45,196 nt of DNA from a virus. Positions within the stretch are counted from its first letter, which is position 1. Every line of letters starts with the position of its first letter. A program made the position numbers and the translations under genes. The DNA lies in the IMG/VR virus record IMGVR_UViG_3300010372_000001, positions 1 through 45,196 of that record; one strand, written 5' to 3'. This document shows, piece by piece, positions 1-45,196 of this stretch. The notes beneath the pieces were generated by a model that saw nothing but the letters and a program-made list of their open reading frames with translations, was not told where the DNA came from and did no database searches.

Positions 1-123
1 ATCTTCAATCCACAAATGCACGTTACCATTTTGAAACGCTTTAAAGCGCACTGCACCGTTAAAATCAACGTGCTCACTAGATCTCTGTAGTATCTGCGTA
101 ATATTTGGCTTTTCGCAGCCAGA
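1..123. repeat. Terminal direct repeat, left copy
   Basis: Bases 1-123 are identical to 45074-45196. The repeat lies inside the DUF4942 gene and is in frame with it at both ends. The simplest reading is the overlap left when a circular or terminally redundant genome is assembled, not a biological duplication. Confidence 0.95.
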
Positions 124-693
124 TACCATTGCAATGGCTTTGCAGATATCTTCTAGGCGGTCACATGCTCTTGAGCCCCAAGAAGTGTACCCGTACTTGC
201 AAAAAACATTGTTGATAATCTGCTTTTTGCTGATACCCATACCGCCATTGGTTTTAAACTTCTTGTCACGCTCGACAAATGCGGTGCTAACCAAGTCTTG
301 CAGCATGTTCGGCCTGTTGGCTTTTAAAGTTGCAAAAGTAGCTTTGACGGTTTCAAGCGTAACAGGTGGGCATTTTTCTAACTGTTCAGCAATCTTCCTC
401 TGCTCGTTAACCGTCATCAATTCGCGGAACTTGCCAATTTCAACAATGCGATCCCAAATCTTTTTATCGGCTTGCTTGGTTAGTTGGCTAATTGAGTCAA
501 GGCGCTTACCTTCATCAGCCACACCATAAAACGAATATCTGTCAAAACTGAATCCATATTTTGACACGGTTTTTAACAGTGAATCAGCTTGGCCTAGCGC
601 GTCAACAGCCTTAGTTAATAACATGACAATTTCATCACGCTTAGCGCAATAATCTTCGGCAGTCATTACTTCTGCAACTTTTGTTTCTATCAT
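1..693 (-). CDS. DUF4942 family protein (5' part; gene crosses the window end)
   Basis: Starts with ATG at 693-691 behind a GGAGGTAAAG ribosome binding site and reads leftward off the window edge; it continues at 45073-45002, giving 254 residues on the closed circle. The N-terminal half is helical and charged. The C-terminal half (GGMGISKKQIINNV, then YTSWGSRACDRLEDICKAI, then a VRFKAFQNGNVHLW strand) matches what I know of the DUF4942 family, often linked to phage-borne methyltransferase-like proteins. No SAM-binding motif is visible here, so the catalytic part appears absent. It is the first full-size gene left of repeat element 768-1190 and precedes the terminase genes. Function unknown. 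Confidence 0.85.
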   Translation of the reverse strand, partial: MIETKVAEVMTAEDYCAKRDEIVMLLTKAVDALGQADSLLKTVSKYGFSFDRYSFYGVADEGKRLDSISQLTKQADKKIWDRIVEIGKFRELMTVNEQRKIAEQLEKCPPVTLETVKATFATLKANRPNMLQDLVSTAFVERDKKFKTNGGMGISKKQIINNVFCKYGYTSWGSRACDRLEDICKAIAMVSGCEKPNITQILQRSSEHVDFNGAVRFKAFQNGNVHLWIED

Positions 694-767
694 TTGCTTT
701 ACCTCCATTAATTACCTTGATTAATAATGCCTCCATAACAACCTTCTTGCAAGGCGTTTCTTGATGC

Positions 768-1190
768 CCTGTGTAAAACTTGTGTTTTTATTGCACATGC
801 GCAAGCTATTGATTTCATTTGGTTTAATGCAAAAACCTGTGTTTTTATGTGTAAGTTTGTGTATTCTTGTGTATTGAAAACACAGATGTAAGCTATTGAT
901 TTTAGGTAGAAAAGAGAAATATTTGTGTAAATATGTTTAATATATAAATAATAAGTAAGTAAGTAAGTAAAAGAAATATATAGTCGTGTGCGCACGCGTG
1001 TAGGGATACATATATACATAGGAAAACTACACAAAATACACAGGTTTTCGATATTCCTTATATATTTCAACGGCTTGCACGTGTGTATTAATACACAAAA
1101 TTTACACAGGTTTTTGATTTTATTTAATGGAATCAGAGTGTTGCAAAATACACAGGTTTACACAAAAATACACAGGTTTTGTGTTTTTTC
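768..1190. repeat. Symmetric CCTGTGT/ACACAGG repeat element A
   Basis: This is an AT-rich stretch without a credible gene. CCTGTGT and TGTGTTTT motifs fill the left arm (about 768-925), and the complementary ACACAGG and ACACAAAA motifs fill the right arm (about 1028-1187). AAGCTATTGA-type sub-repeats lie at 803 and 890, and inverted relatives at 1067 and 1133. Between the arms are a short AAGT tandem (953-970) and a GC-rich alternating core, GTGTGCGCACGCGTGT, near 986-1001. A second element of the same design is at 31279-31700. The right end borders the terminator of the DUF551 gene; the left end borders the leader of the DUF4942 and terminase genes. Candidate roles are late-gene control region or replication origin. 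Confidence 0.85.
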
Positions 1191-1295
1191 AGGGGTAATT
1201 GTTTTGTTTTGAGAAATGCTGTTCGCGTTTTGATGTTAATTGTGCGGTGATGTAGTACGAATTGCTTACGTGAGAATTGGCGGTTTCTGTGACGG

Positions 1296-1324
1296 AAAAG
1301 AAAAAGCCAGCGGTTAGGCTGGCT
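1296..1324 (-). terminator. Rho-independent terminator, leftward
   Basis: On the minus strand AGCCAGC pairs with GCTGGCT around a 6-base loop, followed by TTTTCTTTT. It lies 12 bases past the stop of the leftward DUF551 gene and closes the 3528-1336 operon just before repeat element A. Confidence 0.85.
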
Positions 1325-1335
1325 GATTTGAATAG

Positions 1336-1695
1336 TTATTTTGTGTCTGGCGGGTTTGGTAGCGGCATCCAGTGGGTAGGATTACCAATACAAGAAAAGT
1401 GATGGCCACTTACTTTGTTATCAAACCACATCATAAATCCAGCCAGCCAAACATCAACGCCGTCTGTTACAAGTACATCTTTCGTAAGATTTCCAATTAT
1501 GGGTTTGCTAAAACCGCTGAAATCTTCAATTGATAAAGGCAATTTGTCATCAACACTAATCCAACCGTCATCAATCTGTTTTTTTGGCCACTCTGACATT
1601 TCATAAAAGCATTCGGCAGCGGAGTCTGTCATTCCTGACGTTAGGCAGCCATCAATAAACGCCTCTTTTATCATTACCTTAATTTTTTCACTCAT
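1336..1695 (-). CDS. DUF551 domain protein
   Basis: A 119-residue protein. The start at 1695 is chosen because GAGGGGA lies at the right distance before ATG AGT GAA; an in-frame non-ATG start at 1710 is less likely. The C-terminal half has the DUF551 signature: DGWISVDDKLP near residue 49, then DVLVTDG, and the closing THWMPLPNPP. The family is common in enteric and related phages and has no established biochemical role. It ends the leftward operon that starts at 3528. A relative with the same C-terminal motif is at 35554-35926 and a weaker one at 32078-32305. Confidence 0.85.
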   Translation of the reverse strand: MSEKIKVMIKEAFIDGCLTSGMTDSAAECFYEMSEWPKKQIDDGWISVDDKLPLSIEDFSGFSKPIIGNLTKDVLVTDGVDVWLAGFMMWFDNKVSGHHFSCIGNPTHWMPLPNPPDTK

Positions 1696-1706
1696 AATAT
1701 TTCCCC

Positions 1707-3302
1707 TCAATCAATCAACTTATGCGACACATAAAAACGATTTCTAACTCGGATAACATACCCGTCCTGCTCCAGCTTTGGCATTATCAGCGTGCGCAAT
1801 ACTTCAGATGCCTGCGTATTTGCAAACTCTTTGCGGCTTCGCAGTGAGTTGGCCAGCACCTCGAATGTGATGCTAGGGTATGTCTTGGCAGCCTTCGCTT
1901 CCTTCAAATCATTTTGCAGTTTCTTTTTCAAGTATTCAACAGTGGCATTAATCTTCGGTGCATCGCCTGAATAGCCACGAGATTCTGTTTCTTGAAGATA
2001 GGTACGCGATAGCTCCTTGAATATCTCAATCGCTCTCTGCGTTGTTTTTAGGCCTATTTCCTTGCGCCTACGTCCAGTAGCTGACCATTCAGAGGCAATC
2101 CACAGAATCGAGGCTATTTTGCAGATGTGCTTATCGGCCTTGCCCATCGCGCCACGGGTCATGTTGTCACAGAATCGCCCTTGGTCTCCCATCTCCTTTT
2201 CGATTTCGTTGCGGAGTTTATCCAGCTCGCGCTTGGCTGAATCGTTAAACGTAAGCACGATTGGCGACTCATGCACAACACGATTTACCAGGTTGATATA
2301 GTCTGTTTTGGCCTCAGCATCCATGGGCGTGTAAGAAAGCATGTCACGCGAACCGAGCATGTGAGGCTCACGCATCAGCAGGATACGTTCAGAGATACCT
2401 CGGCCAGATTCGCCAGCCTTAAGTATTTGTTCCACTGCTTCGGCCTGAGCAAGTACAGCAAACGAGCCGCGAATATAACCCTCAAAGCCGTCACGGGTGA
2501 TACGTGATGATGAATGATATTCGCCAGCGTACATCTTCAAGAAAATACTGTGGTTAGTCTTTTTGGATGCAGTGTCGCCGTATGAGAAACCAAGCATCAC
2601 GTTTACCGCGTCCGACTCGTCAGAAACGATGTTAGCCCAGCCTTCTTGTGCGCTCATCTGTTTTTCAAGCGCTTCAGGCGTGGCATCATCCAGCGATAGC
2701 TTTAGCGGCCCCATTTCCTCCGACTTCTTAACAAGCTTGCCAATATCCTCGATAAGCTGCTCGTTGCCACCATTCTTTAGTTGGTCTTTAAGACCCTTAA
2801 TATCCATATCAATCTTGATTTTCTCGGATGCGCGTTTTTCGTTGAGCCCTTTAAACGCGATACGAATAGGATCCATCCAGTAAGCATTGACGCCTGATTT
2901 ACCCGTGGATGGAGGTTGCGCTGTCACAACGAATAGGTTGCAAGGCTCCTCTTTATCACCTTTGTACACAAACGAAAAATTGCGACAAATTGCAGCAGAT
3001 AGGCACCCCATTCCGTGAAGCATAACAGTGTTAACCGGGAATTTGACTGTAGCCGCAATCGCCCGGGAATACTGCTCGATGATGTTTGGCTTCCACCCGC
3101 TGATTACCGTATTGACAATATCAACCTCAATCGCGTTGTCCTCTGGGCGATAGTGGTTAATCGGCGGCCACATATCGCTATCAGTCAGCGCGCACAATTT
3201 GTCCTCGCGCTCATTGATAATCAGCCTAGCTAAACTGTCATACTCGCTGTTAGCCAGCGCTTCAAATAGTGATTCGTTATCATTCAGCATCGTTATCACC
3301 AT
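1707..3302 (-). CDS. DUF3987 family P-loop protein (YfjI-like)
   Basis: A 531-residue protein whose middle carries a Walker A motif, PPSTGKS, near residues 130-136, followed by a long charged helical stretch (about 155-195), SDESD (Walker B-like), then the GFEGYIRGSFAVLAQ and GESGRGISERILLMREP blocks typical of DUF3987. This family resembles replication-associated ATPases of phages and mobile elements; a replication role is inferred. The start may be 3302 or the ATG at 3290; both overlap the upstream gene by a few bases and neither has a strong ribosome binding site, which suggests translational coupling. It is transcribed divergently from the primase-helicase operon. Confidence 0.85.
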   Translation of the reverse strand: MVITMLNDNESLFEALANSEYDSLARLIINEREDKLCALTDSDMWPPINHYRPEDNAIEVDIVNTVISGWKPNIIEQYSRAIAATVKFPVNTVMLHGMGCLSAAICRNFSFVYKGDKEEPCNLFVVTAQPPSTGKSGVNAYWMDPIRIAFKGLNEKRASEKIKIDMDIKGLKDQLKNGGNEQLIEDIGKLVKKSEEMGPLKLSLDDATPEALEKQMSAQEGWANIVSDESDAVNVMLGFSYGDTASKKTNHSIFLKMYAGEYHSSSRITRDGFEGYIRGSFAVLAQAEAVEQILKAGESGRGISERILLMREPHMLGSRDMLSYTPMDAEAKTDYINLVNRVVHESPIVLTFNDSAKRELDKLRNEIEKEMGDQGRFCDNMTRGAMGKADKHICKIASILWIASEWSATGRRRKEIGLKTTQRAIEIFKELSRTYLQETESRGYSGDAPKINATVEYLKKKLQNDLKEAKAAKTYPSITFEVLANSLRSRKEFANTQASEVLRTLIMPKLEQDGYVIRVRNRFYVSHKLID

Positions 3303-3528
3303 TGAATACGATTTTAAAAGACTTGTCCGTCATACGCCCTAGATGATTAACCATGGCATCGTAAGACTTAAACAGTCTGATATGCCCGCGGCGACTAATC
3401 AGCGGATGCCAGTTTTTTCCGTTGGTGCAAGCCTGCAAGATAAAAGCCTCGCCAGTCGGAATGCACCGAATAGCTGCTAGTTTGTTATCCAGCAGGATTT
3501 TTAGTTGTTCGTTGGTTATTTTGCTCAT
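3280..3528 (-). CDS. Small conserved phage protein, function unknown
   Basis: An 82-residue protein starting with ATG behind GAGGCATAA. It has no motif I recognise with certainty; the part WHPLISRRGHIRLFKSYDAM looks like a small basic domain. It is the first gene of the leftward operon from the divergent promoter at 3554-3593, with its stop overlapping the start of the DUF3987 gene. Co-transcription with DUF3987 suggests a replication-associated partner, but that is inference. Confidence 0.75.
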   Translation of the reverse strand: MSKITNEQLKILLDNKLAAIRCIPTGEAFILQACTNGKNWHPLISRRGHIRLFKSYDAMVNHLGRMTDKSFKIVFNGDNDAE

Positions 3529-3553
3529 TTATGCCTCATTTCCATAAAATCGG

Positions 3554-3593
3554 TTGACCAAAACATATTAAACGGTATTATAAGGCCATGCAA
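3554..3593. promoter_or_regulatory. Overlapping face-to-face divergent promoters
   Basis: Rightward: TTGACC (3554-3559), 16-base spacer, TATTAT (3576-3581), driving the primase operon at 3612. Leftward: TTGCAT (3593-3588), 17-base spacer, TAATAT (3570-3565), driving the gene at 3528. Each start point falls near the other promoter's -35 box, so both cannot be occupied by polymerase at once. The two -35 outer edges are 40 bases apart, as in the pair at 36737-36776. Confidence 0.7.
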
Positions 3594-3611
3594 CACAATT
3601 CTGAGGTTTAG

Positions 3612-4649
3612 ATGATTAGCGTTGAGTCAGTGAAGGCGATTGCAAATGGTAGGTGGCAAGATGTGTTTTCTTGGTGCGGCATCACTGTTCCAGCAAATAA
3701 GAGACACGGGCCATGCCCAATGTGCAGAGGCAAAGACCGCTTTCGCATGGATGATAAGGGCGGTGAGGGCACTTGGATTTGCAACAGTTGCGGCGCTGGT
3801 GACGGTATCGCTCTGGTGCAAGAGTTTAAAGAATGCGACTTTATCACCGCAATGAACCTGTGCGCCGATGCCCTCGGCATTCAGGATTACGACCAGATAA
3901 AGCGCGATGACACCACCAAGCGCAACGAGGCTAGGCAGCTTGAGCAGTCGGCAAGGCTGGCACAGGAAAAGCGCGAGAATAACGCAATCGCGGCAAGTCG
4001 TGCTGCTGATGTAGTGAGTCATTGCGCGGCGGCAGACCCAATGCATCCTTACCTAATCGAGAAGCAAATCAGAGTGCATAGCGCATTGCAGTGCTTCGAA
4101 AATGTGCTGGTCGAAACACGCTCGGGCAGGATGATGAGCATTAAGAATTTTTTGGTGATACCCATGTATAACGATCGAGGCAAGCTAGTTAACTGCCAAT
4201 TGATTTCGCCATGTCTGAAATACAAGTTGTTTATGCTGAACGGTCAAACCAAAGGCGCGCTTCATGTCATCGGTGATTTAGTGAATGGCGAGCCGATTCT
4301 CGTTGTAGAGGGTTATGCCACTGGCGCAACGGTGCGCGAGTTAACATCTATGACGGTTGTCGTGGCGTTCACGGCGGATAACTTGCTGGCCGTGTGCGAG
4401 TCGCTGGTATACGACTACCCAAAGTCGAAGATAGTCATCATGGGCGATAACGATTGGCACTTGGAGGATCCAATTAAGTACAAAAAACCGCAAAACAAGG
4501 GCAAGCACAAAGCGGCCGAGGCTGCGGCAAAGACTGGCGCAAGACTGATGTTTCCTGACTGGGCGCGTGGAGTGACCGATTTCAACGACCAGTATGTGAT
4601 TTACGGCAAGAGAATTGATTTAATTAAACTGATGGAGATTGTGAGATGA
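3612..4649 (+). CDS. DNA primase, zinc ribbon plus TOPRIM
   Basis: A 345-residue primase that would make RNA primers for phage replication. The N-terminal zinc ribbon has C35-P-M-C38 with GKDRFRMDD and C57-N-S-C60-GAGDG, the arrangement seen in P4 alpha-type phage primases. The second half carries TOPRIM-like blocks: ILVVEGYATGATV (acidic catalytic Glu) and IVIMGDND (Asp pair). A P4-type helicase domain is missing; the separate helicase at 5110 and the DUF3987 protein may supply that role. The start follows GAGG at 3602-3605 in the leader. First gene of the rightward replication-recombination operon; its stop overlaps the next start (ATGA). Confidence 0.92.
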   Translation: MISVESVKAIANGRWQDVFSWCGITVPANKRHGPCPMCRGKDRFRMDDKGGEGTWICNSCGAGDGIALVQEFKECDFITAMNLCADALGIQDYDQIKRDDTTKRNEARQLEQSARLAQEKRENNAIAASRAADVVSHCAAADPMHPYLIEKQIRVHSALQCFENVLVETRSGRMMSIKNFLVIPMYNDRGKLVNCQLISPCLKYKLFMLNGQTKGALHVIGDLVNGEPILVVEGYATGATVRELTSMTVVVAFTADNLLAVCESLVYDYPKSKIVIMGDNDWHLEDPIKYKKPQNKGKHKAAEAAAKTGARLMFPDWARGVTDFNDQYVIYGKRIDLIKLMEIVR

Positions 4650-5113
4650 GTAGAGAAATTGAGTTTAGAGGTTTAGCTACAAATGGTGAATATGTTTATG
4701 GTTCACTTGTTAACAATTGCGTTGGATTGCCTGGTGGGATTGGTCAAAACACTAAAACTTGGATTGTTACAAGCGCATTTGGAAACGGCGGCTGGTTTAA
4801 CGTTAGAGGTAGACAATACGTAAAGCCTGAAACAGTTGGGCAATACACTGGCTTGCTAGATTGCAATGGCACAAAGATTTTTGAGGGAGATATTGTGCGC
4901 CATTATCATTTTACCGACTCACGCGGAAAGGTGAATTACTTGAATCATATTGTTAAATGGTCTGATAAATTTAGCTCATGGTTCCTGATGAACTCCAAAT
5001 CAATGAGTGATACTGATGGTAGCGTCATGCTTTACCAGAAATTTAAAGAGCGTAACTACGAAGTCATCGGCAACATCCATCAAAACCCAGAATTATTGGA
5101 GATCTTAAAGTGA
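4646..5113 (+). CDS. YopX family protein
   Basis: A 155-residue protein with the YopX layout: REIEFRG at the start, VGQYTGLLDCNGTKIFEGDIV in the middle and YEVIGNIHQNPELL at the end. YopX proteins are small oligomeric proteins found in many phages, with no firm function. It starts within the primase stop (ATGA overlap) and its own stop overlaps the GTG start of the helicase gene. It is more AT-rich than its neighbours, consistent with a swapped-in cassette. Confidence 0.92.
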   Translation: MSREIEFRGLATNGEYVYGSLVNNCVGLPGGIGQNTKTWIVTSAFGNGGWFNVRGRQYVKPETVGQYTGLLDCNGTKIFEGDIVRHYHFTDSRGKVNYLNHIVKWSDKFSSWFLMNSKSMSDTDGSVMLYQKFKERNYEVIGNIHQNPELLEILK

Positions 5114-6984
5114 CAGAACAAATACCAAAACTAGGCAATGTAACCCCGTACCCATTCCAATGGGAGGTTGCGCAAAATCTAATATCCCACATAAGAAAGG
5201 CCATAAAGAAGGAGATAGAGCCAGAAGCAGCATATATTAACTGTTATGTCAGTTCTGGCAAAACAATCATCTCCGGAATAGTCGCTAGGCATTGTGAAAA
5301 TGTTGGCGCTAGACTGCTAATTCTAGCCAGAACAGGCGAGCTAGTAGAGCAGGATAGTGACGAGGTTTGGAATATGGGAGGCAAGGCAAGCGTATATAGC
5401 GCAAGTCTTGGCACCAAAAGCACTCACTACAATGTTGTAGTTGGTAGCGAGGGTACTGTATCAAATGCTCTGGATACTGATTTTTCGAAATGGATTCCGC
5501 ACGTTATATTGATTGACGAGTGTCATACCGTTGGCTGGGATGACGTTTTGAATGGAGGGGATTCGCAATACTCAAAAATACTAAATCACTTTAAGGCATT
5601 AAACCCAAGGCTGGCGATTGTTGGTATGACAGGCTCGCCATACAGGGGTGTCGAATCAATAAAAGGGCCGTTCTGGAAGCATGAAATACCGCCAGCAATT
5701 GACAGAGAGTTTTTAGTTGGTAAAGGCTATATAGTTCCAACAATATTTGGTTTCGGCCATGATGATGCACAGTATGAGTTAAATGGTTTTGAGCCAGAGA
5801 ACGAGTTCGGCACAAAAGAGTTTAGCGACAGCCAGCTTGAAGAAATGCACAGTCAAATGAAACTCAGCAACACTCAGGCAATTATGCGCGAGGTTGTAGA
5901 GGTGATGAAGTCAAGGCTTTGCGCGATAGTAACATGCGCGGGCCGCAAGCACTGCGAAGAAGTTGCCTCATGCCTTCCAAGTGATGAGTACGCAATTATA
6001 ACTGACAGCACTTTGTCGAGCGAGCGCAGAGAAATACTAAGAGCAGCAAAGCGCGGACAACTAAACGAAAGGGGCACGTTTAGATATAGGTATCTTGTGC
6101 AAGTAGGCGTGCTGACGACAGGCGTAAATTTGCCGCTAGTGGACACCAGCGTCATCCTACGCCGCATTGGATCGCTTACCCTGCTAACCCAGTTGCTCGG
6201 GCGTGGAATGCGCCTGCTCAAGCCTGAGCACATTGCAGCAGGATTAACAAAGACTGACCACTTAGTGTTGGACTATACAAGCACCATGTCAGCTATGGCA
6301 GAGCTGTTCAATGATCCAATTCTGGAAGAGGCGCAACTCAGTCAAGCTAAGCAATCTGGCGAGTACATTACCTGCCCGATTTGCGAAACCAAGAACAGCA
6401 CTCACGCTCGCCGCTGTATCGGACACGACACTATCGGCGACCAGCCGGACAACCGTTGCGGACACTGGTGGAAATTTCGCACGTGTGATGATGAAGTGGT
6501 TAATGGCATCACCATCGGCAAAGGGTGCGGCCATCGAAATGACATTGCAGCGCGTGAGTGTCGCAACTGTGGTAAGTATCTAATCGACCCTAACGCCAAC
6601 CTGACGCGCAAGCACTACAGCGATGAAGATTGGAAGCCCGTTCTGGATTGGAGGCTTGATATTATCGGCAAGAATAACGATGCGATCAAAGTTACCTACA
6701 TGCTCGACAGTTACGGCATTGACGGCAAGCAGGAGATTGCTGAGGTGTATTACTGGGCGATATTCTCAGGCGGTGCGCACATCTGGAAAAGCAAGTTTGT
6801 CGGCAAGCATGTCATTAAAGGTCTGTGGCAAAAAGCGGTTAACTGCAAAAACATTGGCGAGCTTGCCAGTAACAAATTCTGGAAAACGCCGGGTTTCATC
6901 ACTCACCGCAAAAACGCCAAAGGTGAAAGCATTGTCCATGGCGTGACATTTAAAGGCGAAACACTCTACAAGGCAGCAAGCTAA
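5110..6984 (+). CDS. Superfamily 2 DEAD/DEAH-type helicase with zinc motifs
   Basis: A 624-residue helicase. The start is GTG at 5110, overlapping the YopX stop (GTGA) behind GGAGAT. Motif I is SSGKT (G50-K51-T52), motif II is LIDECH near 135-140, motif III is MTGSPYRG near 175, and motif VI is QLLGRGMR near 365. The C-terminal third adds paired cysteine clusters (CPIC...RRCIG...RCGHWW, KGCGH and CRNCGKYL), probably two zinc ribbons for DNA binding. It is the likely replicative or recombination helicase, since no DnaB-type helicase is visible. Confidence 0.92.
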   Translation: MTEQIPKLGNVTPYPFQWEVAQNLISHIRKAIKKEIEPEAAYINCYVSSGKTIISGIVARHCENVGARLLILARTGELVEQDSDEVWNMGGKASVYSASLGTKSTHYNVVVGSEGTVSNALDTDFSKWIPHVILIDECHTVGWDDVLNGGDSQYSKILNHFKALNPRLAIVGMTGSPYRGVESIKGPFWKHEIPPAIDREFLVGKGYIVPTIFGFGHDDAQYELNGFEPENEFGTKEFSDSQLEEMHSQMKLSNTQAIMREVVEVMKSRLCAIVTCAGRKHCEEVASCLPSDEYAIITDSTLSSERREILRAAKRGQLNERGTFRYRYLVQVGVLTTGVNLPLVDTSVILRRIGSLTLLTQLLGRGMRLLKPEHIAAGLTKTDHLVLDYTSTMSAMAELFNDPILEEAQLSQAKQSGEYITCPICETKNSTHARRCIGHDTIGDQPDNRCGHWWKFRTCDDEVVNGITIGKGCGHRNDIAARECRNCGKYLIDPNANLTRKHYSDEDWKPVLDWRLDIIGKNNDAIKVTYMLDSYGIDGKQEIAEVYYWAIFSGGAHIWKSKFVGKHVIKGLWQKAVNCKNIGELASNKFWKTPGFITHRKNAKGESIVHGVTFKGETLYKAAS

Positions 6985-7421
6985 TGATTGAAGTAATACA
7001 AAACAAAGACGGCATTACCATTTACCGCAGCGTTGAGCGCGAAAAGAAAAGCCGCAGCGAGAACTGCGAGCAGATTGATTTGAATTTCCACTGTGCGCGG
7101 CTTTGGCCTGCTGAATATAAATCAATGTGGCACACGGTTAACGAGTCAGGTGCAAGCGGCTCTGTGCGATACGGTGCAGAGTTAAACAAGAGAGGTCGGA
7201 AAAAGGGCGTTTCAGACTGGATAGTAGCCGTCCCTAAAAACGGCTTTCATGGTTTGTTTGTGGAGCTAAAGAAAGAAGGTAAAGACGCATCACCCATCAG
7301 TAAAGAGCAGCGCGACTTTTTACTCTGCCAGCAGCAATTAGATTACAAATGCGCCGTTGCATATGGCTACAAAGCGGCATTAAAGGCAATTGACGATTAT
7401 CTATTGACTGGCAGAATTTAG
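6984..7421 (+). CDS. VRR-NUC domain nuclease
   Basis: A 145-residue protein with the compact PDDEXK fold of VRR-NUC proteins: KGVSDWIVAVPKNGFHGLFVELKKE gives the Asp and the E-x-K catalytic residues, and SKEQRDFLLCQQQLDYKCAVAYGY is the usual C-terminal helix-strand part. Such nucleases process branched or flap DNA and are often next to phage helicases. It starts at the helicase stop (TAATG). A promoter for the next gene is embedded in its last codons (7404). Confidence 0.9.
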   Translation: MIEVIQNKDGITIYRSVEREKKSRSENCEQIDLNFHCARLWPAEYKSMWHTVNESGASGSVRYGAELNKRGRKKGVSDWIVAVPKNGFHGLFVELKKEGKDASPISKEQRDFLLCQQQLDYKCAVAYGYKAALKAIDDYLLTGRI

Positions 7422-7464
7422 TAGCGCATAATGCGATTACTGTTTAATTGTGGAGATAAAAAGA
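7404..7464 (+). promoter_or_regulatory. Internal promoter with conserved leader
   Basis: TTGACT (7404-7409) lies in the last codons of the nuclease gene, with a 17-base spacer and CATAAT (7427-7432), followed by the leader TTTAATTGTGGAGATAAA before ATG at 7465. This is a member of the promoter-leader family also seen near 25621, 33511, 36719, 39326 and 42331. It lets the small gene at 7465 be transcribed apart from the main operon. Confidence 0.65.
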
Positions 7465-7734
7465 ATGAGTGAAGCAAAGTTTACTAAGGGGCCATGGATT
7501 GCCAAGGGGGATATACCAAGCAGAGTTTATGGGATGATGCGCGATGATGAGGAGATTTTAATTGCGGCAACTGGAAGCGTAAATCCGCATTCAGGAGCCA
7601 ACGCCAACCTAATCGCAGCAGCGCCTGAGATGTACGCGTTTCTTGAGCGGCTAATAGAGCCTTTTAATAATGTAGAATCAGTGATTTGTGAAGTTGAAAC
7701 TTTACTAGCCAAAGCGCGAGGTGAAACCGTATGA
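7465..7734 (+). CDS. Small phage protein, NLIAAAPEMY family
   Basis: An 89-residue protein; start at 7465 because GGAG lies 9 bases upstream. The N-terminus MSEAKFTKGPW is shared with the protein at 35923-36309. The middle has ANANLIAAAPEMYAFLERL and the end has ETLLAKARGE, motifs repeated in many small phage proteins of unknown role. It sits between the nuclease and recT behind its own promoter, so it looks like an inserted cassette. Its stop overlaps the recT start (ATGA). Confidence 0.8.
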   Translation: MSEAKFTKGPWIAKGDIPSRVYGMMRDDEEILIAATGSVNPHSGANANLIAAAPEMYAFLERLIEPFNNVESVICEVETLLAKARGETV

Positions 7735-8654
7735 AAACAGAAATCCAAGTAATCCAACAAATAGAATCAATGCTACCAGTAAAAATGTCAGAGTTCGATG
7801 CCGTATGCGTTGACGATAAAATCAACTTTGCCAAAGAAGCTGGCTTCGCACTGCAACTGCTAGGCGCTAACAAATTCCTAGGCGATACCGCTCGCAACAA
7901 TGCTCAGTCATTGCGTGATGCGATCTTGAACGTGGCAGCCATTGGCACCACGCTGAATCCAGCAGAAAAGAAGGCTTATCTAGTACCTAGAAAGGGAGTT
8001 GTATGCCTTGACCTGTCCTATCGCGGCCTTGCGGATTTGGCTGTTGAGTCTGGCGCTTGCGAATGGATTGATGCCAAGCTCGTCTATGCGAATGACGAAT
8101 ATCAGTCTGGCGGCATCGGTGAAAAACCTTACCACAAACCAGCCAATCCATACACAGGACAGCGCGGCACTATGGTAGGCGTTTATGCAGTCGCCAAGCG
8201 CAAGGATGGAAGCTATGCAGTGCGTGAAATGGACATGCAGCAAATCAACGCTATCAAAGCTCGCAGCGAATCAGGTAAGAAAGGCATGGGCCCATGGTCT
8301 ACTGATTTCAACGAGATGGTGCTAAAGACACCTGTTAAAGCCGTTGTTAAGATGCTGCAAGGCACAAGCAAGCGCATTGACAACGCCATTAACATGCTAA
8401 ACCAGCAAGGTGAAGGCATTGATTTTTCCAGCGAGCAGCGCTCGAATCCGCGAGATGTAAATTGCTCACAAAAAGCTCAAGCGCAGATTACAGAATTGCT
8501 AAACTCTTGCGGAATGGAAATTCAAGATGTTCCAGCATCAGCCATGGGCAGAAGCTCGCCAGTGTATACCTCAGAGGAATTGTCAGAGCTTGAAGCTGGC
8601 CAGTTAATAGCAATGCTGCGCATTCGCGTCAACAAAATGGGAGTACAAAAATGA
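7731..8654 (+). CDS. recT: RecT family single-strand annealing recombinase
   Basis: A 307-residue RecT-type protein that pairs complementary single strands made by the partner exonuclease. The conserved core is visible: LRDAILNVAAIGTTLNPAEKKAYLVPRKGVVCLDLSYRGL (about residues 60-102), GTMVGVYAVAKRKDGS (about 144-159) and the PVKAVVKM helix. The C-terminal 70 residues are polar and variable. It overlaps the exonuclease gene by ATGA and is followed by an SSB-like gene, the standard three-part phage recombination module. Confidence 0.95.
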   Translation: MKTEIQVIQQIESMLPVKMSEFDAVCVDDKINFAKEAGFALQLLGANKFLGDTARNNAQSLRDAILNVAAIGTTLNPAEKKAYLVPRKGVVCLDLSYRGLADLAVESGACEWIDAKLVYANDEYQSGGIGEKPYHKPANPYTGQRGTMVGVYAVAKRKDGSYAVREMDMQQINAIKARSESGKKGMGPWSTDFNEMVLKTPVKAVVKMLQGTSKRIDNAINMLNQQGEGIDFSSEQRSNPRDVNCSQKAQAQITELLNSCGMEIQDVPASAMGRSSPVYTSEELSELEAGQLIAMLRIRVNKMGVQK

Positions 8655-9565
8655 TTGAGCAACTCAGAGTTGATTTAGCATCATTTCAGCCGCAACTCGG
8701 GTTTAACCCGCTTGAAGTTGAGCAAGGCACTTATAACTGGGAACGTATGCGCCTTGGCGTTATAACAGCGAGCCGCATCAGCGAACTGCTGACTCCTAAT
8801 CGACTCGCGCCACTGCCAGATGATTTTGCGTTCGAGAAGGTCGGCAAGGATCGCTTTGTTGTCACCGCTGGCGAGTTTAAAGGCCTTGAGTGGCAAGGCA
8901 CTCGCCAAGATGAGTTTAAGCAGTTCATCCGCGAAAAGCTGCCAATGAAGCCGTCTTTGCAGCGTGAGGGCTACATGAACCATCTTATCGCCGAGATTGC
9001 GACAAAGATGCCTCAAGAGCCAGTGAGCGCAAAGACGCTGGAATACGGCAAGGAAAACGAGCCAAAGGCGCGTGATGCGTTTGCGTTCATGAACGGCATT
9101 ACCGTCCATGAAATCCCTTTTATCTACGCAGACAAGTCCATGCGATGCGGTGCTAGCCCTGATGGAATCTTTGGCGACACTGGCTGCGAAATAAAATGCC
9201 CATTCACTAGCAAGGTTCATGTTGCAACGCTTCTAGGTGATAAAATCAATGACGAATACATTCTGCAGATGCAATTTCAGATGTTCGTCACTGGCGCTAA
9301 GGAGTGGACTTTTGTTAGCTATGACCCGCGAATGCCGGGACACCTATCACTTAAAACAGTGACGGTGCCACGCTGCGAGGTAACGCAGGAGCTAATCAAA
9401 AACTCAGTTACCGAGTTTATCGAGCAGATGGACGCGAGACTTGCGCAACTTGGCCTTAAATTTGGCGACCAGTGGCTTGATGATGCGCAGCCAGAACAAA
9501 TCGAGCAACAGGCTTATTATTGTGAGCTAGAGCAGGACCAGCAATTTAACGTAGATGATTTTTAA
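8651..9565 (+). CDS. YqaJ-type (lambda exonuclease-like) nuclease
   Basis: A 304-residue 5'-3' exonuclease of the YqaJ/lambda Exo group. RLGVITASRISELL is the N-terminal signature; EYGKENEPKARDAF carries the first acidic residues; MRCGASPDGIFGDTGCEIKCPF holds the catalytic D and E-x-K; YILQMQFQMFVTGAKEWTFVSY is the conserved C-terminal core. It would resect dsDNA ends for RecT. Start ATG overlaps the recT stop. Confidence 0.95.
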   Translation: MIEQLRVDLASFQPQLGFNPLEVEQGTYNWERMRLGVITASRISELLTPNRLAPLPDDFAFEKVGKDRFVVTAGEFKGLEWQGTRQDEFKQFIREKLPMKPSLQREGYMNHLIAEIATKMPQEPVSAKTLEYGKENEPKARDAFAFMNGITVHEIPFIYADKSMRCGASPDGIFGDTGCEIKCPFTSKVHVATLLGDKINDEYILQMQFQMFVTGAKEWTFVSYDPRMPGHLSLKTVTVPRCEVTQELIKNSVTEFIEQMDARLAQLGLKFGDQWLDDAQPEQIEQQAYYCELEQDQQFNVDDF

Positions 9566-9580
9566 TAAGAGGAAAACATA

Positions 9581-9958
9581 ATGGCCAAAGTAGGCGTAAG
9601 TTTAAAGATTGAAGTAACCAAGATTGACAAGGCGCGTTTATTCAAAGGCGCTAAAGGAACATACCTAGATGCGACAGTGTTCATCGACATAGACGAACTG
9701 GATCAATACGGCAACAGCGGCATGATTACGCAAGTAGTTACCAAGGAAGAAAAAGCGCAGGGCGTCAAAGGTAACATCCTAGGTAACTGCAAAGTTTTCT
9801 GGAAAGACGTGCAGCAATCAGCGCCAGCGCAACAAGGTTATGCTACACAGCAGCAACCGCAGCAGGGCTATTCACAACAACAGCCACAGCAGCATCCCGC
9901 GCCACAGCAGCAGATGCCTGCTGGTGACAGATGGGATGACTCAGATATTCCCTTTTGA
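9581..9958 (+). CDS. ssb: Single-stranded DNA-binding protein
   Basis: A 125-residue protein with a short OB-fold-like N-terminal domain (about 1-85), a Gln/Pro-rich flexible linker (about 86-112) and the acidic tip WDDSDIPF. The terminal D-I-P-F matches the protein-binding tip of bacterial SSB, which recruits host repair proteins. The OB part is shorter and divergent from E. coli SSB, so the assignment rests on the tip, the linker and the position after RecT and exonuclease. It has a GAGGAAAAC ribosome binding site and is the last gene of the operon. Confidence 0.82.
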   Translation: MAKVGVSLKIEVTKIDKARLFKGAKGTYLDATVFIDIDELDQYGNSGMITQVVTKEEKAQGVKGNILGNCKVFWKDVQQSAPAQQGYATQQQPQQGYSQQQPQQHPAPQQQMPAGDRWDDSDIPF

Positions 9959-9998
9959 TATCCCGTTCTGAGGTAAAACCTTGCCGCAATAGATAAAG

Positions 9999-10022
9999 AA
10001 AACCCCTCAATCGAGGGGTTTT
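9999..10022. terminator. Bidirectional terminator between convergent operons
   Basis: AACCCCTC pairs with GAGGGGTT around AATC; an A-run on the left and a T-run on the right make it work in both directions. It separates the rightward recombination operon (ends 9958) from the leftward tail operon (ends 10038). Confidence 0.9.
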
Positions 10023-10037
10023 ATGTTCCCCAGTTTA

Positions 10038-10643
10038 TTATGGTATCGGGAAATAAGTTGTATTACCGACAAGCGTCAGGGGGAACCCTCCAACCGTTCC
10101 GACATCATTCCACAGACCGGTGCCTGTAGTGTTTGAATAGTCATGCTCGAGAGGGTCTGCTGGCGTGCCGAATTTCAGAGTGTGAACTTTGCCAAAAAGA
10201 GGGTTTACTGAGCCAGGTATCTTGCCTAAATACTTAAACTGGAATTGAGTACCTGTCGGCAGTGCGAACGTATCAACTAAAATATTATCTATGTATATCA
10301 TATAGGATAACCCTGCTTTCTCCATGCGCAGGTTAAACTTTGAGTCCATCGGTAGTGGGTTTGTTGATGTGCCGCGAACCGATCCGCCGGAAACGAAAAG
10401 CAATCGACCTGTGTTGTTGATATAATGTAAGAAACTAGTGGTACTACCAAGCAAACCTTGAATGCTAGTTGGCATCGGAGTTTTTAACTCCATGTCCATT
10501 TCTATCACCCAGTCAGCAGTATAGGAAAGCGCAGTTCCAGCATTCCACGCATAATCGTCAGCTATGCGTGGAAAATCCACCCCATAAGTCGTCACGCCAC
10601 CCGAAGCCTTGCGCTTATTTAAAAGCTTAAACGCTGTATTCAT
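10038..10643 (-). CDS. Putative receptor-binding or fibre-associated protein
   Basis: A 201-residue protein, last gene of the leftward tail operon. Strand-rich throughout (GLLGSTTSFLHYINNTGRLLFVSGG, FNLRMEKAGLSYMIYIDNILVDTFALP), with the look of a concanavalin/LamG-like jelly roll: a ligand-presenting sandwich with IDNILVDTF like the hallmark strand pair. I cannot place it in a named family. Position after the fibre and DUF4376 genes suggests a distal tail or host-binding component. Its start overlaps the DUF4376 gene by 17 bases. Confidence 0.6.
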   Translation of the reverse strand: MNTAFKLLNKRKASGGVTTYGVDFPRIADDYAWNAGTALSYTADWVIEMDMELKTPMPTSIQGLLGSTTSFLHYINNTGRLLFVSGGSVRGTSTNPLPMDSKFNLRMEKAGLSYMIYIDNILVDTFALPTGTQFQFKYLGKIPGSVNPLFGKVHTLKFGTPADPLEHDYSNTTGTGLWNDVGTVGGFPLTLVGNTTYFPIP

Positions 10644-11208
10644 AGTTCCACACCTCGGCGTGAGTTTTTAGTGATTGAATATCCGTTTTCATTCTGCGCT
10701 GCTGATCGTGAATCAAGTTGCCATACGAAACCAGTTGCTTGTGCATATCTCTTAAGTAGTTAATATCAGCAGCTTCTACAACGTCAACGTTGTGATAGTT
10801 CGTCCAATACCCATTTTCAGCATCAACCCCGCTTAAGACTTGGTTCGCAATATTTGATACTGCTATAGGGTCACAATCCCATAAATAACCACCATATTCG
10901 AACCCGCCCAAAACTTTACGTTGATACCACTCGTTCACGCCTGCAATCTTAATCTCTTTCAGGCGCTCAATATCAATGTCGCTGACAACATAGTCAGCAT
11001 ACGCCTTGCCGTCTTTGATATAAGCATCTCCGAGGGTCAAGGTTTGCCACGGCTCGACTTGCGGAACCTCAGATACTGTGACAACGAGATAATCAGTGTT
11101 AGCGATCATCTCGTCAGTGATTAACTCGGGGAAAAGTGATTCTTGATGCAAGCTTCTAAATTTAGTCTCGCTAATAACTTCGAGCGTCTTTTTGTTAATT
11201 AAGTTCAT
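10627..11208 (-). CDS. DUF4376 domain protein, tail fibre associated
   Basis: A 193-residue protein. The N-terminal third (PWQTLTLGDAYIKDGKAYADYVV) resembles tail fibre assembly/attachment proteins. The C-terminal part, VNEWYQRKVLGGFEYGGYLWDCDPIAVSNI through YLRDMHKQLVSYGNLIHDQQRRMKTDI, is a DUF4376 domain with its G-F-x-Y-x-G-x-x-x-x-x-D core and helical end. Located directly downstream of the fibre gene (TAATG overlap), where such chaperone-like proteins usually are. Confidence 0.75.
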   Translation of the reverse strand: MNLINKKTLEVISETKFRSLHQESLFPELITDEMIANTDYLVVTVSEVPQVEPWQTLTLGDAYIKDGKAYADYVVSDIDIERLKEIKIAGVNEWYQRKVLGGFEYGGYLWDCDPIAVSNIANQVLSGVDAENGYWTNYHNVDVVEAADINYLRDMHKQLVSYGNLIHDQQRRMKTDIQSLKTHAEVWNYEYSV

Positions 11209-12488
11209 TACGCAATCGCCTTTTCGTTAATTGTCCCGATTAAATCAGTACCGTCAAACGTGAATACTAATCTGTCCAAGCCAGTGCTTAGAGTAGGTGG
11301 AGTGCCGTCGCCCCATTTAGCACCTGTGAAGGTCTGAGTAAATGAGCCGCCATTCGTCAGCATTAACACCCATGAAGCAACTTGGTTAGCACCTAGCGCA
11401 GAGGTGTCGAATGTCCAAGTCGTGATACCTGTTGAGGTTGCCGTAATGTACGCACCATTGGCGATAACCACGTTAACCGAACCAGTTGTATTACCTAACG
11501 CTTGTGTGCCTTCGATATAGTTGATCGGCTTATTGGTTAAGTCGTTATAGCTACCAGATGTAGCAACTGCTGCAAGAGTTGATTCTAGCGCATATTGAGT
11601 GTGCGGGTCTGGTGCTGCAACGTGTGCCGATACCGCTGCTGCTGCTGTACCAGCGGCTTCTTTGCCGTCTAGCTCTGACTGTAGTGCGGGAGTCCAGTAT
11701 AAACGACTCGCAGTAGGTGCAACGTCATCGGTTGTCGGATTGACCCATGTACCGTCCTTGCGACCGTAAAAAGTACCGTCAATCGGTGCTTCTGGAATGC
11801 CGCCACCACCGCCACCAGAGATGTTGATTGTTACACTGTTGTCATCGGACTCAATCGTCCCTGCTCCAATAACTTTTAATCGTTTAATGAAAACGTCAGT
11901 AGTACCCACTGGTCGACTTGCCAAAGCTTCACCGGTTGTCGCTCCGTTGGTTACGTTAACCAGTTTATTGTCCAAATCAGTTTGTAGTGTAGGAGTCCAG
12001 TATAAACGTGTAGCGGTTGGCGCAACATCGTCTGTTGTCGGGTTAACCCACCCAGCATCTTTCCTGCCGTAGAACGTACCATCGACAGGCGCTTCTGGGA
12101 TACCGCCACCGCTGGTTGACGCATTAACTACAAGATAACCGTTCACGTCTATTGATAGCGTAACGGCGCCAGTACCGCGCATTCCGCGAAGGTATGCAAC
12201 TCCGCCAGTAATTTCTTTGAGAATGTTAAAACCAAGGTTTGAAGGGTCTACGTTCTCAATGTTAGTTATTCCACCGCCGCCACTCGCTAACTTATTAGCG
12301 AACAATCCATTAGCTAGCGCAATACCACCACCTTCGTTAGTGGTTGATATGTAGTAATCGCCACGATTGGCTAGCTCAAACACACTGACAGTCGTGTTAG
12401 CTTTAACGTTAGTATCGGCTACTAACTGCGCAAGAGTCTGGAACAAGCCAGACTCGATGCCATTTTTTAGACCTGTTGGGCCGCCCAT
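11208..12488 (-). CDS. Tail fibre or structural protein with internal duplication
   Basis: A 426-residue Gly/Thr/Asn-rich protein. It contains two copies of a unit beginning GGIPEAP(V/I)DGTFYGRKD and ending RLYWTP(T/A)LQ(T/S)(D/E)LD, separated by about 100 residues, plus Gly-rich linkers. This modular low-complexity build is usual for phage fibres. The C-terminal region (SWVLMLTNGGSFTQTFTGAKWGDGTPPTL) is a strand-rich module found at fibre ends. Start follows AAGGATCAATAT. Confidence 0.7.
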   Translation of the reverse strand: MGGPTGLKNGIESGLFQTLAQLVADTNVKANTTVSVFELANRGDYYISTTNEGGGIALANGLFANKLASGGGGITNIENVDPSNLGFNILKEITGGVAYLRGMRGTGAVTLSIDVNGYLVVNASTSGGGIPEAPVDGTFYGRKDAGWVNPTTDDVAPTATRLYWTPTLQTDLDNKLVNVTNGATTGEALASRPVGTTDVFIKRLKVIGAGTIESDDNSVTINISGGGGGGIPEAPIDGTFYGRKDGTWVNPTTDDVAPTASRLYWTPALQSELDGKEAAGTAAAAVSAHVAAPDPHTQYALESTLAAVATSGSYNDLTNKPINYIEGTQALGNTTGSVNVVIANGAYITATSTGITTWTFDTSALGANQVASWVLMLTNGGSFTQTFTGAKWGDGTPPTLSTGLDRLVFTFDGTDLIGTINEKAIA

Positions 12489-12498
12489 ATATTGATCC

Positions 12499-15081
12499 TT
12501 ATTCGTTGATGACTGAATAGTTTACGGCCAGAGTAACCGAACCGATGTTTTGAGACGTAGCTGCAAGGTTGTGTAGTCTCGTAATAAGGCCAGTAGGGGA
12601 GTCTCTCACCGCTGTAATCAAGCTAACATTGTCTGGCACAATACCGCTGAATGTCGCATTTACGTAAGCGGGTTGGGTTGTGTCCATCCAGATCGGAGTT
12701 GCAAGCACAACGCCTTTGCTTGTATTTGCAGAAACGATTCCAAAGTCTGCTGTAGCTAGATAAGTACGACCAACGTTGTCATAGTTCCGAGTCTCATCTG
12801 TGTATATGTTATTGTAAGATTTGAAAGTGGAAGGCCACGCAAATCTTAAATTGCTAGATATGTCAACCCAATTTGGTGCTGATAGTCCTTCAAAATAACA
12901 ACCAGTTGCAACTCCCGAAACTGGTATTACATTTGAAATTCTTGCGCCACCAGACCATGTACCAGTTGTTCTTAGCCCGTTCAGATTTAGATTCAAATCA
13001 TATGCAACTCCGCTACCTTGCTGGTAATAAAACGGCCTTGCGACTCCGGATGAGCTAGAGTTTATTTTACCAGCCAACGTAACACTCAGTTTTGCAGAAG
13101 TTATACCTGACGCGCTAAACGCACCTTCAATACCAACCTCGTTTGGCAACTCAACAGATGCACTTGAAGGGAAGTTAAGCGACTCACAAGCGCCAATCTG
13201 TTTGTATTTTTGATTGACATGCTCGCCACCACAGTAAAACCTTTTCACGTCTACCACAGATACATCGTTAGTAACAGAGCCGCCAGAACGAGTTAATGTG
13301 CTGTCATCGGCAACTACCCTACTAAAGCCTTGATAACCAGATGTTCTAATTTTAGTCCCATTTGTAAGATATAATCCATTATCTGACCTTGGTGATGGTA
13401 ATCTAGTTTCTAAACGCCAAATCGGAGCACCTGTTAGTAATGTAAAATTCGATAAAGTCAGCGTTTCAAAAAAGTAAGATGCGTCCTCTACACCACCTAG
13501 TTCGGTATTTTCAATTACTGAGTTACCGACTGCACCCCTGCCACCTAACGAACCTATTTTACTATCAGATAACGTCCAATCTTTAACAAAGTTGCCGAAC
13601 TCGTTTATATCTCCACCTAGTACCAGCGTACAAGGGGTGTAAAGGTTTTTCATCTTAATGCTAGATTCATATCTGCCATGAAGGTAGAACGATACGTTTG
13701 CATAAGGTTGAATTACACCTTTAGGCGTATCATCCCAACAATTTTCCATTACCCCGTAAAAGACGCTGGTTATATCGCAAACATGGCGAGTACGGTAGCC
13801 GCCACATTCGTATTGAAATGCGTAGCTTCCTCTTGACATTTGCACTGTGTAACCTTCACCTGAATTAATCGCTAAAGGGTAGTGCGAATATGCTTTCCTG
13901 ACGCTGCATCGAGTAAACTCTCTAAACATAACCAGTGGGCATTTGAGGCTTTCACCCCTAACGTCAATGACGTGAATGTTGTCACAATACTGGAAGAAAA
14001 GCGGCCCGATAACGTAGTTCGGCTGAGCTGCGTCAGTTTGCTTCGGTGGAGTACTACCTTGAACGTAAATACCTTCGTCTTTTACACGTAGGTTTTTCAC
14101 CGTGATGTTTTTAGCACAGTCTGCATTTTTAATAATCTTGACGATGTATGAATCTTGGTCTGCTAAATTAATATCCCAATCGATTATCGCTCCAATGCTT
14201 ATGTCATTACCGTTTTTATCAACAATTTGCGCATAAGTATAAATTAGCGGGTATAAACCCGATGTTTGTGGTTTGTTGTTAGTTATCTCAATATTTACAT
14301 AATCGCCAATCTCAATATTACTTGCGTCTGTAACTGATATTACAGAACTTCCTGCTGCGATATTTGACGCAATTGTAGTTTGCGAACTAACAGTACCAAT
14401 CGCATAAAACATACCCGTGATACGCTTAGTCACTGGGGTAGTAGATTGATTATCCCAAACGATTGGTGTGTAACCATAATCGACAGTACAGTCGTTAGGT
14501 AAGCGACAAGGCGTTCTAATCAGCCAACCTCCATCTGCACTATTCGGGTTAGCGTCAATTACGATTGTTTTATAGCCCATTGGCATAGTAGCCAATAAAA
14601 TAGCCCAAGCATCTTCGATGTAAAGCGACGAACCGGCGTAGCTTGATAGGTAAAACGTTACACCAACAGACGGAGCAATCGACCCATCGTTAAAATACCA
14701 GATAACCTCGACTTCTTCGCCGCCTTTAAAACTCCAACCGTTTAAGACAATCTTGCCACCTGAAACGGAATAAGACGTTTTGTTTTGATACTTTCCGTTT
14801 ACGAACAGATTCGCACTTAAAGGTGTTCTAGAGTCTGCTGGGTCAATTTCAGTTTGCCCCGCTGTTACAGTGACAGTCTCTTTTACTCCAGAGCTAGCGA
14901 ATGGCGTAAAATTCTTTATTGATTCGCTGTAAGTCGGCAGCACTTTGCCGGTGCGGGTAACAACAAACCCTTCGTTATTGATAAGGTAGTCCAAAACCTT
15001 GGCGTCATCGTTAATCACCGCGCTTGTTGCGCTGGGCACTGGAACTGTTGGTCTTGGTAAATCGAAATTATCGTTAGCCAT
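12499..15081 (-). CDS. Tailspike/tail fibre with probable right-handed beta-helix
   Basis: An 860-residue protein. The N-terminal about 130 residues (VINDDAKVLDYLINNEGFVVTRTGKVLPT, SLFVNGKYQ-like strand) look like the virion-attachment region seen before many spike domains. Residues about 160-620 are rich in short strands and Asn/Gly turns with a linear repeating rhythm (ITVKNLRVKDEGIYVQG, NIHVIDVRGESLKCPLV), consistent with a beta-helix that binds or cleaves surface polysaccharide. No catalytic residues can be assigned from sequence alone. The last 100 residues form a separate small domain. Confidence 0.72.
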   Translation of the reverse strand: MANDNFDLPRPTVPVPSATSAVINDDAKVLDYLINNEGFVVTRTGKVLPTYSESIKNFTPFASSGVKETVTVTAGQTEIDPADSRTPLSANLFVNGKYQNKTSYSVSGGKIVLNGWSFKGGEEVEVIWYFNDGSIAPSVGVTFYLSSYAGSSLYIEDAWAILLATMPMGYKTIVIDANPNSADGGWLIRTPCRLPNDCTVDYGYTPIVWDNQSTTPVTKRITGMFYAIGTVSSQTTIASNIAAGSSVISVTDASNIEIGDYVNIEITNNKPQTSGLYPLIYTYAQIVDKNGNDISIGAIIDWDINLADQDSYIVKIIKNADCAKNITVKNLRVKDEGIYVQGSTPPKQTDAAQPNYVIGPLFFQYCDNIHVIDVRGESLKCPLVMFREFTRCSVRKAYSHYPLAINSGEGYTVQMSRGSYAFQYECGGYRTRHVCDITSVFYGVMENCWDDTPKGVIQPYANVSFYLHGRYESSIKMKNLYTPCTLVLGGDINEFGNFVKDWTLSDSKIGSLGGRGAVGNSVIENTELGGVEDASYFFETLTLSNFTLLTGAPIWRLETRLPSPRSDNGLYLTNGTKIRTSGYQGFSRVVADDSTLTRSGGSVTNDVSVVDVKRFYCGGEHVNQKYKQIGACESLNFPSSASVELPNEVGIEGAFSASGITSAKLSVTLAGKINSSSSGVARPFYYQQGSGVAYDLNLNLNGLRTTGTWSGGARISNVIPVSGVATGCYFEGLSAPNWVDISSNLRFAWPSTFKSYNNIYTDETRNYDNVGRTYLATADFGIVSANTSKGVVLATPIWMDTTQPAYVNATFSGIVPDNVSLITAVRDSPTGLITRLHNLAATSQNIGSVTLAVNYSVINE

Positions 15082-15095
15082 TATTAAGCCCTTAG

Positions 15096-17618
15096 TTAGT
15101 CATTCTCATAGATTTTATCATTATATGCCGCCAGACTCACTGTCATAGTTTGATCATCATGCGTTTGTATGTCGGTAATGATGTAATCAGTGCCAGCGTA
15201 CTCATCATCCGTGGTGATGATGTATCGACTTCCAAGTTGAATAACGTTGCCGTCAGCAGTGTAACCTCCGTTAAGGCCAACAGCGCGGAATCCTTTGGTC
15301 GTGTAGCTTAACGCCTCGCATTGCACCAGATTTGTTAGCTCGCCATCATCATTGGTGATTTGCACAAAGTACGTTTTTCCAGTCTCGGGTAAAAACGACT
15401 CGCTTGTCAGATAGTCATCACCGATGATATGCAAAACCTCACCATCGAATATTTCAGCATCGTTAATGTCAGCAAAGCGCACCCTGTCAGTGATTTTACC
15501 TGCAAAGCCATCGTGCAGAATATCCACTTCGGCGGTTCTGCGTGAATACAGGATTTTCCTAATCTCAACATCAGCGCGGTTTTCTGCCTGCGCAAGAGAC
15601 TGGCAGCCAGGCAATTTAATCTCTTTAGGATATTGCCCAACCGTGTTAACTATCGCGCCACCGCTGATTGAACGATAAATCACGCGCTCAATGTTCTCAG
15701 GAAGCGACACATAAGTCAGTGCAATAGAGTCTTTGTCGCTTGGCAGGAATTGCTTAAATGCCTGCGTTGGCTGTGATTTCTTGCTGATGTTGCGGCGGTT
15801 ATACATAGCAACAGGGAATGGCTTGGCTTGGTCTCGCTCGAAATACCACTGTTGATAAGCTCTGAAAGGCACCACCCGAGCAACATCGCAAATCGTTTGC
15901 ACGCGCTCGGCCATGGATACATCGCGGTCATCAAAGGTGAAATCAAACGTCCTAAGATTTAGCGGCAGCGCGTCATTGATTGCGTAAAGCCCAGCTAAGT
16001 CAACAGATGCAGGATCTCGCTTACCTTTAACAATAAGCGTATAGGCAGCGGCATCTGCGAAATCGCGAGTTGTCACCAAATTTGTCAGCTCAAGATCGTT
16101 AGTGACCCTGTTGTAATATGGAAGTTTCCTAGTTAGCTCGCAGTTAATTTTAGATTGACGTCCGCCTACTAATCGCTCATTAGCCCTGCGCTCTACCCAT
16201 AACAGCGTAACATTGCCATAGTCTGGATTTGGCTGATACTCAACACTAACAAGCTGCTCAAGCTCGACAACTTCGCTTGATGCATCATTGCGCTCATTGC
16301 TTGTGCGCTTTGCTCTGCCTTGATAGATGCCGATTGGCAGCCCTGTAAAATAGTAAGTCCTGAATTGTGGATCTAGACTGTTGCCTGTGATTGATAGGCT
16401 TTGAGATGCCGTGTAACCGCCGACAACGGGTACACCAGCAGAATCAACCTGTCTAATCTCAAGCGTAAAATCAACTTTTAATTGGCCGCCGTCTTGCGTT
16501 CTGATACCGCGAGGCATGATCATGTGGAACCAAACTTCTTGCGTCTTGGTGCCACTGGTTGTGTACCAGCCAACCCACCCGCCAATTTCGCCAGATGAAT
16601 CGGCAAGCTCAACTTCAATCGTTGACGTTGAATCTGGCGCACTTGTATGTGATGAGCCAGTTGGCATGGTGATAGTGTTGTTGTCGTAATCGATTGATGT
16701 TATTTGCCAAGTGCCATTCAAAACAACAACTTCTGGAAATCCAATTGCTGTTTCTGTAACTTTAACATTTACATAAGTGCCAACTGACAACCCTAAGTTT
16801 GTGATAATATCACTGCCAACAAATACTGTGCTGTAGCCGGACGAAGAAGCCATGGCGTCATCGCTAGCGACAACAGTACCAGAAATAGACTCAGAGTTTG
16901 GAGCCTCAAGCGCCTGAGACGTAATTTCGTTCGTCTCGCGCACGATTAGACGCTGACTCTCTGGTGGCAAAGTACCGGGCGCTGGCGGCATTTGACCGTC
17001 CCACTTCCAAGGCTCGTATTTTGTGTAAGAAGACCCAGGTATCGAATCCAAATCGGTGTCACCGCTTCGGACTTTTATCAGGTCATACTCACCAACACCG
17101 ATGCAGAATAACTCGCTCTGGATTTTCAGGTTATTGTCGTAAACGTACCAAGAAGGCTGAATAAAGTCTGGATAGCAAACAGGAGAGCCAAAAACCTCTG
17201 GGATTGCTTCATTTGGCCTGTATTCGTTGGTCGCAGCATTTAACTTGCTGTTGGGGCTGCTTCCTTGCTGTTCTGCGTTGCCGGGATTAACTGATGGAGC
17301 CAAAGCAATGGCGACTACCGCCGCAACGATTGCCACAACAGCATAGATGACAACTTCCCATCCTTGATAAGTGATGATATCAACGCGATCCATTGTTTCT
17401 AGCAAGAAATCAACTTTACGGTCTAAATCCTCACCAGCACCACCATCTTTGGTATCGTAAAGCAATTTACCGTTTACATAAACAGCCGCAGACAGTCCGC
17501 CAAAGTTAGGCTCGAAATTATCAATCAAGAAATCTAGCAGGCATGTGCCATTATCTACCTGCTTAAAAAAGTTAGGTCGGATGCCGCTGGCTGCGTCAAA
17601 GTGTCGAATTATTGGCAT
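15096..17618 (-). CDS. Tail tip protein, TipJ/host specificity J-like
   Basis: An 840-residue protein. An N-terminal small domain (1-80) is followed by a very hydrophobic stretch (VVIYAVVAIVAAVVAIALAP, about 87-106), then NEYRPNEAIPEVFGSPVCYPDF, the hallmark region of TipJ-type central tail proteins. Later come RANERLVGGRQSKINCELTRKLPYY and repeated fibronectin-like strands. It would form the tail hub that contacts the host envelope. It follows the NlpC/P60 gene with a 23-base overlap, as in lambda-like K-I-J order. Confidence 0.87.
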   Translation of the reverse strand: MPIIRHFDAASGIRPNFFKQVDNGTCLLDFLIDNFEPNFGGLSAAVYVNGKLLYDTKDGGAGEDLDRKVDFLLETMDRVDIITYQGWEVVIYAVVAIVAAVVAIALAPSVNPGNAEQQGSSPNSKLNAATNEYRPNEAIPEVFGSPVCYPDFIQPSWYVYDNNLKIQSELFCIGVGEYDLIKVRSGDTDLDSIPGSSYTKYEPWKWDGQMPPAPGTLPPESQRLIVRETNEITSQALEAPNSESISGTVVASDDAMASSSGYSTVFVGSDIITNLGLSVGTYVNVKVTETAIGFPEVVVLNGTWQITSIDYDNNTITMPTGSSHTSAPDSTSTIEVELADSSGEIGGWVGWYTTSGTKTQEVWFHMIMPRGIRTQDGGQLKVDFTLEIRQVDSAGVPVVGGYTASQSLSITGNSLDPQFRTYYFTGLPIGIYQGRAKRTSNERNDASSEVVELEQLVSVEYQPNPDYGNVTLLWVERRANERLVGGRQSKINCELTRKLPYYNRVTNDLELTNLVTTRDFADAAAYTLIVKGKRDPASVDLAGLYAINDALPLNLRTFDFTFDDRDVSMAERVQTICDVARVVPFRAYQQWYFERDQAKPFPVAMYNRRNISKKSQPTQAFKQFLPSDKDSIALTYVSLPENIERVIYRSISGGAIVNTVGQYPKEIKLPGCQSLAQAENRADVEIRKILYSRRTAEVDILHDGFAGKITDRVRFADINDAEIFDGEVLHIIGDDYLTSESFLPETGKTYFVQITNDDGELTNLVQCEALSYTTKGFRAVGLNGGYTADGNVIQLGSRYIITTDDEYAGTDYIITDIQTHDDQTMTVSLAAYNDKIYEND

Positions 17619-18021
17619 AGCGTCTGTACTCGGTTCTGTGGAATCTCATTGATACGATGTGCTTACGCTCCCATTTTACACCACCAACACCAGATTCCCC
17701 CGAAGAATGTAATATGCCGCCACAAAGAACACGTCCAACATGTGTAAATCGGCCTTTGTGGTCAAAGTAAGCCACCACATCACCGTCATTTCCGAGCTGA
17801 TTTTCAGACAAAACCCACCAAGGCTTTATTATCTCTGTGGATGCCGCTCTATGCGTCTTTGTTTTTGCTTGAATGTAGCCTTCTATTGACGGCAACTTAA
17901 CTTCATCAATCTGCTCAAATGACGCAATAACAAGGCCCCAGCAGTCGTAAGCATCTGGCCCAGTCGCACGATTAACCCAAGGCTTTCCCATGGTCTTAGT
18001 GATGAACTCTTGCGCTGTCAT
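17596..18021 (-). CDS. NlpC/P60 family tail peptidase
   Basis: A 141-residue cysteine peptidase of NlpC/P60 type, as in lambda tail assembly protein K. The nucleophile is C27 in DAYDCWGLV and the catalytic His is H94 in RFTHVGRVL, preceded by the GDVVAYFD strand. Likely digests or remodels peptidoglycan during tail assembly or DNA entry. Located between the DUF1833 and TipJ-like genes; start overlaps the upstream stop (ATGA). Confidence 0.92.
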   Translation of the reverse strand: MTAQEFITKTMGKPWVNRATGPDAYDCWGLVIASFEQIDEVKLPSIEGYIQAKTKTHRAASTEIIKPWWVLSENQLGNDGDVVAYFDHKGRFTHVGRVLCGGILHSSGESGVGGVKWERKHIVSMRFHRTEYRRYANNSTL

Positions 18022-18506
18022 GACAGCACCGTTAAGCCGGGGAATCTTTCTGCTGTGTAAATCTCGGCAACATTGATCGCCGCTGGATTGTCGTCTGACG
18101 CCAAGATTGCCACGTTTTGACCTTCGATAATCACGTCTTTAACCCACATTTCCAAAGAGTAGGCCTCAACGTTGTCAATAAACTCGCGATAGATAAACGA
18201 TGTTGTGGCTGTGTTTGGGTTAGCCAAATTATAGGCGTCTATTGCTTGTAGGTGTTTTTTTACTTGCGTGCCGACTCTGCCAATGTCGATTTTCATCGAC
18301 AGGGTGCCGTACTGGTTCATGCTAGGCAGCCCTACCGCCATTTGAATTGGCTCAAACGTGACCTGAGTGCCATTCTTTAGCGTCAAAGTTTTGGTATAGA
18401 ACTGCCCACCAACATAGCGAATCGTGCTGATTGCTGGATGGCTAATCTCAAATGTTCGGTAAAACTTTTTCTTTTGCTGCTGCGCGTGAAATTGTCTAGA
18501 TGTCAT
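18018..18506 (-). CDS. DUF1833 family minor tail protein
   Basis: A 162-residue protein with FEISHPAISTIRYVGGQFYTKTL near the N-terminus and strand-rich remainder (LSMKIDIGRVGTQVKKHL), matching the DUF1833 tail proteins that precede NlpC/P60 genes in siphoviruses. Probably part of the distal tail plug around the tip hub, analogous in position to lambda L. Overlaps both neighbours by 1-4 bases. Confidence 0.75.
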   Translation of the reverse strand: MTSRQFHAQQQKKKFYRTFEISHPAISTIRYVGGQFYTKTLTLKNGTQVTFEPIQMAVGLPSMNQYGTLSMKIDIGRVGTQVKKHLQAIDAYNLANPNTATTSFIYREFIDNVEAYSLEMWVKDVIIEGQNVAILASDDNPAAINVAEIYTAERFPGLTVLS

Positions 18507-19000
18507 TATGATGCCTCTGGCCAGCTTAGATTGATGGCGATATCTAAAAGGTTGCCCGCATTTTCAATACTTGTGCATGGGTTATTTTCGAACATAGCAA
18601 GGATCGCATCAGGAAATTCTTCATCACTGCTTACTTCTTCACGGATTAACACTGTGCAAGAGTATGAGAATGTGTTGTTGCTCTGCCCTGTCATCTGAAA
18701 ACCGGGCGGCAATAACATCACTTCTTGAGTAGTCAGTCCTTCCTCTATTTGCAGCGGCATAGTGAACCAACCGCCAGCATTGGCGAAGTTGTATTTATAC
18801 TGCCACACCCGAAACGCCCGAGCCTCACTGCGATTGAATGTAAAACTCAGGTCATAAATAGTCGGAGTATCTTCGGTGATTAGCTGCGTAAAAGGAGGTC
18901 CAGCTTGCACGTCACTGGTGATAAAACCCTGCACTCGCTGGCGCTGCTTGCTGCTCGTTATGCAGCCTTTAAGGCCAATAGGCCATGATGGATATGGCAT
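18506..19000 (-). CDS. Minor tail protein, distal tail region
   Basis: A 164-residue protein between the tape measure and DUF1833 genes. The N-terminus is aromatic and basic; SFTFNRSEARAFRVWQYKYNFANAGGWFTMPL has strands alternating with aromatic residues. Position corresponds to lambda M-type or other distal tail proteins, but I do not recognise a named family with certainty. Confidence 0.65.
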   Translation of the reverse strand: MPYPSWPIGLKGCITSSKQRQRVQGFITSDVQAGPPFTQLITEDTPTIYDLSFTFNRSEARAFRVWQYKYNFANAGGWFTMPLQIEEGLTTQEVMLLPPGFQMTGQSNNTFSYSCTVLIREEVSSDEEFPDAILAMFENNPCTSIENAGNLLDIAINLSWPEAS

Positions 19001-21168
19001 TAATCTGTTCTCCCCTTAGCGTTAGTGCCAGTGGTTACTGCGCGGTATGTTTCACCCTTGGCGCGGAAATTTGACACCCAGAGTTTAATAAACTGACGTC
19101 CTGTAGCTTCATCAAATCCTGATTGCTGGCTCGTGACTTCCATTGGCGAACCTTGGTTGATGATTTGCACGTCAACATTAACGCCTTGACCACCGCCATT
19201 CATTGCAGCCATTAAATCGCTGTTACTGACTACTTGGCCACCTTTGCTCCCCATCAGCATTGGGTTTCCGCTTTGCGGGATATAAAGCTCGGTTTTGCCG
19301 CCCTCTGCTACTTCGTAGTTTGAGCCGTAGCCTACGCCGCCACCGTATCTGCGACCGCCTGCAACAGAAAGCGCCTGAGTTAGCCCGTAGGTTGCCGTGA
19401 TGCCAGTGGCAGCAGGAGCAGCGTTAGCGCCATAACTTGCCAATGACACAGCCGCGGCAGCAGGTGCCCAAGCAGCGGCAACTGTAGCGCCAGCGGCAGC
19501 CGAAGTTGCAGCAACAGCAGCCTCGGCACTTTGCCCGATGATTGCGTTTTTCACATACTGCAACCCAAGCTGAACAAGTGAGTTTATCGCATCATTAAGA
19601 ATCGCATTAGCAAGACCTCGCACCGCATCTTGCACGCTCATTGTCTGAGTTAACATGCCGGTAAATACTTGCGACACTGTACCGCTAAGCGAGTTCAGGC
19701 CGTCAATCAGCATCTTGTTTCCTGCCGACTGCATGGCAAAACTTTGTTCTGCTGCCAGCATTCTTTGTGACTCATATTGTTGGTCGATGGCCGCACGAGC
19801 CTGTACAGCGGTTTCATGGTTGGCAGTTTCAAGCGCTTCATATTCAGCAACTAAAGCTAGCTGCCTGTCGCGCTCTGCTGTTAGCTTGGCTAGCGGATCT
19901 TGTCCTGATGCTGCTATCCCGCCAACCTCAGTAGATAGCTTCTCTTGATTGCGCCTTTTTTGTTCTATAGCTTGCGATTCCAGTTGAAGCTCGCGCATCA
20001 TGATCGCTTCGTATTCTTTTAGTGCCGCAACCCTGTCTTTATTCGCTTGCTGCTCTGCCTCGTATGCCTCTATTTTGTCATAAGCGGCATTGATAGCGGC
20101 TTTTTCTTGCTCGTTTGCCCCCTTGAGCGTGGCCGCATATATTGCCGTTTGCCTGTCAGTCTTTCCGATTGTGGCCGCCTGAATTTCAATAGCCTTAACC
20201 ATGCTGGTTATTTCTTCACGAGTCTTTCCAGCCTCAAGCGATGTTCCTGCAAGCGCCTTTCTAAATTCGTCAGCGGTAATCTGGCCCTCTTTGAATTTTG
20301 CAACCAAGTCAGTGGCGGCAAGAACAAGATCGTTACCCATCTTCGTGGTAGTGGCACCAGTAGCCACAAGACCTTTTAGCGCATTTTCTAGGTCGCGCAC
20401 GTTTGCAGGGGTCTGCTGTGCGACAAATGCAGCAACTGCAAAATTGAAATCCTTGATGGCTTGTCCAGCAGCATTGAATCCGTCAGCTCCCGCTTTTTTA
20501 CCTGATATTTCCTCGACGACATCATTAAAATTTCTGAACAGGTTAACCGTGTTGGTTGCGTCCTTAGTTAATTCTTGAAGAGCCTTAGCCCCCTCCTTTG
20601 TCTGCCGCTCAAGCTCTGACAATGTGGCAGCGATCTTAACTTTAGCTAAATCGCTGCTAATGGCATTCAGCTTTTTCATTTCGTCTGAATATTCAGCAAC
20701 GCCTTTCGCGCTAAGCGTTAATACTGCCTTGGCGCTTTCAACTGCTTTCTCAAATTTCTCGATGCTTGATGTTGTGTTGCCAAGTGCAAGATGCAGACCG
20801 CCAATGATTGCCGTTGCAGCACCGATGCCAGCGCCAACAGCGCCAAGACCGCCTAGCAATTGCGGTAATTGCTGAGACAGTGCAAGAATGGCATTCTGAC
20901 CGCCTGAAATCTGGTTAGTAAAGTCTGTTATCTGATAGCTGGCGTTTTGCGACACTTGAGCCAGCTTTGACATTTTAGGGGCTGCTTTCTGTGCAGCAGT
21001 TCCAGTCTGATTTAGTGATCCAGACGCTTTTCTTGATGCAGGAGTAAGCGACTCAAGCTCTGCCGCTGTTTTATCAACGGCCATTCCGACTTTGTTTAGA
21101 CCATCTACCGCGGCCTTGTCATCAACCGACACGCCATAGCTTATTGACCCAAGATTAACGTCTGTCAT
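19000..21168 (-). CDS. Tail length tape measure protein
   Basis: A 722-residue protein with the tape-measure pattern: long Ala/Lys/Glu-rich helices (about 130-500), a hydrophobic Gly/Ala segment (LPQLLGGLGAVGAGIGAATAIIGGL, about 97-121) and a second near the C-terminus (ATSAAAGATVAAAWAPAAAAV), which may enter the host membrane during DNA delivery. By the usual length relation (about 1.5 angstrom per residue) a tail near 100 nm is expected; that is inference. It overlaps the upstream chaperone-like gene (ATGA). Confidence 0.92.
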   Translation of the reverse strand: MTDVNLGSISYGVSVDDKAAVDGLNKVGMAVDKTAAELESLTPASRKASGSLNQTGTAAQKAAPKMSKLAQVSQNASYQITDFTNQISGGQNAILALSQQLPQLLGGLGAVGAGIGAATAIIGGLHLALGNTTSSIEKFEKAVESAKAVLTLSAKGVAEYSDEMKKLNAISSDLAKVKIAATLSELERQTKEGAKALQELTKDATNTVNLFRNFNDVVEEISGKKAGADGFNAAGQAIKDFNFAVAAFVAQQTPANVRDLENALKGLVATGATTTKMGNDLVLAATDLVAKFKEGQITADEFRKALAGTSLEAGKTREEITSMVKAIEIQAATIGKTDRQTAIYAATLKGANEQEKAAINAAYDKIEAYEAEQQANKDRVAALKEYEAIMMRELQLESQAIEQKRRNQEKLSTEVGGIAASGQDPLAKLTAERDRQLALVAEYEALETANHETAVQARAAIDQQYESQRMLAAEQSFAMQSAGNKMLIDGLNSLSGTVSQVFTGMLTQTMSVQDAVRGLANAILNDAINSLVQLGLQYVKNAIIGQSAEAAVAATSAAAGATVAAAWAPAAAAVSLASYGANAAPAATGITATYGLTQALSVAGGRRYGGGVGYGSNYEVAEGGKTELYIPQSGNPMLMGSKGGQVVSNSDLMAAMNGGGQGVNVDVQIINQGSPMEVTSQQSGFDEATGRQFIKLWVSNFRAKGETYRAVTTGTNAKGRTD

Positions 21169-21794
21169 TTATTGCTCCGCTTAGCTTCGATTTCATCAAG
21201 GAATGCCATAGCTTTATAGTATTCATCATCAGATGGCGCGTTATTTGATGCTTCTTTTTTATCTGGGAATTTTACTTTTAAAAGCTTATCAAGCTCTGTT
21301 TTTGTAAGGCTTTCAGCCTGCTCTTGCGTCATTCCAAGATGAGTCATTGCTATATGAACAAAGTCATAAACGTCAACTTTATCGCACTTATCCCCGCTTT
21401 TACCGCTACCATCGCTGATGCCAATTAGTCCATGCTTTAGCAGCACCTTTGAAAATGCGATCATGTGTTCAAGCGGCATAACTCCGGCTTGAAAATAATT
21501 AGCCCCGCGCTCCCACTTAATGCGGCCAATCAACTTAGTAATGTCATCTTCACAGCATGATTGCATAACCAATGCGCAGCACTGATAAAGCATTCGCTTA
21601 TAAACTGCTGCCATTTCCTTGAATCCAGCAGATGCGCTTAATTGAGATCTGTATTCAAGTTGGCCGTTAATGTCGGCAAACATTTGCACAATTTGCTCAG
21701 GCTCGCATATAGAGCGTATGTTTTTAAATGTCGGGTAGAACTCGAATCGACCAAATTCAGAATCAATGTATGCGTGGCCTATGTCATGCCTCAT
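21165..21794 (-). CDS. DUF6246-like tail assembly protein
   Basis: A 209-residue helical protein directly before the tape measure. The N-terminus (HAYIDSEFGRFEFYPTFKNIRSICEPEQIVQMF) matches what I know of DUF6246 family proteins. Position fits a tail assembly chaperone that coats the tape measure, like lambda G. No programmed frameshift fusing it to a second ORF is needed: the reading frame simply ends in an ATGA overlap. The C-terminal 30 residues are charged and flexible. Confidence 0.72.
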   Translation of the reverse strand: MRHDIGHAYIDSEFGRFEFYPTFKNIRSICEPEQIVQMFADINGQLEYRSQLSASAGFKEMAAVYKRMLYQCCALVMQSCCEDDITKLIGRIKWERGANYFQAGVMPLEHMIAFSKVLLKHGLIGISDGSGKSGDKCDKVDVYDFVHIAMTHLGMTQEQAESLTKTELDKLLKVKFPDKKEASNNAPSDDEYYKAMAFLDEIEAKRSNK

Positions 21795-21802
21795 AAAAAC
21801 CC

Positions 21803-21838
21803 CAAAAAAAATGGCAGCCTAATGACTGCCATTATATA
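21803..21838 (-). terminator. Terminator after the tail tube gene, leftward
   Basis: On the minus strand AATGGCAG pairs with CTGCCATT and is followed by eight T. It lies 12 bases past the tail tube stop and before the DUF6246-like gene, so it should enrich tail tube mRNA over the downstream tail genes. Confidence 0.85.
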
Positions 21839-21849
21839 ACAATTTGCGA

Positions 21850-22332
21850 CTATGGCGCAGGAGTTACTGACACCATTGTTGCATTGTACTCTGATTCAGT
21901 AATGTCAAACTGAACATCGAATGTCACAAAATCAGTTGTGTCTCCAGTGCGAGCATAAGACGACATCACGCAGAACGGACGGAATGTCAAATCAGGGAAG
22001 GTTAGGCGAACATACAGGCGAAGGCCGTCACCAGCAGCGTTTTCGAAGTATGCTTGCGCAAGCGCTAGGTGATTAGCATCATCCTTTTTGCACTTGCCAG
22101 ATCCTGAGACAGTGAAGTTTGCGCCAGTCACCAGCGCTGACGCATAGCCGCCAGCGTCAGTGTCTGTGCGCGTTTGAGTAGTTTCCATGGCTGCTTCAAA
22201 TGACTTAACAGTCAAAGCGCCAAGGCGTAAAAATGTCAGTGTTGATGGATCAACGTTACCGCAGGCAATCGCGAACTCTAGCGGTACGGATTTGCCAGCG
22301 TAATCGCCGGAGCCACAATTTTGAATTGCCAT
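21850..22332 (-). CDS. Major tail (tube) protein
   Basis: A 160-residue protein. Start ATG at 22332 overlaps the upstream stop (TAATG) and has AGAGGA upstream; the TTG two codons earlier is less likely. Sequence (LRLGALTVKSFEAAMETTQTRTDTDAGGYASALVTGANFTVSGSGK...FDVQFDITESEYNATMVSVTPAP) has the strand pattern of siphovirus tube proteins. Gene order terminator-like protein, tube, terminator hairpin, chaperone, tape measure supports the call. Confidence 0.85.
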   Translation of the reverse strand: MAIQNCGSGDYAGKSVPLEFAIACGNVDPSTLTFLRLGALTVKSFEAAMETTQTRTDTDAGGYASALVTGANFTVSGSGKCKKDDANHLALAQAYFENAAGDGLRLYVRLTFPDLTFRPFCVMSSYARTGDTTDFVTFDVQFDITESEYNATMVSVTPAP

Positions 22333-22751
22333 TAGCAAAATCCTCTATCAGTTAAAATTTCAAGTTCAATATTCACAATCGGCCTGCCAGATGCGGTAAA
22401 CATAACAGGCAAGGCAAACGACTGTGGATTCACAGTTATTATATCACTGTATTCCTGTTGCAGGAAAAATAGGTCTTGGATTTGCTTAGCCCTGCCTTTG
22501 CAAATCTCAGCATCTGCCAAATCTTCGAGGCCGACAAAGTAAATCGACACAGCAACCTTCTGGCCGATGATGTCACCGCCAATGCTGCCTGACTCGCGAA
22601 TGATAATGCCGCGCTCATCAAGCAAGTCATCCTCGCGGAATGTGATTAGCTGTACCTGTGGCGATGGCTGCGTATCTCCATTTGCGTCAATCCAGCCAGA
22701 CAGCATGCCGCCATCTTCAAGAATTTTTCTTACTTGTCGTTCAATTATCAT
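22332..22751 (-). CDS. Putative tail completion/terminator protein
   Basis: A 139-residue protein just upstream of the tail tube gene, the usual place of the tail terminator (lambda U-like) protein that stops tube growth. VAVSIYFVGLEDLADAEICKGRAKQIQDLFF and the RPIVNIELEILTD strand suit a small alpha/beta ring protein. Family not identified beyond position. Confidence 0.65.
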   Translation of the reverse strand: MIIERQVRKILEDGGMLSGWIDANGDTQPSPQVQLITFREDDLLDERGIIIRESGSIGGDIIGQKVAVSIYFVGLEDLADAEICKGRAKQIQDLFFLQQEYSDIITVNPQSFALPVMFTASGRPIVNIELEILTDRGFC

Positions 22752-23125
22752 AATCTGTATGACGCCTTAATTACTGCCATGATATCTGACCCAGCCTCTG
22801 GCGATTCAAAACCATCACGCATAAAGTGTGGCCCCGCTGCTGGCTTCTTGCTTGGCTTCCAATTCTCGTTTTCCTCAAGCCAAAGTGCATAGTTAAACCC
22901 AGTTACATCAGCAAAGCCGTCACGAAAATAAAGCACTGCTGATGACTGCGACACCCTGAAATCAATCGAGTTAATCAGCGTTGCTGTATCAACTGGCGTT
23001 TTTAGTATGACATGACCTTTGGCCGTCATCATGATCGCAGTTAGCGCCTTCTCGGTATTCTTATCAATCTGCACTTTAAGATTGCCGATGTTGCGCCTGA
23101 TTTGAGCAACCCCTTTTACGGTCAT
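22748..23125 (-). CDS. HK97 gp10-like head-tail/tail component
   Basis: A 125-residue protein: an N-terminal helix (RRNIGNLKVQIDKNTEKALTAIMMTAKGHVI), then KTPVDTATLINSIDF, the hallmark P-V-D-T-G-x-L-x-x-S-type motif of HK97 gp10 family proteins, then FNYALWLEENENWKPSKKP and GPHFMRDGF. These proteins sit between neck and tail. Overlaps its neighbours by 4 bases on each side. Confidence 0.85.
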   Translation of the reverse strand: MTVKGVAQIRRNIGNLKVQIDKNTEKALTAIMMTAKGHVILKTPVDTATLINSIDFRVSQSSAVLYFRDGFADVTGFNYALWLEENENWKPSKKPAAGPHFMRDGFESPEAGSDIMAVIKASYRL

Positions 23126-23487
23126 GTCATCACCGTGTAGTCAGGCTTTTCTGCTGCGCCAAACATTTCGGCACCGTCAATCTTCATCACTCGCACATCC
23201 TCAGCGCCTGATTTTGGATTTCCAGTAAGCTCGCCTAATTGGATTTTATCGCCTACTTTTAGCGGTGGCAAAAACGCGCCGCCAGCGGTTAGCATCTCAG
23301 TCCAGTATGTAGACTTTGGCACAAACTTAACGCCAGTGCTGTCAACGTACTCTTTTGATGAGCCGATTTGATACGAAACTAGCACATACTCAGGCACAGA
23401 CCAAACATAGCCGCCAGCCTCGTTTCTAGCGCCTCTACGCCAGATCGTTGCTACTACCTTGTTGGCCCATCTTGCGATTGATGACAT
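23122..23487 (-). CDS. Putative head completion/stopper protein
   Basis: A 121-residue protein. Start at 23487 overlaps the upstream stop (TAATG). Contains a tryptophan-rich N-terminus and central strands (LKVGDKIQLGELTGNPKSGAEDVRVMKIDGAEMF) consistent with a small beta-barrel neck protein. Position between the adaptor-like gene and gp10-like gene supports a head-tail joining role; no family recognised. Confidence 0.6.
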   Translation of the reverse strand: MSSIARWANKVVATIWRRGARNEAGGYVWSVPEYVLVSYQIGSSKEYVDSTGVKFVPKSTYWTEMLTAGGAFLPPLKVGDKIQLGELTGNPKSGAEDVRVMKIDGAEMFGAAEKPDYTVMT

Positions 23488-23879
23488 TAGCAAACACCTG
23501 TTTTACATCTGCGACCAGACGCGCCAATTGCAAACTTAGAACCAGGAAACATATCCGACAAACAGCCAGCACTATCAAGCGCCTCGATTGCTTTTTTCAG
23601 CGTTAGCTCTGAGTTTGGATCGTAAAAACTATATCCTTGAGACGCTCCAGACGGTGCGCGCTGCGATGTAATTTGCCGCTGGCCACCATTGGCCGCGCTG
23701 CACATCATCGCAATGTAGTAGAATTTGAGCAGCTTAATAGTTCCGCTTGGATAGTTGGCATCAAGGCAAGCGTCTTTGCCATCAACCGATTCGATATGCA
23801 AATTAACCATGACCTCTGGGCAGTCTGCGTAACCAGGCATTGCCGCGTAAAATTCTTGAGCAGTAATTGTAGTCGGCAT
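23487..23879 (-). CDS. Putative head-tail adaptor protein
   Basis: A 130-residue protein starting with TITAQEFYAAMPGYADCPEVMVNLHIESVDG, helices and a loop similar in plan to gp6/adaptor-like proteins (helical bundle binding the portal). LKFYYIAMMCSAANGGQRQITSQRAPSGASQGYSF is a conserved-looking central part. It is the first of the leftward neck and tail gene series. Assignment by position. Confidence 0.6.
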   Translation of the reverse strand: MPTTITAQEFYAAMPGYADCPEVMVNLHIESVDGKDACLDANYPSGTIKLLKFYYIAMMCSAANGGQRQITSQRAPSGASQGYSFYDPNSELTLKKAIEALDSAGCLSDMFPGSKFAIGASGRRCKTGVC

Positions 23880-24209
23880 CTAAAGCGCTCCGAATGCTTT
23901 TAATGCTGCCGCTATCGAGCCAGCAGCGATAAAAATCATACCGATGAAGTGAGTTTTTTCAGTTCTTAGTCGTTCACCATCTTTGGTTTCAATCGTGTTA
24001 ATTCTGATAGCCAGTAAATCCACTCTATCAAGAGCCTTTTTCCCAATTTCGGTGCTTGAGTCCAGCTTGTGGCACATGACCATGATGGCCGCTGTATTCT
24101 CGCGCATTTCAGCCGTCTGCTTTTCTTGACTTTCAATAAGCTTTTCTACGCTTCCGCGCAGATGGTCTTGCTCCTGCTCAACTCGATCAATGCGGCTTTC
24201 CATGCTCAT
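23880..24209 (-). CDS. Coiled-coil membrane-anchored protein
   Basis: A 109-residue protein. Start at 24209 is chosen for the ATGA overlap with the upstream stop. Residues about 1-75 form a heptad-patterned coiled coil, and the C-terminus has one membrane segment (HFIGMIFIAAGSIAAAL). The plan resembles XhlA-like/hemolysin accessory proteins, small membrane proteins that sometimes assist lysis, but the lysis cassette is elsewhere (34167-35488), so the role is open. Confidence 0.65.
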   Translation of the reverse strand: MSMESRIDRVEQEQDHLRGSVEKLIESQEKQTAEMRENTAAIMVMCHKLDSSTEIGKKALDRVDLLAIRINTIETKDGERLRTEKTHFIGMIFIAAGSIAAALKAFGAL

Positions 24210-24685
24210 TGCCTGTTTTCCTTGCGCCATAAAATGAACGCCCCGTTAATTTTTCGACTAATGACGTTATCTGACGCCAACCATGCTACTGCGATATCTA
24301 ATTGTATCGCATATTGCTGGTGTAACAAATAAATATCAGAATACCAGTCCATCGACAAGGCCGAGAAGAACGCTCCTAGCGCGTTATAAATTGACGATAG
24401 CGTTATGACGCAAGCGTAAAACTTAACAAGGATTGTGCGCTTGCAGAGTGACAGGAGCGCGATTATTACTAGGGTGTTTAGTGCTGTTATTAGTAAGTAC
24501 CACAAAGCCGCACTGTGATGGCTGATTGTTATTGGGGAAAAAACAGATTTAAGCGACCCAAAGAAAGACTCTATAAGCGCGATGTTTATCACGTAATAAA
24601 CAGCAATAACTAACGGCACTCGCCTATCATTTTTAGAAAAAGCAAAGGCCGCTAAAACAGCGGCCAATCCAATGTAGTTTTCCAT
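24206..24685 (-). CDS. Multi-pass membrane protein, unknown function
   Basis: A 159-residue protein with about four hydrophobic segments: IGLAAVLAAFAF (short), VPLVIAVYYVINIALI, ALWYLLITALNTLVIIALLSL and KFYACVITLSSIYNALGAFF; the C-terminus is basic. Ribosome binding site AAGGGGCG follows the hairpin at 24697-24715. Its stop overlaps the next gene. I do not recognise it; a membrane role such as host exclusion or envelope change is only a guess. Confidence 0.7.
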   Translation of the reverse strand: MENYIGLAAVLAAFAFSKNDRRVPLVIAVYYVINIALIESFFGSLKSVFSPITISHHSAALWYLLITALNTLVIIALLSLCKRTILVKFYACVITLSSIYNALGAFFSALSMDWYSDIYLLHQQYAIQLDIAVAWLASDNVISRKINGAFILWRKENRQ

Positions 24686-24696
24686 AATCGCCCCTT

Positions 24697-24715
24697 TAGG
24701 CGACTAGGTCGCCTA
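24697..24715. promoter_or_regulatory. Perfect 8-bp hairpin between two small genes
   Basis: TAGGCGAC and GTCGCCTA are exact inverted repeats around three bases. It holds the stop codon of the 24-residue ORF and ends directly before the AAGGGGCG ribosome binding site of the gene starting at 24685. No T-run follows, so it is more likely an RNA-stability or translation-control element than a terminator. Confidence 0.5.
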
Positions 24716-24787
24716 CTCTTCTTCTGACTGATCCTGTTGCTGCTGTTGGCGCTTTGGATCTGTTTCTACTGGTGGATTAGCTGGCAT
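24713..24787 (-). CDS. 24-residue Gln/Glu-rich peptide
   Basis: A short reading frame (MPANPPVETDPKRQQQQQDQ, then SEEE) with a well-placed GGAG before ATG at 24787. It is the only frame filling the gap between two leftward membrane-protein genes. Small polar peptides like this are common in phage structural regions, but nothing beyond the ribosome binding site and spacing supports it. Confidence 0.5.
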   Translation of the reverse strand: MPANPPVETDPKRQQQQQDQSEEE

Positions 24788-24831
24788 CTTTACTGCTCCA
24801 AAATGAAATGCATTATTGCAATTTCATTTTA

Positions 24832-25089
24832 TCAGATGTCCTCCAAGTCTCTCAGCCTTTGTTCGTGATTCTTTTGTTTGCGCTCAATCTCATTAGTGAC
24901 AATAAGCAATTCTTCGACCTTAAGCTTCATATCTTCCCTGTCTGAATCAATGGTGATGCGTATGCCTATGGCTAGCATGGAAAAGCACACTACTACCGCC
25001 ATAATAATCACAAAGTCAACTCGGTAATGAATCATCACGCAAATCATTACCGACAAAAACGCAATAAACATCCATTCGTAAGCGTTCAT
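24832..25089 (-). CDS. Small two-segment membrane protein
   Basis: An 85-residue protein: two N-terminal membrane segments (WMFIAFLSVMICVMI and FVIIMAVVVCFSMLAIGI) and a C-terminal charged helix (DSDREDMKLKVEELLIVTNEIERKQK). Ribosome binding site AAGGATCGAGT. The layout could suit a holin or antiholin, but a separate holin-like gene lies in the lysis cassette. Unrecognised. Confidence 0.65.
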   Translation of the reverse strand: MNAYEWMFIAFLSVMICVMIHYRVDFVIIMAVVVCFSMLAIGIRITIDSDREDMKLKVEELLIVTNEIERKQKNHEQRLRDLEDI

Positions 25090-25103
25090 ACTCGATCCTT
25101 GAG

Positions 25104-25586
25104 TTAGATTTTGCCCTGTAATTCTTTAGCCACTTCAACCAAGTGAGCGATTTTAACATCACAAAAAGCTTCGATTTCATGCACTGGAGCGCCAGTCTTG
25201 AGCACAATTTTAAGCGCTGCAATATCTTGGTCGGATGCGTTGGTTGAGCACTTGACCATTTTCAGCAGGCTTTGATCAACATCGGCACGCTTTAGCTCAG
25301 CCTTGTGCGCTGCTCCAGTCTTGATCATCATCTTAACAACAGGAATTGACCGCCACTTTAGCTGATGAATTGCTGTGCAGTCTTTTTGTCGCTCTTTGTT
25401 GGCTGCGTGATTGGCTTCCATTACATCAGCGTTATACGCCAACACAAGAGTAAATGCTCTTGCGGTACGCTCTCCCAATTGCTTACCACGTCCGCGATAG
25501 TTAATCAGCGTATCAACAAATCGCTTTGCTGCTTCCAGTCCTATTGGTGTAATGCTGTGAGTTTTAAGCTTCTTCTTATCTACCAT
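25104..25586 (-). CDS. Basic helical protein of unknown function
   Basis: A 160-residue Lys/Ala-rich protein starting at ATG behind AAGGATAAGAA. HSITPIGLEAAKRFVDTLINYRGRGKQLGERTARAFTLVLAYNADVMEANHAANKERQKDC is likely helical and basic, which could bind nucleic acid. It heads the leftward series of membrane proteins and is divergent from the rightward cassette at 25683. Confidence 0.65.
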   Translation of the reverse strand: MVDKKKLKTHSITPIGLEAAKRFVDTLINYRGRGKQLGERTARAFTLVLAYNADVMEANHAANKERQKDCTAIHQLKWRSIPVVKMMIKTGAAHKAELKRADVDQSLLKMVKCSTNASDQDIAALKIVLKTGAPVHEIEAFCDVKIAHLVEVAKELQGKI

Positions 25587-25620
25587 TTCTTATCCTTTTT
25601 ATTTAATTTTAAATCTATGC

Positions 25621-25682
25621 TTTACAGTGTCTAACAACTCTATTATTATGTCAATGGACAATTAAATTATGGAGATAAAAAC
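25621..25682 (+). promoter_or_regulatory. Promoter and conserved leader of the 25.7-27.2 kb cassette
   Basis: TTTACA (25621-25626), 17-base spacer, TATTAT (25644-25649), then TTAAATTATGGAGATAAAAAC leading to ATG at 25683. The same -10-to-leader arrangement is found upstream of other small genes in this genome. It gives the cassette its own transcription, independent of the late leftward genes. Confidence 0.75.
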
Positions 25683-25916
25683 ATGAGCAAAGCGAGCTCG
25701 CTAGACACTACCAACCTATCAATCCACTGCAATGGCATTGAAGAAGTTGAATCTAGTCTCATCGGTGGCAGTAAACAGTTAGTAACTCTGGTTGATTGCA
25801 AGATTGACTCGGTTATCAATCAGATTGGAAGTAAGGCTTTCTTCGATGCATTCGGCTTAGAGGAATTGGCGCAATACATGAAAAATCATGGGTACAAAGT
25901 GGAGATTGAAGAATGA
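25683..25916 (+). CDS. Small acidic protein, first gene of accessory cassette
   Basis: A 77-residue protein with no recognised family. It has a Ser-rich N-terminus, a strand pair (SKQLVTLVDCKIDSVI) and a C-terminal helix (AFFDAFGLEELAQYMKNHGYKVEIEE). Strong GGAGATAA ribosome binding site. Its stop overlaps the next start (ATGA). Runs opposite to all flanking structural genes. Confidence 0.75.
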   Translation: MSKASSLDTTNLSIHCNGIEEVESSLIGGSKQLVTLVDCKIDSVINQIGSKAFFDAFGLEELAQYMKNHGYKVEIEE

Positions 25917-26662
25917 AAACTGTAGGTGAATTTGAGAATGCAGGCGTGGTGTTTGTTAACGATGATAAAGGTGAAGGTTTTTTGGTAAAAAAAGCAAGCG
26001 TCTTTAATTTGCATAAAACTTGGTCTAATTGCAAAGTAACCTCATTCGCATGGCGCGACCTAACAACAAAGCCTGATAATGCCAAGTTCAAAATCGAGCT
26101 TGATACTGCTAATCACCGCTGGCGCCCATCGCTGAATCAAGGCGAAGAATGGCCTGATGAGCAGCGCATCGGTTTTGACAACACAGCGCAGCAGTTTGAA
26201 GCGTTGGCGAGTGGTAAAAAGCCGTCAATTAAAATGCTTTCAGTGCTAGAAGAAGTCAAAGAAATTGAATCTGGCTTTATTACTCGCTGTCAATTGATTG
26301 CTCCGAGCAGTAAGCAAGTATTCACCCAAGCAATGGCCGATGCTGGTGAGTTGCCGCCAGTTGGTAGTGAGTTCAGAACTGATGGCGACGAAGATTGCGA
26401 CGATGGATATTGCTACCTGAGATGCGTAGCTCACCACATTGACGGCGGAGTTATTGGGCAGGATGATTCTGCACGTATGTTTTTGGTGATGACTGGAGCG
26501 TTAGCGCTAGAAAACCTCACGCAAAAGCAAAAGTTTGTTGACGATATGTACTTTGACTTGACTGGAGACATTGCCAGTCATGATGAGATGATGGATAACG
26601 ATGCTTACGCAAATTGTGAAGTGCTTTACGATGCCGGATACCGCAAATATGCAGACGCTTAA
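25913..26662 (+). CDS. Accessory cassette protein of unknown function, 249 residues
   Basis: The largest gene of the rightward cassette. Residues 1-60 are strand-rich (AGVVFVNDDKGEGFLVKKASVFNLHKTW); the middle has RPSLNQGEEWPDEQRIGFDNT and an acidic Cys-containing stretch (DGDEDCDDGYCYLRCVAHHIDGG). The C-terminal part is helical. The CYxxRCxxH arrangement could bind a metal. I do not recognise the family. Being a non-structural gene between tail and head genes with its own promoter, it is a candidate host-takeover or exclusion factor. Confidence 0.75.
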   Translation: MKTVGEFENAGVVFVNDDKGEGFLVKKASVFNLHKTWSNCKVTSFAWRDLTTKPDNAKFKIELDTANHRWRPSLNQGEEWPDEQRIGFDNTAQQFEALASGKKPSIKMLSVLEEVKEIESGFITRCQLIAPSSKQVFTQAMADAGELPPVGSEFRTDGDEDCDDGYCYLRCVAHHIDGGVIGQDDSARMFLVMTGALALENLTQKQKFVDDMYFDLTGDIASHDEMMDNDAYANCEVLYDAGYRKYADA

Positions 26663-26891
26663 AAACATAATTCTAACCTGCGTATTCATAGTCGTTGTTT
26701 ACGCAGTGATTGGCGGCTACATTGTCGCGATGTTTAACGGTAAGATGCCGATGATGAAAAATAACGAACCTGCGCGAATGTGCGCAGTGTTTCAAGATGG
26801 TACAAGTTTCGGGCGTGATAGCATCATATCGATTGATGCGTATCACGAAAAGACAAAGCAGAGTTTTGATTATCAGGAGTGTGGTAAATGA
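26649..26891 (+). CDS. Single-pass membrane protein with soluble C-terminus
   Basis: An 80-residue protein. The start at 26649 is placed just before the membrane segment (KNIILTCVFIVVVYAVIGGYIVAMF); earlier in-frame starts at 26601 and 26631 would lengthen the overlap with the previous gene. The remaining part has two cysteines (ARMCAVF and QECGK) and may face the periplasm. Third gene of the cassette, ATGA overlap with the next. Confidence 0.6.
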   Translation: MQTLKNIILTCVFIVVVYAVIGGYIVAMFNGKMPMMKNNEPARMCAVFQDGTSFGRDSIISIDAYHEKTKQSFDYQECGK

Positions 26892-27238
26892 ATATTAAGT
26901 TTATTAGAAATGTAGCGTTAGACGCATTACTGTTGTGGCCGTGCATTGCTCTTGCTGGAATTTATGGAAATGTTTACGCTGAAAACGCCATAAGTTTTTA
27001 CGGTATTTTTTCACTTATTGTTGGGTGTTTATTAATTATTGCTGTTGGAAAAATGGATCTTAAACCAGAATTTAAGCGAACCAAAAGCCACTTAAAATAC
27101 ATGCAAATATCATCTGGATTAGAGGTTTTGGCTTGTGCAATATTTGGATGGTACTGGGTAGCTGCCGGATTTACTGTTTTTGGAATGGCCTTCTCAATGC
27201 TACAAGACCGGATTAACAAAGAACATCCAGAGTTTTGA
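26888..27238 (+). CDS. Multi-pass membrane protein of accessory cassette
   Basis: A 116-residue protein with about four hydrophobic segments: ALDALLLWPCIALAGIYG, ISFYGIFSLIVGCLLIIAVG, and, after a basic loop (KPEFKRTKSHLKYM), SSGLEVLACAIFGWYWVAAGFTVFGM. Last gene of the cassette, followed at once by a bidirectional terminator. Two neighbouring membrane proteins after a soluble one recall superinfection-exclusion units, but this is inference only. Confidence 0.7.
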   Translation: MNIKFIRNVALDALLLWPCIALAGIYGNVYAENAISFYGIFSLIVGCLLIIAVGKMDLKPEFKRTKSHLKYMQISSGLEVLACAIFGWYWVAAGFTVFGMAFSMLQDRINKEHPEF

Positions 27239-27243
27239 CTAAC

Positions 27244-27270
27244 AAAAAGCCCTCACTCCGAGGGCTTTTT
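27244..27270. terminator. Bidirectional terminator closing the accessory cassette
   Basis: AAAAAGCCCTC and GAGGGCTTTTT form an 11-bp perfect stem around ACTCC, with A and T runs on the two sides. It stops the rightward cassette and protects it from leftward transcription coming from the capsid genes. Confidence 0.92.
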
Positions 27271-27355
27271 CCATCCTTGTCGCCAATCCCTTGACGTTAT
27301 CCTTATGTTGCATTATACAACAATTAGGAAACATTTACATCAAGCTAAAGGCAAA

Positions 27356-27400
27356 TCAAGTACGCTGCGGTATCGGAATATTAGGTATCGTATCGGCCAT
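27356..27400 (-). pseudogene. 14-residue stub of a probable virion gene
   Basis: ATG at 27400 follows AAGAGGT, which overlaps the stop region of the upstream structural gene, but the frame (MADTIPNIPIPQRT) ends after 14 codons. The start signals are good and the position is that of a structural gene; the truncation lies next to the rightward accessory cassette. I read it as the 5' remnant of a small virion gene cut when the cassette was inserted. It could also be a free peptide or chance. Confidence 0.35.
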
Positions 27401-27410
27401 GATAAACCTC

Positions 27411-27755
27411 TTAGTAAGTGACCAGTAAGGCTTCTAGTCCAGTACCGCCAGTGATGGTTGTCACACCCTTAAGTTTGACGCGCAGGTCTGACAGATAGAC
27501 TGATACGGCGTCGTTTGCTGGCACTGTCACCGCTTCGGCTGCAACAGTAACCACGCCGATTTCGCCGCATCGGAATGTTGCAGGAGCATCATCACCAATC
27601 ATTGTGATAGCAATTGGCGAAGCGGTTGGGTTTTTCAGAATTAGAGATTGATTATTGATTTGATCAGCCGTGAATGTATCGGTGCCATTAAGCGTGACAA
27701 AATCCAAACCTGTGTTACCTGGCGTTTTGATGAGTACAGATGTAAATGCTGGCAT
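27411..27755 (-). CDS. Putative capsid decoration or minor virion protein
   Basis: A 114-residue strand-rich protein (LVTY C-terminus; DTFTADQINNQSLILKNPTASPIAITMIGDDAPATFRCGEIGVVTVAAEAVTVPANDAVSVYL) with few charged residues, like small beta-sandwich decoration proteins. It lies downstream of the major capsid gene, separated by a terminator and a probable own promoter (27787). Not assigned to a family. Confidence 0.65.
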   Translation of the reverse strand: MPAFTSVLIKTPGNTGLDFVTLNGTDTFTADQINNQSLILKNPTASPIAITMIGDDAPATFRCGEIGVVTVAAEAVTVPANDAVSVYLSDLRVKLKGVTTITGGTGLEALLVTY

Positions 27756-27786
27756 TTGTTAAATTCCTATGCGATTAAGTTAACTG

Positions 27787-27808
27787 ATTATAACACGTTA
27801 TTACTGGC
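27787..27808 (-). promoter_or_regulatory. Probable extended -10 promoter, leftward
   Basis: On the minus strand TGTTATAAT (TATAAT at 27792-27787 with an upstream TG) lies right after the terminator 27811-27838 and about 30 bases before the gene starting at 27755. The -35 region is weak. It would explain how that gene is expressed after termination. Confidence 0.45.
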
Positions 27809-27810
27809 AA

Positions 27811-27838
27811 TAAAAAACCCGCCGAAGCGGGTCTTTTT
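27811..27838 (-). terminator. Terminator after the capsid genes, leftward
   Basis: Minus strand: ACCCGC, TTCG tetraloop, GCGGGT, then TTTTTTA. Stable UUCG-type hairpin 12 bases after the stop of the 54-residue gene; it limits read-through from the highly expressed capsid gene. The T-run on the plus side may make it bidirectional. Confidence 0.9.
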
Positions 27839-27849
27839 TTTACTTTGAG

Positions 27850-28014
27850 TTACTCAGCTTTAGCGCGTTTCGGCTTCTGCTCTGGCTCGGCTTCCGGCTC
27901 TTGCCATGCTGCACTAAACTTCAGCGCGTCAGGCAGTTTGCCTTTCTCGTGCTCGAGCTTTTGCCCGTACACCAGCTTAAGCTCAGGAATGTCTCGCGTC
28001 ACGATATAAGCCAT
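27850..28014 (-). CDS. Small charged protein downstream of the major capsid gene
   Basis: A 54-residue frame from ATG at 28014 behind AAGGGGTGAG. It begins MAYIVTRDIPELKLVYGQKL, continues with a basic/acidic middle, and ends with an Ala/Pro/Glu/Lys-rich tail. Small proteins of this kind with a charged tail often follow capsid genes. Good ribosome binding site, close spacing to the capsid gene, and a terminator directly after it support a real gene. Confidence 0.75.
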   Translation of the reverse strand: MAYIVTRDIPELKLVYGQKLEHEKGKLPDALKFSAAWQEPEAEPEQKPKRAKAE

Positions 28015-28024
28015 GACTCACCCC

Positions 28025-29089
28025 TTAAGAAATCACTGATGCGTAGAACACGCCTTTCTTGCCGTTTTGGGTAGAAGTAATCTTCAGGCCCTGAGCTGAC
28101 ACTAAGCAAGTGTTGTAGTTCTCGTACGGGTCTAGACGGGTTTTCATGTAGCTCGTCATTGGCAATGCAACGATTGGGCTAATGATTTCCTTGTCGCGAA
28201 CGTAACCGATGAACTCGTTACCAGTCAGTGCGAAGTCCTGCTCAATGCTGCCAATGTGCGGAGCGAAGCGCAACACTTGATCCAGCAGAGTGCCAGCCTT
28301 GAACTCAGCAGCACCAGACAGCGGTTGTAACAGGTTAGTCATGATTTCAGGCGACACATAAACCTTGTCGATCTTAGTCACAACGTTGTCATTGCAAACG
28401 GTCTTCATGTACTGGTTGAAGAACGCGATCACAGCATCAGACGCGGCAGTCGCTAAGTTGATGTTAGCGCCAGCAGCTCCCAAGTTGATTTGGTAGGTGT
28501 TGCGGTGATTCTTGATGCCTTGACCTACTTGGCCGTCAGCAGTGATGGTGGCATCACCGTTCAGCATGTAGTCGCCAACATCCCAGCCAAGCTTGACACG
28601 CTTCAGGCGCAGAGCTTGCAGCATCAAATCAACACCTTCTGAGCGCAGACCCATGTACTTGCGATAGTTCATGCCCACGCCACCAGTAAATACGGGGATT
28701 GGGTTTTTATCTGTAGCAGTGCTGATGTCGTCAAACTCTTTCAACAGACCGAAGTCCATTCCACGGCGGATCTCATCGCTGATATCGCCTGATGTAACGT
28801 TGACGTATGACAGCTTGCCAATATCAACAGGGGTCGCGATGCCTGCTAAGTCGTTTAAGAAAACGTACTTGTCGTTGAATCGCACGCCTTGGATAACACG
28901 GTCAACTTCTTGGAAGAAGTCTTTCGTAGGGATACCAGCGTTAGTTGCTAAGTCGCCTGCATCACGCAGACCTTTTGCCATTTCCAACTGGCGATTCATC
29001 CAGTATTCACGGCGAGAAAGCCACTCTTGCGCCTGCTCTTGAGCTGCACGGCCAAGCGACAGGTAATCTTTGTTAAAAACGATAGTCAT
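28025..29089 (-). CDS. Major capsid protein, DUF6260-like
   Basis: A 354-residue protein. N-terminal helical arm (FNKDYLSLGRAAQEQAQEWLSRREYWMNRQLEMAKGL), then HK97-like strands, VYVSPEIMTNLLQPLSGAAEFKAGTLLDQVL and GFVRDKEIISPIVALPMTSYMKTRLDPYENYNTCLVSAQGL near the end (the run reads GYVRDKE in this protein). Similar to DUF6260 family major capsid proteins of siphoviruses. Located between a decoration-like gene and the 54-residue gene, followed by a terminator, as expected for the most abundant virion protein. Confidence 0.85.
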   Translation of the reverse strand: MTIVFNKDYLSLGRAAQEQAQEWLSRREYWMNRQLEMAKGLRDAGDLATNAGIPTKDFFQEVDRVIQGVRFNDKYVFLNDLAGIATPVDIGKLSYVNVTSGDISDEIRRGMDFGLLKEFDDISTATDKNPIPVFTGGVGMNYRKYMGLRSEGVDLMLQALRLKRVKLGWDVGDYMLNGDATITADGQVGQGIKNHRNTYQINLGAAGANINLATAASDAVIAFFNQYMKTVCNDNVVTKIDKVYVSPEIMTNLLQPLSGAAEFKAGTLLDQVLRFAPHIGSIEQDFALTGNEFIGYVRDKEIISPIVALPMTSYMKTRLDPYENYNTCLVSAQGLKITSTQNGKKGVFYASVIS

Positions 29090-29099
29090 GTTTTACCCC

Positions 29100-29507
29100 T
29101 TACTTGACTGTTACGCTGATTAAAGCGGTTACCCCGACACCAGTGGTAATCGCTTCGTTTGCCCAGAATAAACCTTCACCAGCAGTTCCGGTTGTGGTCA
29201 GTAGTCCGCTAGCATTTACAAACAGCTCAGCATCTAACGCCACGGTTTGAGATGCCGCGAGGCGCAATGCAAAGGTGCGACCAGAAACAACTTTGTCGCC
29301 GTTGATGTTGTAGTCGGCGGCAATCGGGAAATCAACGCTAGTGCTGATGTCGCTAGTGTGAACAGCGTACAAGCGCTTTAAACCATCGTCAGCGGCAGCA
29401 AATTTGCCGCTAACTAGATTTACCAGAGTGCCAGCTTTGGTTTCTGCCGTTGCTGGTGCCGAGACGATATCTTGCAGACCATCTAAATTAATGCGATTCC
29501 AGGCCAT
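29100..29507 (-). CDS. Putative capsid decoration/stabilisation protein
   Basis: A 135-residue Ala/Thr/Val-rich protein (PATAETKAGTLVNLVSGKFAAADDGLKRLYAVHTSDIS...GDKVVSGRTFALRLAASQTVALDAELFVNASGLLTTTGTAGEGLFWANEAI). It has the look of DUF2190/gpD-like trimeric decoration proteins. Located between the protease-scaffold gene and the major capsid gene, where lambda D-type proteins lie. Confidence 0.7.
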   Translation of the reverse strand: MAWNRINLDGLQDIVSAPATAETKAGTLVNLVSGKFAAADDGLKRLYAVHTSDISTSVDFPIAADYNINGDKVVSGRTFALRLAASQTVALDAELFVNASGLLTTTGTAGEGLFWANEAITTGVGVTALISVTVK

Positions 29508-29510
29508 GTG

Positions 29511-31121
29511 TTAGCCCTCCAATTCTTGGAAATAGTTAGCGCCGAAGATGGATTCATCTTGCTTACCTTGATAACCACCAGCCGCATTCGCAGTGATTGG
29601 AGCATTCACGCCTGCCAGCTTGCGTAAAGTGTTTACGCTCATTTCAGCGGCTTCAGCTTCGTCAATGCCCAACTTATTGGCATAGGCTTTCTTTTCTTCG
29701 GCTTCAGCATCGGCCTTTTTCTTTTTCTCGGCTTCTGCGTCAGATTCCATTTTGTCCATCTTGGCTTTCATTTCAGCGTTAGACTGGATCAAAGCTTGAG
29801 CCCAAGCCGGTGTTTCTTTATCAGAATTTCCAGCATTTGCAGTAAGCATTGTTTCGTATTGTTTCAGCAGGTCAGCATCGGAGATATCGGAATTAACCGT
29901 AACGCCCTTGGCCGCCAACGCTGCAAGCATTTTCTCGCGCATTGCATCACCCTCTTGGTTATTAAATTGCTCTTGGCTATTGTAACCTGTTTTTTTGTTA
30001 TTACCAAAATCAGATTCAGGTTGCTCATATTCAACTTTTTTTACTACTACCATGGGATTACCAGCAAATGCAATTTGACCATCTTCAATCATGTACATTT
30101 GCTTCATAAGCTTTCCATCTTGCTTATAGATAAAATAATCTGAATAAACGTCTGTAGGCCATAACCATCTTTCGCCATCTGTTTTTCCTTTGTTTAATTC
30201 TGACTCGATTAGCGAACGCCTATCATCAAGGCTGGTTTCTGAGTTAATACCAAGAAACTGAGCAAACTTTTCCATAATTGTATTGATCGTGGTTTTTTCT
30301 TTTGGCATTTCATCTGCTCCAATTATTCTGTCAATGTTAACAACCATCACGCCTGCGTCAGCGTTGAATCTTACCATGGTATTATCACCACCAGCAGGGC
30401 GTTCATTGTCGTGCAAGAATGCTAAATGATCATAGCGCTGATTGGTCGCCAGCACCTCCCCCGCTTCGTTGGTAACTGGAATCAGGTTTAATCCAGTTGA
30501 TACACCAAACGATTCTTTGCGCTCAAGCTTATCGGCAAAGTAAGCGCCCAGCTCATTCTCAGCGTTGCGCATCATCTTCTTGCTAGCTTTGACGTCCACA
30601 TAGTTTACGCCGTTTGAGTTGTAGTGTTTAACAACATCCGAGCCTATGTACCACTGTTGGCGATCTTCATTCACGCTTATTGGGTATCCATCGCGGACTG
30701 GATGCCCGCCAGTGATTGGCTTCTGGTTAATGGTCGGCAGGCCCTTGGCGTTTTCGTCCTCTGGGTATTTGATGCCGTTCATCATTGCATTGTCCACGGT
30801 CACGGGAATGCCACGGATTAACCAGTAGTTTCCGTTGTCCACGATTTGCGATTTGCGCACCGTGGAATTGATCATGATTTGGTTGATAGTCATGTTTTGC
30901 GCCCTTTGTGCCTTTTCAACGATTTGTTTTGACCAATTATAACCCGCTTCACCACCCCAACCCAAATAAGCCTGATATCCCTTAGAATCCTTTCCCCAGC
31001 CTTCGCCCTGCTTATCGACCTCATGACGCTTAAAAAACGAATACATGCGCTTTACGGTATCAAGCGAAAGCGCCTCAGAAGCGATTAGCTGCCTCGCACT
31101 GGTTAAGCCTACCATAGTCAT
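29511..31121 (-). CDS. DUF2213-type prohead protease fused to scaffold-like tail
   Basis: A 536-residue protein in three parts. Residues 1-70: a helical segment with KRMYSFFKRHEVDKQGEGWGKDSKGYQAYLGWGGEAGYNW. Residues about 75-250: DUF2213 region (YWLIRGIPVTVDNAMMNGIKYPEDE, ITGGHPVRDGYPISVN, SFGVSTGLNLIPV) of phage head-maturation proteases. Residues 395-510: coiled, Glu/Lys-rich scaffold-like tail. The start at 31121 has AAGGG upstream, but the frame continues upstream for 37 further codons to an ATG at 31232 except for one TAA at 31157-31155, so the start may be secondary (see findings). An internal ATG precedes the DUF2213 part. Confidence 0.82.
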   Translation of the reverse strand: MTMVGLTSARQLIASEALSLDTVKRMYSFFKRHEVDKQGEGWGKDSKGYQAYLGWGGEAGYNWSKQIVEKAQRAQNMTINQIMINSTVRKSQIVDNGNYWLIRGIPVTVDNAMMNGIKYPEDENAKGLPTINQKPITGGHPVRDGYPISVNEDRQQWYIGSDVVKHYNSNGVNYVDVKASKKMMRNAENELGAYFADKLERKESFGVSTGLNLIPVTNEAGEVLATNQRYDHLAFLHDNERPAGGDNTMVRFNADAGVMVVNIDRIIGADEMPKEKTTINTIMEKFAQFLGINSETSLDDRRSLIESELNKGKTDGERWLWPTDVYSDYFIYKQDGKLMKQMYMIEDGQIAFAGNPMVVVKKVEYEQPESDFGNNKKTGYNSQEQFNNQEGDAMREKMLAALAAKGVTVNSDISDADLLKQYETMLTANAGNSDKETPAWAQALIQSNAEMKAKMDKMESDAEAEKKKKADAEAEEKKAYANKLGIDEAEAAEMSVNTLRKLAGVNAPITANAAGGYQGKQDESIFGANYFQELEG

Positions 31122-31278
31122 GCCCTTATTGCTTTCGGGCTGTCTATCGCGTATTTAGAGGGCTTTACGGGACGATGCCATCATAGCCTCGGTTGGCTTG
31201 TATGTTTCTGCGTTAATTCCTTGCTTAATCATGCTTCCATCCATGTCTGATTACATTGTGAACATCATATCACTAAGG

Positions 31279-31700
31279 CCTGTGTTTTTCCTGTGTAAAA
31301 CTACACAGATGCAAGCTATTGAAATACTTATGAAATATATAAAACCTGTGTAACCTGTGTATTTTGTGAAATCAAAAACACAGATGCAAGCTTATGATTT
31401 ATAATGATAAAGTGACTTTTTTGTGTATTTTCCTGTGTTTTTCTTATATGAGTATGTCTACGCGCGTGCGCGCACGTATACCTATAAATTATTTTTTTAT
31501 TATTATATATATATTATTAATGATATTAATGATATTTACACAAATTTTCCTGTTTTTATTGCACAATCAACGACTTACACATGTGTTTTTAATACACAAG
31601 AATACACAAAAACACACAGATTTACACAGGTTTTGATTGAAATACCATAGCTATCAATGACTTGCGAGTGTGGTAAAAATACACAGGTTTACACAGGTTA
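31279..31700. repeat. Symmetric CCTGTGT/ACACAGG repeat element B
   Basis: Same design as element A (768-1190). Left arm: CCTGTGT near 31279, 31290, 31346, 31354 and 31432, with AAGCTATTGA at 31313 and AAGCTTATGA at 31388. Right arm: inverted relatives of those sub-repeats at 31567 and 31654 and ACACAGG near 31624, 31681 and 31691. The core near 31459-31480 is a run of alternating CG/CA bases containing the palindrome CGTGCGCGCACG, followed by AT-only sequence. It lies between the terminator at 31729 and the prohead protease gene. No credible gene is inside it. Confidence 0.85.
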
Positions 31701-31728
31701 TGAAGGAGTGGCAGGAAATGGCAGGAAA

Positions 31729-31756
31729 TAAAAAACCCGCACTAGGCGGGTTGGTT
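31729..31756 (-). terminator. Terminator of the accessory/lysis operon, leftward
   Basis: Minus strand AACCCGC, 5-base loop, GCGGGTT followed by TTTTATT. Located 15 bases after the stop of the secreted-protein gene and immediately before repeat element B, so transcription of the head genes must restart within or after element B. Confidence 0.88.
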
Positions 31757-31770
31757 GTCTTTCTTCGTGG

Positions 31771-32064
31771 TTAATCTGCTTTCATGCACGCAAGCATGGC
31801 GGCGTTCTTGGTGTCAGTCACCTGTTTGCTCTGCATGACCTCGGATGAGTACCGAGTGTTGGCTGAATAAATCTCAATCATCAGCGGATGCAGCGACTCA
31901 AACCCCTTAAGTCCAAGCATCGCATCCAGCGAAGTGCCGTCCTGATGAGCTTTAGCAATAAGACCTGCGACCTCCGCCATCTCGGTGCAGGCCTTTACTT
32001 TTTCGTCTGCTATCGCGCAAAGCGGGGCAATGGCGGCCAATGCAACACATATTAACCTTTTCAT
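31771..32064 (-). CDS. Secreted (periplasmic) small protein
   Basis: A 97-residue protein with a typical signal peptide: KR, then LICVALAAIAPLCAIA, cleavage after AIA-D near residue 20. The mature part has two cysteines (KACTEMAEVAGLIAKAHQDG and AAMLACMKAD) that could form a disulfide, and a middle part HPLMIEIYSANTRYSSEVM. Similar small exported proteins with C-terminal Cys exist in many phages and prophages; role unknown. Last gene of the leftward operon. Confidence 0.75.
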   Translation of the reverse strand: MKRLICVALAAIAPLCAIADEKVKACTEMAEVAGLIAKAHQDGTSLDAMLGLKGFESLHPLMIEIYSANTRYSSEVMQSKQVTDTKNAAMLACMKAD

Positions 32065-32077
32065 TTCTCGTTCCTCT

Positions 32078-32305
32078 TTATCTAATCACCGGTATCGGAA
32101 ACCATCCTACAGGTTTTTTCTCATACTCATTTTCAAAGTACATATCATGCCCATCACCATCGTTGCAGTTCATTTGGGCGAAAACCCAGCACTGTTCTGT
32201 TCCGTTCCAGTGCCCAACGGTTAAAAACCCAAACCCAGCATCAAGCATGATCATCTCGTTCTTTGGTGCCGTTTTCATTGGTTGCAATTCTATTTTTTGC
32301 CACAT
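32078..32305 (-). CDS. DUF551-like small protein
   Basis: A 75-residue protein starting with ATG TGG at 32305 behind AGAGGA. KIELQPMKTAPKNEMIMLDAGFGFLTVGHWNGTEQCWVF and VGWFPIPVIR give the plan of DUF551-type proteins, which begin with a W-x-P-M-x-x-A-P motif and end in a W-x-P motif. Weaker match than the gene at 1336. Confidence 0.65.
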   Translation of the reverse strand: MWQKIELQPMKTAPKNEMIMLDAGFGFLTVGHWNGTEQCWVFAQMNCNDGDGHDMYFENEYEKKPVGWFPIPVIR

Positions 32306-32309
32306 GCTA

Positions 32310-32375
32310 TTAATCCTCTTTATCCCAGTTATCATCAAACCACTTGTCAAACTCTTCTCGGTTCACTTCATTCAC
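32310..32375 (-). CDS. 21-residue acidic peptide
   Basis: A GTG-started frame (MNEVNREEFDKWFDDNWDKE) that fills the gap between two small genes and overlaps the upstream stop. AAAGGTGAATG precedes it only loosely. Asp/Trp-rich peptides of this kind recur in phages; support is limited to position and frame. Confidence 0.35.
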   Translation of the reverse strand: MNEVNREEFDKWFDDNWDKED

Positions 32376-32574
32376 CTTTATCATTTAAAGCTGTCTCAAT
32401 TCGCTCTAGGATGCGCAATGTGTCATGCATGAAACCAAGTGGTACAAGTGACACAAACATTGCAATAGAAGCCCAACCAGCTTCGTATAAGCTGTATTTG
32501 ATGGCAGATATGCCAAATAGAACCGCCCCTGTAAAAATCAAAAGCATCAAAACTTGCAGAATTTGTCTTACCAT
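32368..32574 (-). CDS. Small membrane protein, two segments
   Basis: A 68-residue protein with two membrane helices (ILQVLMLLIFTGAVLFGI and GWASIAMFVSLVPLGFM) and a charged C-terminal helix (DTLRILERIETALNDKGE). Overlaps the upstream gene by 7 bases. No family recognised. Confidence 0.6.
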   Translation of the reverse strand: MVRQILQVLMLLIFTGAVLFGISAIKYSLYEAGWASIAMFVSLVPLGFMHDTLRILERIETALNDKGE

Positions 32575-32777
32575 TTTAATTCACTCGCTTTTGGTCGGTA
32601 GTGTGGTTTGAATATGACGTTGTTTTCGTCAACTCTTTCAGGTCCAGCGCATTTAGTAATTCCGCATACTCCTACACCTTTAAGGGAGCATCCTGAGCAC
32701 AAATCTAAACCAGTATATTCATGCTTTACAGCCTTATACTCCTTGCCATTTACCACCACTATGTTGTGATCAATCAT
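32568..32777 (-). CDS. Small cysteine-rich protein
   Basis: A 69-residue protein with four cysteines as CSGC-x6-C-x4-KC in its middle (DLCSGCSLKGVGVCGITKCAG), a likely zinc-binding knuckle. GKEYKAVKHEY precedes it. Overlaps the upstream gene by 4 bases (ATGA). Function unknown. Confidence 0.65.
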   Translation of the reverse strand: MIDHNIVVVNGKEYKAVKHEYTGLDLCSGCSLKGVGVCGITKCAGPERVDENNVIFKPHYRPKASELKW

Positions 32778-33247
32778 TTCTCACACTCCCATTGCGCCTT
32801 AAACTCATAAGCGCCAAACCTTGTCAGTATTTCGTTTAGTTCGGTGTCGTCCATCTCTTCACCTACTGGACTGGCGACCCAAGCGGCGGTTAGTTGGTGC
32901 ATCTTGTTAAACTTGGTCAGCATCTCTTTGTGTAACTCGTTACAGCTATTTGCTATCTGCGATTGCATAACTGGATGCGGAGGAGCGAGTATTTCAAGCT
33001 TGCTGTACTCTTGGTCGTCTTGTCTGCGCCCAGTAACGATACAATGCTGAATCCATTTGTGCGGCACATCAGCAATCGCTCCGGCCAGTGTCTCGCTAAT
33101 GCGCTCGATGCGTTTCTTTTTGCGGTTCCAGACTTGAACTTTACCGTCATTCTGCCCAGCTACGAATACAATTAGTAGGTCTTTAACGACTAACCTGGCG
33201 ATTGTGTAATAGCGCTTAGCTGCGGTTTTGTGTGGTCTACTAGCCAT
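32774..33247 (-). CDS. Unknown phage protein, 157 residues
   Basis: Start ATG at 33247 is chosen because AAGGAG lies 8 bases upstream. The N-terminus is basic (ASRPHKTAAKRYYTIARLVVKDLLIVFVAGQ), the middle has VQVWNRKKKRIERISETLAGAIADVPHKWIQHC, the C-terminus is acidic. May bind nucleic acid; no family recognised. Second gene after the helix-turn-helix protein. Confidence 0.65.
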   Translation of the reverse strand: MASRPHKTAAKRYYTIARLVVKDLLIVFVAGQNDGKVQVWNRKKKRIERISETLAGAIADVPHKWIQHCIVTGRRQDDQEYSKLEILAPPHPVMQSQIANSCNELHKEMLTKFNKMHQLTAAWVASPVGEEMDDTELNEILTRFGAYEFKAQWECEK

Positions 33248-33506
33248 GAGCAGCACTCCTTCTAACCACTGAATTTAGTGCCTTATGCGCCATCATAAAA
33301 GGCGCATATTCGCGCCTCTCAAGCTCGTCATATCTTGCCTCTCTTGATATTTTCGAGTGGCGAATATTTGATGCAGTTTTTACCCCTAGATTCTTCCTTG
33401 CTCGCCTTACTGTTACCGCGTTGCACTTGACGATAGCCATGATTTCAAGCGTTGAGATGCCTTCTTTGATTAGCTTTTCGCACTGGTCGAGTTTTGTTTG
33501 TTTCAC
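33240..33506 (-). CDS. Helix-turn-helix DNA-binding protein
   Basis: An 88-residue protein; GTG start at 33506, with the conserved leader GGAGATAA 7-14 bases upstream. LDQCEKLIKEGISTLEIMAIVKCNAVTVRRARKNLGV is a clear helix-turn-helix (recruit helix TVRRARKNLG), followed by a basic tail. First gene of the leftward 33.5 kb operon behind a consensus-like promoter, so it is a candidate regulator of the early promoter family. No phage repressor family could be named. Confidence 0.65.
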   Translation of the reverse strand: MKQTKLDQCEKLIKEGISTLEIMAIVKCNAVTVRRARKNLGVKTASNIRHSKISREARYDELERREYAPFMMAHKALNSVVRRSAAHG

Positions 33507-33510
33507 GCGT

Positions 33511-33572
33511 TTATCTCCACAATTAAACATATTAGAATAGTAAACCCTCGTAATTCGCTAGTCAATGGAGAT
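33511..33572 (-). promoter_or_regulatory. Promoter-leader cassette, leftward
   Basis: Minus strand TTGACT (33565-33560), 17-base spacer, TACTAT (33542-33537), then TTTAATTGTGGAGATAAA before GTG at 33506. Bounded by the inverted repeats ATCTCCA (33513-33519) and TGGAGAT (33566-33572). Confidence 0.75.
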
Positions 33573-33626
33573 TTGGAAGTTGTTTGATTTTTGTTTAGCT
33601 GTAGACAGGCGGATGGCAAAACGCAG

Positions 33627-33652
33627 GCAAAAAAATACCCCAATAAAGGGGC
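33627..33652 (-). terminator. Short terminator after the tRNA-like gene, leftward
   Basis: Minus strand GCCCC, TTTATT loop, GGGGT then ATTTTTTT. The stem is short (4-5 bp) but followed by a strong T-run; it lies about 70 bases beyond the 3' end of the tRNA-like sequence. Confidence 0.6.
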
Positions 33653-33722
33653 TAAAGGTTGTGGAGACTTAGAGTTGGCATATCTCTATGCTAGGGAAGG
33701 TGCTGCGGAAATATTATTCGGC

Positions 33723-33813
33723 TGGTGACCAGGATGGATTTGAACCATCTTTCCTTACGCAAGGTTGCGACCCTTTAGCGCTTTGCTTTTCCAATTAGCG
33801 TCTCTTAATCACC
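33723..33813 (-). tRNA. tRNA-like gene, aberrant, possible anticodon CGC
   Basis: On the minus strand a 91-base sequence has a T-arm with perfect 5-bp stem and 7-base loop (GATGG, TTCAAAT, CCATC), and 5' GGTGATT pairing with 3' GGTCACC as an acceptor stem. AAGG-GTCGCAA-CCTT gives a 7-base anticodon-type loop with CGC in positions 34-36 (alanine codons GCG). A D-arm-like GCT-AATTGGAAA-AGC is present. But there are about nine extra bases between the D-arm and the anticodon arm and a long variable region, and two bases separate T-stem and acceptor. It may be a decayed or unusual tRNA. Confidence 0.5.
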
Positions 33814-34166
33814 ATGCGAATAAAATTTATTGCATCACTCACGCTTCACAGCGTTAGCTTTGCTTGCCTGCTATCGCTTCGGCTGCGAGATTGATCACCT
33901 CCTTGCGTTGATGAACAACTAATGTGCAAATCGACCATGAACACACAATCCGTTAGCACATTGAGAAAGTGTTTCGCCAGTCGCAATCTGGCTGTTGGTC
34001 GAACCGCCTATTTAATCAGCAGGCCATTAAAACACCTTCACAATATGCACCGCTTACGGCGGTGAGTCGTTTACCATAAATGCAGGCAGCCAACCCGCCA
34101 AGATTGACACTGCCTGTTTGCACTATCTCGCTATCAAAAATAGCCTGCCAGTTAAATATCCACCAT
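33814..34166. other. Intergenic stretch without a convincing gene
   Basis: About 350 bases between the tRNA-like sequence and the Rz gene. On the minus strand AAGGAGGTGATC (33908-33897) is a full match to the ribosome's anti-Shine-Dalgarno, but the frames after it are short: a 30-codon Arg/Ser-rich frame at 33938-33846, and a GTG frame (VINLAAEAIAGKQ) that stops after 14 codons and would continue as ANAVKRE after removal of one base. An inverted repeat GCAGGCAG/CTGCCTG lies at about 34082-34120. Could be a small RNA leader region or a decayed gene. Confidence 0.5.
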
Positions 34167-34661
34167 TCACCTATCTTTGTCAACAACTATTTTCGCCCAA
34201 TCTTGCAAAGCCTTTAATTTTGCTTCACACCTGTCGGCATCTCGTCCGATTGCCGCAATGCTTCTTGCAGTCGATGCTGGTAGCTCTGCTGTTGTGTATT
34301 CTTCTCCATTGCCCATAATGGAGGCGCTGGTATCTCGCACTGAACAATCAGCGGCTTTGGTGATGACGCGCACCCGCCAAGGCCGATTAGCAAGCTCAGT
34401 ATTAAGTCGGTCATTTTCAGATTGTGCATTTTGATACTTCTCCCAGGCTTCTCGCTCGCTTTGTTCTGCCGCTTCGTCTTTCTGCTTGCGCTGCTCATTG
34501 AGTTTAGTTAGCGCGCTAGCTGTCGCTTCGTTCATGACTGACTTTTCAGCAAGCCAATCGCTCATCACTGAATCATGGCCGTATTTGTAGCCGCCGAAAG
34601 TTGACAGTGCCAGCAGTCCAAGCGCAATAGCAATCTTAATCGTTAGCGGATTTATTGGCAT
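34167..34661 (-). CDS. Inner-membrane spanin (Rz-like)
   Basis: A 164-residue protein; start at 34661 behind GAGGGAGT. One N-terminal membrane anchor (IKIAIALGLLALSTFGGYKYG) is followed by a long periplasmic helix (LAEKSVMNEATASALTKLNEQRKQKDEAAEQSEREAWEKYQNAQSENDRL) and a C-terminal domain with two cysteines. This is the i-spanin plan; it fuses inner and outer membranes in the last lysis step. A lipoprotein partner is encoded within it in another frame. Confidence 0.88.
   Translation of the reverse strand: MPINPLTIKIAIALGLLALSTFGGYKYGHDSVMSDWLAEKSVMNEATASALTKLNEQRKQKDEAAEQSEREAWEKYQNAQSENDRLNTELANRPWRVRVITKAADCSVRDTSASIMGNGEEYTTAELPASTARSIAAIGRDADRCEAKLKALQDWAKIVVDKDR
34214..34414 (-). CDS. 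Outer-membrane spanin lipoprotein (Rz1-like), embedded in Rz
   Basis: A 66-residue frame fully inside the Rz gene. MTDLILSLLIGLGGCASSPKP has a lipoprotein signal with lipobox L-G-G-C (Cys15); the mature part is Pro-rich at first (PKPLIVQCEIPAPPLW) and then helical. An alternative ATG is 5 codons upstream at 34429. Embedded Rz1 genes of this type are well known in lambda-like phages. Confidence 0.85.
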   Translation of the reverse strand: MTDLILSLLIGLGGCASSPKPLIVQCEIPAPPLWAMEKNTQQQSYQHRLQEALRQSDEMPTGVKQN

Positions 34662-34884
34662 GATTGACTCCCTCGTATTTTGATTGCACAGCCTTGGCCC
34701 AGCCGCCAGAGCCAACGAGCGCAAGACCTGCTGTTATAGCAGTACCTGCGTGAGTCGCGTCAATAAACATGGCCGCCGCACCTGCAACGGCCACCAGCGA
34801 GCCGACAATCATCGAAATCATAAACCCCAAGCGCATCATTGAATATTTGCCTGTTGCGCTGCACAAAAAGAAATTTCGCATCAT
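34636..34884 (-). CDS. Putative holin
   Basis: An 82-residue membrane protein with two segments: MISMIVGSLVAVAGAAAMFI and AGTAITAGLALVGSGGWAKAV, and a charged C-terminus. Position between the muramidase and Rz genes is the reason for the holin call; no named holin family recognised. The start at 34884 (or the next ATG, 34881) overlaps the stop of the 25-residue ORF (ATGATG), suggesting coupled or dual starts as in class II/III holins. Confidence 0.72.
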   Translation of the reverse strand: MMRNFFLCSATGKYSMMRLGFMISMIVGSLVAVAGAAAMFIDATHAGTAITAGLALVGSGGWAKAVQSKYEGVNHANKSAND

Positions 34885-34958
34885 AAAACTCGCCCGATCA
34901 AACAAATCTGCTGCCAAGCTTGCTCTTCAGTAAGTATTAAAAAATCAATTAAGCGCAT
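34881..34958 (-). CDS. 25-residue ORF linking muramidase and holin genes
   Basis: MRLIDFLILTEEQAWQQICL and five more residues; it starts within the muramidase's last codons and its stop overlaps the holin ATG, so ribosomes could pass from one to the next. It may be a coupling peptide only. Supported by overlap pattern, not by homology. Confidence 0.35.
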   Translation of the reverse strand: MRLIDFLILTEEQAWQQICLIGRVL

Positions 34959-35488
34959 ATAGCCTCCAAATAGTCAGCCTCTTTATTTCTGCGTGTCGGG
35001 TATCTGTCACCAAAGTTGCGAAGCTCGGCAACTGCCTGCGGCCAATCCTGCTTGGTGCAGGCTCGCCAAAGCTTAGGGCATCTTGTGTCAACATTGCCGT
35101 ATTGAAACGCCACAGAAGCAAGTACCGTTTGCGCTTCGTCTGGTAGCGACTCAAAACAGGATCCTGAATCTCTTAGGTATTCACGCGACAAGTGATCGAG
35201 CGTTTTGCTATGGCTGAATGCGTCTAAATCATCAGCCTCGTCTTGTGTGATGTTAAGTGGTGATTTTCTTAACTCAGCAATGGCGGCATTGCCTTTCAGT
35301 CCGACAAAGCGATACAGCTTGCCGTACAAGTCATGACTAAAAGCCATTTGCAGTTGAGCAACGGAATGCTGGCCCAAGTCAAAGCCAGTGGCGATAGTAA
35401 CGCCTGATTTGCTGTTGCCAGCGTCAGGCACGCACCCTTGCAGCACTTGACCTCCTTCCAGTGTTGAGATAAAACCGAAATTAACCAT
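34949..35488 (-). CDS. Muramidase endolysin, pesticin-type
   Basis: A 179-residue lysozyme related to the pesticin C-terminal catalytic domain. Catalytic candidates are E11 (STLEGG), T31 and D37 (GVTIATGFDLGQHS). The C-terminal core PDEAQTVLASVAFQYGN and RYPTRRNKEADYL fits the family. No signal peptide or SAR anchor is seen, so export probably needs the holin. Start at ATG 35488; a TTG six codons upstream is less likely. Confidence 0.87.
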   Translation of the reverse strand: MVNFGFISTLEGGQVLQGCVPDAGNSKSGVTIATGFDLGQHSVAQLQMAFSHDLYGKLYRFVGLKGNAAIAELRKSPLNITQDEADDLDAFSHSKTLDHLSREYLRDSGSCFESLPDEAQTVLASVAFQYGNVDTRCPKLWRACTKQDWPQAVAELRNFGDRYPTRRNKEADYLEAICA

Positions 35489-35514
35489 ATAGTCACCAAT
35501 GCGCAATGCGCCAA

Positions 35515-35541
35515 TAAAAAGCCCCGAGATGGGGCTATTTT
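35515..35541 (-). terminator. Terminator before the endolysin gene
   Basis: Minus strand AGCCCC, 5-base loop, GGGGCT then TTTTATT. It ends transcription of the small-gene series 36717-35554 just 27 bases before the endolysin start, so the lysis genes must have another promoter or depend on read-through/antitermination. Confidence 0.85.
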
Positions 35542-35553
35542 AACATGGAATGG

Positions 35554-35926
35554 TTATTTTGTGGTTGGCGGATTTGGTAGCGGCATCCAGTGGGTTACTT
35601 GTGATGCGTGATACCCTATGTATGACCCATCCATGTCAAATAAATCGCCTTCATCACCAACGCTAACCATGTTTATGTAAAAATCACCGTTAGCCAATGG
35701 GATTGCAACTACGCAACTCCACTTAATGTGATGATCATCAACACTAATCCAACCATCTGCGCGGGTGTTCCATTCGCTAACAACACAATCACGACTGTTA
35801 GACCAATGCGTGAAAGCGCTTTCACACTGAGTGTTGGAGCACTTTACTGCAAACATTCCGTGTTTATCGCTACTAACTTTCTCTGGGGTCACACCGCAAA
35901 ACGGACAAATTCTTTAATTCACTCAT
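35554..35926 (-). pseudogene. Lar-type zinc finger + DUF551 protein, frameshifted near the start
   Basis: ATG at 35926 overlaps the stop of the upstream gene (ATGA) behind GAGAGGTGAAA and begins MSELKN, the usual start of Lar/zinc-ribbon proteins. The expected continuation CPFCGVTPEKV is present but one frame off: an extra T in the run at 35909-35907 shifts it. The main frame then runs through KCSNTQCESAF...WNTRAD, i.e. the second half of a zinc ribbon, to a DUF551 domain ending THWMPLPNPP. Without the shift it would be a 123-residue protein. Initiation downstream at GTG 35892 would lose the first Cys pair. Confidence 0.75.
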
Positions 35927-36309
35927 TTTTCACCTCTCGCTTCTGCTAGCAGGCTTTCAATTTCATTAGCTACAGTATGAGCATTTATATCAGTCATCAT
36001 TGATGATAGCTTTGATAGCATCTCATACATGTCAGGGGATTTTTCCATTAACTTAGCATCAGGATGGTCTATTCCCTGACACCAATCTCTATGATGCTCC
36101 CTGCCATTTATATCTACAGCCAATGATTCAGCCTTTACACCCTGCAAGATGTGTCCATCAACGATCTCTGTGAATGTTGGAGTTGCGCTATGCATCCCCC
36201 ATCTTTCAAAGCGCAAAACTTCATTACCCCTTGCGCTTAGAAAAACTCTCTTATTTCTTCTATTAATTTCCCACTTCCACGGCCCTTTAGTAAATTTAGC
36301 ATCACTCAT
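35923..36309 (-). CDS. Small phage protein related to the 7465-7734 gene
   Basis: A 128-residue protein; start at 36309 behind GGAGGTTGTG. It shares the N-terminus MS-(D/E)-AKFTKGPW and the C-terminal pattern P(D/E)MYEMLSKLS...ESLLAEARGE with the protein at 7465; the middle (GREHHRDWCQGIDHPDAKLMEKSPDMYEM) differs. Function unknown. Stop overlaps the frameshifted Lar/DUF551 gene. Confidence 0.8.
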   Translation of the reverse strand: MSDAKFTKGPWKWEINRRNKRVFLSARGNEVLRFERWGMHSATPTFTEIVDGHILQGVKAESLAVDINGREHHRDWCQGIDHPDAKLMEKSPDMYEMLSKLSSMMTDINAHTVANEIESLLAEARGEK

Positions 36310-36475
36310 CACAACCTCCATCAATCACAATTTTCTCAGCGTGAACACTGGGCTGCTCACACGACATTTTCCAAAGTGGCGATGCGTTATCATCTAGAAA
36401 CGCGATCGCCTGTTCTCTTGTTAATTTTCCGTACCACATGCAGTATTCGATAAGCGATTCAGCGTAAGGTGTCAT
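36302..36475 (-). CDS. Small unknown protein, 57 residues
   Basis: Start at 36475 overlaps the upstream stop (TGATG). TPYAESLIEYCMWYGKLTREQAIAFLDDNASPLWKMSCEQPSVHAEKI; helical first half. No family recognised. Overlaps the next gene by 8 bases. Confidence 0.6.
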   Translation of the reverse strand: MTPYAESLIEYCMWYGKLTREQAIAFLDDNASPLWKMSCEQPSVHAEKIVIDGGCDE

Positions 36476-36717
36476 CACCAAACCACCATCACAGCCACGA
36501 ATACGACTATCAACACGCATGACGCTATAACATCGCCAACGTGAGACTTGCCGATGAATATGCAGCCTTTAGTGCTCTTACGAAAGCTTGCGCTCCACTT
36601 GTTGCGCTCGCTGTTCCATTCAAGAATATATTGGTTGTTGTCTTTTAGGTATTTGCCAGTCGCACAGCAGTAATGAGTTGCTCCATCTGGTGCGTTAGCT
36701 CGGATTCGTTTAGTCAT
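36475..36717 (-). CDS. Small protein with C-terminal membrane segment
   Basis: An 80-residue protein starting at 36717, right after the conserved leader GGAGATAAAA. The N-terminal part (TKRIRANAPDGATHYCCATGKYLKDNNQYILEWNSERNKW) is a small strand-rich domain seen in several phage proteins; the C-terminus (VIASCVLIVVFVAVMVVW) is a membrane anchor. First gene of the leftward 36.7 kb operon. Confidence 0.7.
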   Translation of the reverse strand: MTKRIRANAPDGATHYCCATGKYLKDNNQYILEWNSERNKWSASFRKSTKGCIFIGKSHVGDVIASCVLIVVFVAVMVVW

Positions 36718-36718
36718 T

Positions 36719-36787
36719 TTTATCTCCACAATTTAGTTGACATGCTCATAATATAGCCTTAATCTTTACCTGTCAAACAATGGAGAT
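36719..36787. promoter_or_regulatory. Bidirectional promoter-leader module
   Basis: Rightward: TTGACA (36737-36742), 17 bases, TAATCT (36760-36765). Leftward: TTGACA (36776-36771), 17 bases, TATTAT (36753-36748). Each strand then carries a TGGAGAT leader (36781-36787 rightward; 36728-36722 leftward), so the module is a near-symmetric inverted repeat. The two outer -35 edges are 40 bases apart, the same as at 3554-3593. Confidence 0.82.
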
Positions 36788-36793
36788 TAGAAA

Positions 36794-36991
36794 ATGATTA
36801 GCTTGCATTACTTTTTTAGCGGAAAGATTTACAACGACGATATGCAAATGACAGGTCACTTTACTGTTGAAGCTATGGGTCAGCGCGATAGTTTCAGCAA
36901 CTTGCTTAGCGGGGCAGTTAATGATACAGCCAGTAGATTTGGCGTTGATCCAAAGCACGTCCACATCGAAAACATTGTTAAGGTCATCTGA
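36794..36991 (+). CDS. Small unknown protein, first of the 36.8-38.0 kb cassette
   Basis: A 65-residue protein behind GGAGATTAGAAA. ISLHYFFSGKIYNDDMQMTGHFTVEAMGQRDSFSNLL and HVHIENIVKVI form an alternating strand/helix pattern. No family recognised. First of five rightward genes ending in a terminator at 38023. Confidence 0.65.
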   Translation: MISLHYFFSGKIYNDDMQMTGHFTVEAMGQRDSFSNLLSGAVNDTASRFGVDPKHVHIENIVKVI

Positions 36992-36992
36992 T

Positions 36993-37214
36993 ATGAAAAT
37001 ACAATTCAACTTCCTCGGACTATCCTGCGAAGCTGTCGGCAGCATGGAAAACGGCCAGTTCATCGCTAACGCAATCAGCGCCAAGGGATTACTAGACGAT
37101 GAGGCATTGCCTTCTGCGCTATTCGATGACTTATGCAAGGTGATGGATTCCGCAGCGCAGGATACCAAGGCTTCTTATCGTGATGATACGGCTTGTTTTG
37201 GTGAGCAGATATGA
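36993..37214 (+). CDS. Small unknown protein, 73 residues
   Basis: Start at ATG 36993, two bases past the upstream stop, with AAGG upstream. KIQFNFLGLSCEAVGSMENGQFIANAIS and DEALPSALFDDLCKVMD. Family unknown. Overlaps the next gene by 4 bases (ATGA). Confidence 0.65.
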   Translation: MKIQFNFLGLSCEAVGSMENGQFIANAISAKGLLDDEALPSALFDDLCKVMDSAAQDTKASYRDDTACFGEQI

Positions 37215-37621
37215 CCAAACGCCAAGCAATGATAGAAGCGCAAGCAAAAGGTCTGCTAACGTTTCAGTGGCTGCCACATAAATGCGGTCACACAGAATAC
37301 CGCGCACATTCAAGCATGATGTGCGTTCACTGCGACCGCGAAAGAGTCAAGAAGTACCGCGCAGCAAATAAAGAGCGCTGCGCAAAAATGGTTAGCAATT
37401 GGCACAAAAACAACAAGGAGTATCTACGAATGAAAGCAAGGGCGAATAGCGAGACACGAGCAGAGCAATCAGATGCCGCCAAGGTCGCAAACGAATACGG
37501 GCTAACCATGCTCGATGTCGTCACAGCATGGGGAAGTCGCGCATCACTGAAAACTATTTTTAGTCAGAATGAAACCAAGTTCAGAATTATCTGCGCTGGA
37601 GTTAAGGAGTTGAGCAAATGA
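37211..37621 (+). CDS. Zinc-finger protein of possible HNH/endonuclease VII type
   Basis: A 136-residue protein. HKCGHTEYRAHSSMMCVHCDRERVKKYR gives a C-x-H...C-x-x-C knuckle followed by a basic helix with RAANKERCAKMVSNWHKNN, similar to the zinc part of phage recombination endonuclease VII and related HNH proteins. The full catalytic H-N-H is not evident. Probably a DNA-binding protein. Confidence 0.55.
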   Translation: MTKRQAMIEAQAKGLLTFQWLPHKCGHTEYRAHSSMMCVHCDRERVKKYRAANKERCAKMVSNWHKNNKEYLRMKARANSETRAEQSDAAKVANEYGLTMLDVVTAWGSRASLKTIFSQNETKFRIICAGVKELSK

Positions 37622-37833
37622 ACAGACAACAAGCATTAGAATGGCTAGTCGAGAATGTGACCAAGTGGCCTGTTGATCCATCAATGATTTACAGTGAGCA
37701 GCCATATGATTTTTGGACATCGTGCGATGAAAGAAATCTTGATGATGTTGTTTTATGCAAGCGGTCAGACATTGAAAATAGCGACAATCAAATCACCCAA
37801 CAAGAATGGCTAGACGCCACAGACACGCTATGA
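37618..37833 (+). CDS. Small acidic protein, unknown
   Basis: A 71-residue protein: NRQQALEWLVENVTKWPVDPSMIYSEQPYDFWTSCDERNLDDVVLCKRSDIENSDNQITQQEWLDATD. Highly acidic, Trp-rich, a pattern often seen in phage-encoded host-protein inhibitors, but no family is recognised. Overlaps both neighbours by 4 bases. Confidence 0.65.
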   Translation: MNRQQALEWLVENVTKWPVDPSMIYSEQPYDFWTSCDERNLDDVVLCKRSDIENSDNQITQQEWLDATDTL

Positions 37834-38039
37834 CATGCAACAAAATGGCGTATCAATCACGCAATGACGCGCTAGATGACTATAGACTACTTACAGCGCG
37901 AAGCTGTAAGTCTATAGTCGGAGCTAAAATGTATGCTTACCTGTGCCCATGCGGAATGTGGCACTTAACCCGGCAAAGGCCGAATGGCAAAAGAGCGAAG
38001 AAATACGCAAAATTTAGAGCACAAAAAAGCCCCGCTTAG
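37830..38039 (+). CDS. Small basic protein with C-P-C-G-x-W-H motif
   Basis: A 69-residue protein; start at 37830 overlaps the upstream stop (ATGA). AYQSRNDALDDYRLLTA, then KMYAYLCPCGMWHLTRQ and a Lys/Arg tail. The Y-x-C-P-x-C-x-x-W-H-L-T pattern is common in small phage/plasmid proteins thought to bind zinc. A long inverted repeat lies inside the gene (37878-37918). It ends inside the terminator. Confidence 0.7.
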   Translation: MTCNKMAYQSRNDALDDYRLLTARSCKSIVGAKMYAYLCPCGMWHLTRQRPNGKRAKKYAKFRAQKSPA

Positions 38040-38052
38040 GGGCTTTCTTTTT
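38023..38052. terminator. Bidirectional terminator between convergent genes
   Basis: AAAGCCCC and GGGGCTTT around GCTTA, with A-run left and T-run right. It overlaps the end of the small basic protein gene and lies directly at the stop of the leftward head morphogenesis gene. Confidence 0.9.
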
Positions 38053-39160
38053 ACCTGCCAGCAAAGAACGACTCCCCCTGCTCCTGCGCCTTTTTGTATA
38101 GCGCCTGCTGCAACAATTCGCCAGTCTTTTTATCAACCAGTACCGATGTCACAGAGCATAAACATTGAATACGGTTGCCATCCTCAGCCCACCACATTGC
38201 CTGCTCGTCAGATGTGTAGGTGTTGCCATGCCTTGCCGCGTGACTTCTGCGAGTGGTTCGAGTTAGCGCTGACAGGTGCATGATCTTCGCCTCGAATCCG
38301 CCGTCCGAGTACAGGTTTTCATTCATATCATCGTTAACTTCGAGATAGGCTTGGGCATATGCCGCATTGATTTCTGTCCTAGCGATACGTTCAGCTCGGA
38401 ACTTATACCCGCCTTGCTCAGGCCATATCTTTTCTTGAATCCGCTTAGCTGCATCTTTGGCGCTGATACCGTCAGCGATAGATTGCGCCATGATGAAGCG
38501 TAAATCGTTAATCATCTGGCTGCTTAGGTTGTCCATGTCGTTAAACGTGCGCGATGATATAAGCTCAATAGGTCGCCTATACTGAGGCTGCATCAGCAGG
38601 TTTTGAATATCAAGGCCGCGAACCTCGGTTGATATTTCACGCCCGACAACTTGAGCTGTACTGATGTTTTGCAGAGATTGCAGCGAGTCGCTGGCCCCTG
38701 CCTCGAATGATGGATTGACGTACTGCGATAGATACCACTGTGGAGACCATAATCCTTGACCATCCATTACCCACTTATTGACGATGCGCGCGATGAGTTG
38801 GTCAACAGCGTTTATTTCTGATTGGTCAACCTCGTAGAAATACTTGGTGCGATTGATAACGAAAAGTCCAAGATATTCGGCAGGACAAGCATTACCCCTG
38901 AAAATCGGCTCAGCATCTTTGTAAGTTAGTGCACATGAGCCCAAGTCATACCAAACTTTATCGAAGTTAACTCCTATTGCAGAAGCGTTAACCTGTGCGG
39001 CCCTGACTAGATTTCTATCAAGAAACTCGGTGATAGCGACAATCGACTCATTCATGGCTCGCTTAATGCGCGTACCAATATCGTCAATTGCTCGCTTTCT
39101 TAGGTGGCTGACTCTTGGCCCATTAGGGTCATGTAATCGGTGGATGATTGGGGACGCCAT
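38051..39160 (-). CDS. Head morphogenesis protein (SPP1 gp7/Mu F-like)
   Basis: A 369-residue minor head protein. N-terminal helices; C-terminal phage Mu F-like domain: FRAERIARTEINAAYAQAYLE, then MHLSALTRTTRRSHAARHGNTYT, WWAEDGNRIQCLCSVTSVLVD. These residues (A-R-T-E, R-x-x-H, C-x-C) are the domain's hallmarks. Such proteins associate with the portal in early capsid assembly. An extended -10 (TGATATACT) precedes its start, which would be useful because a gene remnant lies upstream. Confidence 0.9.
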   Translation of the reverse strand: MASPIIHRLHDPNGPRVSHLRKRAIDDIGTRIKRAMNESIVAITEFLDRNLVRAAQVNASAIGVNFDKVWYDLGSCALTYKDAEPIFRGNACPAEYLGLFVINRTKYFYEVDQSEINAVDQLIARIVNKWVMDGQGLWSPQWYLSQYVNPSFEAGASDSLQSLQNISTAQVVGREISTEVRGLDIQNLLMQPQYRRPIELISSRTFNDMDNLSSQMINDLRFIMAQSIADGISAKDAAKRIQEKIWPEQGGYKFRAERIARTEINAAYAQAYLEVNDDMNENLYSDGGFEAKIMHLSALTRTTRRSHAARHGNTYTSDEQAMWWAEDGNRIQCLCSVTSVLVDKKTGELLQQALYKKAQEQGESFFAGR

Positions 39161-39227
39161 AACAATCTCCTGTTATTGTTATGGCTAGTATATCAGATTT
39201 AAACGGTCTTCAGCATTGAGTCGTTTT

Positions 39228-39320
39228 TCATGAATAGTATCCAGTAATAGTTATTGGATTATTCCCATCAAACCAAAACATTTTTGAACCGCAGCAAGCA
39301 TCTAATGCAACTTTATTCAT
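39228..39320 (-). pseudogene. Remnant of a SAM-dependent methyltransferase gene
   Basis: ATG at 39320 follows the conserved TTGTGGAGATAAGAA leader and a plausible promoter (39378-39350), but only 30 codons remain. The text MNKVALDACCGSKMFWFD is the start of a phage methyltransferase family in which D-A-C-C-G-S forms the SAM-binding motif I. The frame then diverges (NPITITGYYS) and stops. No further methyltransferase motif follows before the head morphogenesis gene. Confidence 0.65.
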
Positions 39321-39325
39321 TTCTT

Positions 39326-39378
39326 ATCTCCACAAATAAACATGCCACGAATTTATCACTACACCGTGGCACTGTAAA
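39326..39378 (-). promoter_or_regulatory. Promoter-leader cassette before the methyltransferase remnant
   Basis: Minus strand TTTACA (39378-39373), 17 bases, TAAATT (39355-39350), then ATTTGTGGAGATAAGAA and ATG. Same arrangement as the intact cassettes, so the remnant was once a normal early-type accessory gene. Confidence 0.6.
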
Positions 39379-39392
39379 GATAATTATGGATA

Positions 39393-40769
39393 TTAGTCTT
39401 GAATATTGTCCTCACTACCAACCAAATCTTCACCAGTATCAACCTGCGCAGGATAATCACAAGCATCACGCATTTCGTATGTCGAGAATACTGCGCCATT
39501 TCCTGACTTGTATTCCTTATCGTTGACATTGGCCATGCGCTCAACGATTGCCAATTTGTCTCCCTGAGTAGGCTCGGTTAAGTCAGTCCATTTGATGTAA
39601 ATCTCGCCTTCTGGTTCTGGCAATAAACCAATCTCAATAAAGCGGTCGATAACATCAAATATCATTTCACTGCACGGGCCTTTTCTGCGCTGCATCATGC
39701 TTGATCGGAATGCTAGCGAATCCTCGGTACTTGCTAAGCGTCCAGTTTGATAACCCACAAGCACAGTTGAAGGAATCCGAGCACAGGCTGCCACTTCCTT
39801 CTCAATCATTTCAGCGATGTTTTTCGGGTCATGGAATGTTGCGTTGAAAGGTGTTACATCGGCATTGGCAACCATGAGCATAGATTCATTTCCGAGATAC
39901 CAGTCACGAATATTCTCGTCCATTAATTCAGCAACATCGCTATCAGGATCGGGGATGTTTGACCCGTCTTTTAGCGAGATAACACCGCGCTGGTCATTGC
40001 TGCGCTTAATGCCCTCGGCGGATGCCATGCGCGCCTTTTCCCAATCCATGATTGAATATAGGCAGCCTTGCAGCGCTGGAGTGCCGTAAATTGTGCCATC
40101 CTCAGAACCTTCCGACATAATGATGATTCGGCTTGGGTGAACTTCCATTGAAAGCTGTTTGCCCGGCTTCGGGTTCACGGCATTCTCGATGAGTTGCCAC
40201 ATTTTAACATCACCATAATTTGGTGAGCCAATATCTTGCTCGTACTCAATCGGAATTAGTTGCGCCTCGTAAAATGGCACTAGCTTAACAAGTTGCCCAG
40301 GCACTAATCTATCTAGCGGCTCGCTGGCGGTTCTTGCCTGATTATCTCGCGCGACTATCATCATGCCAGAATACATGCCAAAGCGGTTTTTACGGTCAAG
40401 CCCTTTTAAGCGCTCCCAGAATTGAATCTTGCGCGACTTGACAACCTTCATAAATTCTTTGATGAATGCAGAGTTGGCAACCTCTTTAGGCTCGCCCTTT
40501 TCATCAAAACTGATTACGTCCAAGATTTCAGGATTAGTTTCCCAACAAGCATCAACAGGCGCGTTGACGACAGCTTTACCCAAGCCTACGCGATTGCCTA
40601 CAGCGTAAAACTCAGCAAAGCCCGGCGCTTCTGGATAACCATATTGACAAATGATGTTGCGGCCAGCCTCGATGGGATAGCCTGAATACTGCTGAAAAAA
40701 CTCAAGCGGACGACCTGACTGTCGGTGCTGATTGGATAATGCGTTATTGCGAAACCGTTTCTTGGCCAT
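39393..40769 (-). CDS. Portal protein, DUF1073 family
   Basis: A 458-residue portal. FYAVGNRVGLGKAVVNAPVDACWETNPEI, LDRKNRFGMYSGMMIVARDN, LVKLVPFYEAQLIP, VHPSRIIIMSEGSEDGTIYGTPALQGCLYSIMDWEKA and the C-terminal PSTVLVGYQTGRLASTEDSLAFRSSM follow the DUF1073 portal family (whose database name refers to the anti-CBASS protein Acb1 because of fusions; no Acb1 H-x-T motifs are seen here). It would form the dodecameric DNA gate. The ribosome binding site is inside a 13-bp hairpin arm (40775-40815). Confidence 0.92.
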   Translation of the reverse strand: MAKKRFRNNALSNQHRQSGRPLEFFQQYSGYPIEAGRNIICQYGYPEAPGFAEFYAVGNRVGLGKAVVNAPVDACWETNPEILDVISFDEKGEPKEVANSAFIKEFMKVVKSRKIQFWERLKGLDRKNRFGMYSGMMIVARDNQARTASEPLDRLVPGQLVKLVPFYEAQLIPIEYEQDIGSPNYGDVKMWQLIENAVNPKPGKQLSMEVHPSRIIIMSEGSEDGTIYGTPALQGCLYSIMDWEKARMASAEGIKRSNDQRGVISLKDGSNIPDPDSDVAELMDENIRDWYLGNESMLMVANADVTPFNATFHDPKNIAEMIEKEVAACARIPSTVLVGYQTGRLASTEDSLAFRSSMMQRRKGPCSEMIFDVIDRFIEIGLLPEPEGEIYIKWTDLTEPTQGDKLAIVERMANVNDKEYKSGNGAVFSTYEMRDACDYPAQVDTGEDLVGSEDNIQD

Positions 40770-40774
40770 GATAG

Positions 40775-40815
40775 CCCCTCTGTGTTAGGTATTGATTGAT
40801 TTTAACACAGAGGGG
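40775..40815 (-). promoter_or_regulatory. 13-bp perfect hairpin sequestering the portal ribosome binding site
   Basis: On the minus strand CCCCTCTGTGTTA and TAACACAGAGGGG are exact inverted repeats around a 15-base loop. The portal start codon follows 5 bases after the second arm, whose AGAGGGG is the ribosome binding site. No T-run follows, so this is not a usual terminator; translation control or a protein-binding operator is more likely. Confidence 0.7.
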
Positions 40816-40848
40816 TGAAGGTGGGTATTTCTATAAAGCTATCATTCC

Positions 40849-41073
40849 TCAAACTGCTGGAACTACATTTTCTTTAGATACGCTATATTCTGTCAAAATG
40901 TAGTCTCTACCAACGATATCAAAGCCTTTCCCGCTTTCATAATCTTCATCTGTCATTTCAATGGCACAGCCAACAAATGGGTCTAATTCAAATATGTCAC
41001 CGTTTAGCAGCTTAGCTTGACATGTGTTTGTTGTTTTGTCATAGCTGACTATTTTTATCCTTATTGCAAGCAT
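40849..41073 (-). CDS. Small unknown protein, 74 residues
   Basis: Start at 41073 (TGATG overlap with the upstream stop; AGAGGTGAAG upstream). LAIRIKIVSYDKTTNTCQAKLLNGDIFELDPFVGCAIEMTDEDYESGKGFDIVGRDYILTEYSV is a strand-rich fold like a small beta-barrel. Function unknown. Last gene before the portal. Confidence 0.65.
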   Translation of the reverse strand: MLAIRIKIVSYDKTTNTCQAKLLNGDIFELDPFVGCAIEMTDEDYESGKGFDIVGRDYILTEYSVSKENVVPAV

Positions 41074-41261
41074 CACTTCACCTCTCTCTGTTCGTTAACT
41101 GATTCACTCGACTGCCAGTTCACCTTCCCATAAGTATCAATAGTAGCAGTCTCTTTGCCGTCCGACATCTCAACGCTTACTTTGCTTGTGCTAAGCAGCT
41201 CATAACCGCGACTTGCTAAATTGACAATCTTGACGATTGCGACTCGAGATAGTGGGGTCAT
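41073..41261 (-). CDS. Small unknown protein, 62 residues
   Basis: Behind AAAGGTGATAACC; TPLSRVAIVKIVNLASRGYELLSTSKVSVEMSDGKETATIDTYGKVNW. Helix then strands. Overlaps its neighbours by 1-4 bases. No family recognised. Confidence 0.62.
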   Translation of the reverse strand: MTPLSRVAIVKIVNLASRGYELLSTSKVSVEMSDGKETATIDTYGKVNWQSSESVNEQREVK

Positions 41262-41383
41262 TGGTTATCACCTTTTCTGTGCTTATCAATCAAATAGGTA
41301 ACACCATCTATTACTGCAATCACTGCATAGCAAGATGCCGCTATCATTGCCGCAATAATGGTAAAGAAAATTACCTCTGTCAT
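41258..41383 (-). CDS. 41-residue single-pass membrane peptide
   Basis: Start at 41383 overlaps the upstream stop (TGATG), stop overlaps the next start (ATGA). TEVIFFTIIAAMIAASCYAVIAV is one membrane segment, followed by DGVTYLIDKHRKGDNQ on the probable cytoplasmic side. The tight overlaps on both sides support translation. Confidence 0.6.
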   Translation of the reverse strand: MTEVIFFTIIAAMIAASCYAVIAVIDGVTYLIDKHRKGDNQ

Positions 41384-41580
41384 CATTCTCCATCCCTAAT
41401 TTCATCAAGAAGGTCATCTATTAGATTGTAAAGCTCTGCTGTATTACAATGCTCTACCTGTATGCGCCTTAGCATTTTAACCATCTTTTCAGCATCTTTA
41501 AATTTAACGAATTCGCCATCATCACTGCGCACCATTGCTGTTACGCCGTCAAAACCTTCTGCAATTTTAAATCTTTGCAT
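41383..41580 (-). CDS. Small unknown protein, 65 residues
   Basis: Start at 41580, two bases after the upstream stop. QRFKIAEGFDGVTAMVRSDDGEFVKFKDAEKMVKMLRRIQVEHCNTAELYNLIDDLLDEIRDG: strand pair with the frequent phage motif DGE(F/Y)V-x-(F/Y)-x-DAE, then helices. Function unknown. Confidence 0.65.
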   Translation of the reverse strand: MQRFKIAEGFDGVTAMVRSDDGEFVKFKDAEKMVKMLRRIQVEHCNTAELYNLIDDLLDEIRDGE

Positions 41581-41581
41581 T

Positions 41582-42127
41582 TTACTCACCATCCTTAAAT
41601 CTTGCGCCAGCGTCAAATATCGTTTCAAACCAGTGTTTGTAGTGTGATGATTCATTGTCATGGTCGCTGGTCAATTCAACGCATTTTTCAACAAACAACT
41701 CACGCCCTGATTTTTGTTTGATGCGGTAGGTTAAATCTGAGCTCCATCCAGTTGATTCAAATATGCTGCGCCAGATGCGGCTATCATCCATAACATCGAC
41801 ATCACTACCACCACGCCACGCATTAAACAACTTAGCAGCTTGCTCATCACTCAACTCGCACAGTGGCTTGTCGTTGGTGTAGATTGACCATTGTGGTTTA
41901 GGGGTGAATGGTGTATATCCGTTGTTTATATAATCACCTTCATTGGACGTGCATAAAGTACCGCTTTTTATCTTCACTCCAATACAATCTCTTTTAGGTG
42001 AGTATTCTTTAACAAATTCACCTTCATGCCACATAACACCAAGATTTTCACAAGCATCAAGAAAAACCTCAGCCTCTGGCGTTCCTGCCTTCATATATTT
42101 ACCTTTCAAATCTTCTATTGTGTACAT
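41582..42127 (-). CDS. Unknown phage protein, 181 residues
   Basis: Start at 42127 behind GGAGGATTG. YTIEDLKGKYMKAGTPEAEVFLDACENLGVMWHEGEFVKEYSP and FDAGARFKDGE at the end. Middle part QWSIYTNDKPLCELSDEQAAKLFNAWR is common to small phage proteins of unknown role. Third gene of the leftward 42.3 kb series. Confidence 0.65.
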   Translation of the reverse strand: MYTIEDLKGKYMKAGTPEAEVFLDACENLGVMWHEGEFVKEYSPKRDCIGVKIKSGTLCTSNEGDYINNGYTPFTPKPQWSIYTNDKPLCELSDEQAAKLFNAWRGGSDVDVMDDSRIWRSIFESTGWSSDLTYRIKQKSGRELFVEKCVELTSDHDNESSHYKHWFETIFDAGARFKDGE

Positions 42128-42129
42128 AA

Positions 42130-42243
42130 TCAATCCTCCAACTCAACATTAACCATCTGACTATCAGCATCACAAGTCAGTGATGCCCCACTTTTCTCGT
42201 GCATTATGATTAGTTCAAATAAATCTAGGTCGGCGTAGTTCAT
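42130..42243 (-). CDS. 37-residue acidic peptide
   Basis: MNYADLDLFELIIMHEKSG followed by ASLTCDADSQMVNVELED. Start overlaps the upstream stop (ATGA); stop is 2 bases before the next ATG. Placement between two overlapping genes in a promoter-led operon supports it. Confidence 0.55.
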   Translation of the reverse strand: MNYADLDLFELIIMHEKSGASLTCDADSQMVNVELED

Positions 42244-42326
42244 AGATATACCCCCGCGATAATCATTGCTGCGAAAAACGCCAATCCCATTAAAAATGAA
42301 CCAATAAAATCTTTTATATTGCGCAT
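42240..42326 (-). CDS. 28-residue membrane peptide
   Basis: MRNIKDFIGSFLMGLAFFAA then MIIAGVYL: one membrane segment, basic N-terminus. It starts right after the conserved leader AATGGAGATAAAGAA, so it is the first gene of the operon driven by the promoter at 42385-42357. Confidence 0.6.
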   Translation of the reverse strand: MRNIKDFIGSFLMGLAFFAAMIIAGVYL

Positions 42327-42330
42327 TTCT

Positions 42331-42410
42331 TTATCTCCATTAATCAACCTGAATAGATAGTAATCCTGCATTAACAACAAGTCAATGCGAGATTTAAAAA
42401 TAATGGAGAT
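42331..42410 (-). promoter_or_regulatory. Promoter-leader cassette, leftward
   Basis: Minus strand TTGACT (42385-42380), 17 bases, TACTAT (42362-42357), then TTGATTAATGGAGATAAAGAA. ATCTCCA at 42333-42339 and TGGAGAT at 42404-42410 bound the module; the second copy reaches the terminase stop codon. Confidence 0.75.
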
Positions 42411-44092
42411 TATCTTCTGCGGCGATATGCCAGGGAGGAGGCGGTGGAGCGTGAACCGTCAATAACTAGGTCTTGTACTGCGTCCATCAGTGTGTCGTAC
42501 TGGTCGTCATAGCCGCTTTCTTGGTCCATGAGGACGCCAAGAGTTAGTGCGTCAAGTTCAGAAATGAATGGCAACACCCAATCGGTGCTATATGCATTAG
42601 TGCCATCATGCCATTTAGTGAAAGGTAGCGGGTTGCCTTCTTCGTCAGATGTCATTGGCAGAAAAACTTTACCCATTTTCATGGTAGGCTGAGTGTTGCA
42701 ATGACGGGCGTATTTATTTTGCCCTTCTCCGCGCTGCTGCTCCTTGATTGGTATTTTCTTCTCGTCCTTTAACGTCTGGATAAGTCCTTGACCAGCCTGT
42801 TTGTCTTCGATTGCTAAGTATCTGATTTTAAACTTTAAAGCACTAGGGATTACGCTGTTCCAGCTATTCCAGCACTCTTTGGCTGTCGTCAAGATTCCTA
42901 GCGGGTCAAGTTTGAATCTTTTGCAAGCTGCTACGTAAAGGTTTCCGTCAGAGTCGGTTAATACCAATGTCATGACGTTAAAGTCATTGCTATCTCTGAT
43001 TTTCCCTGAGTTGGTGTCTACATAGATTGCACCGCCAACGATGTCGGATGGTAAAGTGCTGTACCTTGGGAACCAATCAGTATCAACAAGGCCGCCTGAG
43101 TGAGCCACTGGCTCTTGCATGTACTGGCTCATGAATGTGTACGGATCTGCTTCCCATAAGTCCATTAGCTGGTCAATGTCTTCCATCTCAGGCCAGTAAG
43201 ACCAGTATTCAATTCCTCCTTTAATTCGACTTGGCGAGTCCTTGATTGATTCCCAGCAATCAGCCGCAACTTCTGGCGGCAGTGTGCGCAAAAACTCCTT
43301 AGTGATTAACGCAGGGACTTTAATCTGTTTGAATGGGACGCCCATGCCGCCATTAAGGCAGAAGCCAACAGGGTCATCCTTATGAAGCCTTTGCATCACT
43401 AGAAAAAACGGGGTCGGATGCTCTTTTGACTTGTCGCCGCGCCGTGACCGCACCGTGTTGTTTAGCTTTCTGTTTAGTGCATCACGCTTTACAGCCGAAA
43501 ACATATCTTCTGGCTTGGCAGGGTCGTCAAGACTTACCGCTCCAGAAAATCCCTCACCAAAGAAGCCGCCCCTACCACCTGTAATTTGACCGCCCATAGC
43601 GCGGGAAATGGTCTCTCCTTTAACCTTCCCTTTCTCGTCAACAATTTGCCATTCTTCGGCCTGATTTGTGCCAAATCCGCAAGGCCAAAGTTCTTGGTAT
43701 TCTTTTGACGCGATAATGTCTCGGGTTCTGCGGGAGTTGCGCTTAACGAGGGAGTCAGCAAATGAAAGGTTCATGTTCCTGAACCGTTTCAGCTTGCCGA
43801 TGTTTACCAGCATGTTTGTGTATGCCGGAAGGTGAATTGAGAAATACTCGGTTTTTGTGCCGCCAGGAGGGAAGCATATTGCTAATGACTGCGATGAATC
43901 CCCGTGCCTAACAACTTTATCAACTTCGTTTGCAGCATAGCGATGATGCCAGTTAACTAGCAGCTCATCGCCTTGCATCAGCTCAAACCATATGCGAGTG
44001 AAGTTTAGGAATGATTCCTCTGATAATTCCTTTATCGCAAGACGTTCATAGAAATCCATTTCAAGCCAGTCTTTGTTATCAAATAGACTCAC
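42410..44092 (-). CDS. terL: Terminase large subunit
   Basis: A 560-residue DNA-packaging motor. ATPase part: Walker A-like [12 protein letters not shown] (about 73-84; a deviant P-loop, as in several TerL groups), [11 protein letters not shown] Walker B region (about 190), a [19 protein letters not shown] coupling motif. Nuclease part: [11 protein letters not shown] (first Asp, about 340) and [18 protein letters not shown] (second acidic residue), then [14 protein letters not shown]. It would cut concatemers and pump DNA through the portal. Overlaps the small subunit by 4 bases. Confidence 0.93.
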
Positions 44093-44583
44093 TTGATTTT
44101 CTCGCGCAGTTTCTCTTGTGCCTTGCGGTACATTTCAGAATCGAAGGTGTTCCCGTTAGGGCTTAGGGAGCCGTCAGATGATGATAAATCTTTCTTGTCG
44201 ATAAGACCTAAATCACGCGCAATGATATTGGCGTTAAGCAGGTCAGCAGATGCTCCAGCGAACTTCTGGTCATAGATGACGCCCTTTATCTCGCGCACGA
44301 CACCGATAAAATCTTCTCTATTTCCGTACGCCAGAAGCGTGTCTTGGTCTATTCCTAGGAAGAAGCAAAGCCCTTGAATCGTCATCGCTCGCATCTTTGG
44401 CAATGACTCAATCCAGCTCTCACCTTTAAACGAGAACGCCTTGGCCTCGTAAAGCGGGTTATCCTCTACCCATTGAAAATACTCGCAAGAAGCATCCCAT
44501 AGTTGCTCTTGAGTTTCAAAAATCTTGCCTCGTCCGTGAGAGCTTCTAGCCTTCCAAAATTGGTTTCCTTTCGGAGCAGCCAT
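44089..44583 (-). CDS. terS: Terminase small subunit / DNA-packaging protein
   Basis: A 164-residue protein beginning [22 protein letters not shown], the opening of small-terminase-type DNA packaging proteins, then a helical middle ([21 protein letters not shown]: helix-turn-helix-like) and a C-terminal helix. It recognises the packaging start. Upstream of terL with ATGA overlap. Confidence 0.9.
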
Positions 44584-44611
44584 AGCTACCTCTAAATAAC
44601 TAAAATTTACC

Positions 44612-44698
44612 CTATTTTACCACATTCTCACTGTCTTGGCTTTTCTTGTTATTGCCAAAGATTTCCTCGAATGCGTCTTGTTCTTTTGGTGTTAGCAT
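44612..44698 (-). CDS. 28-residue acidic peptide before terS
   Basis: [20 protein letters not shown] then QDSENVVK. Start overlaps the upstream stop (TGATG), and GAGGAAAG lies at the right distance. Very short but well spaced in the packaging operon. Confidence 0.5.
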
Positions 44699-44940
44699 CA
44701 ATCTTTCCTCAAAATTCTGAAATAGCACCCTGGAGCTGTTCTAGTTTTCATCGTTTTAACCACTTGTTCGCGATATACAGCGTCTTTCGCGTCAATTGAA
44801 TGGTAACGTAGCCCCAAGCTATTAAAATGCGTTAAAACGTCATTTAGGGCCATTCTTGAATAATGCCATCCATCGTCCGTTGCCGTCATGGCAATTCTTT
44901 CAAATCTTGCAATCCATTGCGCTGCGAGTTTTTTACTCAT
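44698..44940 (-). CDS. Small unknown protein, 80 residues
   Basis: SKKLAAQWIARFERIAMTATDDGWHYSRMALNDVLTHFNSLGLRYHSIDAKDAVYREQVVKTMKTRTAPGCYFRILRKD. Amphipathic helices followed by strands; no family recognised. It lies between the DUF4942 gene and the terminase genes. Confidence 0.65.
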   Translation of the reverse strand: MSKKLAAQWIARFERIAMTATDDGWHYSRMALNDVLTHFNSLGLRYHSIDAKDAVYREQVVKTMKTRTAPGCYFRILRKD

Positions 44941-45001
44941 AAGCGCTGCTATTTAGTTGGTTTGTTTGATATTGCCTAAAAGCCCGGTGGAGGTCAATTA
45001 G

Positions 45002-45196
45002 TTATTTACTCGTTCCAACCTTGGCACCCATTGCTCCTGACAAAATATCGTTAAGCCTGTCAATAATGCGCTTATCTTCAATCCACAAATGCACGTTACC
45101 ATTTTGAAACGCTTTAAAGCGCACTGCACCGTTAAAATCAACGTGCTCACTAGATCTCTGTAGTATCTGCGTAATATTTGGCTTTTCGCAGCCAGA
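45002..45196 (-). CDS. DUF4942 family protein (3' part; begins beyond the window)
   Basis: The right-edge half of the gene described at 1-693: the last 65 codons, ending EDKRIIDRLNDILSGAMGAKVGTSK and a TAA at 45004-45002. Bases 45074-45196 duplicate 1-123. On the closed circle this gene is 765 bp. No gene lies between it and the one ending at 44940. Confidence 0.9.
   Translation of the reverse strand, partial: SGCEKPNITQILQRSSEHVDFNGAVRFKAFQNGNVHLWIEDKRIIDRLNDILSGAMGAKVGTSK
45074..45196. repeat. Terminal direct repeat, right copy
   Basis: Identical to 1-123. See the left copy. Confidence 0.95.

Follow-up and report, generated by a model that had tools for sequence, protein, structure and literature searches.

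Two non-coding elements of the window, A (768..1176, unstranded) and B (31279..31697, unstranded), are probably the paired replication origins of a virulent-type tailed phage, with A the proposed first origin near the replication genes and B an oriR-like second one. We put the chance of this reading at roughly three in four; the origin activity and initiator binding that it entails are predicted from the DNA.

The window, meaning the whole 45,196-bp stretch analysed, looks like a complete phage genome. Its ends (1-123 and 45074-45196) share 123 identical bases as a direct terminal repeat, so that the unit is 45,073 bp; the repeat most likely reflects circular permutation or assembly overlap. 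The replication genes include a DUF3987 (phrog_2373) MCM-like helicase (1707..3302, minus strand), which is our candidate initiator, and a primase (3612..4649, plus strand) that aligns with the primase domain of P4 alpha over 282 residues at 33% identity (E 8e-35). A RadD-like helicase (phrog_16; 5110..6984, plus strand) is an alternative origin-binding candidate. It is followed by a recombination module of a VRR-NUC nuclease, a RecT-like annealing protein and a RecE-like exonuclease (6984..9565, plus strand), and we count the nearby presence of such a module, as in SPP1, in favour of origins. The genome also encodes portal, coat protein, tape measure, terminase, and head and tail genes. Identity to known counterparts is about 75% for the terminase large subunit (region 42410-44583; Vibrio phages such as VBM1) and at most about 39% for the coat protein, which points to a mosaic genome.

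Element B is built of two facing arms. The left arm (31279..31438, plus strand) carries CCTGTGT at 31279, 31290, 31345, 31354 and 31432, and the outer part of the right arm (31624..31697, minus strand) carries ACACAGG at 31624, 31681 and 31691; all 5 + 3 sites agree with the preliminary description, which had confined each word to its own side. The arms also contain longer composite units, ACACAGATGCAAGCTATTGA (31303..31322) and ACACAGATGCAAGCTTATGA (31378..31397) on the plus strand and the inverted TCAACGACTTACACATGTGTTTTT (31567..31590) and TCAATGACTTGCGAGTGTGG (31654..31673) on the minus strand. All four reported AAGCTATTGA-like sub-repeats were recovered, at 31313 and 31388 and, inverted, at 31567 and 31654, with a spacing of 87 bp in the right-hand pair. 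The core is the unstranded GC palindrome CGTGCGCGCACG (31465..31476) with an AT block after it, the order that had been described. The proposed melting region (31478..31557, unstranded) is the least stable 80-bp window genome-wide. Searched alone with two mismatches allowed, the 12-mer CGTGCGCGCACG did not occur above chance, and B as a DNA query against phages and plasmids gave no match. B has stops in all six frames and is thus non-coding, and we dropped the coding reading that the preliminary description had raised as a challenge to its own account.

The symmetry of the elements is well above what we obtained from randomized sequence. There are 17 CCTGTGT/ACACAGG sites in the window, compared with 4.1 +/- 1.9 in shuffles, and 14 of them fall inside A and B. 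With the orientation counts held fixed, perfect segregation of the two orientations would arise by chance with a probability of 1/56 for B and 1/15 for A (our own arithmetic). When the genome was scanned for words present in forward orientation to the left and in reverse orientation to the right, the elements scored 28 and 25, as against at most 4 elsewhere and 2-5 in block-shuffled genomes. Symmetric arrays so far above shuffles were counted for the origin reading.

Element A is best described as an inverted homologue of B. The preliminary description had held that the two are not related by simple sequence duplication; alignment contradicts this, since B matches the reverse complement of A by blastn at 71% over about 345 bases (E 3.4e-36) and the global alignment score is 324 in the inverted orientation, 193 in the direct orientation and 61 +/- 10 in shuffles. 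By this measure A and B are homologous along their whole length. The 87-base spacing reported for both was confirmed (the left-hand sub-repeats of A lie at 803 and 890), and it follows from the homology, as the right arm of B corresponds to the left arm of A. Words enriched in A and B are of the CCTGTGT/TGTGTA types. Measured around the circle, the distances between the elements are about 14.6 and 30.5 kb. One small gene separates A from the DUF3987 helicase gene and its operon, A being on their 3' side; B is located elsewhere. We also asked whether A and B evolve in concert, and rejected the idea: within-genome identities of 0.646 and 0.655 exceed the 0.619 and 0.624 between orthologues by too small a margin.

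Symmetric arms about a palindromic core, present in two inverted copies, could also suggest recombination, partition or packaging sites (attP, parS, pac or invertible ends). The GC core, however, differs between A (CGTGTGCGCACG, 985..996, unstranded) and B, which argues against such sites. No match to tyrosine integrase PF00589 (the integrase family searched) or to ParB PF02195 was found in the genome, against attP and parS, and the terminase small subunit gene (44089-44583) is separated by more than 12 kb from B and by more than 1 kb from A, against pac. We regard sites of this kind as highly improbable.

The surroundings of the elements bring in a second alternative, that they are operator or promoter regions in which arrays of sites for a phage regulator control the adjacent minus-strand genes. 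A terminator-like hairpin (1305..1324, minus strand) separates A from the helicase operon, and on its other side A meets the beginning of a minus-strand gene, which runs across the contig junction and by eye looks to encode a DUF4942 protein. Similarly, B lies between a terminator-like hairpin (31734..31752, minus strand), beyond which is the upstream minus-strand gene, and the head-protein operon, where again a minus-strand gene begins. Both elements thus have a gene immediately downstream, the position expected of a regulatory region, and we counted this against origins; in many relatives, moreover, the intergenic array appears by eye to adjoin small genes resembling DNA-binding proteins. 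On the other hand, A and B are mutually inverted and yet their downstream genes point the same way, promoter-like matches at A and B were not above shuffles, and an operator would need neither mirror symmetry nor the lowest stability of the genome. Regulation as the function of the elements is therefore unlikely in our judgement, and the two roles can coexist at A and B.

Low duplex stability sets the elements apart from the rest of the genome. The proposed melting region of A (902..981, unstranded) is the second least stable 80-bp window genome-wide, after that of B, and the two least stable 80-bp places are likewise the two elements in the related contigs G001 and G012. We counted these first and second ranks for origins. 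Of the 14 genomes listed, 13 have at least one element in first or second place for low stability. Among 39 loci, all of which carry the DUF3987 helicase and not all of which are independent, the least stable window is at most 1.5 kb 5' of the helicase gene in 24, and the strongest array is in that same interval in 15. For stability, the figure expected by length is about 3.4, and the contrast is overstated because a length-based expectation ignores AT-rich intergenic DNA generally.

Relatives came from a helicase-profile scan of viral contigs, which gave 80 loci. Viral contigs scanned with one protein at a time (the helicase, the head protein) and with a 20-mer pattern gave nothing, and a composite-unit pattern search matched an already known relative plus five hits without arrays. 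The closest relative, G001 (45,210 bp), has a helicase 77% identical to that of the window and aligned DNA about 66-79% identical. It carries both elements in corresponding places with their relative orientation unchanged, which counts for origins; a four-way alignment puts the elements at about 62% identity to their orthologues. By eye, the two genomes have different genes downstream of A (the one in G001 looks YopX-like) while the element is retained, and persistence of the element through such a change also weighed in favour of origins.

In distant phages, with helicases about 30-43% identical, the sequence of the element is gone and different words make up the same layout (GGTATG, AAAGGGTAA, AATAGGA, TTTGCCGC, TTTGTGG, TTTAGGGG, AAAAGGA and TCGGTAA). 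Recurrence of the layout and of the least stable DNA beside the same helicase was counted for origins. It also bears out, together with the retention of both elements in G001, the earlier suggestion that A and B are of one design whose layout is kept by selection. G012 has two such elements with TTTGCTTA-type words in both, and by eye G002 apparently has two AT-rich regions of this kind. The array scan was weak or showed no clear array in four helicase carriers (G008, G009, G015 and G022), and this was counted against origins. Among words common to the elements TATATA types dominate; a shared core motif suspected by eye, CTACAG/GGGTTT, is absent from the enriched words and was rejected. A polarity of the arms, G-rich inward, was found in 16 of 32 elements and in 44 of 210 control windows and is absent in A and B, so this idea was only partly borne out. 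Separately, the least stable DNA of Klebsiella phage DP01 (40115-40615) and of Pseudoalteromonas phage XCL1123 (10194-10727) is intergenic and 5' of the DUF3987 gene, and by eye has GGGGCA and TGCCCC on opposite sides.

Most relatives have one strong array only. This raises the alternative that A alone is an origin and B a non-initiating partner, either a fork barrier, as proposed for SPP1 oriR, or a distant enhancer like crr, which P4 requires in cis. B, however, retains all parts of the arm-core-arm plan and has the genome's lowest-stability DNA, and a mere barrier would need neither. We consider a non-initiating B doubtful, and prefer two origins.

Published work predicts that DUF3987 is a helicase family (PMC5862659). 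The predicted structure of the window's protein (pLDDT 89) matched MCM/CMG helicases in all 50 of the 50 matches listed, with a best E value of 5.8e-6 and a TM-score of about 0.36, so the MCM likeness is at the level of the fold and partial. The C-terminus of the model, about residues 445-531, has the helix-strand-helix-helix-strand-strand order typical of a winged helix. Its mean identity is 0.29 as against 0.40 in the core, as expected if this end reads lineage-specific words, and protein ends are often less conserved anyway. The P4-alpha-like primase and an MCM-like helicase model with a winged-helix-like C-terminus were together counted for origins; the chances that DUF3987 is the initiator at these elements are about even.

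T1-like phages have this helicase family too, their records giving high scores with phrog_2373, and gene 32695-34881 of T1 is likely, by position and size, to be the counterpart of the DUF3987 helicase. The two least stable windows are intergenic in both T1 (210 and 29999) and TLS (202 and 28806), and the windows of each pair match each other (E 3e-11 and 3e-12), a similarity that is partly compositional as the DNA is AT-rich. Candidate paired origins would be 1-540 and 29840-30120 in T1, and 1-600 and 28700-29170 in TLS. The array scan of T1 and TLS did not flag these AT regions; we therefore treat them as a lead only, and counted the result against origins. In the T1-like contig G018 the least stable DNA coincides with a clean array of TTTGTGG. 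Two other T1-like contigs, G025 (28200-28577) and G024 (14419-14797), contain short extra fragments that match both ends of phrog_2373.

Taken as a mechanism, the paired-origin reading would run as follows. Each element would hold two sets of initiator-binding iterons, in opposite orientation, around a GC palindrome and an AT-rich melting region, the iterons being the CCTGTGT-type words and the composite unit AAAACACA..TGCAAGC..TTGAT. The MCM-like DUF3987 helicase may bind them through its C-terminal winged-helix-like domain, so that one ring would be loaded per arm, with the rings facing and the AT core melted, and the P4-alpha-like primase would prime two diverging forks. Early replication would start at A, which adjoins the helicase operon. 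B is located among the late head genes and could be a second origin or, as proposed for SPP1 oriR, a site where stalled forks help bring about the change to recombination-dependent concatemer synthesis. Somewhat short of an even chance, in our estimate, is the broader idea that DUF3987-type initiation, by facing rings on inverted iterons around an AT core, defines a widespread and unrecognised class of virulent-type phages, in which iteron word and DNA-binding end of the helicase co-diverge from lineage to lineage, with two such origins in several of them (that of the window and possibly the T1 group). A plan of the type found in phage-inducible islands (PICIs), beside DUF3987 helicases in full-size phages, would extend the range of that plan and give a clue to how replication machinery is shared between satellites and phages. 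It would also point to defined candidate origins in the T1-like phages, where published searches have located no origin in TLS (PMC11447400) or SU57 (PMC7718038). If an MCM-like phage helicase does load on facing arrays, archaeal and eukaryotic origin loading would have a simple counterpart in phages.

We compared the elements with four known systems. SCCmec Cch and Cch2 and SaPI Rep, which are self-loading helicases, resemble the window's candidate initiator in being MCM-like or D5-like; SaPI Rep and Cch2 are described as binding iterons next to their own gene via a C-terminal domain (PMC7581432), which for DUF3987 is predicted only, and they belong to other helicase families (DUF927 and D5-type). 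P4 has two separate cis elements, ori and crr, with the same iterons, crr being just 3' of alpha past a terminator, and the window has a primase of the P4 alpha type. In contrast to the window, the type 1 iterons of P4 are GGTGAACA rather than CCTGTGT/TGTGTA types, alpha fuses primase and helicase, which are separate genes here, and the P4 arrays are not cleanly mirror-symmetric. SPP1, also a siphovirus-type genome of about 44-45 kb, has two related origins, oriL and oriR, about 13 kb apart (14.6 kb in the window) with repeats and an AT-rich melting region; oriR is non-coding, in the late region, and has been proposed as a site where forks stall and concatemer synthesis is thereby triggered (PMC6316719, PMC3485210). 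The window would share this arrangement, with one element near the replication genes and the other non-coding among late genes. The SPP1 repeat boxes are direct, whereas those of the window are inverted around the core, and SPP1 uses a G38P-type initiator, while the window gave no match to the replisome organiser PF09681.

The closest likeness is to PICI/SaPI origins, in which two iteron sets flank an AT-rich region adjoining the initiator gene (PMC6092414), the same two sets around an AT-rich region that we see in A and B. In the EcCICFT073 island, whose origin was tested (PMC6092414), we found 11 GGTAGA sites 3' of the primase gene, mostly reversed or forward according to side, with exceptions; a tested origin of the same plan counted for our reading. 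The window differs in having two copies, a much stronger AT core and, we infer, a DUF3987-family initiator. It is also a full-size phage with head, tail and terminase genes and without a tyrosine integrase match, rather than a satellite island. It thus combines features of PICIs, SPP1 and P4 and is a member of none, having no PF09681 match, no P4 iteron and no satellite character. The best reading, by analogy, is that A and B are origins of the PICI/SaPI type in a full-size phage, duplicated as in SPP1 or P4: a known kind of element, found here in an unfamiliar setting and with two new features, mirror symmetry and duplication.
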